Below are positions 1 through 35,632 of a stretch of DNA of 35,632 nt, piece after piece. The position numbers and the translations under genes were made by a program. Numbering within the stretch: the stretch's first letter is position 1; each line of letters starts with the position of its first letter. The stretch covers positions 1-35,632 of the IMG/VR virus record IMGVR_UViG_3300009702_000055; one strand, written 5' to 3'. This stretch comes from a virus. Below the pieces are notes generated by a model that had not been told where the DNA came from, did not search any database, and saw only the letters and a program-made list of their open reading frames with translations.

Positions 1-196
1 CGCAAGCGCCCGCGATAGACGCCGCCGCCGCTTCTAACTCGCGCAGCGTGTCGCCGCTTTCAAGCATGGCCTTTGCAACCCGGCGAGCCTGCGCCGCCGA
101 GCCCGTAAACGTGCTCACCAGCGTTGCGCCGTGGATGATCGCATCGGTCAGGTTGTCCTCCGTAAAGACCCGTGTGTTCAGTCCCGCCACGTCCAT
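1..196 (-). CDS. Hypothetical protein, 3' end cut by window edge
   Basis: Sixty-five codons are visible, starting at an ATG at 196 and running off the left edge without a stop. A purine-rich AAAGGGG/AGGAC stretch precedes the ATG. The visible protein begins MDVAGLNTRVFTEDNL and continues as a mostly helical, alanine-rich sequence without a recognisable motif. It starts 5 bases after the stop of the zinc-finger gene upstream, so it is probably in the same operon. No function can be assigned. Confidence 0.6.
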   Translation of the reverse strand, partial: MDVAGLNTRVFTEDNLTDAIIHGATLVSTFTGSAAQARRVAKAMLESGDTLRELEAAAASIAGAC

Positions 197-201
197 CTGT
201 C

Positions 202-480
202 CTACCCCTTTCTGAGCCGGTTGGCCCTCGTGTGTGTACTCGTCGTCTTCACCCCGCCCAATACGGCTAGCCGCTTCGTCCCCCCGCACGTCGGGCACGG
301 GATCGGCGCGCCGCCGGACGGCTGGGGGTACGCCCCCCGGCCGTTGTAACTGCGGACCGAGTAGGTCGGGGGGCACGGGACTCGCCCGGCCCCCCGACAC
401 TCGGGACACACAATCTCCGCATCGACCCGTCGGTCGCGCCCGACCAGCCTCAGTCCCGGGGGCGTCACGGCGTCGGGCAT
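202..480 (-). CDS. Small DnaJ-type zinc-finger protein
   Basis: A 92-residue protein starting MPDAVTPPGLRL. It carries CPECRGAG about 36 residues in and CPTCGGT about 75 residues in. These are the CxxCxGxG and CxxCxGT halves of a DnaJ-like (HSP40 cysteine-rich) zinc module, so it probably binds one zinc ion. There is no J domain, so it is not a full co-chaperone; phages often encode such stand-alone modules of unknown role. The start at 480 is preferred because the same frame further upstream (to 696) reads through the gene before it, and because GGAG lies upstream of this ATG. The start overlaps the end of the preceding gene by 16 bases, suggesting translational coupling. Confidence 0.7.
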   Translation of the reverse strand: MPDAVTPPGLRLVGRDRRVDAEIVCPECRGAGRVPCPPTYSVRSYNGRGAYPQPSGGAPIPCPTCGGTKRLAVLGGVKTTSTHTRANRLRKG

Positions 481-722
481 GATACCGGGCTCCACATCCG
501 GCCCGAGAGCCGATCCCGGCTCATCTCCGCCCGGACACCGATCGGTTGCATCAAGTGGCCCATGACCATCTCGGCCGTATCGTAGTGGTGCTGGCAGAGC
601 CACACACCCCTCAACTGGATCACGGCGTCGCTCACCGCCCCCGAGTGGGGGTCCACTCCGCAATGCCCACACTTGGGAGCGGGCGGATTCGCCCATCCCA
701 TACTTTCCCGCTCATAACCCAT
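465..722 (-). CDS. Small putative zinc-binding protein
   Basis: An 85-residue protein starting MGYERESMGWANPP. A CGHC motif at about residues 18-21 and CQHH at about 43-46 look like a CxxC...CxxH zinc site. The remainder has no recognisable family. AGAAGGGG lies about 5 bases before the ATG at 722; a second ATG at 701 is a possible alternative start. It overlaps the following DnaJ-type zinc-finger gene, so the two small zinc proteins are probably co-translated. Function unknown. Confidence 0.65.
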   Translation of the reverse strand: MGYERESMGWANPPAPKCGHCGVDPHSGAVSDAVIQLRGVWLCQHHYDTAEMVMGHLMQPIGVRAEMSRDRLSGRMWSPVSCPTP

Positions 723-813
723 TTCGGCCCCTTCTACTCTACCGCTTCCCGCTCGGCTCCGCGCCGCCCCGCTACGGGGGCTGCCCGCCTACCGGGCCTA
801 CCCGTCCCCGCGC

Positions 814-1404
814 TCAATCATCGGACCCGCCCCTCCACTTCGCCTTCAGTCCGAGCAGCACCACTGCTGCGTTCTCCTCGTCGGTATAAAGCGGGCCGGG
901 GGGTACCCGCACGCCGCTGCGGTAGAACTCCACCACCCGGCCCTTCTTCTCGGCCCGCTCGATGATAACCGGCTCCTCCAGCCCCCTGTCGTCCACGTCG
1001 GCGACCACCGCCACTCCGCCCTTCCCGTATACGACGCCGCGCCGCAGGCCGTTCCACGCCTGGAACGCCCGAGTCGGCCCGTCGGCGTCAACGACCCCCA
1101 GCCGCTCACCGCCCGCCGTCGGTATGTAGTACGCCCGCATACGGGGGGGTGCCCAGCCGTCCCGGACCCAATCGCGGAACAGGGCGTCCACGTCGTCGCG
1201 GGTCGGCTCGACCGGGTAACTCTCGCAACTGTACGGGGTAGCGATCCAAACGTGGTCCCCGCGGACCACCATCGCATCGACCGTGTACCAGCGGGGCATA
1301 CCGATCTCCCGGGCCACGGCGTTCCCCCTCTCACGGATGTATTCCACGAGTTCGTCGTTGCTCAGTCTGGCTGCCCTGGCTGCCGTGGTTGTCTCCGTCG
1401 TCAT
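814..1404 (-). CDS. Hypothetical protein, 196 aa
   Basis: Starts MTTETTTAARAARLSNDELV at 1404. AAGGGAG lies 7 bases upstream and a sigma70-like promoter (-10 TATATT at 1425-1430) lies just beyond, so this is probably the first gene of a transcript with a leader of about 14 bases. The protein is mixed alpha/beta, with tryptophan- and tyrosine-rich stretches (MPRWYTVDAMVVRGDHVWIA) and an acidic end. No domain, signal peptide or membrane segment is recognisable. It could be an early host-interaction protein given its own promoter, but that is inference only. Confidence 0.7.
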   Translation of the reverse strand: MTTETTTAARAARLSNDELVEYIRERGNAVAREIGMPRWYTVDAMVVRGDHVWIATPYSCESYPVEPTRDDVDALFRDWVRDGWAPPRMRAYYIPTAGGERLGVVDADGPTRAFQAWNGLRRGVVYGKGGVAVVADVDDRGLEEPVIIERAEKKGRVVEFYRSGVRVPPGPLYTDEENAAVVLLGLKAKWRGGSDD

Positions 1405-1424
1405 GCGTTGCTCCCTTCAGGAGA

Positions 1425-1453
1425 AATATAGGCCGCTTGGCACTTAGAATCAA
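1425..1453 (-). promoter_or_regulatory. Sigma70-like promoter for the 196-aa gene
   Basis: Minus strand: -35 TTGATT (1448-1453), a 17-base spacer and -10 TATATT (1425-1430). The 3' half of the spacer (GCCAAGCGGCC) closely matches that of the promoter at 5900-5928 (GCCAACCGGCC), so the two look like members of one phage promoter set. The predicted start is near 1418, directly before the AAGGGAG ribosome binding site. Confidence 0.7.
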
Positions 1454-1497
1454 GCGGTCTTCCCGTACTCGATCAATGTCGGCCTATGCACTCGCAT
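1450..1497 (-). CDS. Possible 15-codon micro-ORF or leader peptide
   Basis: A GGGAAGGGACAAAG ribosome-binding-like sequence precedes an ATG at 1497. The frame reads MRVHRPTLIEYGKTA and ends at a TGA that overlaps the -35 box of the promoter at 1448-1453. It lies in the gap of about 120 bases between two genes. The Shine-Dalgarno-like context is as good as that of its neighbours, but the frame is too short to judge coding potential. It may be chance, a leader peptide or a tiny protein. Confidence 0.25.
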   Translation of the reverse strand: MRVHRPTLIEYGKTA

Positions 1498-1527
1498 CTT
1501 TGTCCCTTCCCGCCGATCCCGGCGATT

Positions 1528-1839
1528 CTACACTGCTACGAGCAGCAGCGGCCTCCCATCCCAGCCGATAACGTACCCGTCCCGCGACGCGATCAGGTGC
1601 GCGTGCAGTTCACGTCGCCCGACCCACTCGGCCCTGTAGCCGTCGTCCGGCTCGCAGCCCTCAGCGTGGGCGACGTACCCGTCCAGCCCCGCCACCGCGT
1701 CCTCATCGTGCGCGCGAGCAACGAACACGACCGTTTCGCTGGCGATCCCCCGCGGGCACACCCTCACCCCGACGTACCCCATATCGGCCCGCTTGCTCAC
1801 CTCTACCCGGCTGCCCCGCACCGTGATCGTCCTACCCAT
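1528..1839 (-). CDS. Hypothetical protein, 103 aa
   Basis: Begins MGRTITVRGSRVEVSKRADM. The ATG at 1839 is preferred over the GTG directly before it (1842) because GGGGGG lies 6 bases upstream of the ATG. It is a beta-rich basic/acidic small protein with one GCEPDDGYRAEW segment and a hydrophobic end (GRPLLLVAV). No family is recognisable. The start overlaps the end of the 54-aa upstream gene by 8 bases, and its ribosome binding site lies inside a repeat copy that also encodes the end of that gene. A short CGCCG-GGAT-CGGCG hairpin follows the stop near 1513-1526. Confidence 0.65.
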   Translation of the reverse strand: MGRTITVRGSRVEVSKRADMGYVGVRVCPRGIASETVVFVARAHDEDAVAGLDGYVAHAEGCEPDDGYRAEWVGRRELHAHLIASRDGYVIGWDGRPLLLVAV

Positions 1840-1996
1840 CACTCACCCCCCGGTCGGCCCCGCCCGGTAGGCCGGAGACGAGGGGGTCATCGGCAGCAGG
1901 AAATTGCTCAGTCATGTAGGCGCAGAACAGCCGGGCTGAAACCTTACTTAGACCAGCATCCTTCGCAATACGCTGCAAATCCTCCTGGTTCGTCAC
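1832..1996 (-). CDS. Small hypothetical protein, 54 aa, with repeat-derived C-terminus
   Basis: GTG start at 1996 with a very good ribosome binding site (AAAGGAG, 7 bases upstream). The protein begins VTNQEDLQRIAKDAGLSK (initiator Val read as Met) and the first 35 residues look like a small helical, possibly DNA-binding, fold. From about residue 36 the frame runs through an intercistronic hairpin repeat (DDPLVSGLPGGADRG). In the other copies of the repeat, TGA at this spot is the upstream stop codon; here that TGA is out of frame, as if a one-base shift extended the protein. It ends with TAG at 1832-1834, overlapping the next gene. Confidence 0.65.
   Translation of the reverse strand: MTNQEDLQRIAKDAGLSKVSARLFCAYMTEQFPAADDPLVSGLPGGADRGVSDG
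1847..1889 (-). repeat. Intercistronic hairpin repeat, copy 1 (inside a coding frame)
   Basis: The minus strand reads TGACCCCCTCGTCTCC, then a CCTACCGGGCGGGG core, which matches the 5' half of the other copies (closest to the one at 5153-5222). The second hairpin is missing or degenerate. This copy encodes the tail of the 54-aa protein and provides the G-rich ribosome binding site for the gene starting at 1839. Confidence 0.6.
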
Positions 1997-2028
1997 GATG
2001 AATCTCCTTTCATGCTGCGTTCTGGCCC

Positions 2029-2092
2029 TCGATCACCCCGAGCCGTGAAACCCGCCCCCGCCCGGTAAGGCGGGGGCGAGAGAGATCAGTCA
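2029..2092 (-). repeat. Intercistronic hairpin repeat, copy 2
   Basis: Starts at the TGA stop of the 2090-2566 gene. It contains a perfect 10-bp stem with a 6-base loop (arms CGCCCCCGCC and GGCGGGGGCG, 2053-2078), then a weaker hairpin (CTCG...CGAG) before the AAAGGAG of the next gene. There is no U-tract after the strong stem, so it is not a classical intrinsic terminator. Confidence 0.7.
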
Positions 2093-2566
2093 GACGCGCC
2101 AGGCGTGCGACAGCGTAGCCTTCCCCAGTCGATCCCCACCGGTCGTCGTTACCATGCAGGGCGTTTCTCGCACAACATGAATGACACGGCGTGCCCGCTC
2201 GATCACGCGCCCACTTCGATCTCGCACTGTCCGAATAGCGCTGATCGTCGCGCCCGCGATGCCGCTCATCAGCCCCGGATAGAGTCCCACGCGGCGATCT
2301 CGCTCGGTCGTGAGCATCACGATCGAGCCGAAGCGGTCGTATGCACACGCACCGGCCACGCGCTGGCGGGGGCGACGATCGCCAGCGAACGGCCAGAGGC
2401 ACTCGCCGACCGCGCACCAGTGATTAGCCTCGCGCACCACATGATCCCCCTCATCCCAATAGACCGAGCCGCTCTCGCTCACATGGTCGGGCTCGCGCTC
2501 CGGCGGGGAGCACGGCGTAAATACGCCGTGAGTGCCCAAGTGAAAGTTGTGCCAGCAGATCGCCAT
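2090..2566 (-). CDS. Hypothetical protein, 158 aa
   Basis: Begins MAICWHNFHLGTHGVFTPCS. The frame is open back to an ATG at 2608, but that start would overlap the upstream gene by 37 bases; the start at 2566 leaves a 5-base gap and begins where the sequence becomes protein-like. Both starts have only weak upstream G-rich sequence. The N-terminal half has Cys and His residues (CWHNFH, NHWCAVGEC) that could bind a metal. The C-terminal half is basic and beta-rich (RTVRDRSGRVIERARRVIHV). No family recognised. Confidence 0.6.
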   Translation of the reverse strand: MAICWHNFHLGTHGVFTPCSPPEREPDHVSESGSVYWDEGDHVVREANHWCAVGECLWPFAGDRRPRQRVAGACAYDRFGSIVMLTTERDRRVGLYPGLMSGIAGATISAIRTVRDRSGRVIERARRVIHVVRETPCMVTTTGGDRLGKATLSHAWRV

Positions 2567-2571
2567 GCTTG

Positions 2572-3150
2572 CTATAGCCCCACGCTGTGTATGATTCTCT
2601 CGATGCACTCGCCGCTGAGCGGTATCAGGGGGCGGTAGGGATTCTTGCCGCTCATCACCGTGGGGTCGAGATCAACGCAGGTGCCCACCGACCCCGCGTC
2701 AGCAAGCAGAATGGCCAATCTATCTCTCGGAAGCAGGCGAATAGCGGTCCCGTTCACCCACGTCATCACGCCGTCCTCTCTCTCGCCCTGAACGAGCAGG
2801 ATGCGGCCGTAGTCGGGGTGGTCGATGATCGAGACACCACGACCACCGCCCTCAACGGGCCACCAAATCGATTGCTCGACAAGCCGACAGTCCACACTAT
2901 TGCTCGCCACGCGCTCATTACCAGCCCTCAGCCAATCCTCAAGGCTTTGCCAACCTGCGCCCGATCCCCATTCATGGTAGAAATCCACACCCCCTGCACG
3001 CTTGACAAGCACGATGGCCGTTCGATCTTTGCCCGCGTGCCAAGCCGTGATCGACAGCCCCGCGTCGTCGGCCACCCACGTCCGTCGGTATCCCGCATCG
3101 TCCATCAGTTCCATCACCCTGTCCCTTGGCGTGTTCTCATGCTTTCCCAT
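2572..3150 (-). CDS. Hypothetical protein, 192 aa, two-domain member of a local paralogue family
   Basis: The N-terminal half (about residues 1-75, MGKHENTPRDRVMELMDDAG ... GSGAGWQSLEDWLRA) is a clear paralogue of the separate 88-aa gene at 3245-3511. The C-terminal half (about 105-192, GVSIIDHPDYGRILLVQGE ... IRLLPRD ... MSGKNPYRP) is a clear paralogue of the separate gene at 4798-5133. So this protein looks like a fusion of two units that also exist as single genes nearby, or the ancestor from which they split. The ATG at 3150 has AAGGAG 6 bases upstream; its leader is nearly identical to that of the 88-aa gene. Function unknown; the short basic/acidic halves could be host-takeover proteins. 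Confidence 0.75.
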   Translation of the reverse strand: MGKHENTPRDRVMELMDDAGYRRTWVADDAGLSITAWHAGKDRTAIVLVKRAGGVDFYHEWGSGAGWQSLEDWLRAGNERVASNSVDCRLVEQSIWWPVEGGGRGVSIIDHPDYGRILLVQGEREDGVMTWVNGTAIRLLPRDRLAILLADAGSVGTCVDLDPTVMSGKNPYRPLIPLSGECIERIIHSVGL

Positions 3151-3173
3151 TGTTCACTCCTTGTTGTTCTACC

Positions 3174-3247
3174 TCGGCCAGGCGGACCCCCCGCCCGGCC
3201 CGGGAAACCCACCCCCGCCCCACCGGGCGGAGACCGGTGAGGGGTCA
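3174..3247 (-). repeat. Intercistronic hairpin repeat, copy 3
   Basis: Lies between the 88-aa gene (TGA at 3245-3247) and the 192-aa gene. It contains CCGCCC-CACC-GGGCGG (3215-3230 on the plus strand) and a GC-rich second segment, then the shared leader GAGGTAGAACAACAAGGAG. It is more diverged than the other copies. Confidence 0.6.
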
Positions 3248-3511
3248 GTCGATCTGCGCTCTGAGCCAATCCTCCAAGCTCTGCCAACCTGCGCCCGATG
3301 CCGTGTGCGAGTATGTCCTCCCGTACTCGTGGTAATTCCATCCCATTCTTCCGCCCCACTCCACGAGCATGAGAAGGGTCTCAAAATCCCGCACAGGATG
3401 ACACGCCGTGACCATCGAGCCGGGCAGGCCACGCACCCAAATCTGCCGATATCCCGCGCCGTCCATCAGTTTCATCGCCCTGTCCTTGGGCGTACTCTCA
3501 TGCTTTCCCAT
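3245..3511 (-). CDS. Hypothetical protein, 88 aa, paralogue of the N-terminal half of its neighbour
   Basis: Starts MGKHESTPKDRAMKLMDGAG and ends SGAGWQSLEDWLRAQID. It shares the opening MGKHE-x-TP-x-DR, the GYR-x-x-WV segment and the SGAGWQSLEDWLRA end with the first 75 or so residues of the 192-aa protein downstream (2572-3150). The leaders of both genes (GAGGTAGAACAACAAGGAGT before the ATG) also match, so leader and gene were duplicated together. Unlike the downstream protein it stops straight after the shared domain, where a repeat element begins. Function unknown. Confidence 0.75.
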   Translation of the reverse strand: MGKHESTPKDRAMKLMDGAGYRQIWVRGLPGSMVTACHPVRDFETLLMLVEWGGRMGWNYHEYGRTYSHTASGAGWQSLEDWLRAQID

Positions 3512-3533
3512 CGTTTACTCCTTGTTGTTCTAC

Positions 3534-3599
3534 CTCGGCCCGGGACCACCCCAGGCCGTAATCCCGCCCCCGCCCGGTGGGGCGGGGACGAGGGAGTCA
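3534..3599 (-). repeat. Intercistronic hairpin repeat, copy 4
   Basis: Begins at the TGA stop of the 70-aa gene (3597-3599). It contains a perfect 8-bp stem with 4-base loop (CCCCGCCC-GGTG-GGGCGGGG, 3568-3587 on the plus strand), then a second imperfect hairpin (CTGGG...TCCCGG on the minus strand) before the leader of the 88-aa gene. Confidence 0.7.
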
Positions 3600-3809
3600 G
3601 TCGGGATTCAGCGACACCTCGCCGATCCAATCGCCACTGGGATCGGCGATCGACCGGTGGCGAGTCCCATCGGTGTAGAAGTAGCCGAGGGAGAACAGAT
3701 CATCGGTGCGACCGCATCCCTCGATGCGGTCCGCTATGAGGCGGATGCGGTCGGCGATCTGTCTTGTGCTCAACTCATCCACGCGGTCGATTGCGATTTG
3801 GATTTGCAT
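3597..3809 (-). CDS. Hypothetical protein, 70 aa
   Basis: Starts MQIQIAIDRVDELSTRQIAD. The N-terminal 35 residues are predicted amphipathic helix with regular I/L spacing (IADRIRLIADRIEG); the rest is a short beta-rich segment (SLGYFYTDG) with an acidic end. The ATG at 3809 overlaps the TGA of the upstream gene in an ATGA arrangement, so translation is probably coupled. No family recognised. Confidence 0.7.
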   Translation of the reverse strand: MQIQIAIDRVDELSTRQIADRIRLIADRIEGCGRTDDLFSLGYFYTDGTRHRSIADPSGDWIGEVSLNPD

Positions 3810-4315
3810 CAGCAGGTGCCCTCAACATCGGGCACCTGCCAAGCCGCGTAGGCAGTCTCGCGCGCGGCGGCCAGCCGGGCGACACTGGCGGCGTGGGCAT
3901 CGCGGACCGAATCGACGATCCGGGTCGCCTGTTGGAGGTCGGCGACCGCCTCCGCCACGAGGGGGGCGATGGCGGAACCCTCGTAGTCCTGGGAGACGGC
4001 GCGGTAATCCCGCCCGGTCCCCCCATCGGGGGGCCGCTTATAATACCGACCCCAACACTGAGACAACTCGTACCCCATGACTGGGGTGCTGCCGGGACCG
4101 AAGTCCCGAAGGTCGCGCCGCAGCATGGCCTCGTCCGGGCCTGTGGTTTCGAGCCACAGCGTGGCCCGAACGCGAATGACGGGGATATCCGCCGCTCCCG
4201 ACGGCGGATGGTCGGGCGGGTCGGCGAGGACAACCTCGGCGAGCCACCCGTCCCCCAGAGAAGCCCAAAGCGTGTCTCCCGGCTTCGCCGGACGGGTGAG
4301 AGTGATCTGTTCCAT
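3809..4315 (-). CDS. Hypothetical protein, 168 aa
   Basis: Starts MEQITLTRPAKPGDTLWASL at 4315, with an AAAGAAG ribosome binding site 9 bases upstream. The frame is open further back, but that part crosses a repeat element and reads as non-protein sequence. The N-terminal half is beta-rich (GWLAEVVLADPPDHPP, IRVRATLWLETTG). The C-terminal 60 residues are helical and alanine-rich (APLVAEAVADLQQATRIVDS), possibly a coiled coil. It ends ATGA-overlapped with the 70-aa gene. No family recognised. Confidence 0.7.
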   Translation of the reverse strand: MEQITLTRPAKPGDTLWASLGDGWLAEVVLADPPDHPPSGAADIPVIRVRATLWLETTGPDEAMLRRDLRDFGPGSTPVMGYELSQCWGRYYKRPPDGGTGRDYRAVSQDYEGSAIAPLVAEAVADLQQATRIVDSVRDAHAASVARLAAARETAYAAWQVPDVEGTC

Positions 4316-4340
4316 GTCGTGTCTTCTTTCGATTGTGTGC

Positions 4341-4409
4341 GATCCGGCCCGGGACCATCCTGGGCCGGGAATCCCGCCCCCGCCCATCAAGGCGGAGGCG
4401 AGCGGGTCA
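4341..4409 (-). repeat. Intercistronic hairpin repeat, copy 5
   Basis: Begins at the TGA stop of the 99-aa gene (4407-4409). The first hairpin is a 9-bp stem with one G-U pair and a 6-base loop (4376-4399). The second is a GGATGGTCCCGGG-type hairpin just before the GGATCGCA leader of the next gene. Confidence 0.7.
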
Positions 4410-4706
4410 GTCGGCGGCGGCGCCCGTGATCTTCTCCTCGCCCCTGGTGTCCACAACGACCACATTGTCGTCTGAGCGCAACTCGTCGAGCACGAGCACG
4501 TCCTCCCCGTCCCGCTCGGTCCAGTGGCCCCAGTGACTGTCCCCACCCCACCAGACGGCGCCACGACCATTGGGCCAGCACGTCATCCGACCGGTGCCTC
4601 CATCGTAATCGATCAGCCATGTCTCGCATCCGACCACCAGATCTCGGCCCTGATCTGTGGGACACGCTGCCCGCGTCTCGTCCAAGTTGTCCGCTGTCAC
4701 CATCAT
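4407..4706 (-). CDS. Hypothetical protein, 99 aa
   Basis: Two adjacent ATGs (4706 and 4703) follow AAAGGAGACACAC, the ribosome binding leader shared by several genes here. Starts MMVTADNLDETRAACPTDQG. The middle is strikingly rich in tryptophan and glycine (RGAVWWGGDSHWGHW) and the end is acidic. Small beta-rich folds can look like this, but no family is recognisable. It is flanked on both sides by intercistronic hairpin repeats. Confidence 0.7.
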   Translation of the reverse strand: MMVTADNLDETRAACPTDQGRDLVVGCETWLIDYDGGTGRMTCWPNGRGAVWWGGDSHWGHWTERDGEDVLVLDELRSDDNVVVVDTRGEEKITGAAAD

Positions 4707-4730
4707 CGTGTGTCTCCTTTCGCGGTTGCG

Positions 4731-4800
4731 ATCCGCCCGGGACCATCCCGGACCGGGAAACCCACCCCCGCCCGTTGGGGCGGGGGCGGGAGAACGCCTA
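4731..4800 (-). repeat. Intercistronic hairpin repeat, copy 6 (strongest hairpins)
   Basis: Lies right after the TAG (4798-4800) of the 4798-5133 gene. The first stem is 13 bp with a 4-base loop (4761-4790); its single A-C mismatch on the plus strand is a G-U pair in the minus-strand RNA. The second is a perfect 6-bp stem with 3-base loop, CCGGGA-TGG-TCCCGG (4737-4751), directly before the leader of the 99-aa gene. No U-tract follows either stem. Confidence 0.75.
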
Positions 4801-5133
4801 GATCCCCAGTGCGCGGGCGATTTCGCCCACGTCCTCCCCGGCGATCGGGAGCGGCGGGCGGAACGGATCCCGACCGGACATCATGTCCGGATCAAGATCC
4901 GCCGTGATGTCCGGGGGCTCCGCCCCGTCCACGAGCAGTGTCGCCCATGTATCCCGCGGCAGGAGGCGGATGGCGGTCCCTCGGGACCACAGCAGTGCGC
5001 CGTCCTCCCTCTTACCCTCGATCAGCATGATCCGCCCGTATTCGGGGTGATCGATGATCGCCACCCCCCGACAGTCATGCCATCCGGCGTTCCACCCAGA
5101 CTTCGTGACCAGGGTGGGCGTATTGGTATCCAT
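4798..5133 (-). CDS. Hypothetical protein, 111 aa, paralogue of the C-terminal half of the 192-aa protein
   Basis: Starts MDTNTPTLVTKSGWNAGWHD at 5133, with AAAGGAG 8 bases upstream. Reading further back in frame enters a repeat element and is not used. From GVAIIDHPEYGRIMLIEGKR to the end (IRLLPRD, LDPDMMSGRDPFRP, ARALGI) it aligns without large gaps to the last 88 or so residues of the 192-aa protein at 2572-3150. The conserved IIDHP-x-YGRI core suggests one compact domain that can stand alone. Function unknown. Confidence 0.75.
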   Translation of the reverse strand: MDTNTPTLVTKSGWNAGWHDCRGVAIIDHPEYGRIMLIEGKREDGALLWSRGTAIRLLPRDTWATLLVDGAEPPDITADLDPDMMSGRDPFRPPLPIAGEDVGEIARALGI

Positions 5134-5152
5134 GGTGTGTCTCCTTTCAGTG

Positions 5153-5222
5153 CGATCCGCCCGGGACCATCCCGAGTCGGGAAACCCGCCCCCGCCCGGT
5201 AGGGTGGAGACGAGGGATGTCA
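5153..5222 (-). repeat. Intercistronic hairpin repeat, copy 7
   Basis: Begins at a TGA (5220-5222) that ends a start-less reading frame. The first hairpin is weakened by mismatches (CTCCACCC paired with GGGCGGGG); the second, CGGGA-TGG-TCCCG, is intact and sits just before the GGATCGCA/AAAGGAG leader of the 111-aa gene. The sequence is closest to the copy absorbed into the 54-aa gene. Confidence 0.65.
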
Positions 5223-5297
5223 ACCGTCATTGACCGGATCGGCGTCGTGGTGCTCACAGTCGGCGATTGCCCGCTCGTATCCAGTGTCGTGTCCCCA
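5220..5297 (-). pseudogene. Possible relic of a small gene (no start codon)
   Basis: The frame ending at TGA 5220-5222, exactly where a repeat copy begins, reads GYERAIADCEHHDADPVNDG before the stop. That is plausible protein, but the frame has no ATG, GTG or TTG between this stop and an in-frame TGA at about 5300. Just upstream, GGGGACACGACAC resembles the ribosome binding leader of a neighbour (GAAGACACGACATG), as if the start codon had been lost. It may be a decayed gene between the 177-aa gene and the repeat, or chance. Confidence 0.3.
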
Positions 5298-5321
5298 TCA
5301 TCAGGGCGGGGGCCCGTATCA

Positions 5322-5855
5322 CTACGCCCGTGCGATCGGATCGAACCGCTCGCTCTTGGTCGGCTCGGTGGACTCCACGACGCTCGCCGCGTAGTCCCCG
5401 TTCGCCGGGGCGACGCCCCGCATCGTCTCATCCGCGAGGCGGCTGATCCGCGTGAGGGCCCTCTCGTCGGCCGGGTCCAGCCCGTACGCGCCGACAAGCC
5501 CGAGCGCCGTCTTGAGCAGGTCGCGCAGGCTTGCCGCTCGATCGAAGTTGGCGACCGCCAACTCCTTCCACCTCGGCGATCGCCGCTCGCTCACCTTCAC
5601 GTTCGGGACGTATGGGCCGTCCTCGAAGGGCTTGCCCGCCGCCAGATGGGCGAGCGCCATCGCGCCCACCGTCCCCGCGGCCTTCTTGGCGTCGGCAGCC
5701 AGAGCGGACATGGACTTGTAGCCCGAGAGGCCCCAGTTGGGGAACTCCCCGGTCGCCTCGACGGCGGCTTGGAGTTCCGCCGGGAACCCCGCTACCTCGT
5801 CCGCCCATCCCTCGAAGGTCCGGGCGTGCTCCAATACTTCCGCTTTCCGTGCCAT
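5322..5855 (-). CDS. Hypothetical protein, 177 aa, first gene after the strong promoter
   Basis: Starts MARKAEVLEHARTFEGWADE at 5855, with GGAAGGGAC upstream. An in-frame start at 5882 exists, but it lies within about 11 bases of the predicted transcription start and in a leader hairpin, so it is unlikely. The protein is almost entirely helical with many alanines (AALAADAKKAAGTVGAMALA, RISRLADETMRG). No membrane segment or catalytic motif is seen. As the first gene behind the best promoter in the window it is likely highly expressed. Function unknown. Confidence 0.75.
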   Translation of the reverse strand: MARKAEVLEHARTFEGWADEVAGFPAELQAAVEATGEFPNWGLSGYKSMSALAADAKKAAGTVGAMALAHLAAGKPFEDGPYVPNVKVSERRSPRWKELAVANFDRAASLRDLLKTALGLVGAYGLDPADERALTRISRLADETMRGVAPANGDYAASVVESTEPTKSERFDPIARA

Positions 5856-5870
5856 TGTGTGTCCCTTCCG

Positions 5871-5890
5871 GTCCGGGATCATTCCCGATT
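5871..5890 (-). promoter_or_regulatory. Stem-loop in the 5' leader
   Basis: CGGGA-ATGA-TCCCG on the minus strand lies within a few bases of the predicted transcription start (about 5893). It is the same type as the second hairpin of the intercistronic repeats, so each gene in this operon appears to have a similar stem-loop before its ribosome binding site. Confidence 0.5.
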
Positions 5891-5899
5891 GACCATAGG

Positions 5900-5928
5900 A
5901 CTATAGGCCGGTTGGCGCATTGAGTCAA
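5900..5928 (-). promoter_or_regulatory. Strong sigma70-like promoter for the small-gene operon
   Basis: Minus strand: -35 TTGACT (5923-5928), a 17-base spacer and -10 TATAGT (5900-5905). The predicted start is near 5893. Two palindromic operator-like sites lie upstream at 5945-5965 and 5995-6015; the near one is centred about 62 bp upstream of the start. This is the best promoter match in the window. Confidence 0.8.
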
Positions 5929-5944
5929 GGGTGTTGGGAGAGAA

Positions 5945-5965
5945 ATCGTGACAGACTGTCACGAT
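5945..5965. promoter_or_regulatory. Palindromic operator-like site 1
   Basis: A perfect inverted repeat, ATCGTGACA, 3 bases (GAC), TGTCACGAT. It is one of six copies in the window. It lies 16 bases upstream of the -35 box of the promoter at 5900-5928. Confidence 0.75.
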
Positions 5966-5994
5966 CTCCGCTCGGGGCCGGTTCGGTAGTCGGA

Positions 5995-6015
5995 GCCGTG
6001 ACAGGTTGTCACGAT
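5995..6015. promoter_or_regulatory. Palindromic operator-like site 2
   Basis: CGTGACA-GGT-TGTCACG with an additional AT on the right; the left outer bases are changed. It lies 50 bp from site 1. The TGA stop of the HU-like gene (6009-6011) is inside the palindrome. Confidence 0.7.
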
Positions 6016-6689
6016 TCGTCGGGCGATTCGCTACCGGCGGCCTCGCGCGCGTCGGTCGGGTCGGTGGACTCGTCCGCCTTGCCCCCCGCCGTCTTGGGCC
6101 TCACAACGTCGGCGCCGGTCGCCCTGTCCCTCCCCCCGACCACGGTAGAGTCCTCCACGATCAGACCGCTCTTCCGATCGTGCTCACTGGGATCTTCGAT
6201 CGTCATGCCTTGCTTCCCCGCCGTCCGGCGTATGGACTCCCGCATACGGGCCATCGCCGACGTAGTGCTCCTGTGTAGCATTTGGGGCGCTCCCGCGTTC
6301 TTCTGCGCGACCCTCCGCACCCGCCACATCTCCGCCGCCGTCCCCGCCGTCGAGTCGGGATCGTACTGGGATCTCAACTGTGCGCGGAAGTGCGCCAGCG
6401 GTTCCATCGCGGGGATCGGCACCCCCCGCGTGCGCCCGCCGATGGGCATCCTTACGCCGAACGCGCCGAACCCCGGGACGTAGACGATCGACCCCGCGCA
6501 GACCTCTTGAGCGATCTCATCGAACAGGAACGTCGCTACCCAGGCCACCCGCGCCGAGTCGATCCCCGAGCGCCCCGCCGCCCGGCTGATAACACGGTGG
6601 AGTGGGTCGAGACGCTTAGACGTATTCCCGCGCCCCTGCACGCGGAACGTCCGCCTCGGGATCTTCGTCCCACGGCCTACCCCTCGCAT
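6009..6689 (-). CDS. HU/IHF-like DNA-binding domain protein, 226 aa
   Basis: Residues about 28-105 resemble the HU/IHF family: helical start (LHRVISRAAGRSGIDSARVA), a second helix, then the hallmark VYVPGFGAFGVR, matching the family's V-x-L/I-PGFG-x-F-x-V-R. The beta-arm that follows is shorter than in true HU (GGRTRGVPIPAMEP), and a helix (LAHFRAQLRSQY) closes the domain. HU proteins are about 90 residues; this one has an extra basic N-terminus and a long acidic, low-complexity C-terminal tail. It probably bends or coats DNA, perhaps during packaging or in the head, given its place directly after portal. The start at 6689 overlaps the portal stop by 13 bases; no strong ribosome binding site. 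The stop lies inside an operator-like palindrome. Confidence 0.65.
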   Translation of the reverse strand: MRGVGRGTKIPRRTFRVQGRGNTSKRLDPLHRVISRAAGRSGIDSARVAWVATFLFDEIAQEVCAGSIVYVPGFGAFGVRMPIGGRTRGVPIPAMEPLAHFRAQLRSQYDPDSTAGTAAEMWRVRRVAQKNAGAPQMLHRSTTSAMARMRESIRRTAGKQGMTIEDPSEHDRKSGLIVEDSTVVGGRDRATGADVVRPKTAGGKADESTDPTDAREAAGSESPDES

Positions 6690-8545
6690 AGCACACCGTC
6701 CCGGCGCCGCCCCCGCTCGGCCATCTCGCTCAGCCGCCCCAAGTCGTCCCTCAGTTGCGCCGCCTCCTTCGAATCGTCAACGCTGTCCTCAATGAACGTC
6801 CCGACCACGGGGAGCATACTGGGGTCGATCTGCTGGGACGCGGCCCCAACCATGTCGTCCTCGTGGAGCCACGCGATATCACCGATGACCTTTCGCAGCA
6901 TGGGGCTCCCATGGACCGCCCTGGCAATCGCGGCCGCCTCCCCATTGGACACGCCGGTAAACCCGGTCTGCCCCGCTGGGCCGAATACCCTTCGGATTGC
7001 CGCCGGGTCGGCCGCCCACTTCTTCCGCTCGTCGAGAGACATCGCCGTCTGGTCGGCGAACCTTGCGAACCGCTCCTCGGGCTCGGCACCATCGCCGTCC
7101 TTCGCCATCAGCCCCCTGATAACCTTCTCGGGGAGTTTGGCGTAGGTGGACAGGATGTACGCGGCCCACGCCTGCGGGTCCAGCCTGAAGTCGCCCGCAA
7201 ACCGGGACGCCTGCTCCACAATGTTGTACCGCAGCTGGACCAACTCGGACCGCTCGAACTCGTCGAGGTATGAGATCGGCGTCATCTGTACGACGTACTC
7301 GTTCCCATCCGCATAGGGCCAGAACTTGTTCGGCTCCACTCCCCCCGTCCTCCCCGTATCGGACCTCAGCGCGAAGTGGATATCCAACGCCGTGCGAATC
7401 CCATAAATCAGGGCCTTACGGATACGCTTGCCCGTGCGCGCAAACCTTACGTCCTGCTGCATAAGGGACGCCTTGGACGGCTCCGGCGCGTCCCCCAATC
7501 CGAGGAACCCCTTGGGGATGCGCGCGGCGGCCATGAACTTATCCAAGAAGTAGTTGAGGTCGTAGATCCGGTCCACGTCCCCCCCGCCGCTCAGCGTCTC
7601 TACCCGCGTCTGGTTCTCCCCCCTGACGGGGATGAACAGATCCTCTACCGGCGACAGCGGGTTGTAATACTTCTGGTACGCCCCGCTGGCCGGATCAACG
7701 AACTCATGCTTGCGGAGCCGACGACGCCAGTCGTTGACGTAATCCATTGCCTCCGCGTCGGAAAGCGTACCCGTATCCACGAGGACCATGTTCCGCTCCG
7801 GCGTCCGCCGCAACCGGAACCTCAGCAGGGCGTCCTCAATCAGCGCCATCGACCGCCACGGGCGGAACAGCGCGTCGAGCATCGATGTGCCATACGTCGT
7901 GTGCTCGTCCTTCCCGAGCAGGCGGAAGTGAACGTAGTCCCACGGCCACGAGTCGGTCCGCCCCTTCTTATCGTCGGTCACGCCCAGCCGGAACTTCTTG
8001 CCATCCTCCCGGAATCCGATCAGCCTGCCGAACTTGTCCTCGACGCGGTGTACCTTCGCGGGATCGACGTACTGCCAAGACAGCACCCCGTTCCCCGATG
8101 AGTAGATCATCCGCCGGAAGTCGTCCCCATACTTACAAATCCGCCGCGCTATCGCGGATACCTTGTCCTCCATCTTCAGGTTCGTCAGCCCCTCGTCGCC
8201 CACACGGACCATCTCGGGGTTCTTCGACTCGACCCAGACGGACTTCCCCTTGTCGTAGTCAACCTGTGTTACCTCCTCCGCGTAGGTATCCAGAACGGAG
8301 ATCGCAAGGTCGAACTGGTCCATCTCATCAAACGTCCGGTACCGCTGCTGCCGGTCGGACGTGAGCGAGATGTTCTCCCGCCAGTACGCGTTCTGGGCGT
8401 CGTCGTCCTTGTCCTTCTCCCGCATCGCCACCGGACGGCGCTCGAGCCCGAACATTTGCAGCAGCGCGAACAGGGGCCCCCGCCGGTGGGGCCCCCCAAC
8501 CCTTGCCCCGGGTACCTGGTCGTCGCTGAAACGGTCAAACGGCAT
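6677..8545 (-). CDS. Portal protein
   Basis: A 622-residue protein that resembles the T4 gp20-type portal. Telling segments are the NPLSPVEDLFIPVRGENQTR stretch, the VETLSGGGDVDRIYDLNYF stretch and the KFMAAARIPKGFLGL stretch, which follow in the family's usual order. The long helical C-terminal part fits the portal crown. The portal forms the dodecameric ring at one capsid vertex through which terminase pumps DNA. It lies immediately downstream of the large terminase gene (15-base gap, GAGGG before the ATG), the usual order. The N-terminus (MPFDRFSDDQVPGARV) is variable in this family. Confidence 0.85.
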   Translation of the reverse strand: MPFDRFSDDQVPGARVGGPHRRGPLFALLQMFGLERRPVAMREKDKDDDAQNAYWRENISLTSDRQQRYRTFDEMDQFDLAISVLDTYAEEVTQVDYDKGKSVWVESKNPEMVRVGDEGLTNLKMEDKVSAIARRICKYGDDFRRMIYSSGNGVLSWQYVDPAKVHRVEDKFGRLIGFREDGKKFRLGVTDDKKGRTDSWPWDYVHFRLLGKDEHTTYGTSMLDALFRPWRSMALIEDALLRFRLRRTPERNMVLVDTGTLSDAEAMDYVNDWRRRLRKHEFVDPASGAYQKYYNPLSPVEDLFIPVRGENQTRVETLSGGGDVDRIYDLNYFLDKFMAAARIPKGFLGLGDAPEPSKASLMQQDVRFARTGKRIRKALIYGIRTALDIHFALRSDTGRTGGVEPNKFWPYADGNEYVVQMTPISYLDEFERSELVQLRYNIVEQASRFAGDFRLDPQAWAAYILSTYAKLPEKVIRGLMAKDGDGAEPEERFARFADQTAMSLDERKKWAADPAAIRRVFGPAGQTGFTGVSNGEAAAIARAVHGSPMLRKVIGDIAWLHEDDMVGAASQQIDPSMLPVVGTFIEDSVDDSKEAAQLRDDLGRLSEMAERGRRRDGVLCEG

Positions 8546-8560
8546 CGCTCGTGCCCTCGT

Positions 8561-10609
8561 CTATCCCCGCGACATCATCCGCGCCTGATCCCGCAGCGAA
8601 TCCCACTGGGGGGCTCCCACCCGGGGCGTCTCCCGCCGGGGTGCCCTACCCCGCATTGTACCCGCGCCCCGACGCCGATCCGGTGCCGGGTCGGCCCCGC
8701 CGACCGGGGTGCCGACGTGGGATACGGACCGCTTATCCGTTACGCAGGCGTAAACCGCGCCAGCAACGGCGTCCGCCACGTCCTTCCTGCCCCTGGATCC
8801 ATCCGATCCCGTAGTGGGGTGGTCAACCTTTCCGGTCGCCGGGGACCGCTCCAAATCGACTACCTCGGACTCCCACGGCGCGTACCGATACGTTGCGAGC
8901 CGCCGCTCGGAGAGCGTAGACCGGAGCATCAGGTACGGCTCGGGCGTCCGATCCACCGACAGTAACTTCGACTCGATGTTCTGCTTCCGAATGATCTGCA
9001 ACGAGTCGGCGGACTGGAACGAGTCCATCGTAACCATCGCAAGCGGGAACAGCCCGGCAAGGTAGACAATGAACGACCTGATCTTGGAGAAGTCGATCTC
9101 CCCCACGTCGGGGGGCCAGACCCGGAGCATAAAGTCCACGACGATGTACGGGCTCTCGCTCTGGGAGAGCGCCCCGTCGGGGTGCCCCCTCTCGATCTCC
9201 TTGAGCCCCCCGACGTGGACCATCGCCATCCCAAGGCAATCCATCGTGCGCGACGGGTCAACGTGGATATATCGCAGCGCGGTCGGGTGGTACCTTGGCA
9301 CCCACTTCCCCCCCTTGATCTTACACAGCGCGTCAACCTGGAATACGTCCTCAAGCAGCGTGTCCCGCATCGTCGAAAGGGAAATCGACTCTACCGTGAA
9401 CGGGTGCCGAAGGTGCTCCCGCCGGGCATCGACTACCGACTGCCGGTCGTAGATCAGCGGGGTAATCCCGTGGGTAGCGACACCCGCGATGTCCCGCAGC
9501 GCCCGGTCCACGTCCTCCTCGAAGGCGTCCCGGTACTCGGACGGGACCGGGATGATCTTCGCACCCGGCTTCTTCCTCTCTTTGTCGGCGAGTATCCGGC
9601 TCGGCGTAACGCGGTCTCCGATCTGTACCCGGAACTTCCGCCCCTTGAACAGGTACGACGGCTTCACGTCCCACAGCCGGAACTCGGTTACACGGCTGAC
9701 CGCCGGGTCGGCCGCCGCCACCTTGCGCTCCCAGAACGCGGTCCTGTCCCGCTTAGATGAAACGTAGAGCATCAGCCCCGGGACCACACCGCCGGGCCGG
9801 GTGAACCGGGACCGGATCCGCGACTCGGTAGCGTTTGACAACTCATACGCCTGACCAACGGGGTCGCCCTCGACAGACCGCCTCTCACCCATGAACGACG
9901 CCTCGTCGATCAACAGGCTGTAGAGGTCTTGACCCAGCGCATGAATCGCCCGTGATCCGGGGACGATAACAACGCCGCAGCCCCGCAGGTCCACAAACGA
10001 TCGCTTCGGCGATCGCGGCGCGTGCGCCAGGAAGTACGGGCTACCCCCCAGCATGGTTTGCAACTTCGCGTACCCGGTCAGGCCCACGGCCTCCTTTGTC
10101 GCGGAGTAAATGCCGAAGGCGACCCGCGACCCGGGCAGGAGACCGTAGTACCTCGCCGGATCCCGCATACACGTCAGCCGGTATACCTGATAGAGCAGAG
10201 CGACTACGGCCACCGTCGTTTTCCCCACCCCGATCGCCCCGCCCAGAAACCACTTGTAGATCCCGCTCCCGGGCCTGAATACATCGGACAGTTCCGCCTT
10301 CCAGCGGTCGTGCAACCCGGCGGTAAACCGACCGAGGTACTCGCGGTCGTCTACGAAGGTATCAATCGACACGGGACGCCGGACGTAATCGACCTCCCAG
10401 TAGATGTCGTACATCGGGGTACGCCCGTCCGAGCCGTCCCGGACGATCGCATCGGTCAGCCACTTGATAACCTCCCGCTGCTCGTGCGGGGTCAGCGTAT
10501 CAAAGTACGATCGGCACCCGTGGATCGCGTCGGTAGCCACACGGGCAAACAACGCCTCCGCCGCCTTGGATCCCTTGGGCCTCGGCTTAGCGGCCACCCC
10601 TACGCCCAC
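8561..10609 (-). CDS. Terminase large subunit (DNA-packaging ATPase/nuclease)
   Basis: A 682-residue motor protein. Walker A is GGAIGVGKTT (about residues 123-132) and Walker B is YSLLIDEAS (about 230-238, D235/E236). The LYVSSKRDRTAF segment (about 281-292) fits the coupling motif. The C-terminal RNase H-like nuclease domain shows candidate metal-binding acids in YIHVDPSRTMD (D451), MVTMDSF (D529) and GRKDVADAVAGAVYA (D610/D613). It translocates DNA into the prohead through portal and cuts concatemers. The start is GTG at 10609, overlapping the upstream stop by 10 bases; GTG at 10597 is an alternative. Confidence 0.9.
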   Translation of the reverse strand: MGVGVAAKPRPKGSKAAEALFARVATDAIHGCRSYFDTLTPHEQREVIKWLTDAIVRDGSDGRTPMYDIYWEVDYVRRPVSIDTFVDDREYLGRFTAGLHDRWKAELSDVFRPGSGIYKWFLGGAIGVGKTTVAVVALLYQVYRLTCMRDPARYYGLLPGSRVAFGIYSATKEAVGLTGYAKLQTMLGGSPYFLAHAPRSPKRSFVDLRGCGVVIVPGSRAIHALGQDLYSLLIDEASFMGERRSVEGDPVGQAYELSNATESRIRSRFTRPGGVVPGLMLYVSSKRDRTAFWERKVAAADPAVSRVTEFRLWDVKPSYLFKGRKFRVQIGDRVTPSRILADKERKKPGAKIIPVPSEYRDAFEEDVDRALRDIAGVATHGITPLIYDRQSVVDARREHLRHPFTVESISLSTMRDTLLEDVFQVDALCKIKGGKWVPRYHPTALRYIHVDPSRTMDCLGMAMVHVGGLKEIERGHPDGALSQSESPYIVVDFMLRVWPPDVGEIDFSKIRSFIVYLAGLFPLAMVTMDSFQSADSLQIIRKQNIESKLLSVDRTPEPYLMLRSTLSERRLATYRYAPWESEVVDLERSPATGKVDHPTTGSDGSRGRKDVADAVAGAVYACVTDKRSVSHVGTPVGGADPAPDRRRGAGTMRGRAPRRETPRVGAPQWDSLRDQARMMSRG

Positions 10610-11244
10610 TTCTTGCGGGGCTTCCGGCCCCCGCGCCGCTTAGGCGGGGGGGTAAGCGCCTCCGCCATCCGCCGCCGGATCGTGGGCAACTCCGGCAACA
10701 GCCGCTCCATCGCAGTCCTGACCCGCTCCCGGGAGATCACCTGCTCCGCCTCCGTTTCCAGCGATGGGTCTACCTCGGGGACGTCATCGGCGTCCTCAAT
10801 CCGCTCAAACAGCCGATCAAGGTCGCCCTCAATGTAAACTATCTTCGGCCCGACCCCCAGCCGCGACAGGACTTCCTTCGCGGCCTCAATGCGATCCCTA
10901 TCCGGGGCCGCGTCCGCAAGGAGCGGCTCCCCATCGTTATCGAGCAGTACCTCGTTGTTCGGCCCCCGCATGTAGAGCGGGCCCCGCAGCGCCTGCTCAA
11001 GCACCTCCACCGCCCTATCACCCAAGACCGCCAACTCCCGTACCAAGTTGTACCGGATTCTCGCCTCGATCACGGGCGCGTGCGCGTACTCCCGCTGGAC
11101 CGTCTGGTGATACTCTCGGATCTCCGGGCGCGCGAAGAACTCCCTTACCCTCTCGATCGTCCACCCCTCGTCCAAGAGGAGCAGCGGCCCCCTTGCGAAA
11201 ACGTCGCGGACGGTCCTTCGCTCCGTGGGAGTCAGGTTACTCAT
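10600..11244 (-). CDS. Putative terminase small subunit or packaging-associated protein
   Basis: A 214-residue, mainly helical protein starting MSNLTPTERRTVRDVFARGP. Its position directly before terminase large subunit, its length and its helical N-terminus (WTIERVREFFARPEIREYHQ) suit a terminase small subunit that recognises phage DNA, but no helix-turn-helix is certain. The C-terminus is strongly basic (PPPKRRGGRKPRKKWA). The start at 11244 overlaps the stop of the HTH gene by 8 bases. The HTH protein directly upstream is the other candidate for the DNA-recognition subunit. Confidence 0.55.
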   Translation of the reverse strand: MSNLTPTERRTVRDVFARGPLLLLDEGWTIERVREFFARPEIREYHQTVQREYAHAPVIEARIRYNLVRELAVLGDRAVEVLEQALRGPLYMRGPNNEVLLDNDGEPLLADAAPDRDRIEAAKEVLSRLGVGPKIVYIEGDLDRLFERIEDADDVPEVDPSLETEAEQVISRERVRTAMERLLPELPTIRRRMAEALTPPPKRRGGRKPRKKWA

Positions 11245-11542
11245 CGTCGTACAGCCGCTTCGGCACCCTGACCCCCTCATCGGCCATCGCCCGCAGTACC
11301 CACTTGCGCCCCAGCCTGCTCGGCTCCTCCCCGCCGATCCACCGCTGGAACGTCCGCAACCCGACGCCCATCCGCTTCGCGCAGTCGCTCTGCCGCCAGC
11401 CCCGCCCCCGGCACTGCATGTACCAGTCGTAGATCACGCGAGACAGCCCGCCGTCCGGCCTCGCCAACTCCGGCTCCCTCCCCCTCCGCTTCCCGACGGG
11501 CCTCCGACTCTCCCGCAACCGTACCCTCACACTACCGCTCAT
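11237..11542 (-). CDS. Small helix-turn-helix protein
   Basis: A 101-residue basic protein. The segment WRQSDCAKRMGVGLRTFQRW (about residues 54-73) has the pattern of a helix-turn-helix, with a GVGLRTF turn and recognition helix similar to phage and transposase HTH domains. The N-terminal 40 residues are Arg-rich and probably disordered. The ATG at 11542 forms an ATGA overlap with the upstream stop, and the end overlaps the putative small terminase. It may recognise the packaging site or act as a regulator. Confidence 0.65.
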   Translation of the reverse strand: MSGSVRVRLRESRRPVGKRRGREPELARPDGGLSRVIYDWYMQCRGRGWRQSDCAKRMGVGLRTFQRWIGGEEPSRLGRKWVLRAMADEGVRVPKRLYDDE

Positions 11543-12144
11543 CACAGCGTCACCCCGACAGCACCGCCAACGCCAGCCCGCTCCACGGCCCAACCCAGCG
11601 ATTCAACAGCGTCCCGAACAAAGCCAACCCCGGCCCGCACGACCCCCGACAGGGGGGCCATTACAATACCCCTCTCCCCACGTGCGACCATCACGGTCTG
11701 GCAGGTAGCGGCGTACCGATGGAGCCATAGCCGCCCCACGGGTACTACACCCATCACAACAATCGCGGGGAACCTTACCCGCTTGACAATCAGCATGGGC
11801 GCGTGCGCCCGCCCGGCCCGACGGGAGAACCTATCCGCTTGGCCCGCGGCCTGATCCCAGTACCCCCAGAGCGGCCACTTCTTCCTCGTAAACACGCCGT
11901 CCAGCGTCCCCCACTCCTGCCGGTCCTTCGCCTCCACGACGAACGGCCACAGTACGCCCGGGCGGTGCAGGATGTCGCCCTCGCCCTCCCAGTGGCCCTC
12001 GATCGGCATGATCGACGTTGACCTCCTTCTCAGCGGAAGGGACGACAACGGAGCGGTAGCATAGTCAACACCCGTAGCGCATGTAGACAGGGCGCGGCAC
12101 ACGCTCCGCTCGAACCTGTCGCCCTTCACCTTGCTGTTCACCAT
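11542..12144 (-). CDS. PD-(D/E)xK nuclease, Holliday-junction-resolvase-like
   Basis: A 200-residue protein starting MVNSKVKGDRFERSVCRALS. The pattern KGDRFER, then GEGDI (about residues 54-58), then PFVVEAKD (about 67-74) matches the PD-(D/E)xK nuclease core with catalytic D, E and K, in the order seen in archaeal Hjc-like resolvases. A following helix with GQADRFSRRAG and hydrophobic strands completes the fold. The neighbouring Mre11/Rad50-like pair and terminase genes suit a role in resolving branched recombination intermediates before packaging. The start overlaps the gp46-like stop by 7 bases. Another restriction-like nuclease function is possible. Confidence 0.6.
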   Translation of the reverse strand: MVNSKVKGDRFERSVCRALSTCATGVDYATAPLSSLPLRRRSTSIMPIEGHWEGEGDILHRPGVLWPFVVEAKDRQEWGTLDGVFTRKKWPLWGYWDQAAGQADRFSRRAGRAHAPMLIVKRVRFPAIVVMGVVPVGRLWLHRYAATCQTVMVARGERGIVMAPLSGVVRAGVGFVRDAVESLGWAVERAGVGGAVGVTL

Positions 12145-14021
12145 CCCGATTCCAACCGCAACTCGGCACGTTCACCCGTATGGTACGCCACAGCAACCCT
12201 GTCCGCCACATCCCGTAGGTCGGGGACGTGTGTAATAAGCAGCACCGGACAGGTACGCCCCACCTCCCGCAACAGTTCACACACGGCGTCTACGCCCGAC
12301 GGGTCCAGACCGTCGAACATCTCGTCCACGAACAACTGGTCGATGGGCTGAGCAATCCGCCTCATAGCCGTATCCCTCAGCGCCAGCAATACCGAGAGGT
12401 CCATTCGCCTCCGCTGCCCCTTGGACGCCGTGCGGTACGTCTGCGCGCACTGTGGGATGTTGACCGACACCGTGATCTCCTCCCTCGACTCGTCCCGCGA
12501 CTTCAGCCGCCTCGTCGCCGACAGGTGGACCATCGTGCCCGGGCCGAGCAGCCTCGCCGCGTACCGGCTCGCTACATTCCCAATCTCAGCCACCTCGGAC
12601 TCGATCAAGAACGACTTGATCCCATGGGGGCCAAACCCATGGACCCAGAACTCCGCCATCCGCTCGGTCTCGCGTAGCGCCGCCAGTTCGTCCTCCGCCC
12701 CCGCTATCGCACCGTCAAGAAACGCCACCCTGGTCCGTGCCGCATGGATGCTGCGCTCCCGATCCGCCGCCCTCTCACGGTCGGCGTCAACCCGCGCCTC
12801 CAACACGCCTACGTCGCCCTCCAGTTCCCGCACGGCCCCCTCCGCCTCCGCAACCTGCATCTGGGCCTCGTCGAGCGAGTCGGATACCGGCGCGTCCGGT
12901 ACGGGGACCATCGCGGCGTCCATCTCCGCCGCCTCAGCCTCCATAAGCAGGGTGTTCGCTCTCGCGTCGGCCGCGTCCGCTTGGGCCTTGAGGTCCGCGA
13001 CCATCCGGGCGTGCAGATCGGGATCAACCGGCTGCCCACACTCGCGGCAAACGTCGCCCAGACCGGCCAGCCGACCGAGCCGACGGCGAACCCCAGCAGC
13101 CTCCCCCTCCAGCCGCCCGGCCTCCATCCGCCGATCCCTCGCCGTAGCCGCGTACACGGCCCGCTCGGCCTCGGCCGCGTCTACCAACTTGCGGTGCCGG
13201 GCCAGAACGCCGGAGAACGCGGCCTCCTCCCGATCCCGAGCGTCAGCCAGCCGAGCGAGAGCCCGCCGCTCCCGTTCCAGCCTGTTCCGCATCACTACCA
13301 GCCGGGCCCCGCGGTCCTTCCGCTCCAACTCCGCATCACCATTGTCGTCGGCGTCCCCTACCGCCCGTTCCAGCGCCCTCGCGGCCTCGGCCCCCTCCCC
13401 CCGGAGCCCGGCGGCCTTAGACTCCGATTCACCAATCGAGTCCCTGACTCGTGACAACTTGTCACGCGCCGCCCTCTCCGCCACCGTGAACCTATCCAGC
13501 CCGAGCATCGAGTCGAATAGCCGCTTACGCTCAGAGTCGGTTGCCGCGAGGAACCCCCGCACGTCGTCCCTCGCGCCGAAGGCGACGCTCGACATGAACG
13601 TAGCGAAGTCCATCCCGATAACGCCCTCCACCTCCCGCTGCGTTGTGGCGGCCGTCCCCGCCGACTGGTCCTCCCCCCCGACCAGCAGCCTGAGCCGTAC
13701 CCCCCCACGCCCCCTCGTGCGCTCTCGCTCGACCACGACGGGCTCCCCGCCCCCCACAATCGAAACCCGTACCCGGCACACCCTCGCCCCGTGGTGGATC
13801 ACGTCGTCGCCGGGAACCCCACCCTGCATCGTCCTCCCATAGATAGCCCACAGAGCCGCGTTGATCACAGTGGACTTCCCAGCCCCGTTGCTGTCGCACA
13901 CGGACGACCCGGCCATCACGCCCTCAAGCAACGTAATACCCGGACGAGACAGGTCTACCTCCGCGTCCGCAAACGGGCCGTAGCCGACCATCCGCACGCT
14001 GCCGATCCTGTACCCCATCAC
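12138..14021 (-). CDS. Rad50/SbcC/gp46-like recombination nuclease subunit
   Basis: A 627-residue SMC-type ATPase. Walker A is in CDSNGAGKST (about residues 42-51). The ABC signature lies in ASKGQRRRMDLSVLLALRD (about 532-550), Walker B is LFVDEMFDGLD (about 563-573) and the H-loop His is in LLITHVPD (about 595-601). A long Ala/Arg/Glu-rich coiled coil (about 170-460) has a zinc-hook CREC at residues 325-328. It works with the Mre11-like protein just upstream to resect DNA ends for phage recombination. The start is GTG 14021 or ATG 14018 and overlaps the upstream TAG. A palindromic operator-like site (13448-13468) lies within the coiled-coil coding part. Confidence 0.88.
   Translation of the reverse strand: MMGYRIGSVRMVGYGPFADAEVDLSRPGITLLEGVMAGSSVCDSNGAGKSTVINAALWAIYGRTMQGGVPGDDVIHHGARVCRVRVSIVGGGEPVVVERERTRGRGGVRLRLLVGGEDQSAGTAATTQREVEGVIGMDFATFMSSVAFGARDDVRGFLAATDSERKRLFDSMLGLDRFTVAERAARDKLSRVRDSIGESESKAAGLRGEGAEAARALERAVGDADDNGDAELERKDRGARLVVMRNRLERERRALARLADARDREEAAFSGVLARHRKLVDAAEAERAVYAATARDRRMEAGRLEGEAAGVRRRLGRLAGLGDVCRECGQPVDPDLHARMVADLKAQADAADARANTLLMEAEAAEMDAAMVPVPDAPVSDSLDEAQMQVAEAEGAVRELEGDVGVLEARVDADRERAADRERSIHAARTRVAFLDGAIAGAEDELAALRETERMAEFWVHGFGPHGIKSFLIESEVAEIGNVASRYAARLLGPGTMVHLSATRRLKSRDESREEITVSVNIPQCAQTYRTASKGQRRRMDLSVLLALRDTAMRRIAQPIDQLFVDEMFDGLDPSGVDAVCELLREVGRTCPVLLITHVPDLRDVADRVAVAYHTGERAELRLESGW
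13448..13468. promoter_or_regulatory. Palindromic operator-like site 3 (intragenic)
   Basis: CGTGACA-ACT-TGTCACG, a perfect 7-3-7 inverted repeat that keeps the core of the window-wide palindrome but not its outer bases. It lies inside the gp46-like gene, where it is read in frame as Asp-Lys-Leu-Ser-Arg. No promoter is seen next to it. Confidence 0.5.
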
Positions 14022-15007
14022 TACAGCCCCGACTCCCGCATGATGCCCAACCCGAAGTCGAGTACCGCCCCGGGGTTGTCCGGCCCGACGTAATCCACAA
14101 ACCGGCGCATTACGTCGCCGTCCGAGCCGGACGTATCCAGCCGCGGCCTTGCTACCTTGGCGTCTACCACGTCCGCGTCTACCCAGCCCGTAGCAGCCCT
14201 ACACGACTCCACGAGTTCGCTCCCACCACCCCGCGACCGAACCCTCACGAAGTCGCCCCTGCGGATACCCCCCACGTCCCGCTCCGACTCGACAACGTGA
14301 AACCTCGGCGACTCCCCGTTCTCCACAAACTCACAATCCCCACTCTCTGTATCCAGGACCACGAACCCCCTCACACCCCCGGCGTCCCCGAAGTCGTGCT
14401 GCATCGGCGCACCGACGTATGCGATCGACTCACCAAGGTCGGACGGCTCGTGTACGTCGCCGAGCAGCACGCGGTCAAACTTACCGAGGGAGAGGTCGTC
14501 TGGATCCAGACCGTCGGGGGTAAACCCGGCGAGCCCGATGTGCGAGAACAGTATCCCCACCCCGCCGACCATCTCCCGGCAGTCCCTCGCCAGCCGCGCC
14601 GCGTCGTCGCTCCACGGAACAAACCCGATACCGTCCACGACTGTCGGGAGGTGGACAACTCGCACGAACCGGCTGTCGATGTCAAACGGGTCCAGAGCGG
14701 TCGCGGACGTATCGCGGAAGTAGCAGTCGTGGTTCCCGGGGATCATTATCACACGAAGCCCCTCCACCCTCGCGCTTTCGAGCGACGCCGCCATCGCCGC
14801 CAGCGTGGGGATATCAACCCGCACGCGAGAATCGCAGAAGTCCCCGAGTATACATAGACGCTCACACCCGCGATCCAACGCCCCCTCCACAATCCAATCG
14901 AAGCACCGCATCCGGTCCCGCAACCGACTCGTATACGGCCCCGGGACCGCGTGAGACAGCCTCGCCTGCGGCCCGAAGTGCAAGTCGGCAGTAACAGCAA
15001 CCCTCAC
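14021..15007 (-). CDS. Mre11/SbcD/gp47-like metallophosphoesterase
   Basis: A 328-residue calcineurin-like phosphoesterase. Metal-binding motifs appear in order: TADLHFG (D8, H10), LGDFCDSR (D56), PGNHDCY (N92, H93), FSHIG (H156) and GDVHEP (about 183-188). This is the nuclease half of the Mre11-Rad50 pair, and the partner gene follows directly. The start is GTG at 15007, overlapping the preceding stop (GTGA). The C-terminal 90 residues are less conserved, as is usual for the capping and Rad50-binding region. Confidence 0.88.
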   Translation of the reverse strand: MRVAVTADLHFGPQARLSHAVPGPYTSRLRDRMRCFDWIVEGALDRGCERLCILGDFCDSRVRVDIPTLAAMAASLESARVEGLRVIMIPGNHDCYFRDTSATALDPFDIDSRFVRVVHLPTVVDGIGFVPWSDDAARLARDCREMVGGVGILFSHIGLAGFTPDGLDPDDLSLGKFDRVLLGDVHEPSDLGESIAYVGAPMQHDFGDAGGVRGFVVLDTESGDCEFVENGESPRFHVVESERDVGGIRRGDFVRVRSRGGGSELVESCRAATGWVDADVVDAKVARPRLDTSGSDGDVMRRFVDYVGPDNPGAVLDFGLGIMRESGL

Positions 15008-15990
15008 AGCCCACCCCCCATCGTCATCATTTCCTCCCGCCTTGCTACGGCCGCCTCGAACGGGCCCAGAAACCGCTCCGGGTTGCCCAGCACCCGCTTG
15101 AAATCGAACCGCTTACACGCCCGGAGGAACCCCACGCGGTCAACCGTTGTCGGCTCAGCCAGAGCCCACGCGACGGCTCCGTCTACAAGCCGATTCCCCG
15201 CCGTCAGGTCCGCTACCCGCAGCGCCGCCACCACACGCTCATACTGCTCGGCCACCGCCCGCTCATACGCCCTTGTAGACCCCATCAGGCGGTCGGAGAG
15301 GCGATGCAGTTGGTCAATCGGGGCGGGAGGCCCGTCTACCTCGGACGCCACCAGAGCCGCCGCACGCTTGACGCCGCACCCGTCTACCCCGGGGATGCCA
15401 TCCGACGGGTCGCCGACCATCGCCCGGAACAGGCGGTAGACCCGGGGGTGTACCCCGGCCGCAGCCTCGAAGGAGTCGTCGTCGATCAGCCGCTTCCGGC
15501 CCAAGTCCCACACGGCATCGGCGATGTCGGGGACCAGTTGCCATAGATCCTTGTCCCCGCTGACAACTACCGGATAGCACCCGTCGGCGGTATGGAGCAG
15601 GCGGCACGCCGACGCTACACAATCATCCGCCTCCCACCCCGCGACCGATCCACACCCGACCCCGAGCAGCCCGAACAGTTGCCTCGCGTCGTCTATCTGG
15701 CCGAATACCCGGCGCTCCTGCTCGGGCGTCCAACCCATCCGCTTCCTCTTACGCTCGGCCTTGTAGGTCGGCACGAGTTTCTGGCGGAACTCCGGCACGC
15801 CCGCATCGAAGAACATCCACACACCCGCAGCGTTGACCGTCGGCTGGTCGATGATGCCGCGGAGCGACAGAAGCGAGCCGTACACCCCGCCGGTGGGCCG
15901 CCCCCCGGCCTCCAAGTCGTCGGTCGCGGACAGCATAATGCTCCGCACAATGAGCGAGTTCCCATCGACGACTACGGGGCAGTACGTCAC
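15004..15990 (-). CDS. 5'-3' exonuclease / flap endonuclease-like
   Basis: A 328-residue FEN-type nuclease related to the N-terminal domain of DNA polymerase I and T4 RNase H. Motifs are VVVDGNSL (about residues 6-13), WEADDCVAS (about 119-127), VVSGDKDLWQLV (about 142-153) and the helix-3-turn-helix GDPSDGIPGVDGCGVKRA (about 193-210). It probably removes RNA primers or 5' flaps; the polymerase in this window lacks such a domain, so this gene supplies it. The start GTG at 15990 gives a GTGA overlap with the helicase stop. A longer in-frame version to 16095 would overlap the helicase gene by over 100 bases and lacks family-like sequence. Confidence 0.85.
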   Translation of the reverse strand: MTYCPVVVDGNSLIVRSIMLSATDDLEAGGRPTGGVYGSLLSLRGIIDQPTVNAAGVWMFFDAGVPEFRQKLVPTYKAERKRKRMGWTPEQERRVFGQIDDARQLFGLLGVGCGSVAGWEADDCVASACRLLHTADGCYPVVVSGDKDLWQLVPDIADAVWDLGRKRLIDDDSFEAAAGVHPRVYRLFRAMVGDPSDGIPGVDGCGVKRAAALVASEVDGPPAPIDQLHRLSDRLMGSTRAYERAVAEQYERVVAALRVADLTAGNRLVDGAVAWALAEPTTVDRVGFLRACKRFDFKRVLGNPERFLGPFEAAVARREEMMTMGGGL

Positions 15991-17150
15991 GTCACATACA
16001 CCAGTTCGTTCTCCGCCCGGGTAGCCGCCGTATACCGCCACCTCGACGGGCTCACCCTCCGGTGGATCTCCTCGAATACCGTCACCCGCCCCCACTCGGA
16101 ACCCTGAGCCTTCCAGACGGTCACGGCGTAGCCGTAGTCCCAGTACGTCCGGGGCCCCCGCTCATTCCGGGGCCTCATGGATACGTTCTGCGCCTCCTCC
16201 AGCGTAGACGGCCGACCAAACTGCCTTACACACGCCGGGACCGTAAACCGCAGGCCGTCCGCATCCTCCACCCCCAAGTGGACGCACCCCCGTACCTCCC
16301 TTCCCACGTCCGTTACAACCGCCTGCTGCCCGTTGAATATCCCGAAGTTCCTATCATTCTTCAGGCAGACCAGCCTGTCCCCCACACAGACCAGCCCGCC
16401 AAGTCCGCGGTACTCCCTCACGATCTCGTTCAACGTAACCCGTGTCTTGTTGTATCCCACAATCACCTGATCCGTCTCGGTCAGCACCGATATGAACGAG
16501 TCGTCGTCCATCCGCCCATTGATAACCCTGAGCGTCCCGTGGTCGCCGGACTCCTCCCTCGGCTTGCCAGCCCCCGCACCCCTCCGTACCCGCTCGCCGA
16601 ACCCGATGATCGGGTTCAGCAGTGCCTGACGGTGGACCGTTTCCAGCATCACATCGGGGCTCCGCATTACACCGGGGTCGTCGCCAATCGGCTCCAACTG
16701 CCCGGTATCGCCCACGAATAAAACGGGCAGACCGAACCCGAGCAAGTCGCGGTAGATCGCGGCGCTAACCATCGACGCCTCATCGACCACGATCAGGTCG
16801 GCCGGGATCTTGTCCTTCAAGACGAACCGCACCGACCCGTCGGGGGCCACCCGCACGTCGTAGATCAAAGAGTGGATCGTCGTGGCCGCTACCCCCCGCC
16901 TCCGCAGCACGTCGGCGGCCTTGCCCGTAAACGCGCACGCCCGCACCCGGAGCCCCCGGAAGTCGTTGCGGATCAAGTGGCGAATAACCGTGCTCTTACC
17001 CGTGCCCGCGTAGCCCCCGAGCGCGAACTGCCGCGTACCCCCGTCCGAGCCCCCCCGGTACCACGCGACTACAGCATCGGCTGCCGCCCGCTGCTCGCCG
17101 GTCAACTCCACACCCGCGACCGCTACGCCCCTGCCACCCGAGTCAGCCAT
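15987..17150 (-). CDS. SF1B DNA helicase, Dda/RecD-like
   Basis: A 387-residue helicase. Walker A is GGYAGTGKST (about residues 45-54), motif II is LIVVDEASMV (about 118-127), motif III is VGDTGQLEPIG (about 144-154), motif V is AVTVWKAQGSEW near residue 345 and motif VI is YTAATRAENELV at the end. The size and motifs fit Dda, which unwinds 5'-3' at replication origins and displaces proteins from DNA. AAGGGACG precedes the ATG at 17150, which overlaps the end of the methyltransferase gene. Confidence 0.87.
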   Translation of the reverse strand: MADSGGRGVAVAGVELTGEQRAAADAVVAWYRGGSDGGTRQFALGGYAGTGKSTVIRHLIRNDFRGLRVRACAFTGKAADVLRRRGVAATTIHSLIYDVRVAPDGSVRFVLKDKIPADLIVVDEASMVSAAIYRDLLGFGLPVLFVGDTGQLEPIGDDPGVMRSPDVMLETVHRQALLNPIIGFGERVRRGAGAGKPREESGDHGTLRVINGRMDDDSFISVLTETDQVIVGYNKTRVTLNEIVREYRGLGGLVCVGDRLVCLKNDRNFGIFNGQQAVVTDVGREVRGCVHLGVEDADGLRFTVPACVRQFGRPSTLEEAQNVSMRPRNERGPRTYWDYGYAVTVWKAQGSEWGRVTVFEEIHRRVSPSRWRYTAATRAENELVYVT

Positions 17151-17970
17151 GCCGCACGTCCCTTACCGCGCCCGCCCGGATACGGGCGATCGCCGACGCC
17201 GCAAAGTCCGGGTTCCGCTCTATCCCGATGAAGTCCCTCCCGAGCGATACCGCTACCGTACCCGTTGTCCCGCTGCCGGTGAACGGGTCGAGCACCCGAT
17301 CACCCGGGTTGCTCGCTACCCGAATGACCCGGGACAGGTACATCTCGGGCAGTTGGTTCGGGTGTAGGGGTCGCCGCTCCCTGTTGTTCCCCTGCACACG
17401 CCCCAGCAGCGGCCCGTACCAAACATCACACATCGGGCGACGCCCGCCGTGGGGGCTGTCGCCTACCCGCTTGTCGCCCATCTTCAGCCGCACCGAATCC
17501 TCCTGCGCTTCCTTGAGGTTCCACGTCCGCTCGGACAGTGGGGGGCGAACGAGCCAGAACAGGTGGGCCTTGGACGGGATAAACCTCGCAGCCGTGTATT
17601 GACCAAACCTGTAGTGCCAGATGATCCAGTTGACCCGCTCCAATCCGGCCGCGTCCGCAGCCGCCAGCACGTCGTAGACGCAGCCGTCCCCAACGTGGAC
17701 GAACAGCGAGCCACCGGGCCTGAGTTTACCGGCGCACAGGCCCACCCAATCCGCCGTGAAGTCCCGGTACGCCCCGGCACTCATCGAGTCCCCATCCCCG
17801 CCGTCCCCGTAGTCCACCCCGATGTTGAACGGGGGATCGGCGAAGATAAGGTCGAGCGGCCCCGCGATGCCGGGGATCAAGTCCCGGCAGTCGCCCACGA
17901 GAACCCGGGCACCGCTGGCCGGATCACTCCGGCGGATCTTCCGGCCCGACGCCGACACCCGATGCCCCAT
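17143..17970 (-). CDS. DNA methyltransferase, beta-type (N6-adenine or N4-cytosine)
   Basis: A 275-residue enzyme. Catalytic motif IV DPPFN (about residues 45-49) comes first and the AdoMet-binding motif I DPFTGSGTTG (about 228-237) near the end, which is the beta-class order. HPNQLPE (about 203-209) is the usual motif X neighbourhood. DPPF suggests N6-adenine but N4-cytosine cannot be excluded; the target sequence is unknown. It may protect phage DNA from host restriction. The ATG at 17970 overlaps the ParB-like gene by 47 bases; no later start is available before motif IV. ParB-like and methyltransferase genes are often paired in phages. Confidence 0.85.
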   Translation of the reverse strand: MGHRVSASGRKIRRSDPASGARVLVGDCRDLIPGIAGPLDLIFADPPFNIGVDYGDGGDGDSMSAGAYRDFTADWVGLCAGKLRPGGSLFVHVGDGCVYDVLAAADAAGLERVNWIIWHYRFGQYTAARFIPSKAHLFWLVRPPLSERTWNLKEAQEDSVRLKMGDKRVGDSPHGGRRPMCDVWYGPLLGRVQGNNRERRPLHPNQLPEMYLSRVIRVASNPGDRVLDPFTGSGTTGTVAVSLGRDFIGIERNPDFAASAIARIRAGAVRDVRHG

Positions 17971-19123
17971 CGTTCTCACTCCCCGGGACGTAACCGGCGG
18001 CGCAGTTGCGCATGTGCGCCAGGAACACGGCCCGCCGCTTGGAGAAGGCGGCAGCGGACTCCGCATCCCCCTTCTCGTTCGGTGGGTAGGGCTCGTCAAC
18101 GTCGCCCCGATCCCACAGCCCGTAGCCAATGATGCCCAGCAACTCCCGGCGCATCGCCTCGGCCTCATGGTCCCCCCCGAGATCCTGATTGTCGTAGTCG
18201 TCAACGTAGACGTGGCAGGCGTAAGCCAACACGGCCTGCTTCTCCCTGCGCGACCTCCAAGTAAGCAGGGCGGCCGACTTATCCACACCCCGCTTACCCC
18301 TCGCGGCCACCCCCGGGAGGGCCGACGCCCCCGCGTCCCTCGCGGCCTTCTTGGCCAGTTCCTTGATCCTCGCCGCCGTCGCGGGCTCGTCCCCCAAGCC
18401 CCGCAACTGATCCCACACAGCCTTCCTGGTCGCCTCGTCGTCGATGGTACCGAACTGGAGCGCGGCCGCCTCACTCATCGTACCGTCCGCCAGCGCCGCC
18501 CGAACATCATCGGGGGCGTCGGCCAACTGCACACACCGCCGCACCATCCGGGCGTTCACGCCGGTCTCAGACGCGACCTTCGTGATCGTCCAGTTGTGAC
18601 TGTCGATCAGCCGCTTCGACGCGAACCCGAGGTCGAGGTGGGACAGGTTAGTCCGCACGTCCCCGGCGTTCTCGCCCACACTGACGGCCAGCGCCTCGGC
18701 GTCGTCGCCCGCCAAGTCCGCCCGGACGACGCACGGGATCGCATCGTACCCGAGCGCCTTACACGCCCGGAACCGCCGCTCACCCGCCACAACAAAGTAC
18801 CCGCCGCCGACCCGATCGCGGACCGTAATCGGGTTGAGGAGCCCCTGGCGCTTGATCGCCGCCGTAAGGCTCGTGTAGTCGCTCGCATCGTGCCGGGGGT
18901 TGAAGCCAGCCTCGACGTGGATCTTGGAAACGGGGATGTCAACCACCACACCGGCCCGCTTCCCCTTGCCCATCCGAACCGGCTCGTGGGCGGCTCCCGC
19001 CCCGGCCTTAGAAGCGGCCCCGGAAGGCAAATTCTTCGCGGCCTTCTTGCTCACCTTCCGCACACCGGCCTTCTTCTTGCGGGGCTTGCCCGCTGCCCCC
19101 TTCTTCGCAACCTTCGTAGCCAT
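17924..19123 (-). CDS. ParB/Spo0J-like protein with basic histone-like tail
   Basis: A 399-residue protein. The first 50 or so residues are Lys/Ala-rich (KKGAAGKPRKKKAGVRKVSK), like a histone H1 tail. Then comes a ParB N-terminal domain: NPRHD, GLLNPITVRDR, the CTP-binding GERRFRA (residues 114-120) and the ENAGDVRTNLSHLDLG (about 151-166) arginine motif. A helix-turn-helix follows (NWTITKVASETGVNARMVRR, about 177-196) and a long helical C-terminus. ParB proteins load onto parS palindromes. No ParA is seen in the window, so it may act in regulation, DNA organisation or with the methyltransferase that follows. AAAGGATGACCA precedes the ATG. Confidence 0.82.
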   Translation of the reverse strand: MATKVAKKGAAGKPRKKKAGVRKVSKKAAKNLPSGAASKAGAGAAHEPVRMGKGKRAGVVVDIPVSKIHVEAGFNPRHDASDYTSLTAAIKRQGLLNPITVRDRVGGGYFVVAGERRFRACKALGYDAIPCVVRADLAGDDAEALAVSVGENAGDVRTNLSHLDLGFASKRLIDSHNWTITKVASETGVNARMVRRCVQLADAPDDVRAALADGTMSEAAALQFGTIDDEATRKAVWDQLRGLGDEPATAARIKELAKKAARDAGASALPGVAARGKRGVDKSAALLTWRSRREKQAVLAYACHVYVDDYDNQDLGGDHEAEAMRRELLGIIGYGLWDRGDVDEPYPPNEKGDAESAAAFSKRRAVFLAHMRNCAAGYVPGSENDGASGVGVGPEDPPE

Positions 19124-19126
19124 TGG

Positions 19127-20221
19127 TCATCCTTTCTCTAGTGGACCCGACGGATGAACCGCCGTTGCCCACAGCACGTCGGCAGCGCCGGGCGCGCCCA
19201 TTGCGTCCGCCCACTCGCCGCGAGTAAACCCGTCCGAGATCGCATCCGGCAACCCGCTGGCACCGGACAACTTGTACCTTCCCCCTCCCGATGATCGGAT
19301 CTTCCCCGCGTCCCTCAACTCCTCGAACAGGGACAGCGCGGGGCTCGGCCCGCGCGCGAAGTCGATGACGAACCTCCCCTCACGGAACGGGGGGGCGAGC
19401 CGATTCTTGGTAGCCTTCGCCCGGAGCCGGAAGCCGGTCTTGGGGTGGCCCTGCTTCGGAAGGGTCGCTATCCGCCTGCACTCCACCCGCAAGCTCGCCA
19501 CAAACTTGAGGGCACGCCCCCCGGGCGTATGGACCGCCTGCCCACGGAACGGGCCGATCGCGCCCATCGTGTCCCTCACCTGATTGATGAACATAACGTG
19601 GCACCGGGTGCGCGCGATCTGGTGGAGCAGGCGGTTGGAGCACTGCTCCGCCATCACCCTCGCCTGAGACGACACCGCGCGGTCCTCGGCCGACTTCGCC
19701 TCGATCTCCGCCTTCGTCCGCGTCGCCGCGACCGAATCCCACACGACCACTACGGGGCCGCTCGGCGATTCCTTCTCCACACGGTCCAGCACGGCACGCA
19801 ACGAGTCCCAGACCTGCTCCATGTGGTCCGGGGTGCAGTAAACCGTTCGGTTCAGGTCGAGGCCCAGTTGCCTCAGTTGGCGGCGGTCCAGCGCGGCCTC
19901 GGCATCGAACAGAACGCCGTACCCGCCCATCCGCTGCGCGCCCAGCATGGCCATGTGCCCGAGCGAACTCTTGCCGCTACCCTCGACCCCGTACACCTCC
20001 GACGCGCGGCCGACCGGCCACCCCCCGCCGAGCGCATAGTCCACCGACGGGTAGCCGGACGGCACCCACTCCCGCACGTCCGACAGTATCACGTCGTCGC
20101 TCAGAACGGTCAGCGACTCCGCGCCCCCCTTCCTCGCGGCCGCAACAACCCCGTCGATGAAGTCGCTCCGCTCACCACCCGACGGTACCGGCCTCCGCCT
20201 CAGACCCCTACGCGACGCCAC
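19127..20221 (-). CDS. RecA/UvsX-like recombinase
   Basis: A 364-residue recombinase. Walker A is YGVEGSGKSS (about residues 77-86); Walker B is VVVVWDSVAA (near 150). MFINQVRDTMG followed by TPGGRALKFVASLRV covers the DNA-binding L2 region and core beta-strands of the RecA fold. The C-terminal extension (KYKLSGASGLPDAISDGF-like segment) is variable. It polymerises on ssDNA for strand exchange, which the gp46/47-like, gp32-like and UvsW-like proteins here complete as a T4-style recombination system. The start is GTG at 20221, overlapping the upstream stop by 14 bases. Confidence 0.87.
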   Translation of the reverse strand: MASRRGLRRRPVPSGGERSDFIDGVVAAARKGGAESLTVLSDDVILSDVREWVPSGYPSVDYALGGGWPVGRASEVYGVEGSGKSSLGHMAMLGAQRMGGYGVLFDAEAALDRRQLRQLGLDLNRTVYCTPDHMEQVWDSLRAVLDRVEKESPSGPVVVVWDSVAATRTKAEIEAKSAEDRAVSSQARVMAEQCSNRLLHQIARTRCHVMFINQVRDTMGAIGPFRGQAVHTPGGRALKFVASLRVECRRIATLPKQGHPKTGFRLRAKATKNRLAPPFREGRFVIDFARGPSPALSLFEELRDAGKIRSSGGGRYKLSGASGLPDAISDGFTRGEWADAMGAPGAADVLWATAVHPSGPLEKG

Positions 20222-20507
20222 AATCGCCCTCCGATCGCACGCTCGCGTTCCTCTCGCAAGCGTCTAGTACCCGCTCCAACCCGCCGTCCTCGATAGCGTC
20301 CATCAGTTCGGCGGTCGCGGCAACGTGGACCTCGGTAGCCCGATAGATCGCGTCGGTGAGCGCCGCCTGCATGTCGGCGATGTCCCCATCAACGTCGTCT
20401 CCCAGAGTACGGGTCACGCTGGCGGTCGGCTTGAGGAACTGGTACGGGGCGACCTCAACCGTCGGGCTCACACCCAGCGTTACCCTATCACCCGCCCTCA
20501 GCATCAC
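20208..20507 (-). CDS. Hypothetical protein, 99 aa
   Basis: Starts at GTG 20507 (or the ATG immediately after it), in a GTGA overlap with the ssDNA-binding protein gene. The first 30 residues form beta strands (GDRVTLGVSPTVEVAPYQFL); the rest is acidic helix (VDGDIADMQAALTDAIYRAT). It lies between the ssDNA-binding protein and RecA genes and overlaps both, so it may help load the recombinase as T4 UvsY does, but there is no sequence evidence for that. No family recognised. Confidence 0.65.
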   Translation of the reverse strand: MMLRAGDRVTLGVSPTVEVAPYQFLKPTASVTRTLGDDVDGDIADMQAALTDAIYRATEVHVAATAELMDAIEDGGLERVLDACERNASVRSEGDCGVA

Positions 20508-21712
20508 CCGCGCCCCCGCCGCTTCGGACCCGTAGGCCGGTCGGTCGCCCCGGCCTTCTTCCGCTTGACAGCCTTCTTCTTGGTGGGCCCCTTGCCCCCA
20601 GCGGCCACCCCACGGTCCGCGCGGTCCTTCAGCCGATCCCTCACAGTCCTCGCGCCCGGTGCCGGGGGCTTCCGCTTAGGCAGCGTCCGCCGCTTGGGCG
20701 GCAACTTCTCTCGGACCTCATCGTCCACCACGCCGACCCACTCCACGTTCTCATCGTCGAGCACGCTGTACCCGTCGGGCTCAACCGCGGTGATCCTCCC
20801 CGCCACGTCGTCGCCGTCCACGACAAAGCAGATCCGATCCCCCACAGCATACATTTCGGCGTCGTCCGCATCGTCGTCCGCATCGTCGTCCGCATCGTCG
20901 TCGTCCGCATCGGCGTCGTCCGCATCGTCAGCGTCGGCCCCGTCATCGCCGTCGTCGCTACCGGAAGCGTCGTCGTCACCCGCACCCTCCGGCAGGTTCG
21001 CCACACGCGCACCCGAGAAGTCCTGATCCAAGTACTCCGCCGGAATCGACTCGCCCGTCAGGATCTCGTACAGCTCCCCCAACACGTCCCAATCCGTCTC
21101 GAACATCAGATCCCGGACGCTGAAGTTCTCCCCGGCGGACAAGATCGCCGACGCCATCTCGGGGTCGCCGTGGATCGGCGACGGGTCCATCATGCGGACC
21201 CTATACCGAGTCCTGCCGTCTTCATCGGCGCGCGTGTAGCGGAAGTCCCGCCCCTTGACGGGATCGGTGATGTCCTCCCCGTCCTCCTCATCGAGCATGA
21301 AGTCCAGCAGCATCTCGTACCCTGTGGCGCGGCACGGGAGAATGTGGATTTCGGGACTGTTCGGCTCCCCCTCGTCGCCCCTCACAACGCCGGGGATCCA
21401 GTACTCGGTGCTGCGGTTCACGAGGTCGAACGCGGCCTTGCGGTCCTCGCGGCTCGCCGAACGCATCGAGTCCAAGAAGTCCCACACGGGACACCGGAGC
21501 CCCCACGTCCTCAGCGACGTAGTACCGCCCCCCCGCTCCCCCACCGACCGGCTGAAGAAGCGGTGGAAAGGGAGCCCGATGTAGTCGTCCCCGCACGGCA
21601 GCGCACGGAACCGGACCTTCTTGACCTTCTCCAAAACAACCCGGTTGGACATCCGCTTACGCTGATTGCGCAACTTCTCCCGGAGGGAGGCACTGATCTT
21701 CGGACCTGCCAT
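20504..21712 (-). CDS. gp32-like single-stranded-DNA-binding protein with acidic repeat and extra C-terminal domain
   Basis: A 402-residue protein. The N-terminal 230 residues resemble T4-type gp32: basic start (LREKLRNQRKRMSNRV), then VRFRALPCGDDYIGLPFHRF, TWGLRCPVWDFL, and a helical end (LGELYEILTGESIPAEYLD). A run of about 40 acidic residues follows (DADD/DDAD units, encoded by a GTCGTCCGCATC-type tandem repeat at about 20860-20960). It looks like the acidic tail of gp32, but the chain goes on with a small beta domain (MYAVGDRICFVVDGDDVAGR) and a strongly basic C-terminus (KKKAVKRKKAG). It protects ssDNA in replication and recombination. AAAGGGTTGTACG precedes the ATG. Confidence 0.72.
   Translation of the reverse strand: MAGPKISASLREKLRNQRKRMSNRVVLEKVKKVRFRALPCGDDYIGLPFHRFFSRSVGERGGGTTSLRTWGLRCPVWDFLDSMRSASREDRKAAFDLVNRSTEYWIPGVVRGDEGEPNSPEIHILPCRATGYEMLLDFMLDEEDGEDITDPVKGRDFRYTRADEDGRTRYRVRMMDPSPIHGDPEMASAILSAGENFSVRDLMFETDWDVLGELYEILTGESIPAEYLDQDFSGARVANLPEGAGDDDASGSDDGDDGADADDADDADADDDDADDDADDDADDAEMYAVGDRICFVVDGDDVAGRITAVEPDGYSVLDDENVEWVGVVDDEVREKLPPKRRTLPKRKPPAPGARTVRDRLKDRADRGVAAGGKGPTKKKAVKRKKAGATDRPTGPKRRGRG
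20860..20960. repeat. Short tandem repeat encoding an acidic linker
   Basis: Units around GTCGTCCGCATC repeat imperfectly, 3 bases in frame, inside the gp32-like gene and encode Asp/Ala (DADD, DDAD). The number of units could vary between relatives because slippage would stay in frame. Confidence 0.7.
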
Positions 21713-21729
21713 CGTACAACCCTTTCTGT

Positions 21730-22230
21730 TTATTCCCGGTCCCGCATCGGCTGACCAATCAGCCGGGCGAGCATCCTACACTTCACGTCCCACCCGTCGC
21801 GCATGGCCCGGCACTGCCCGTACCTCGCCCGCGCCGAATCGAGCGACTTGTCCAGCGTCCTGACCTTCGGCACGACTCCCACCCCCGCCTCGACCATCGC
21901 CTCGCTCACATGGTCGAAGTCCGTATCGCGCTCCAGCGTGACCCGCACGCTGAAATATACCTCCGCCCGCAACTCCCGGAGGCGCCGCTCGCGGTCCCGC
22001 ACGCGGCGTAGCGCCCGCTCCGTCTGGGTCGCCCAGAACCCGTACCGGGCCGCCGCCTCCCTCGCCTCCCGCGACATCCCGCCCGCACCCGACGGGATCG
22101 AAAGTTCGTCCGCAACGCTGAACCGGCAGACCCTCCCGCCCTCCAACTCCACCGCCACGGGGGCGACAGACTCCACCTCGTCGGCGGAATCGCATACTCC
22201 CGGCTTCTCGCCCGTTGCCCGCTTGCCCAT
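21730..22230 (-). CDS. Hypothetical protein, 166 aa, probably from a leaderless mRNA
   Basis: Starts MGKRATGEKPGVCDSADEVE at 22230. The N-terminal 50 residues form beta strands (VAPVAVELEGGRVCRFSVAD); the rest is Arg-rich helix (ALRRVRDRERRLRELRAEVY), possibly a coiled coil with DNA contacts. No ribosome binding site at normal distance precedes the ATG; instead a promoter -10 box ends 6 bases before it. The gene follows an operator-like palindrome and precedes the gp32-like gene. No family recognised. A regulatory or replication-accessory role is possible. Confidence 0.7.
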   Translation of the reverse strand: MGKRATGEKPGVCDSADEVESVAPVAVELEGGRVCRFSVADELSIPSGAGGMSREAREAAARYGFWATQTERALRRVRDRERRLRELRAEVYFSVRVTLERDTDFDHVSEAMVEAGVGVVPKVRTLDKSLDSARARYGQCRAMRDGWDVKCRMLARLIGQPMRDRE

Positions 22231-22236
22231 CCCCAG

Positions 22237-22265
22237 ACCATACCCCCCACCCCTATTCGTGTCAA
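22237..22265 (-). promoter_or_regulatory. Promoter, predicted leaderless start
   Basis: -35 TTGACA (22260-22265), 17-base spacer, -10 TATGGT (22237-22242). The ATG of the 166-aa gene begins 6 bases after the -10 box, so the transcript would start on or next to the ATG. A palindromic site lies 15 bases upstream of the -35 box. The CATACGCCGCTTGACAC block is shared with the promoter at 34422-34449. Confidence 0.7.
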
Positions 22266-22280
22266 GCGGCGTATGGGAGA

Positions 22281-22301
22281 ATCGTGACAGGTTGTCACGA
22301 T
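22281..22301. promoter_or_regulatory. Palindromic operator-like site 4
   Basis: A perfect 9-3-9 repeat (ATCGTGACA-GGT-TGTCACGAT) centred about 61 bp upstream of the predicted start at 22230. The TGA stop of the UDG-polymerase gene (22295-22297) lies inside it. Confidence 0.75.
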
Positions 22302-25300
22302 TTCTGCCCGGCGTACGCCCGGTCCACGGCGTCCCTCAGTTCATCCAGCGACTCGGGGGGCCGACTCGGCCCCCCGTCCCGCGTGGATAGCGACCCCGCC
22401 CCCCCGCCCCCAGACTCGGCGATGCTGTCCGGGTCAAACCCGACCATCGGGTACCACGACCTTCCCGCCTCAAAATCCGCCCGCACGGGGGCCCTCAGCC
22501 ACGACCAGTCCGCACCGGGCAGGTACTCGTCCGCGTACTCGGGGACGTGCTCCATGATCCACTTCACCGCCCTCGCCACCGGTAGCACCTCGTCCCACGG
22601 GCAGTCGAATACGATCGAATCGTGGACGGTCAGGATCGGGACACTCTCCATCCCGGCCGACGCCAGTTCCCTGTCCGCATGGACCAGTGATAGAAGGGTC
22701 ATGTCCGACGCCGGACCCTGTACGGGGGTGTTCCCCGCTTGCCGGAGCGCCCTCGCCACAATCCGATCGTCGTCGCTCTGCGCCTCGGGCAGCCGCCGCC
22801 GCCGCCCCGTCGCCGTATCCAAGTAGCCGCGACGCTGTACGCCCCGGCGCAGACGGTCCATGTTCTCCGCGAGGTCGGGGCGTCCAGCAAAGAACCGCTC
22901 CAGGTCCGCCTCGCAATCCTCAATCGACCGGAACACGCCCTGCCGCTTGAGGGTCTCCCGATGCTTCATCGCGGTCCCCCCGTAGATCAGCAGGAAGTTG
23001 GGCGTCTTGCCGTAGATGCTCCGTACCGAAGCCTGCTCGTCCCGGGGGAGCGCATCGTACTCGTCCCGGCTCATGCCGCTGGTAATCAGCGCAGTCTGCA
23101 CATGGATATCCACCCCGTCGGTGTACGCTTGGATCATCGTCGGCTCGTTGTAGACACTCGCCGCAATCCGCAACTCGATCTGGGAGAAGTCGGCCTGTAG
23201 CAGCACCCCCCGGCCCCCAAACCGGGAGACGTAGACGGCGCGAGCCGCCTTCGGGACGTTCATTAGGTTCGGCCCCGACGAACTGAGCCGACCCGTAACC
23301 GTCCCCGCGGGGTTGAACGACCCGTGGACCAACCCGGACGATGCGGCCATCTCCAAGATCGGCTCGATGAACGTCCCCCTCACCTTGGCGTACTTCCGAT
23401 GGTCCAGTATCAGAGCGGAGAGCGCGTTACCCGCCTTCGCGTACTCTTGTAGTACCTCGGCCTTCACGCTGAACAACGACCACTCCCGAGCGGACTTCGC
23501 CCGGTTGACCAACTTGTCAAACGATACCCGACGCGACCCGTTCCGCCGCCTCTCGACCCCGAGCCGCTCCCTCAAGATTTCCAGCCCCGTATCGGTCAAC
23601 TCCACCGGGTCCAGCCCGCAGTAGCCGAACAGTACGTCGCGGACGTTGTAATCGGATGAGGAGTTGAACCCGAAGTCGTCTACCCCGTCGGCTATCCGAT
23701 CCGCAACGTACTGGACAACCTCCGGGCACCGCCGAATCTTCTCGCCGATCTCATCGGCCCTCTCCGCATACTCCCGGTCCATCCCCTCCACGGCACCCAA
23801 ATCGACGGCGGCCCCGCGGATCTCCATGCCCGCAAGAGTGGGAATGAGCATGGGGTAGAATCGCTCCGCCCACGCGCCCAACCGGGGGTTATCTGCGTAC
23901 TCATCGTCCCGGAGCAGGGCCGCGTCTACGCGGAGCGTCGCGTCCGCGTCCATCGCGGCGTAGCGGAACAGGATGTCGCCCGGGATGTTCGCGTAACTCC
24001 CGCCCCGGCCGGGGTCCGACTCGGGGTGGCCGCCCTTGTACTCGTCCAGCGGGCGGTCGTACCCGCCCATGCCGGTATACCTGTGGGCGAGGGACTTCAG
24101 CCCGTGCGATCCCCCCCGCTCGTCGATCATGTAGTGGGTCGTCATCGTATCCCGGGCGAGGCCGTCGTGGTCTATCCCGAGGGCAACACCGACGTGCTTG
24201 ATGTCGAACTTGACGTTGTGGCCGACCTTGGCTACGCCGGGATCTTCGAGCAGCCGCTTGATCGCGCCCACCACCCGCGCCCGGTCCCGCCTGCCACCGC
24301 CCGACCAGCGGCGCTTCGCGTCGGCCAGCCTACCCTCCCACGCGATGATCTCGCCCCCGATCGCATCGGATTCCCGCCGCAACTCGGCCCGCTTCCGCTT
24401 CGTGACGGACTTGCGGCCCATCCGCTCCTCCAGCCGGGACGCCGCGTCACGCAACCGGCGGGTGTGCCAAACAACCGCACGCCGCACCTGAGACGGGCGG
24501 CACCACGGGCTGTCGATGTGGTCGATCGGCACCGTATACCCCACCCCCTCTTCATCCGAGAATGAGACACAAAGCAGGTTCGGGAACTCCTCGTCGAACG
24601 GGGACAGCGACCCCGTTTCCGTGTCCCACGCAACAAGGCCGCTCTCTCGCATCTGATCCATGAGGGCGCATACGTCATCTGCCGTCGTAACCGTAACGTA
24701 ATCCCCCTCCCCGTCCACAAGGCGCTCCAGCCCCCTCGCATACCGATCCGCCAACTGGAGCGCTGCCACAAAGTCGTCCTCCGCTACATCGACCCGCAGA
24801 ATGTAAGCCGGGTGAAAGCACGCCACAACCGGAATCGACTCCAAGCCCGGTACGGTACACCGCAGGGCGGTCCCCTGAAGGTTGGTTACGCCGGTATTCC
24901 CCGTGAGGAATTTCATCGCTACGCCCCCGAGCGCTACGACAACCTTCGGATCCCGAGCCCCGATCTCCTCGACGAGCCGGTGGCCGCACGAGTGAACCTC
25001 CGTCTTGTTCGGCTCCCTATTCCGGGGCGGGCGACAACGGCATACGTTGGCGAACCCCACGCTGGCAATCGGGGTCCGGGCCGCGACCCGCCAGCAGCCC
25101 CGAAGGTACCGCCCGGCCTTCCCGACGAACGGGGTACCCTTCGAGTCCTCTTCCGCCCCCGGCGCTTCCCCCACAAACAGCACGTCCACCTTCCGCCACG
25201 GCTCCTCCACCATCCGTGTACGGACGCTGTGGGGCACCCTCGCCCGCGCAACCGCCCCATCCGCATCCCGGTGGTATCCCCCGCCGACGCGACCGAAGTC

Positions 25301-25411
25301 CACACTGAATGGGAGCAGCGGGCACCAGAGGCACCCGCTCTTATCCCCGTCCCCTGCCGGACCCAGAAGGGGCAGGGGTACGGAGCCGCTATTGCGTTTC
25401 CTTGCCGCCAC
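22295..25411 (-). CDS. Family-4 uracil-DNA glycosylase fused to family A DNA polymerase
   Basis: A 1038-residue fusion. Residues about 20-230 are a family-4 UDG: GEAPGAEED (81-89), GTPFVGKAG, CRCRPPRNREP, FHPAY (199-203), with four Fe-S-type cysteines (C27, C30, C126, C142). A proofreading 3'-5' exonuclease follows: WDTETG (D263/E265), VGHNVKFD (N399, D403) and YAAMDADAT (484-492). The polymerase has motif A LQADFSQIELR (D741), motif B with K802, F806 and Y810, and motif C VHDS (929-932). SPO1-type polymerases are known to share this UDG-like N-terminus. Motif B keeps Phe where T7 has Tyr. GTG start at 25411, probably leaderless. The stop is inside an operator-like site. Confidence 0.92.
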   Translation of the reverse strand: MAARKRNSGSVPLPLLGPAGDGDKSGCLWCPLLPFSVDFGRVGGGYHRDADGAVARARVPHSVRTRMVEEPWRKVDVLFVGEAPGAEEDSKGTPFVGKAGRYLRGCWRVAARTPIASVGFANVCRCRPPRNREPNKTEVHSCGHRLVEEIGARDPKVVVALGGVAMKFLTGNTGVTNLQGTALRCTVPGLESIPVVACFHPAYILRVDVAEDDFVAALQLADRYARGLERLVDGEGDYVTVTTADDVCALMDQMRESGLVAWDTETGSLSPFDEEFPNLLCVSFSDEEGVGYTVPIDHIDSPWCRPSQVRRAVVWHTRRLRDAASRLEERMGRKSVTKRKRAELRRESDAIGGEIIAWEGRLADAKRRWSGGGRRDRARVVGAIKRLLEDPGVAKVGHNVKFDIKHVGVALGIDHDGLARDTMTTHYMIDERGGSHGLKSLAHRYTGMGGYDRPLDEYKGGHPESDPGRGGSYANIPGDILFRYAAMDADATLRVDAALLRDDEYADNPRLGAWAERFYPMLIPTLAGMEIRGAAVDLGAVEGMDREYAERADEIGEKIRRCPEVVQYVADRIADGVDDFGFNSSSDYNVRDVLFGYCGLDPVELTDTGLEILRERLGVERRRNGSRRVSFDKLVNRAKSAREWSLFSVKAEVLQEYAKAGNALSALILDHRKYAKVRGTFIEPILEMAASSGLVHGSFNPAGTVTGRLSSSGPNLMNVPKAARAVYVSRFGGRGVLLQADFSQIELRIAASVYNEPTMIQAYTDGVDIHVQTALITSGMSRDEYDALPRDEQASVRSIYGKTPNFLLIYGGTAMKHRETLKRQGVFRSIEDCEADLERFFAGRPDLAENMDRLRRGVQRRGYLDTATGRRRRLPEAQSDDDRIVARALRQAGNTPVQGPASDMTLLSLVHADRELASAGMESVPILTVHDSIVFDCPWDEVLPVARAVKWIMEHVPEYADEYLPGADWSWLRAPVRADFEAGRSWYPMVGFDPDSIAESGGGGAGSLSTRDGGPSRPPESLDELRDAVDRAYAGQKS

Positions 25412-25418
25412 GGCTACA

Positions 25419-25447
25419 ACCCTATGTGCCTATCGGCGTGTAGTCAA
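25419..25447 (-). promoter_or_regulatory. Promoter for the polymerase gene, predicted leaderless
   Basis: -35 TTGACT (25442-25447), 17-base spacer, -10 TAGGGT (25419-25424), then 7 bases to the GTG start at 25411. The -35 box lies in the last codons of the primase gene. The -10 box is weak beyond its T-A...T pattern. Confidence 0.55.
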
Positions 25448-26452
25448 CCGCCGACGGCCCCGCCCGACAACCGACGCGACACGGCTGCGAACTACTCCCC
25501 CCAGCCCACCCGAGCCCCTCTCCGCAACTACGCGATCCAATCGGTCCCGGTTATCGTGCGGGTCTCCCGACTCAAGCGTCGCTACGGATACGGTCGGTGC
25601 GACGCCGGACAGGCGGGCTCTCATCGCATCCGCCTCGACGGCCGCATCGGCGTCGAGCAGGACGACAAACTCCCGGGTTCCCGCCCCGACAAGGTACGAG
25701 AGGAGTTCGACCTGTCGGTCCGAAACCGTCCTGCCCATCACAGCGACCGACTCCGGGTACGCCATGCAATCGAACGGCCCCTCAACAATCGCTACCACCG
25801 GCAGCCCCACAACCGCGTCGTAGTTGAGCAGCACCGACGACTTCGTGTGCCGCCCCCCCACAGCCTTCGGGTTGAGAGACTTCCGTGATGGCGACCGGCC
25901 CGTAAACCGGGTCGTGTAATAGACCTGCCGCCCGAACTGGACGACGGGGAACACGAGGTAGTGCGCGCACCGCCCGGCCGTGCAGTACCCGACGCGGAAC
26001 CGCTCAACTACACCCATCCCAACCCCCCGCCGACGCAGGTACGCGAACGCCGGGCGGAACCTCGCCCCCCTCGCCCCCGCGAGGGGGACGTACTCCGGCG
26101 GTAGCGGCTCCGGCTCCAGTCCCCGGGACGCGGGGGGAATACTGGGGGGGATCAGCCGAGAGATCGCGTACCTCCTGCACTCTATCGCCCTCCCGGGTGG
26201 GGATACCCGCCCGAGAAGGGACAACTCCCGCGTGCCCAAGTGCCCCCCGTTCAGGTCGCGGAGGAACGTTCGGATCGACGCCGCGTAGCCGCACCGCCAG
26301 CAGTGGACCACGCCCTTGCGGACGTTTACGCTGAGTTTCCGCTTCGTGGCCGCATCGCACGTCGGGCAGCGGTACGCGACCTCATCCCCCGACCCCACCC
26401 CCCGCCCCAGCCGCTCGTCCAAGTACGCCCTCAGATCGTCCCGCCGAATCAT
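25430..26452 (-). CDS. DNA primase, DnaG/gp61-like with zinc finger and TOPRIM
   Basis: A 340-residue primase. The zinc-binding module is CPTC (29-32) with HCWRC (50-54). The core then leads to the TOPRIM domain: VVAIVEGPFDC (E224) and VVLLDADA (D267/D269). It makes RNA primers alongside the gp41-like helicase. The start at 26452 has GGGG 8 bases upstream and begins MIRRDDLRAY as expected for the family; an in-frame GTG at 26488 lies inside the palindrome and is unlikely. A C-terminal helicase-binding part is short. Confidence 0.88.
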   Translation of the reverse strand: MIRRDDLRAYLDERLGRGVGSGDEVAYRCPTCDAATKRKLSVNVRKGVVHCWRCGYAASIRTFLRDLNGGHLGTRELSLLGRVSPPGRAIECRRYAISRLIPPSIPPASRGLEPEPLPPEYVPLAGARGARFRPAFAYLRRRGVGMGVVERFRVGYCTAGRCAHYLVFPVVQFGRQVYYTTRFTGRSPSRKSLNPKAVGGRHTKSSVLLNYDAVVGLPVVAIVEGPFDCMAYPESVAVMGRTVSDRQVELLSYLVGAGTREFVVLLDADAAVEADAMRARLSGVAPTVSVATLESGDPHDNRDRLDRVVAERGSGGLGGVVRSRVASVVGRGRRRLTTRR

Positions 26453-26470
26453 CCGTACAGCCCCTTTCCA

Positions 26471-26491
26471 ATCGTGACAGGTTGTCACGAT
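26471..26491. promoter_or_regulatory. Palindromic operator-like site 5
   Basis: A perfect 9-3-9 copy (ATCGTGACA-GGT-TGTCACGAT) in the gap of about 40 bases between ribonucleotide reductase and primase. No promoter is seen at the spacing found at sites 1 and 4. Confidence 0.72.
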
Positions 26492-26494
26492 TCG

Positions 26495-29400
26495 TCAGCC
26501 GCACCCGCCGACCGACTCCCCACACATCGGGCACGAGTAGCAGACACCGGCGCGGAGCATGAACACCCCGCACGTCGGACAAACCATCGAGGTATCTACA
26601 CCCCCACCATCCGCCGGAGGCCCACCGTCCGATCCCTCCCCCGCCGTCCGCCTGTGCCCGCCGAGGAACCGGATGTCCAGCCACCTCGCAACGTAGTCCA
26701 CTACGCTTGAGGCGACGGGGATATCCGGGTTCATCGTCGGGCCGGACGGCTCGAACCGCTGGCCCGCAAACTTCCTCGTGATGTGAGAAAGGGGCACCCC
26801 GTATTGCAGCATGAGGCTTACCCCGATCGACCACGAGTCAAGAAGCCCCTGCACCGGCGACCCGTTCTTTGTTGCCCGCACGAATACCTCACCGGGCATC
26901 CCGCCCCCGTACAGCCCGACGTGGATATACCCCTCGAACGCCGGGCCGATCTGGAACCGGTGCCGCAGGGCGTTGCAGTCGGCGTTGACCTTCGTGCGGA
27001 CCGGAGCCGGGGAGCCCGCCCCCCTCTCGACGGGGGCGGGGGAGCCCGCCGTGAGGGGCTGGCTCCCCTTCGACCCGTCCCTATAAACCGTGATGCACTT
27101 GAGCCCGAGCCGGTACGCCTCCAAGTAGACCTTCTGAATGTCGTCCGGGGTCGCCGTCGCGGGCATGTTCACCGTCTTGGAAATCGCACCGCTCAGGAAC
27201 GGCTGCGCCGCGGCAAGCATCAGAACGTGCCCCATCGGCTCGATGCTCCTCGATCCGCCCGGCGGGGCAACCGCACAGTCGAATACCGGGAGGTCCGCGT
27301 CCCTCAGCCCCGGGGCGCCCTCAATCGACCCGTGCTCCCGAAGGTACTGGACTATCCCGTCCACGTCGGGGCCGCCGTATCCGAGCGCACCAAGGGCACG
27401 CACAACAGACCCATTCTCAATCGTCATCGTCCCCCCGCCGGACAGGCTCTTGACCTTGACGAGCGAAAACTCCGGCTCGATCCCCGTAGTATCGCAGCCC
27501 ATCGCAAGCCCGATGGTGCCGGTCTGCGCTACAAGAGAGCACTGCGCATTGCGGAACCCCTCGCCGGTGCGGGCGGACCCGACAACCGAATCCCATATAC
27601 CAATGGACCTGCGGCCCACCTCCACAGCCACGGGATGCGACGCAGAAGATACGGCCCGGCCCGCAGCCCCCGCGTGGCGACCCATCACGTCGGCCATCGA
27701 ATCCCGATTCCGCTCCCACGCCTCAAACGGCCCCACCCTCCCGGCCATTTCGGACGACACCCCGTATGAGGTCGCCGTCAACAACGACGTAATCGCCGCA
27801 GCAACGTCCCGCGCATCCTGGGAGTCGTAGGGGAGCCCGAGGCACATGATCGCAGCACCCATGTTCGCGTAGCCCAGCCCGATCGTCCTGTAGCGCCACG
27901 CCCCCTCCGCGATCGCAACCGACGGGTACGACGACATCCCCACCGTGATTTCAAGAACGACGGTCCACACCCGCACAGCGGCAATAAACCCGTCTACGTC
28001 GAACCCGCCGTCGGTACGGATGAACTTCAAGACGTTGATGGACGCGAGGTTACACGCGGTATCGTCGAACCAAACGTACTCCCCGCACGGGTTCGTCCCC
28101 CGGATCTTCCCATCGACCTTACATGTATTCCAGCGGTTCATCGCGCCGCTGAACTGTAACCCGGGGTCGGCACTCCGCCACGCGCACTCGGCAATCAACC
28201 GGAAGATTTCGGACGCCCGAACCCCCCGCACCCCATCCCCCACACGGTCCGTCAGGTACCAAGTCCCGTCCCGCTCCAGCGCGTCCATAAAGGCGTCGGA
28301 CAGGCTCACGCTGTAGTTCGCGTTCTGGCCGTCAACCGTCCTGTAGGCGTCGCCGTTGAAGTCGCTGTCGAGGGCCAGCCCAATCCGGCTCGCAAAATCC
28401 CCGTCCGCGTCCGACCACGCGTCGGCCCCGGCAACCATCGCCAAGACCTTCAACTCCTCCCGCGCCTTGAGTGTAATGAACTTCTCCAAGTCGGGGTGGT
28501 CGTCGTCGAGTACGACGATCTTCGCCGCCCTTCTCGTATTAGACACCACAACGCCGCTGCCGGTAGGCTCCGCACTCGGCCAAATCACAAAGTTGTGGCC
28601 CGACATCGGGGTCTTATCATCATCGGTTGAGCAGTCCACCTCCACGTCGTATACGTCCGTGTCGCCAATAGTTTCGACCGAGACAACACGGTGGCCCCTC
28701 GCGTCTACCCTAGCAACAATCCGATGCAACGCCCCTCGCTTCCCGTCCCGGGGGCCGACCTCAATAGACCCGGCCCGCGACTTGCGGATAGAGCACGCCC
28801 AAAGCATCGTCCCCGGACGCAGGCTCCCCGCCTTCGCGTACTCGCCCGAGTATGCAACCTTCATCGGATGGTCGTCGGTAAGGTCGAATGAGCCCCCCTC
28901 CGTTGTAACGCGGACAACCCGCTTCCTGCCCGCGTGGAACGCCCTCGCAACCTTGGCCCCGTACCGGCCCTCCGCTGGGTCGTAACTGATCGCTACAAAG
29001 TCCTCCCCACACAGATCCTTCACGGGGACGGGGCCTCGTGTTGTATAAACCAGCGTCCCCGGCGCGAGGCAGGTACCCCCCGACTTGATCGACCCGGCCG
29101 CCGCATCGAGCATCTTCAACCACGACATAAGCCCCGACGACGTACCCCCGCCGCTCAGCCGCTCGCCCTCCCCGCGGAGCGTCGATGGGTTGACCCCCGA
29201 GCCCCCGCCGAACTTGAATACGCGAGCCTCCCTCGCCAGAAGGTCCACGATCCCATTCTCGCCGCAGAGCGTGTCGTCCACGCTCTGAATAAAGCACGCG
29301 CTGGTCGCCGGGTACTCGTAGGCGCTGTCAACCGCCGTAGCCCTACCATCCTCGGGATCGCAACGGTAGTGGGAGCCCGTCGGGGAGCCCCCCAACCCAT

Positions 29401-30019
29401 ACGACCCGTACAGCCCCGTATTGAACCATTGGGGACTGTTGGGAGATGCTACCTGGGCCAGGATCATATAGAGGGACTCATCGCGGAGCGCGACCGCCTC
29501 ATCCCCGGAGATCAGCCCCTGATCCACGCCCGCCGCGGCCCACGCTTCCGCCATCCTCCGGGCAACCGCGTACACAGACCGCTCCGGCCCCCTCGCTACC
29601 GCACCGTCAACCTCAACGTACCCATCACCATTGACCGACAGGGTGTGCCCGTTGGACGCAACCGCGCCGAGGTCCAGACGCTCGGGGTCAACCTCTACAG
29701 CGTCCGCATACAGGCCGGAATCGTGAACCGTGTACGCGAAGTCGTCCTGCGTCTGGGGAACCCCCGCCTTGCGGAAGTACCTGCTCGCCACGATCCGAAC
29801 GGCGTCGTCTCCCCAGTCCTCGGGGGCCAGAACCCCCGACATTGCAAACACGACCTTCCCGGTCTTGTAGTCCCGGATGCAAACGTCCCGGCGGCTCGGC
29901 GGGAACAGGTCGTACAGCCGCAACCCGCCCCCCATCCCCCTTGTAAACACCCGCTCGATCAACCCGGGCGACCCGGCGGGCCCGCCTGCTCCCGCCACAG
30001 CAGCGTCTACCGTTGTCAT
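26495..30019 (-). CDS. nrdJ: Class II (B12-dependent) ribonucleotide reductase with mini-intein
   Basis: A 1174-residue precursor. The reductase makes deoxyribonucleotides from ribonucleotides. The class II hallmarks are ASPNSPQWFNTG (191-202), the redox Cys in SACF (C242) with its partner in TACNLAS (C656), and the active-site NPCGE (643-647: radical Cys 645, Glu 647). A cysteine-rich tail (CPTC...CYSCPMC) ends the protein. Between SGGT and TRRAAK, residues 317-494 are a 178-residue intein. Removing it leaves about 996 residues, normal for this family. ATG start at 30019 in an ATGA overlap with the dCTP deaminase gene. Confidence 0.93.
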   Translation of the reverse strand: MTTVDAAVAGAGGPAGSPGLIERVFTRGMGGGLRLYDLFPPSRRDVCIRDYKTGKVVFAMSGVLAPEDWGDDAVRIVASRYFRKAGVPQTQDDFAYTVHDSGLYADAVEVDPERLDLGAVASNGHTLSVNGDGYVEVDGAVARGPERSVYAVARRMAEAWAAAGVDQGLISGDEAVALRDESLYMILAQVASPNSPQWFNTGLYGSYGLGGSPTGSHYRCDPEDGRATAVDSAYEYPATSACFIQSVDDTLCGENGIVDLLAREARVFKFGGGSGVNPSTLRGEGERLSGGGTSSGLMSWLKMLDAAAGSIKSGGTCLAPGTLVYTTRGPVPVKDLCGEDFVAISYDPAEGRYGAKVARAFHAGRKRVVRVTTEGGSFDLTDDHPMKVAYSGEYAKAGSLRPGTMLWACSIRKSRAGSIEVGPRDGKRGALHRIVARVDARGHRVVSVETIGDTDVYDVEVDCSTDDDKTPMSGHNFVIWPSAEPTGSGVVVSNTRRAAKIVVLDDDHPDLEKFITLKAREELKVLAMVAGADAWSDADGDFASRIGLALDSDFNGDAYRTVDGQNANYSVSLSDAFMDALERDGTWYLTDRVGDGVRGVRASEIFRLIAECAWRSADPGLQFSGAMNRWNTCKVDGKIRGTNPCGEYVWFDDTACNLASINVLKFIRTDGGFDVDGFIAAVRVWTVVLEITVGMSSYPSVAIAEGAWRYRTIGLGYANMGAAIMCLGLPYDSQDARDVAAAITSLLTATSYGVSSEMAGRVGPFEAWERNRDSMADVMGRHAGAAGRAVSSASHPVAVEVGRRSIGIWDSVVGSARTGEGFRNAQCSLVAQTGTIGLAMGCDTTGIEPEFSLVKVKSLSGGGTMTIENGSVVRALGALGYGGPDVDGIVQYLREHGSIEGAPGLRDADLPVFDCAVAPPGGSRSIEPMGHVLMLAAAQPFLSGAISKTVNMPATATPDDIQKVYLEAYRLGLKCITVYRDGSKGSQPLTAGSPAPVERGAGSPAPVRTKVNADCNALRHRFQIGPAFEGYIHVGLYGGGMPGEVFVRATKNGSPVQGLLDSWSIGVSLMLQYGVPLSHITRKFAGQRFEPSGPTMNPDIPVASSVVDYVARWLDIRFLGGHRRTAGEGSDGGPPADGGGVDTSMVCPTCGVFMLRAGVCYSCPMCGESVGGCG
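28538..29071 (-). other. Mini-intein in ribonucleotide reductase
   Basis: Residues 317-494 of the precursor. Block A begins with Cys (CLAPGTLVYTTRGPVPVKDL). Block B is DLTDDHPMKV with the usual Thr/His. Block F is TDVYDVEV...GHNFV, and the last residues are VVVSN, then Thr of the C-extein. At 178 residues there is no room for a homing endonuclease. The penultimate residue is Ser, not the usual His. Insertion after SGGT keeps the TTRRAAK reading expected of the family. Confidence 0.88.
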
Positions 30020-30555
30020 ACGTTCCCAGCCCTCGCCTTCATCGGGACGGACTCGCCGACCCGGTTTGAGTACGCCCCCTTATACAACTCGGGCGGCGCT
30101 CCCGTCAACTCAAGGAAGAACACCTGCCCTATCCGCATCCTCGGGTAGACCCGGATGGGCATCGCGCACTGAATCTCAAGGGTCCACGAGCCCCGGTACC
30201 CCACGTCCCCGAGACCCGCCGTCGCGTGGCTTGTTACAAAGTACCGTCCGATCGTGCTGCGGCCAGCATAGCACGCCACATAGGGCCCCGCGTCGATCCA
30301 CTCAACCGTTGCGCCGAGGTAGCATTGCCCCGGGGCCAAGACAGCCCCGCAGTCGGGAATGAGCAACTCGCGCGTCTCGTATCCCCGCCCGGCCCGCACG
30401 TCGAGGGGGCAGCCGTCCCCGCTCGGCAGAACGCGGAGCAGCATCGGCGCAAGCCTTACGTCGTAACTATTGGGGCCGACCTGCTTCTTAGAAAAGGGCT
30501 CTATGCGGACAACGCCACTGTCTACGTCGCGCTGAATCTGCGTCCCACTGAGCAT
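30016..30555 (-). CDS. dCTP deaminase / dUTPase-family protein
   Basis: A 179-residue trimeric-fold enzyme. Family motifs are QVGPNSYDVRL (25-35), YAGRSTIGR (about 95-104) and TAGLGDVGYRGSWTLEI (about 111-127), with the Ser/Arg of the first and the Glu of LEI at the deaminase active site. Length and TLEI favour dCTP deaminase (possibly bifunctional, giving dUMP) over plain dUTPase. It would feed thymidylate synthesis together with the reductase just downstream (ATGA overlap). A promoter lies about 50 bases upstream. No strong ribosome binding site precedes the ATG. Confidence 0.82.
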   Translation of the reverse strand: MLSGTQIQRDVDSGVVRIEPFSKKQVGPNSYDVRLAPMLLRVLPSGDGCPLDVRAGRGYETRELLIPDCGAVLAPGQCYLGATVEWIDAGPYVACYAGRSTIGRYFVTSHATAGLGDVGYRGSWTLEIQCAMPIRVYPRMRIGQVFFLELTGAPPELYKGAYSNRVGESVPMKARAGNV

Positions 30556-30603
30556 GGCGAGGTCTTTGGGGGAGCGAGAAGCACCGGATACCCTTGTGGC
30601 CGG

Positions 30604-30632
30604 ATCGTACCCGACTCACTCAGCCCTGTCAA
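30604..30632 (-). promoter_or_regulatory. Promoter for dCTP deaminase and ribonucleotide reductase
   Basis: -35 TTGACA (30627-30632), 17-base spacer, -10 TACGAT (30604-30609). The predicted start is near 30597, giving a leader of about 42 bases. The -35 box lies at the end of the helicase gene. Confidence 0.7.
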
Positions 30633-32049
30633 TACGCTTCCCGATACCGACCCGCCGCTTCGGGCCCCGCGTAGAGCCCCCGCCCCGCCCCGCTCCCGAC
30701 CCCGCCCTCCGGTAGCGGCGCAGGCCCGTCGAGCGGATACTGCACTGCTTCCTGACAATATCGCACTCGATCACCTGCTCCCCCTCACCCCTTCGCAGCC
30801 CCGCGACAAAGAGCCTCACCCTACCGTCGAGGGCCTCGTCCCGGGTCTGGTTGATAGACACGGCACAGTCGAGGATCATCCCCTTCTCCCGCGACTCGGC
30901 AAAGTCGTAGATCGTAAGTGTTTCCTTGTCCGCGCACGATCCGGGGGGCGCTTGCGAGCCGGTCCATACGGCAACGTTGAACTCCCCCGCGATCTCCCGC
31001 AGGTCTTCGTAGATACCGGCCTGCTCGTGCCTCACCTCGCCAAGCCGCCTCTCCGGCCGCATGATATCGGCGTAGTCCACAAGCAGTACGTCCGGGGTAA
31101 ACCCATCGCTCGCAAGGGTTGTAAGGTGCGCGCGGATAGTGCTCGTGGTCAGGTGCCGGGACGGGTAGCCCTGAATCAGCAGACGCCCCCGCACAAACTT
31201 CTTCGCCCGAGTCTCAAGGATCTTCATGTACCGCTCGCGGTCCTCGTTCCGCCACTTGACGTTCGGCCCGGCCAGCCGGTCGTCGTACCGCTGGAACACC
31301 ATTTCCCTAGACATCTCACATGTGTAATGAACGGCACCGAACCCCTCGGCGGACGTGACAGCGCCAAACCCGATATTGACAAGCGCCGTGCTCTTGCCAA
31401 CCTTCGGCAGCGCCAGAACCGCGCCGAGTTCCCCCCTGCGGAGCCCGCCCCCCAGTACGTCGTCGAGGTGGCTGATACCCGTCGGGACGGAGTTGTTCGG
31501 GTCGTCCACGACCGCGTACACGCCCCGCCGGTAGGCGTCGTCGCTCCCGTACTCGATCCCCTTATCCCCCAGGTCCGCACCGACCATCGAGGCGTCCTGA
31601 ATCAACGGGCGGACCTTGTGCAGCGCCCCCCGCTCGATCTCATCCACCGAGCGGAGCACCGCGTTGACCATCGCCTGCGTTTTGCCGAAGTCCACGATGC
31701 GGTCTACTACCGAGTCGGCGTCCGGGATCTCCCGCTTGTACAGCCGCTTGACAACCCTCTCCACGGTGGGGAACGCCTGCTCGCCTACCCGCTCCCGCAC
31801 ACCCTCCAGCAGCGTTACCCGAGTCGGCAGCCCGTGGTACCCGTCAACGTGTGTAATCAATGAGTCGGCTACTACCCGGAGGGGGTCGGTCGAGAAGTAG
31901 AGCGGGTCGATGGCGGTGCGGTACCGCTGGACCACACCGGGGGTCCGCAGCAGTACCGCGAGCATGTGCATCTGGAACTCCTCCCCGAAGTCCCTGTCGT
32001 ACGTCGCGTTCGACCTCTGCCTCTGCTGCTGCTTCTTCCTTACCGCCAC
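30616..32049 (-). CDS. Replicative DNA helicase, DnaB/gp41-like
   Basis: A 477-residue RecA-fold helicase. A helical N-terminal part (about residues 20-150) contains the usual dimerising region. Then PTGISHLDDVLGGGLRRGEL leads to Walker A ALPKVGKST (213-221), HYTCEMSREMV (motif H1a region, about 241-251) and Walker B VLLVDYAD (321-328), with a final Gln/Arg-containing strand (WTGSQAPPG). It unwinds DNA at the fork with the primase encoded downstream. GTG start at 32049 overlaps the upstream stop; the longer frame to 32250 reads through the preceding gene. The Arg/Gly-rich C-terminal tail is probably disordered. Confidence 0.88.
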   Translation of the reverse strand: MAVRKKQQQRQRSNATYDRDFGEEFQMHMLAVLLRTPGVVQRYRTAIDPLYFSTDPLRVVADSLITHVDGYHGLPTRVTLLEGVRERVGEQAFPTVERVVKRLYKREIPDADSVVDRIVDFGKTQAMVNAVLRSVDEIERGALHKVRPLIQDASMVGADLGDKGIEYGSDDAYRRGVYAVVDDPNNSVPTGISHLDDVLGGGLRRGELGAVLALPKVGKSTALVNIGFGAVTSAEGFGAVHYTCEMSREMVFQRYDDRLAGPNVKWRNEDRERYMKILETRAKKFVRGRLLIQGYPSRHLTTSTIRAHLTTLASDGFTPDVLLVDYADIMRPERRLGEVRHEQAGIYEDLREIAGEFNVAVWTGSQAPPGSCADKETLTIYDFAESREKGMILDCAVSINQTRDEALDGRVRLFVAGLRRGEGEQVIECDIVRKQCSIRSTGLRRYRRAGSGAGRGGGSTRGPKRRVGIGKRIDRAE

Positions 32050-32894
32050 CAGCAGCCCTCCACGTCGTCGGTAGGGATAGGAACCCGATCCCGGGCGCAC
32101 GGCCCGCCCGCAACTCTCAGGATCTCGCCGCGGTCGTAAAGCCCGCCCGTAGACACCGAGTACGGGTCCAGCCCGGCGCGGATACAGATCGCTACCGCCG
32201 CCGATGCACTCGCTGAGCAGCCAGCATGGACCAGCACGTCGGCCCCCCAAAGGGCAACCAGCCGCCTCCCTGCGGGTGCTGGCCGCTCGGATCGTGACAG
32301 GTTGTCACAGCACCGCCACGCGTCCCCAGCCAGCACCTCCCGGGCAGCGGCGGCCCAGTCCCCCCCAGTACGGGACGCAACGTCCATTACCCACCCCTCG
32401 GCCCGGTGTACCAGCGACCTCAGCCGCACAACCCGCCCGCGGTGGATCGTCCCGTCGGCCCCCGTCGGCCCCCGCTCCCGGTAGGCCCGGTCGAGGAACC
32501 AGCCGTAACGCTCGATGGCGTTCCTCGTCGGTGAGACCATCGACGGCGTAAACCCCACGCCCCGGAGGTCGCCAGCGGTCACGCCGTAGTAGACAGACTG
32601 CGCCTGCACGGCCACCCAGTCCGCAATCGGAATCCCCCCGTCCTCGCAGTACGCCCCGGCGCGGGTAAACGCCGACACGGACCGGCGGGCCCCCATCCTG
32701 TAGCGGCTCGGGCGCTCGCCGAATACCAGCAGGGATACACGCTCGAACGCGGCGGGCACGCCCCCGTCGTCGGCGGCACTACCGACCCACCACCCGTCCC
32801 AGCCGCGCAGCCAGTCGGCCCAGTCGCCCACCGACCCGGCCCGCCCGGCGTCCCGGATGTCAGTCCCATTCTTGAAACGGAAGCAGTCCCGCAT
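32040..32894 (-). CDS. Hypothetical protein, 284 aa
   Basis: Starts MRDCFRFKNGTDIRDAGRAG at 32894, overlapping the UvsW-like stop by 35 bases. It is alpha/beta with a tryptophan-rich N-terminus (VGDWADWLRGWDGWWVG). Its last 80 residues (RLVALWGADVLVHAGCSASA...AICIRAGLDPYSVSTGG) look like a small Rossmann-type strand-helix-strand domain, but I cannot name a family. It is between two replication helicases in the same operon, so a replication role is plausible. A copy of the operator-like palindrome lies inside it and is read in frame. Confidence 0.65.
   Translation of the reverse strand: MRDCFRFKNGTDIRDAGRAGSVGDWADWLRGWDGWWVGSAADDGGVPAAFERVSLLVFGERPSRYRMGARRSVSAFTRAGAYCEDGGIPIADWVAVQAQSVYYGVTAGDLRGVGFTPSMVSPTRNAIERYGWFLDRAYRERGPTGADGTIHRGRVVRLRSLVHRAEGWVMDVASRTGGDWAAAAREVLAGDAWRCCDNLSRSERPAPAGRRLVALWGADVLVHAGCSASASAAVAICIRAGLDPYSVSTGGLYDRGEILRVAGGPCARDRVPIPTDDVEGCWWR
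32291..32311. promoter_or_regulatory. Palindromic operator-like site 6 (intragenic)
   Basis: ATCGTGACA-GGT-TGTCAC with a changed right outer arm. It lies in the coding part of the 284-aa gene, in frame as Asp-Asn-Leu-Ser-Arg. No promoter is seen next to it. Confidence 0.6.
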
Positions 32895-34416
32895 CGTCTC
32901 CCTTGCCCATCTCCGGCCACTCTGTTAGAACCCTCACGTCGTACCCACTACCCGCGTAGGCGCGCACGCGAGACTCCCCGTGCGATCGCAGGGTCCGGTG
33001 GCAGACCGGAACGATGTCCACGACCCACAGGTACCCGTCCGAGAGCGCACCCGTGCGCATCCCCCGCCCGATCCGCTGTAGCGCCGTCGATGCGTTCTTC
33101 ACGCCGTCCGCCAGCACGATCCCGCTCACGCCCCGCAAGTCCTCCCCCTCGCCCATAACCCCGGTCGCCAGCAGTACGGGGAGCCTCCCCGCCGCCATCC
33201 TCGCCTTCACACGGTCCCGCTCCACGATCGGCGTGTCACCCCACAGGCCCTCGCAGTCCAACCCCTCGCCGTCGAGCATCCGCGCGAGCGTCTGGAAATG
33301 GTCGCGGTAGCGGCACAGCACGAGTACCCTCCGCCCCCTGTCCACCATCCACTCCACAGCCCGCACAACCGCCCCGTTGTGCGCCCGGCTCTCGATCACG
33401 CCGCGGCGGTAGGCGTCCTGATACGACGGGCTGTAGACGCCCCGGACGGGCTCCATCTCCTTCTCGGACGCGCCCCGAGCCCTTACAACCACGATCCGGG
33501 GGCGGGTAACCAGCCCGGCGTCCATGAGTTCGGCGGGCTCAACGTGCCCCACCAGTGGGCCGGTCGCGCCGATCATCCTCGCGTCGGACAGGTCGTCGTG
33601 GCGGAACGGCGTGGCACTCACCCCGTACCGGCGGTGCGCCCGGCACGCCATCGCAATCGTAAACCACTGGTCGCTCGATGTGTGGTGGCACTCGTCGAGG
33701 AACAGGACGTCCGCAGACTCTATCACCTCGCGGATCTTGAAGTCGCCGGGGATCGTCCCCGACCCGTGCCTGCGGGCGTCGAACCCGATAAGCGTCTGGG
33801 CCGTGCCAACCGTCAGGTCGCCGTACCCCCGCCGGGAGTCGCCGCACAGGCCCACGGTCATCCGGCCGCCGTAGAACCTTGCGGCCTGCTCTACCGTCTG
33901 CCACGCGAGCCCCTTCTTCGGCTCGACGATGAGGGACCGCCAGCCGTGTACGTCGTGGAACACCCTAGCGGCTGCGAGCATCATCGCGGTCTTTCCGGCC
34001 GCGGTCGGCGCGTGGATCACACCGCGGCGGACGCGGATACACCTGCGGGCGAGCCGCAACTGGTGGTCCCAGAGGGTGATCCCGTCGAGTACACCCGGGG
34101 TGATCGCGTCCGGGTCTACCCGCGCAGACTGGTACTCGTTGACAACCCGGACCTCGATCCGCTGCTCCTCCAAGTGGTCCCTCACGACGCCGACCAGACC
34201 GGCCGGGAACGACAGCCCCTTGTTGACCGACACGTTCCCGTCCCATCGCCCATCCCGGTACGCGCGGTTGTGGAAACGCTGGGGGTGGGGGAACGTCAAT
34301 GCGGTCAGGAAGCACCGCAGCGGCACGCCGTCTACGCGAGCCCACCCGCTCCCGACGTGGACCGTTGCGAGGCTCGCCGAGCCCCGCACAACCGGCTGTG
34401 TCTGGTACTCGCCCAC
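32860..34416 (-). CDS. UvsW-like SF2 DNA/RNA helicase
   Basis: About 518 residues from GTG 34416. The N-terminal domain contains FHNRAYRDGRWDGNVSV and SFPAGLV, typical of UvsW. The helicase core has LWDHQL (Q-like motif), Walker A HAPTAAGKT (135-143), motif II LFLDECHH (238-245), motif III YGVSATPF, and motif VI LQRIGRGMRTG. UvsW remodels recombination intermediates and turns off origin transcription-driven replication in T4. The frame is open back to a TTG at 34449, but that TTG is the -35 box of the promoter; the GTG at 34416 lies 6 bases after its -10 box. Confidence 0.88.
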   Translation of the reverse strand: MGEYQTQPVVRGSASLATVHVGSGWARVDGVPLRCFLTALTFPHPQRFHNRAYRDGRWDGNVSVNKGLSFPAGLVGVVRDHLEEQRIEVRVVNEYQSARVDPDAITPGVLDGITLWDHQLRLARRCIRVRRGVIHAPTAAGKTAMMLAAARVFHDVHGWRSLIVEPKKGLAWQTVEQAARFYGGRMTVGLCGDSRRGYGDLTVGTAQTLIGFDARRHGSGTIPGDFKIREVIESADVLFLDECHHTSSDQWFTIAMACRAHRRYGVSATPFRHDDLSDARMIGATGPLVGHVEPAELMDAGLVTRPRIVVVRARGASEKEMEPVRGVYSPSYQDAYRRGVIESRAHNGAVVRAVEWMVDRGRRVLVLCRYRDHFQTLARMLDGEGLDCEGLWGDTPIVERDRVKARMAAGRLPVLLATGVMGEGEDLRGVSGIVLADGVKNASTALQRIGRGMRTGALSDGYLWVVDIVPVCHRTLRSHGESRVRAYAGSGYDVRVLTEWPEMGKGDDAGLLPFQEWD

Positions 34417-34421
34417 GGGGT

Positions 34422-34449
34422 ACGGTACGCCGTGTATCCCTAGTGTCAA
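34422..34449 (-). promoter_or_regulatory. Promoter for the UvsW-like gene, predicted leaderless
   Basis: -35 TTGACA (34444-34449), 16-base spacer, -10 TACCGT (34422-34427), 5 bases, then GTG at 34416-34414. The CATACGCCACTTGACAC block before and over the -35 box matches the promoter at 22237-22265 except for one base. Confidence 0.6.
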
Positions 34450-34466
34450 GTGGCGTATGGACCCGG

Positions 34467-34844
34467 CTACATCTGGGTGCGCCCGACCGGCTGGTCGGGC
34501 AGCCTAGTGGCAACGGACCTGTACCCATCGACGCGGAACGACGACGCGACCACGGTGTCTATCGCCAGAGACGTAGCCGTAATGATACAGTGGTACGTCC
34601 GCCCGTCCGCGTACCCCCGCGCAGCCGCGACAACCGCGCTCCCAGCGTAGAACGCGGGCGCATCGGTCGGGTTCACCTGCGAGATCGCGGGGGACTCGAT
34701 CAACTTGCCCCTGTCATCGATGATCTTCGCCACGACCCCGCCGTCGGGGACGAGCGGCGTCCCGCCAGCGTCGGTAAACAGTGCGGAGAACCGGACTGTC
34801 TCCCCGAGGGAGACGGTGCTCGCCACAGTAACGGACAACCCCAT
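34467..34844 (-). CDS. Probable virion structural protein, 125 aa
   Basis: Starts MGLSVTVASTVSLGETVRFS. It is almost all beta-strand with alternating hydrophobics and Thr/Ser (VRFSALFTDAGGTPLVPDGG, GRTYHCIITATSLAIDTVVA), like the Ig-like or tail-tube/stopper small proteins of phages. GGGGAAGG lies close to the ATG at 34844. It is between a LamG-like gene and the replication genes, so it is the last of a structural block. No family certain. Its last codons form a perfect hairpin. Confidence 0.6.
   Translation of the reverse strand: MGLSVTVASTVSLGETVRFSALFTDAGGTPLVPDGGVVAKIIDDRGKLIESPAISQVNPTDAPAFYAGSAVVAAARGYADGRTYHCIITATSLAIDTVVASSFRVDGYRSVATRLPDQPVGRTQM
34481..34500 (-). terminator. Hairpin at the end of the structural block (possible terminator)
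   Basis: A perfect 8-bp stem with 4-base loop (GCCCGACC-AGCC-GGTCGGGC) is in the last codons of the 125-aa gene, ending 12 bases before its stop. It has no U-tract. It lies just upstream of the next promoter, where a transcript end would make sense. Confidence 0.4.
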
Positions 34845-34884
34845 ATCCTTCCCCTTCGCCCCGTTGGGGCACTACCGACTCTCG

Positions 34885-35632
34885 CTACCCGCCCCGGGAA
34901 ATACTCCCCACAGCCGACAGCCCGCCTACAACCGCGCTCTTGGGGACCGCCGCACGGTACGCATCCCGAACCTGAACCGAAGTGAGGGGGTCGCCAATGA
35001 TCGCAAAGTCCGCCATCCCACCGGCGTAATTGTCGCCGGGCCAGAGGGTCGCGGCCCCAAGATCGCCGATCGACCTGCCGAACTCGATCCTCGCAGTCCC
35101 CCAGTCCACGGTATCAATCTGGATCCCGTTACCGGGCTCCTGCTCCTGACGCACATCGCCGTCGATGTAGAGGACCGACCACTCCGAGACTGTAGACTTT
35201 ACAATGGCGACAAAGTGCCACTGATTGTTCTCCAAAACCGGCTCGGCGGCGTATACGTCGTTGATGTCGAGGTGGCTCCCGTCCCGGTAGTCCACCGTTG
35301 CCGGGGTTTGGGTTGGGCTCAGAGTCAGCACCTCGAATACGCCGCCCTGATCCAACCGGATGAGAACAACCTCGTTGTGTGTCCCCGCGGCGTTGCTCCG
35401 CAGGTCGAAGAACGAGTAGCCGTTGACCGGGATCGTCCCCGTCCGCATCCAGAACATGATCGTGTAGCCCGCCGAAGCACTCGCCAAGACGTTCCACGCC
35501 GGGGTTCCCGATGAGCGGGCGCCGAGACCGGGGGTGAAGTCAATGAACCCCCCCCCGTCCTTCGCGTCCGCCGCCTGTATCGCAGTGATACTCCCGCCGC
35601 CGCCCAACGCCTGATTGTGCCACGTTACGTTA
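34885..35632 (-). CDS. LamG-like (concanavalin-fold) virion protein, 5' end beyond the window
   Basis: The frame is open through the right edge (reads NVTWHNQALGGGGSITA at the edge), so the start is outside; at least 248 codons are visible. The pattern is that of a LamG/pentraxin-type jelly-roll: YTIMFWMRTGTIP, SFFDLRSNAAG, NNQWHFVAIVK, WSVLYIDGDV and MADFAIIGDPL. Such domains are found in phage tail, head-decoration and host-binding proteins, often binding sugars. The gene is followed by a 40-base gap with a small hairpin, then the 125-aa gene. Confidence 0.75.
   Translation of the reverse strand, partial: NVTWHNQALGGGGSITAIQAADAKDGGGFIDFTPGLGARSSGTPAWNVLASASAGYTIMFWMRTGTIPVNGYSFFDLRSNAAGTHNEVVLIRLDQGGVFEVLTLSPTQTPATVDYRDGSHLDINDVYAAEPVLENNQWHFVAIVKSTVSEWSVLYIDGDVRQEQEPGNGIQIDTVDWGTARIEFGRSIGDLGAATLWPGDNYAGGMADFAIIGDPLTSVQVRDAYRAAVPKSAVVGGLSAVGSISRGG

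Follow-up and report, generated by a model that had tools for sequence, protein, structure and literature searches.

Why should the gaps between the small genes of a single phage operon hold copies of one and the same structured sequence? The question is raised by an uncultured phage, represented by a linear IMG/VR virus record (IMGVR_UViG_3300009702_000055; 35,632 bases, GC content 63-70%), which was analysed over its whole length and is referred to here as the window. The recognised genes of the window encode a portal protein, a terminase, an SbcC-like nuclease, an exonuclease, a DNA polymerase, a ribonucleotide reductase and a helicase, and all of them lie on the minus strand, as does the small-gene operon, located downstream of the portal gene, in which the repeated sequence is found. 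None of the small operon genes had a Pfam match over the cut-off, and a single one matched, weakly, a PHROG of unknown function. The ribonucleotide reductase protein (26495-30019, minus strand) carries extra sequence inside its NrdA-like part (CLAPGTLVYTTRGPVPVKDL...), which, judged by eye, looks like an intein.

Copies, anatomy and promoters

An element of approximately 75 nt was identified on the minus strand in six full copies (E1-E6) and one half copy (E7); the coordinates are given in Table 1. A covariance model trained on the six copies recovered the same six, all on the minus strand, a plain repeat search gave six copies as well, and BLAST with E1 as the query recovered E2, E3, E4 and E6 together with the half copy E7. 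The initial annotation had counted seven related segments; six of these are full copies, while the seventh (E7) is only a half, resembling the first hairpin, at a site now read through by an open reading frame. The sole other distinct model match in the window (27048-26994, 22.6 bits, inside the ribonucleotide reductase gene) was taken as chance, and the remaining matches were first-hairpin stems read from the opposite strand. Rfam 15 gave no match in the window over the gathering score. A G-quadruplex was considered for GGGCGGGGGCGGG and rejected, as there are only three runs of three or more G and, in our own judgement, the hairpin should win.

E1-E6 occupy all of the stop-to-start gaps longer than 10 nt between positions 5222 and 1997, and the two element-free junctions in this interval (3809 and 2572/2566) have an overlap or a 5-nt spacing. 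Homology among the copies extends from the upstream stop (usually GACTGAC) through to the start codon, in the order stop, first hairpin (H1), WUU linker, second hairpin (H2) and ribosome-binding leader. H1 is a GC stem of 13 bp with a 4-nt loop and starts 4-9 nt past the stop, H2 is a stem of about 8-11 bp with a loop that is usually UGG, and the linker between them is UUU or AUU (WUU in 6/6). In the alignment the leaders read AAAGGAGACACAC or AACAAGGAGT. Both the filling of nearly every gap and the succession of stop, GC hairpin, second hairpin and ribosome-binding leader had been described in the initial annotation, and both were borne out by E1-E6.

Table 1. Positions of the elements, promoters and neighbouring genes in the window
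Feature	Position	Strand	Description
Covariance-model matches, E1-E6	5222-5150, 4798-4726, 4410-4337, 3600-3528, 3245-3172, 2088-2015	-	51.9-87.3 bits
E1, stop to start	5134-5222	-	H1 5214-5185; linker UUU 5184-5182; H2 5180-5157
E2	4707-4800	-	H1 4790-4761; linker UUU; H2 about 4753-4735
E3	4316-4409	-	H1 4402-4373; linker AUU; H2 4368-4344
E4	3512-3599	-	H1 3592-3563; linker AUU; H2 3558-3536
E5	3151-3247	-	H1 3237-3208; linker UUU; H2 3199-3175 (compensated apex, larger loop)
E6	1997-2092	-	H1 2080-2051; linker UUU; H2 degenerate, about 2044-2024
E7, H1-like half copy only	1854-1889	-	Inside ORF 1996-1832; poor H1; model match 1881-1854, 14.1 bits
Leader hairpin, H2-type	5870-5894	-	Fold and similarity to element H2 plus leader
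Operon promoter, TTGACT-17-TATAGT	5900-5928	-	Sigma-70-like; consensus scan and extended motif
Second promoter	1425-1453	-	Sigma-70-like; extended motif in common with 5900-5928
Gene A	4798-5133	-	Follows E1; paralogous to the C-terminal half of gene 2572-3150 (54% identity, 90 aa)
Gene B	3245-3511	-	Follows E4; paralogous to the N-terminal half of gene 2572-3150 (54% identity, 85 aa)
Fused gene B-A	2572-3150	-	Downstream of E5

The strand of the operon is corrected to minus, and a sigma-70-like promoter lies ahead of it (Table 1); transcription is predicted, from the position of that promoter rather than by mapping, to start near 5895. Within positions 1-12000 a consensus scan for promoters of the sigma-70 type listed two promoter-like sites, none of them within an element. 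The operon promoter and the second promoter share the extended motif TTGANTCNANNNGCCAANCGGCCTATA, spacer included, which is found nowhere else in the window (0 expected by chance).

A 21-bp palindrome, ATCGTGACAGGTTGTCACGAT, is present in five copies (5945-5965, 5995-6015, 22281-22301, 26471-26491 and 32291-32311; 0.02 expected). The copies at 5945 and 22281 end approximately 16 bases ahead of promoter-like TTGACT and TTGACA sequences, and the palindrome looks like a candidate operator or activator site. It is also found, as 24 identical bases, at positions 1387-1410 and 13851 of a viral contig (L092, record G010, 21729 long) of 66% GC with tail-type structural genes; this contig has no clear other similarity to the window and might represent a different portion of a related phage.

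RNA pairing, the operon leader and the role of the two hairpins

When compared with dinucleotide shuffles, the full copies gave z values of -1.3 to -3.7, which is moderately unusual for DNA this GC-rich, and neither E7 (-0.35) nor the operon leader (-1.3) was significant alone. Copy number and the pattern of pairing are stronger evidence than the folding energies of single copies. In an automatic alignment 90.4% of stem cells were paired, compared to 35-60% when the partners were slid, while covariation was marginal because the H2 of E5 was misplaced. A hand alignment was preferred, a choice made after the folds had been seen. In it 115 of 120 stem cells were paired and two-sided compensated differences occurred in 13 copy pairs (67 of 5000 shuffles did as well), the H2 of E5 carrying two-sided compensated changes. 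G.U cells numbered 21 against two A.C cells in the same alignment (10 vs 2 distinct events, p=0.039), in agreement with the earlier statement that the stems keep pairing through G-U changes. In all six full copies the fold of the transcript strand was better than that of the complementary strand. The same holds on average for the minus strand, and part of the difference could come from a C-to-T bias linked to transcription. As the copies are paralogues the independent events are few, and the covariation among them may be regarded as supportive.

The predicted transcript opens almost exactly at a hairpin (GGUC-AAU-CGGGA-AUGA-UCCCG-GACC), and its leader resembles the H2-plus-leader portion of the elements, with a mean similarity score that was reached by none of 3000 shuffles and by one of 2694 other stretches of the window. 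The stem-loop that had been matched to the elements at the 5' end of the operon was thereby confirmed. The first gene of the operon has no upstream partner, and its leader carries the H2-like hairpin alone, without H1; an H2-type hairpin standing alone in the primary leader is what a 5'-end role for H2 would predict.

The explanation that we favour, tentatively and with rather less than even confidence, is that the elements are promoterless stop-to-start cassettes acting in the operon mRNA, which would be broken in the linker by an endonuclease of the RNase E type. H1, just past the stop, would then close the upstream cistron as its 3'-terminal hairpin, and the downstream cistron would open with H2, just ahead of the leader, as its 5'-terminal hairpin. 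The single-stranded linker would most likely be cut by the host enzyme at GG↓WUU, and one primary transcript would yield separately protected messages; the first gene would need H2 alone because its 5' end is set by the promoter. Cleavage, the identity of the enzyme and the effect on stability are the steps that we infer. GG↓WUU is present between structured flanks in 6/6 elements and fits the RNase E motif RN↓WUU, which was derived from 22,033 mapped sites in Salmonella (PMC5222698), although the conservation of WUU is not independent evidence, since the copies are paralogues. It has been reported that a stem-loop and an RNase E site (GATTT) built between two genes shift their expression ratio in E. 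coli (PMC10667835), and mRNA-stabilising 5'-terminal stem-loops are established according to work cited in PMC3997798 (Emory 1992; Bouvet 1992). Against processing stand the linker, which is predicted to be mostly unpaired in E1, E3 and E4 but partly paired in E2, E5 and E6, the terminator-like appearance of H1 followed by UUU, and the degenerate H2 of E6; RNase E may also be absent from whichever bacterium serves as host. The proposal in the initial annotation that each cistron receives a structured 3' and 5' end is thus the best-supported reading, given H1 after the stop, H2 before the ribosome-binding site and the H2-type hairpin alone in the leader, while the cut points that it named are predicted ones.

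In a close rival to processing, every gap would hold a leaky intrinsic terminator (attenuator) made of H1 and its short U run, and expression would fall stepwise along the operon; H2 would be a leader hairpin in its own right, by which translation or stability is tuned. The d'Aubenton-Carafa score, in our own implementation, was above 0 for 6/6 H1 hairpins (9.9-49.7, highest in E2 and E6 and lowest in E3), only 9 of 11,861 stepped 30-nt segments reached 0, mostly at these same hairpins, and hairpins located after stop codons in three relatives (L015, L018 and L153) scored 6-25, some with clear U tails. The H1 hairpins rank among the strongest terminator-like hairpins of the window. The U runs of the elements are, however, only 2-3 long, none of the H1 hairpins is listed by a simple terminator scan (5 T in 8), and a ribosome terminating at a stop 4-9 nt ahead of H1 would hinder its folding. 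We prefer processing for two reasons: it accounts for H2 and the H2-type leader, which termination leaves unexplained, and a series of six terminators with no internal promoter would deprive the distal genes of transcription. Attenuation as the main role is considered possible but somewhat unlikely; leaky termination at two or three U may occur, and processing and termination may both act.

In a phage operon made up of small genes, structured elements between cistrons could also be RNase III processing sites such as those of the T7 early region. The usual substrates of RNase III are longer than stems of 13 bp or about 8-11 bp, and no long duplex was found in the folds; the shortness of H1 and H2 means that RNase III is not the first candidate, and we regard its involvement as very improbable. 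The presence of two hairpins, a fairly constant UGG loop and copies repeated along one operon would be compatible with an element that binds a phage or host protein (a repressor, an antiterminator or an RNA-binding regulator) or that acts directly on RNA polymerase like the put RNA of HK022, a two-hairpin RNA that brings about read-through. In E5 and E6, however, the loop and apex of H2 are altered, so that no loop sequence is kept, and put sites lie near promoters and not in every gap, as the elements do; binding of this kind was judged improbable.

Gene duplication and the search for the element elsewhere

Genes A and B, which follow E1 and E4, are paralogues of the two halves of the fused gene that follows E5 (Table 1), and a DNA repeat (D5, 82%) extends from gene B across the leader and into H2. 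As D5 spans the gene B duplication, the leader and part of H2, element and gene appear to have moved together at least once, and the duplicated and fused neighbour genes of this one genome suggest that the cassettes may also travel with genes. An open frame without a start codon (5223-5297, minus strand) ends exactly at the stop of E1 (WGHDTGYERAIADCEHHDADPVNDG, then the stop); no matches or relatives were found for it, and it is perhaps the tail of a deleted gene.

The elements might be thought of mainly as recombination linkers, which would provide short repeated homology for the duplication, swap and loss of cassettes, with the hairpins as secondary insulation. Homology that spans stop to start, the duplication of gene B with its leader and part of an element, and the occurrence of A and B both alone and fused are all in keeping with this. 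The retention of pairing through base changes, the stop/start placement and the H2-type leader are nevertheless left unexplained, exchange at an element was seen in none of the related genomes, and recombination as the main role is unlikely. Rather unlikely, too, when taken as a whole, is the wider proposition that a single two-hairpin linker both travels as a recombination module and gives each cistron processed, hairpin-capped ends without promoters or strong terminators. If it is right, a gene with its standard two-hairpin linker would be a natural, modular plug-in cassette with locally defined mRNA ends. The gain, duplication or loss of a gene would then leave its neighbours undisturbed, and the means by which phages keep plastic gene regions expressible would become testable with a two-gene reporter.

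There was no DNA match to the element among GenBank phages, and it was not found in scans of IMG/VR. In GTDB genomes 37 single matches to a core motif were obtained and attributed to chance, since none has the H1 plus H2 layout. The element family was present in none of 25 related phage records (17-156 kb), whose terminase, portal and adjacent replication genes are some 30-50% identical to those of the window, and weak covariance-model matches in these relatives (E 0.1-10) were taken as chance. Single-protein and paralogue-based scans of IMG/VR (terminase, DNA polymerase and gene A) gave no close relatives, while profile scans gave relatives with a terminase identity of at most about 50%, none of them with the element family. 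Within searches of the 25 relatives, IMG/VR, GTDB and GenBank phages, the sequence family is confined to this contig.

These results bear on the other suggestion of the initial annotation, that the copies are mobile non-autonomous repeats (REP or MITE-like) inserted into the gaps. A multi-copy palindromic intergenic repeat, with E7 inside an open reading frame, would suit such an origin. REP and MITE repeats would be expected to be dispersed, in both orientations and in related genomes, whereas the copies are confined to one operon in one orientation, fit exactly from stop to start and are absent from all 25 related records and from the IMG/VR scans, with chance matches only in GTDB. In addition, H1 is not an inverted copy of H2, and the stop and start regions belong to the homology. 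Mobility is consequently the least probable of the explanations considered here.

Fetched viral loci were also scanned, with a strict filter, for the layout of stop, hairpin, short linker, hairpin, Shine-Dalgarno sequence and start. Three window copies and a single place in each of L015 and L017 were returned, and none on the opposite strands. A similar hairpin pair was seen by eye in L018 (6718-6802), where a small hairpin recurs in the promoter leader of that locus, and L153 has a post-stop hairpin with a U-rich tail. L015, L017, L018 and L153 are distant relatives, and their hairpins, which lie in gaps of the same region, are not sequence homologues of the window element; they hint at, but do not prove, a recurrence of intergenic hairpins here across the phage group. 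In a distant relative (L151) near-identical promoters (TTGACA...GAAGTGTGTAWACT) are located ahead of several genes (14615, 15390, 16314 and 19206), which is another way of equipping each gene.

Comparison with known systems

The PeSL (early promoter plus stem-loop) cassettes of T4-type phages (Arbiol 2010 and Comeau 2014, as cited in PMC4503421) are repeated structured regulatory cassettes between the small genes of a hyperplastic region, tied to gene shuffling. The window likewise has stem-loops in the intercistronic gaps of a small-gene region, whose shuffling is deduced from one genome, and the element may be called PeSL-like in its placement and in the probable shuffling of genes. It falls outside the PeSL class because no recognisable promoter was found inside it by the sigma-70 scan; it also has two hairpins rather than one, and nothing indicates a T4-like phage. 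If the proposition of a travelling linker with processed ends is right, the PeSL idea would be extended to cover RNA processing as well as transcription (promoter plus terminator).

The SAS/ESAS repeats of Cluster K mycobacteriophages, with similar ones in Microbacterium phages (PMC3203893, PMC7302621), are comparable in being phage-specific repeats among non-structural genes, where they share one orientation and sit in short gaps immediately before start codons. SAS is a 13-bp start-associated motif resembling a ribosome-binding site (GGGATAGGAGCCC in Cluster K, GGGAAAGGACCCC in Cluster EF; PMC3203893, PMC7302621), whereas the leaders of the window read otherwise (AAAGGAGACACAC or AACAAGGAGT). 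Changes in the ESAS inverted repeats were reported not to support RNA pairing (PMC3203893), in contrast to the window element, which keeps its pairing and starts at the upstream stop. A further parallel is selective RNA processing and stabilisation, natural or engineered, in operons (PMC10667835), in which a stem-loop ends one cistron and an RNase E motif precedes the next; here one unit is repeated, in a phage, and adds another hairpin at the 5' end of the downstream message, and cleavage is a prediction.

Intrinsic terminators and attenuators share with the element a GC hairpin right past the stop, followed by U residues, and a positive score in 6/6 copies, but differ from it in the short U run, in the lack of a following promoter and in the arrangement of six in series. 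In the early region of T7, RNase III sites lie between the small early genes of one operon; the window resembles it in having structured sites between small genes of one operon, although each consists of short separate hairpins and not of one long duplex. Overall, the element is best filed among phage intercistronic regulatory cassettes, as a variant with new features.
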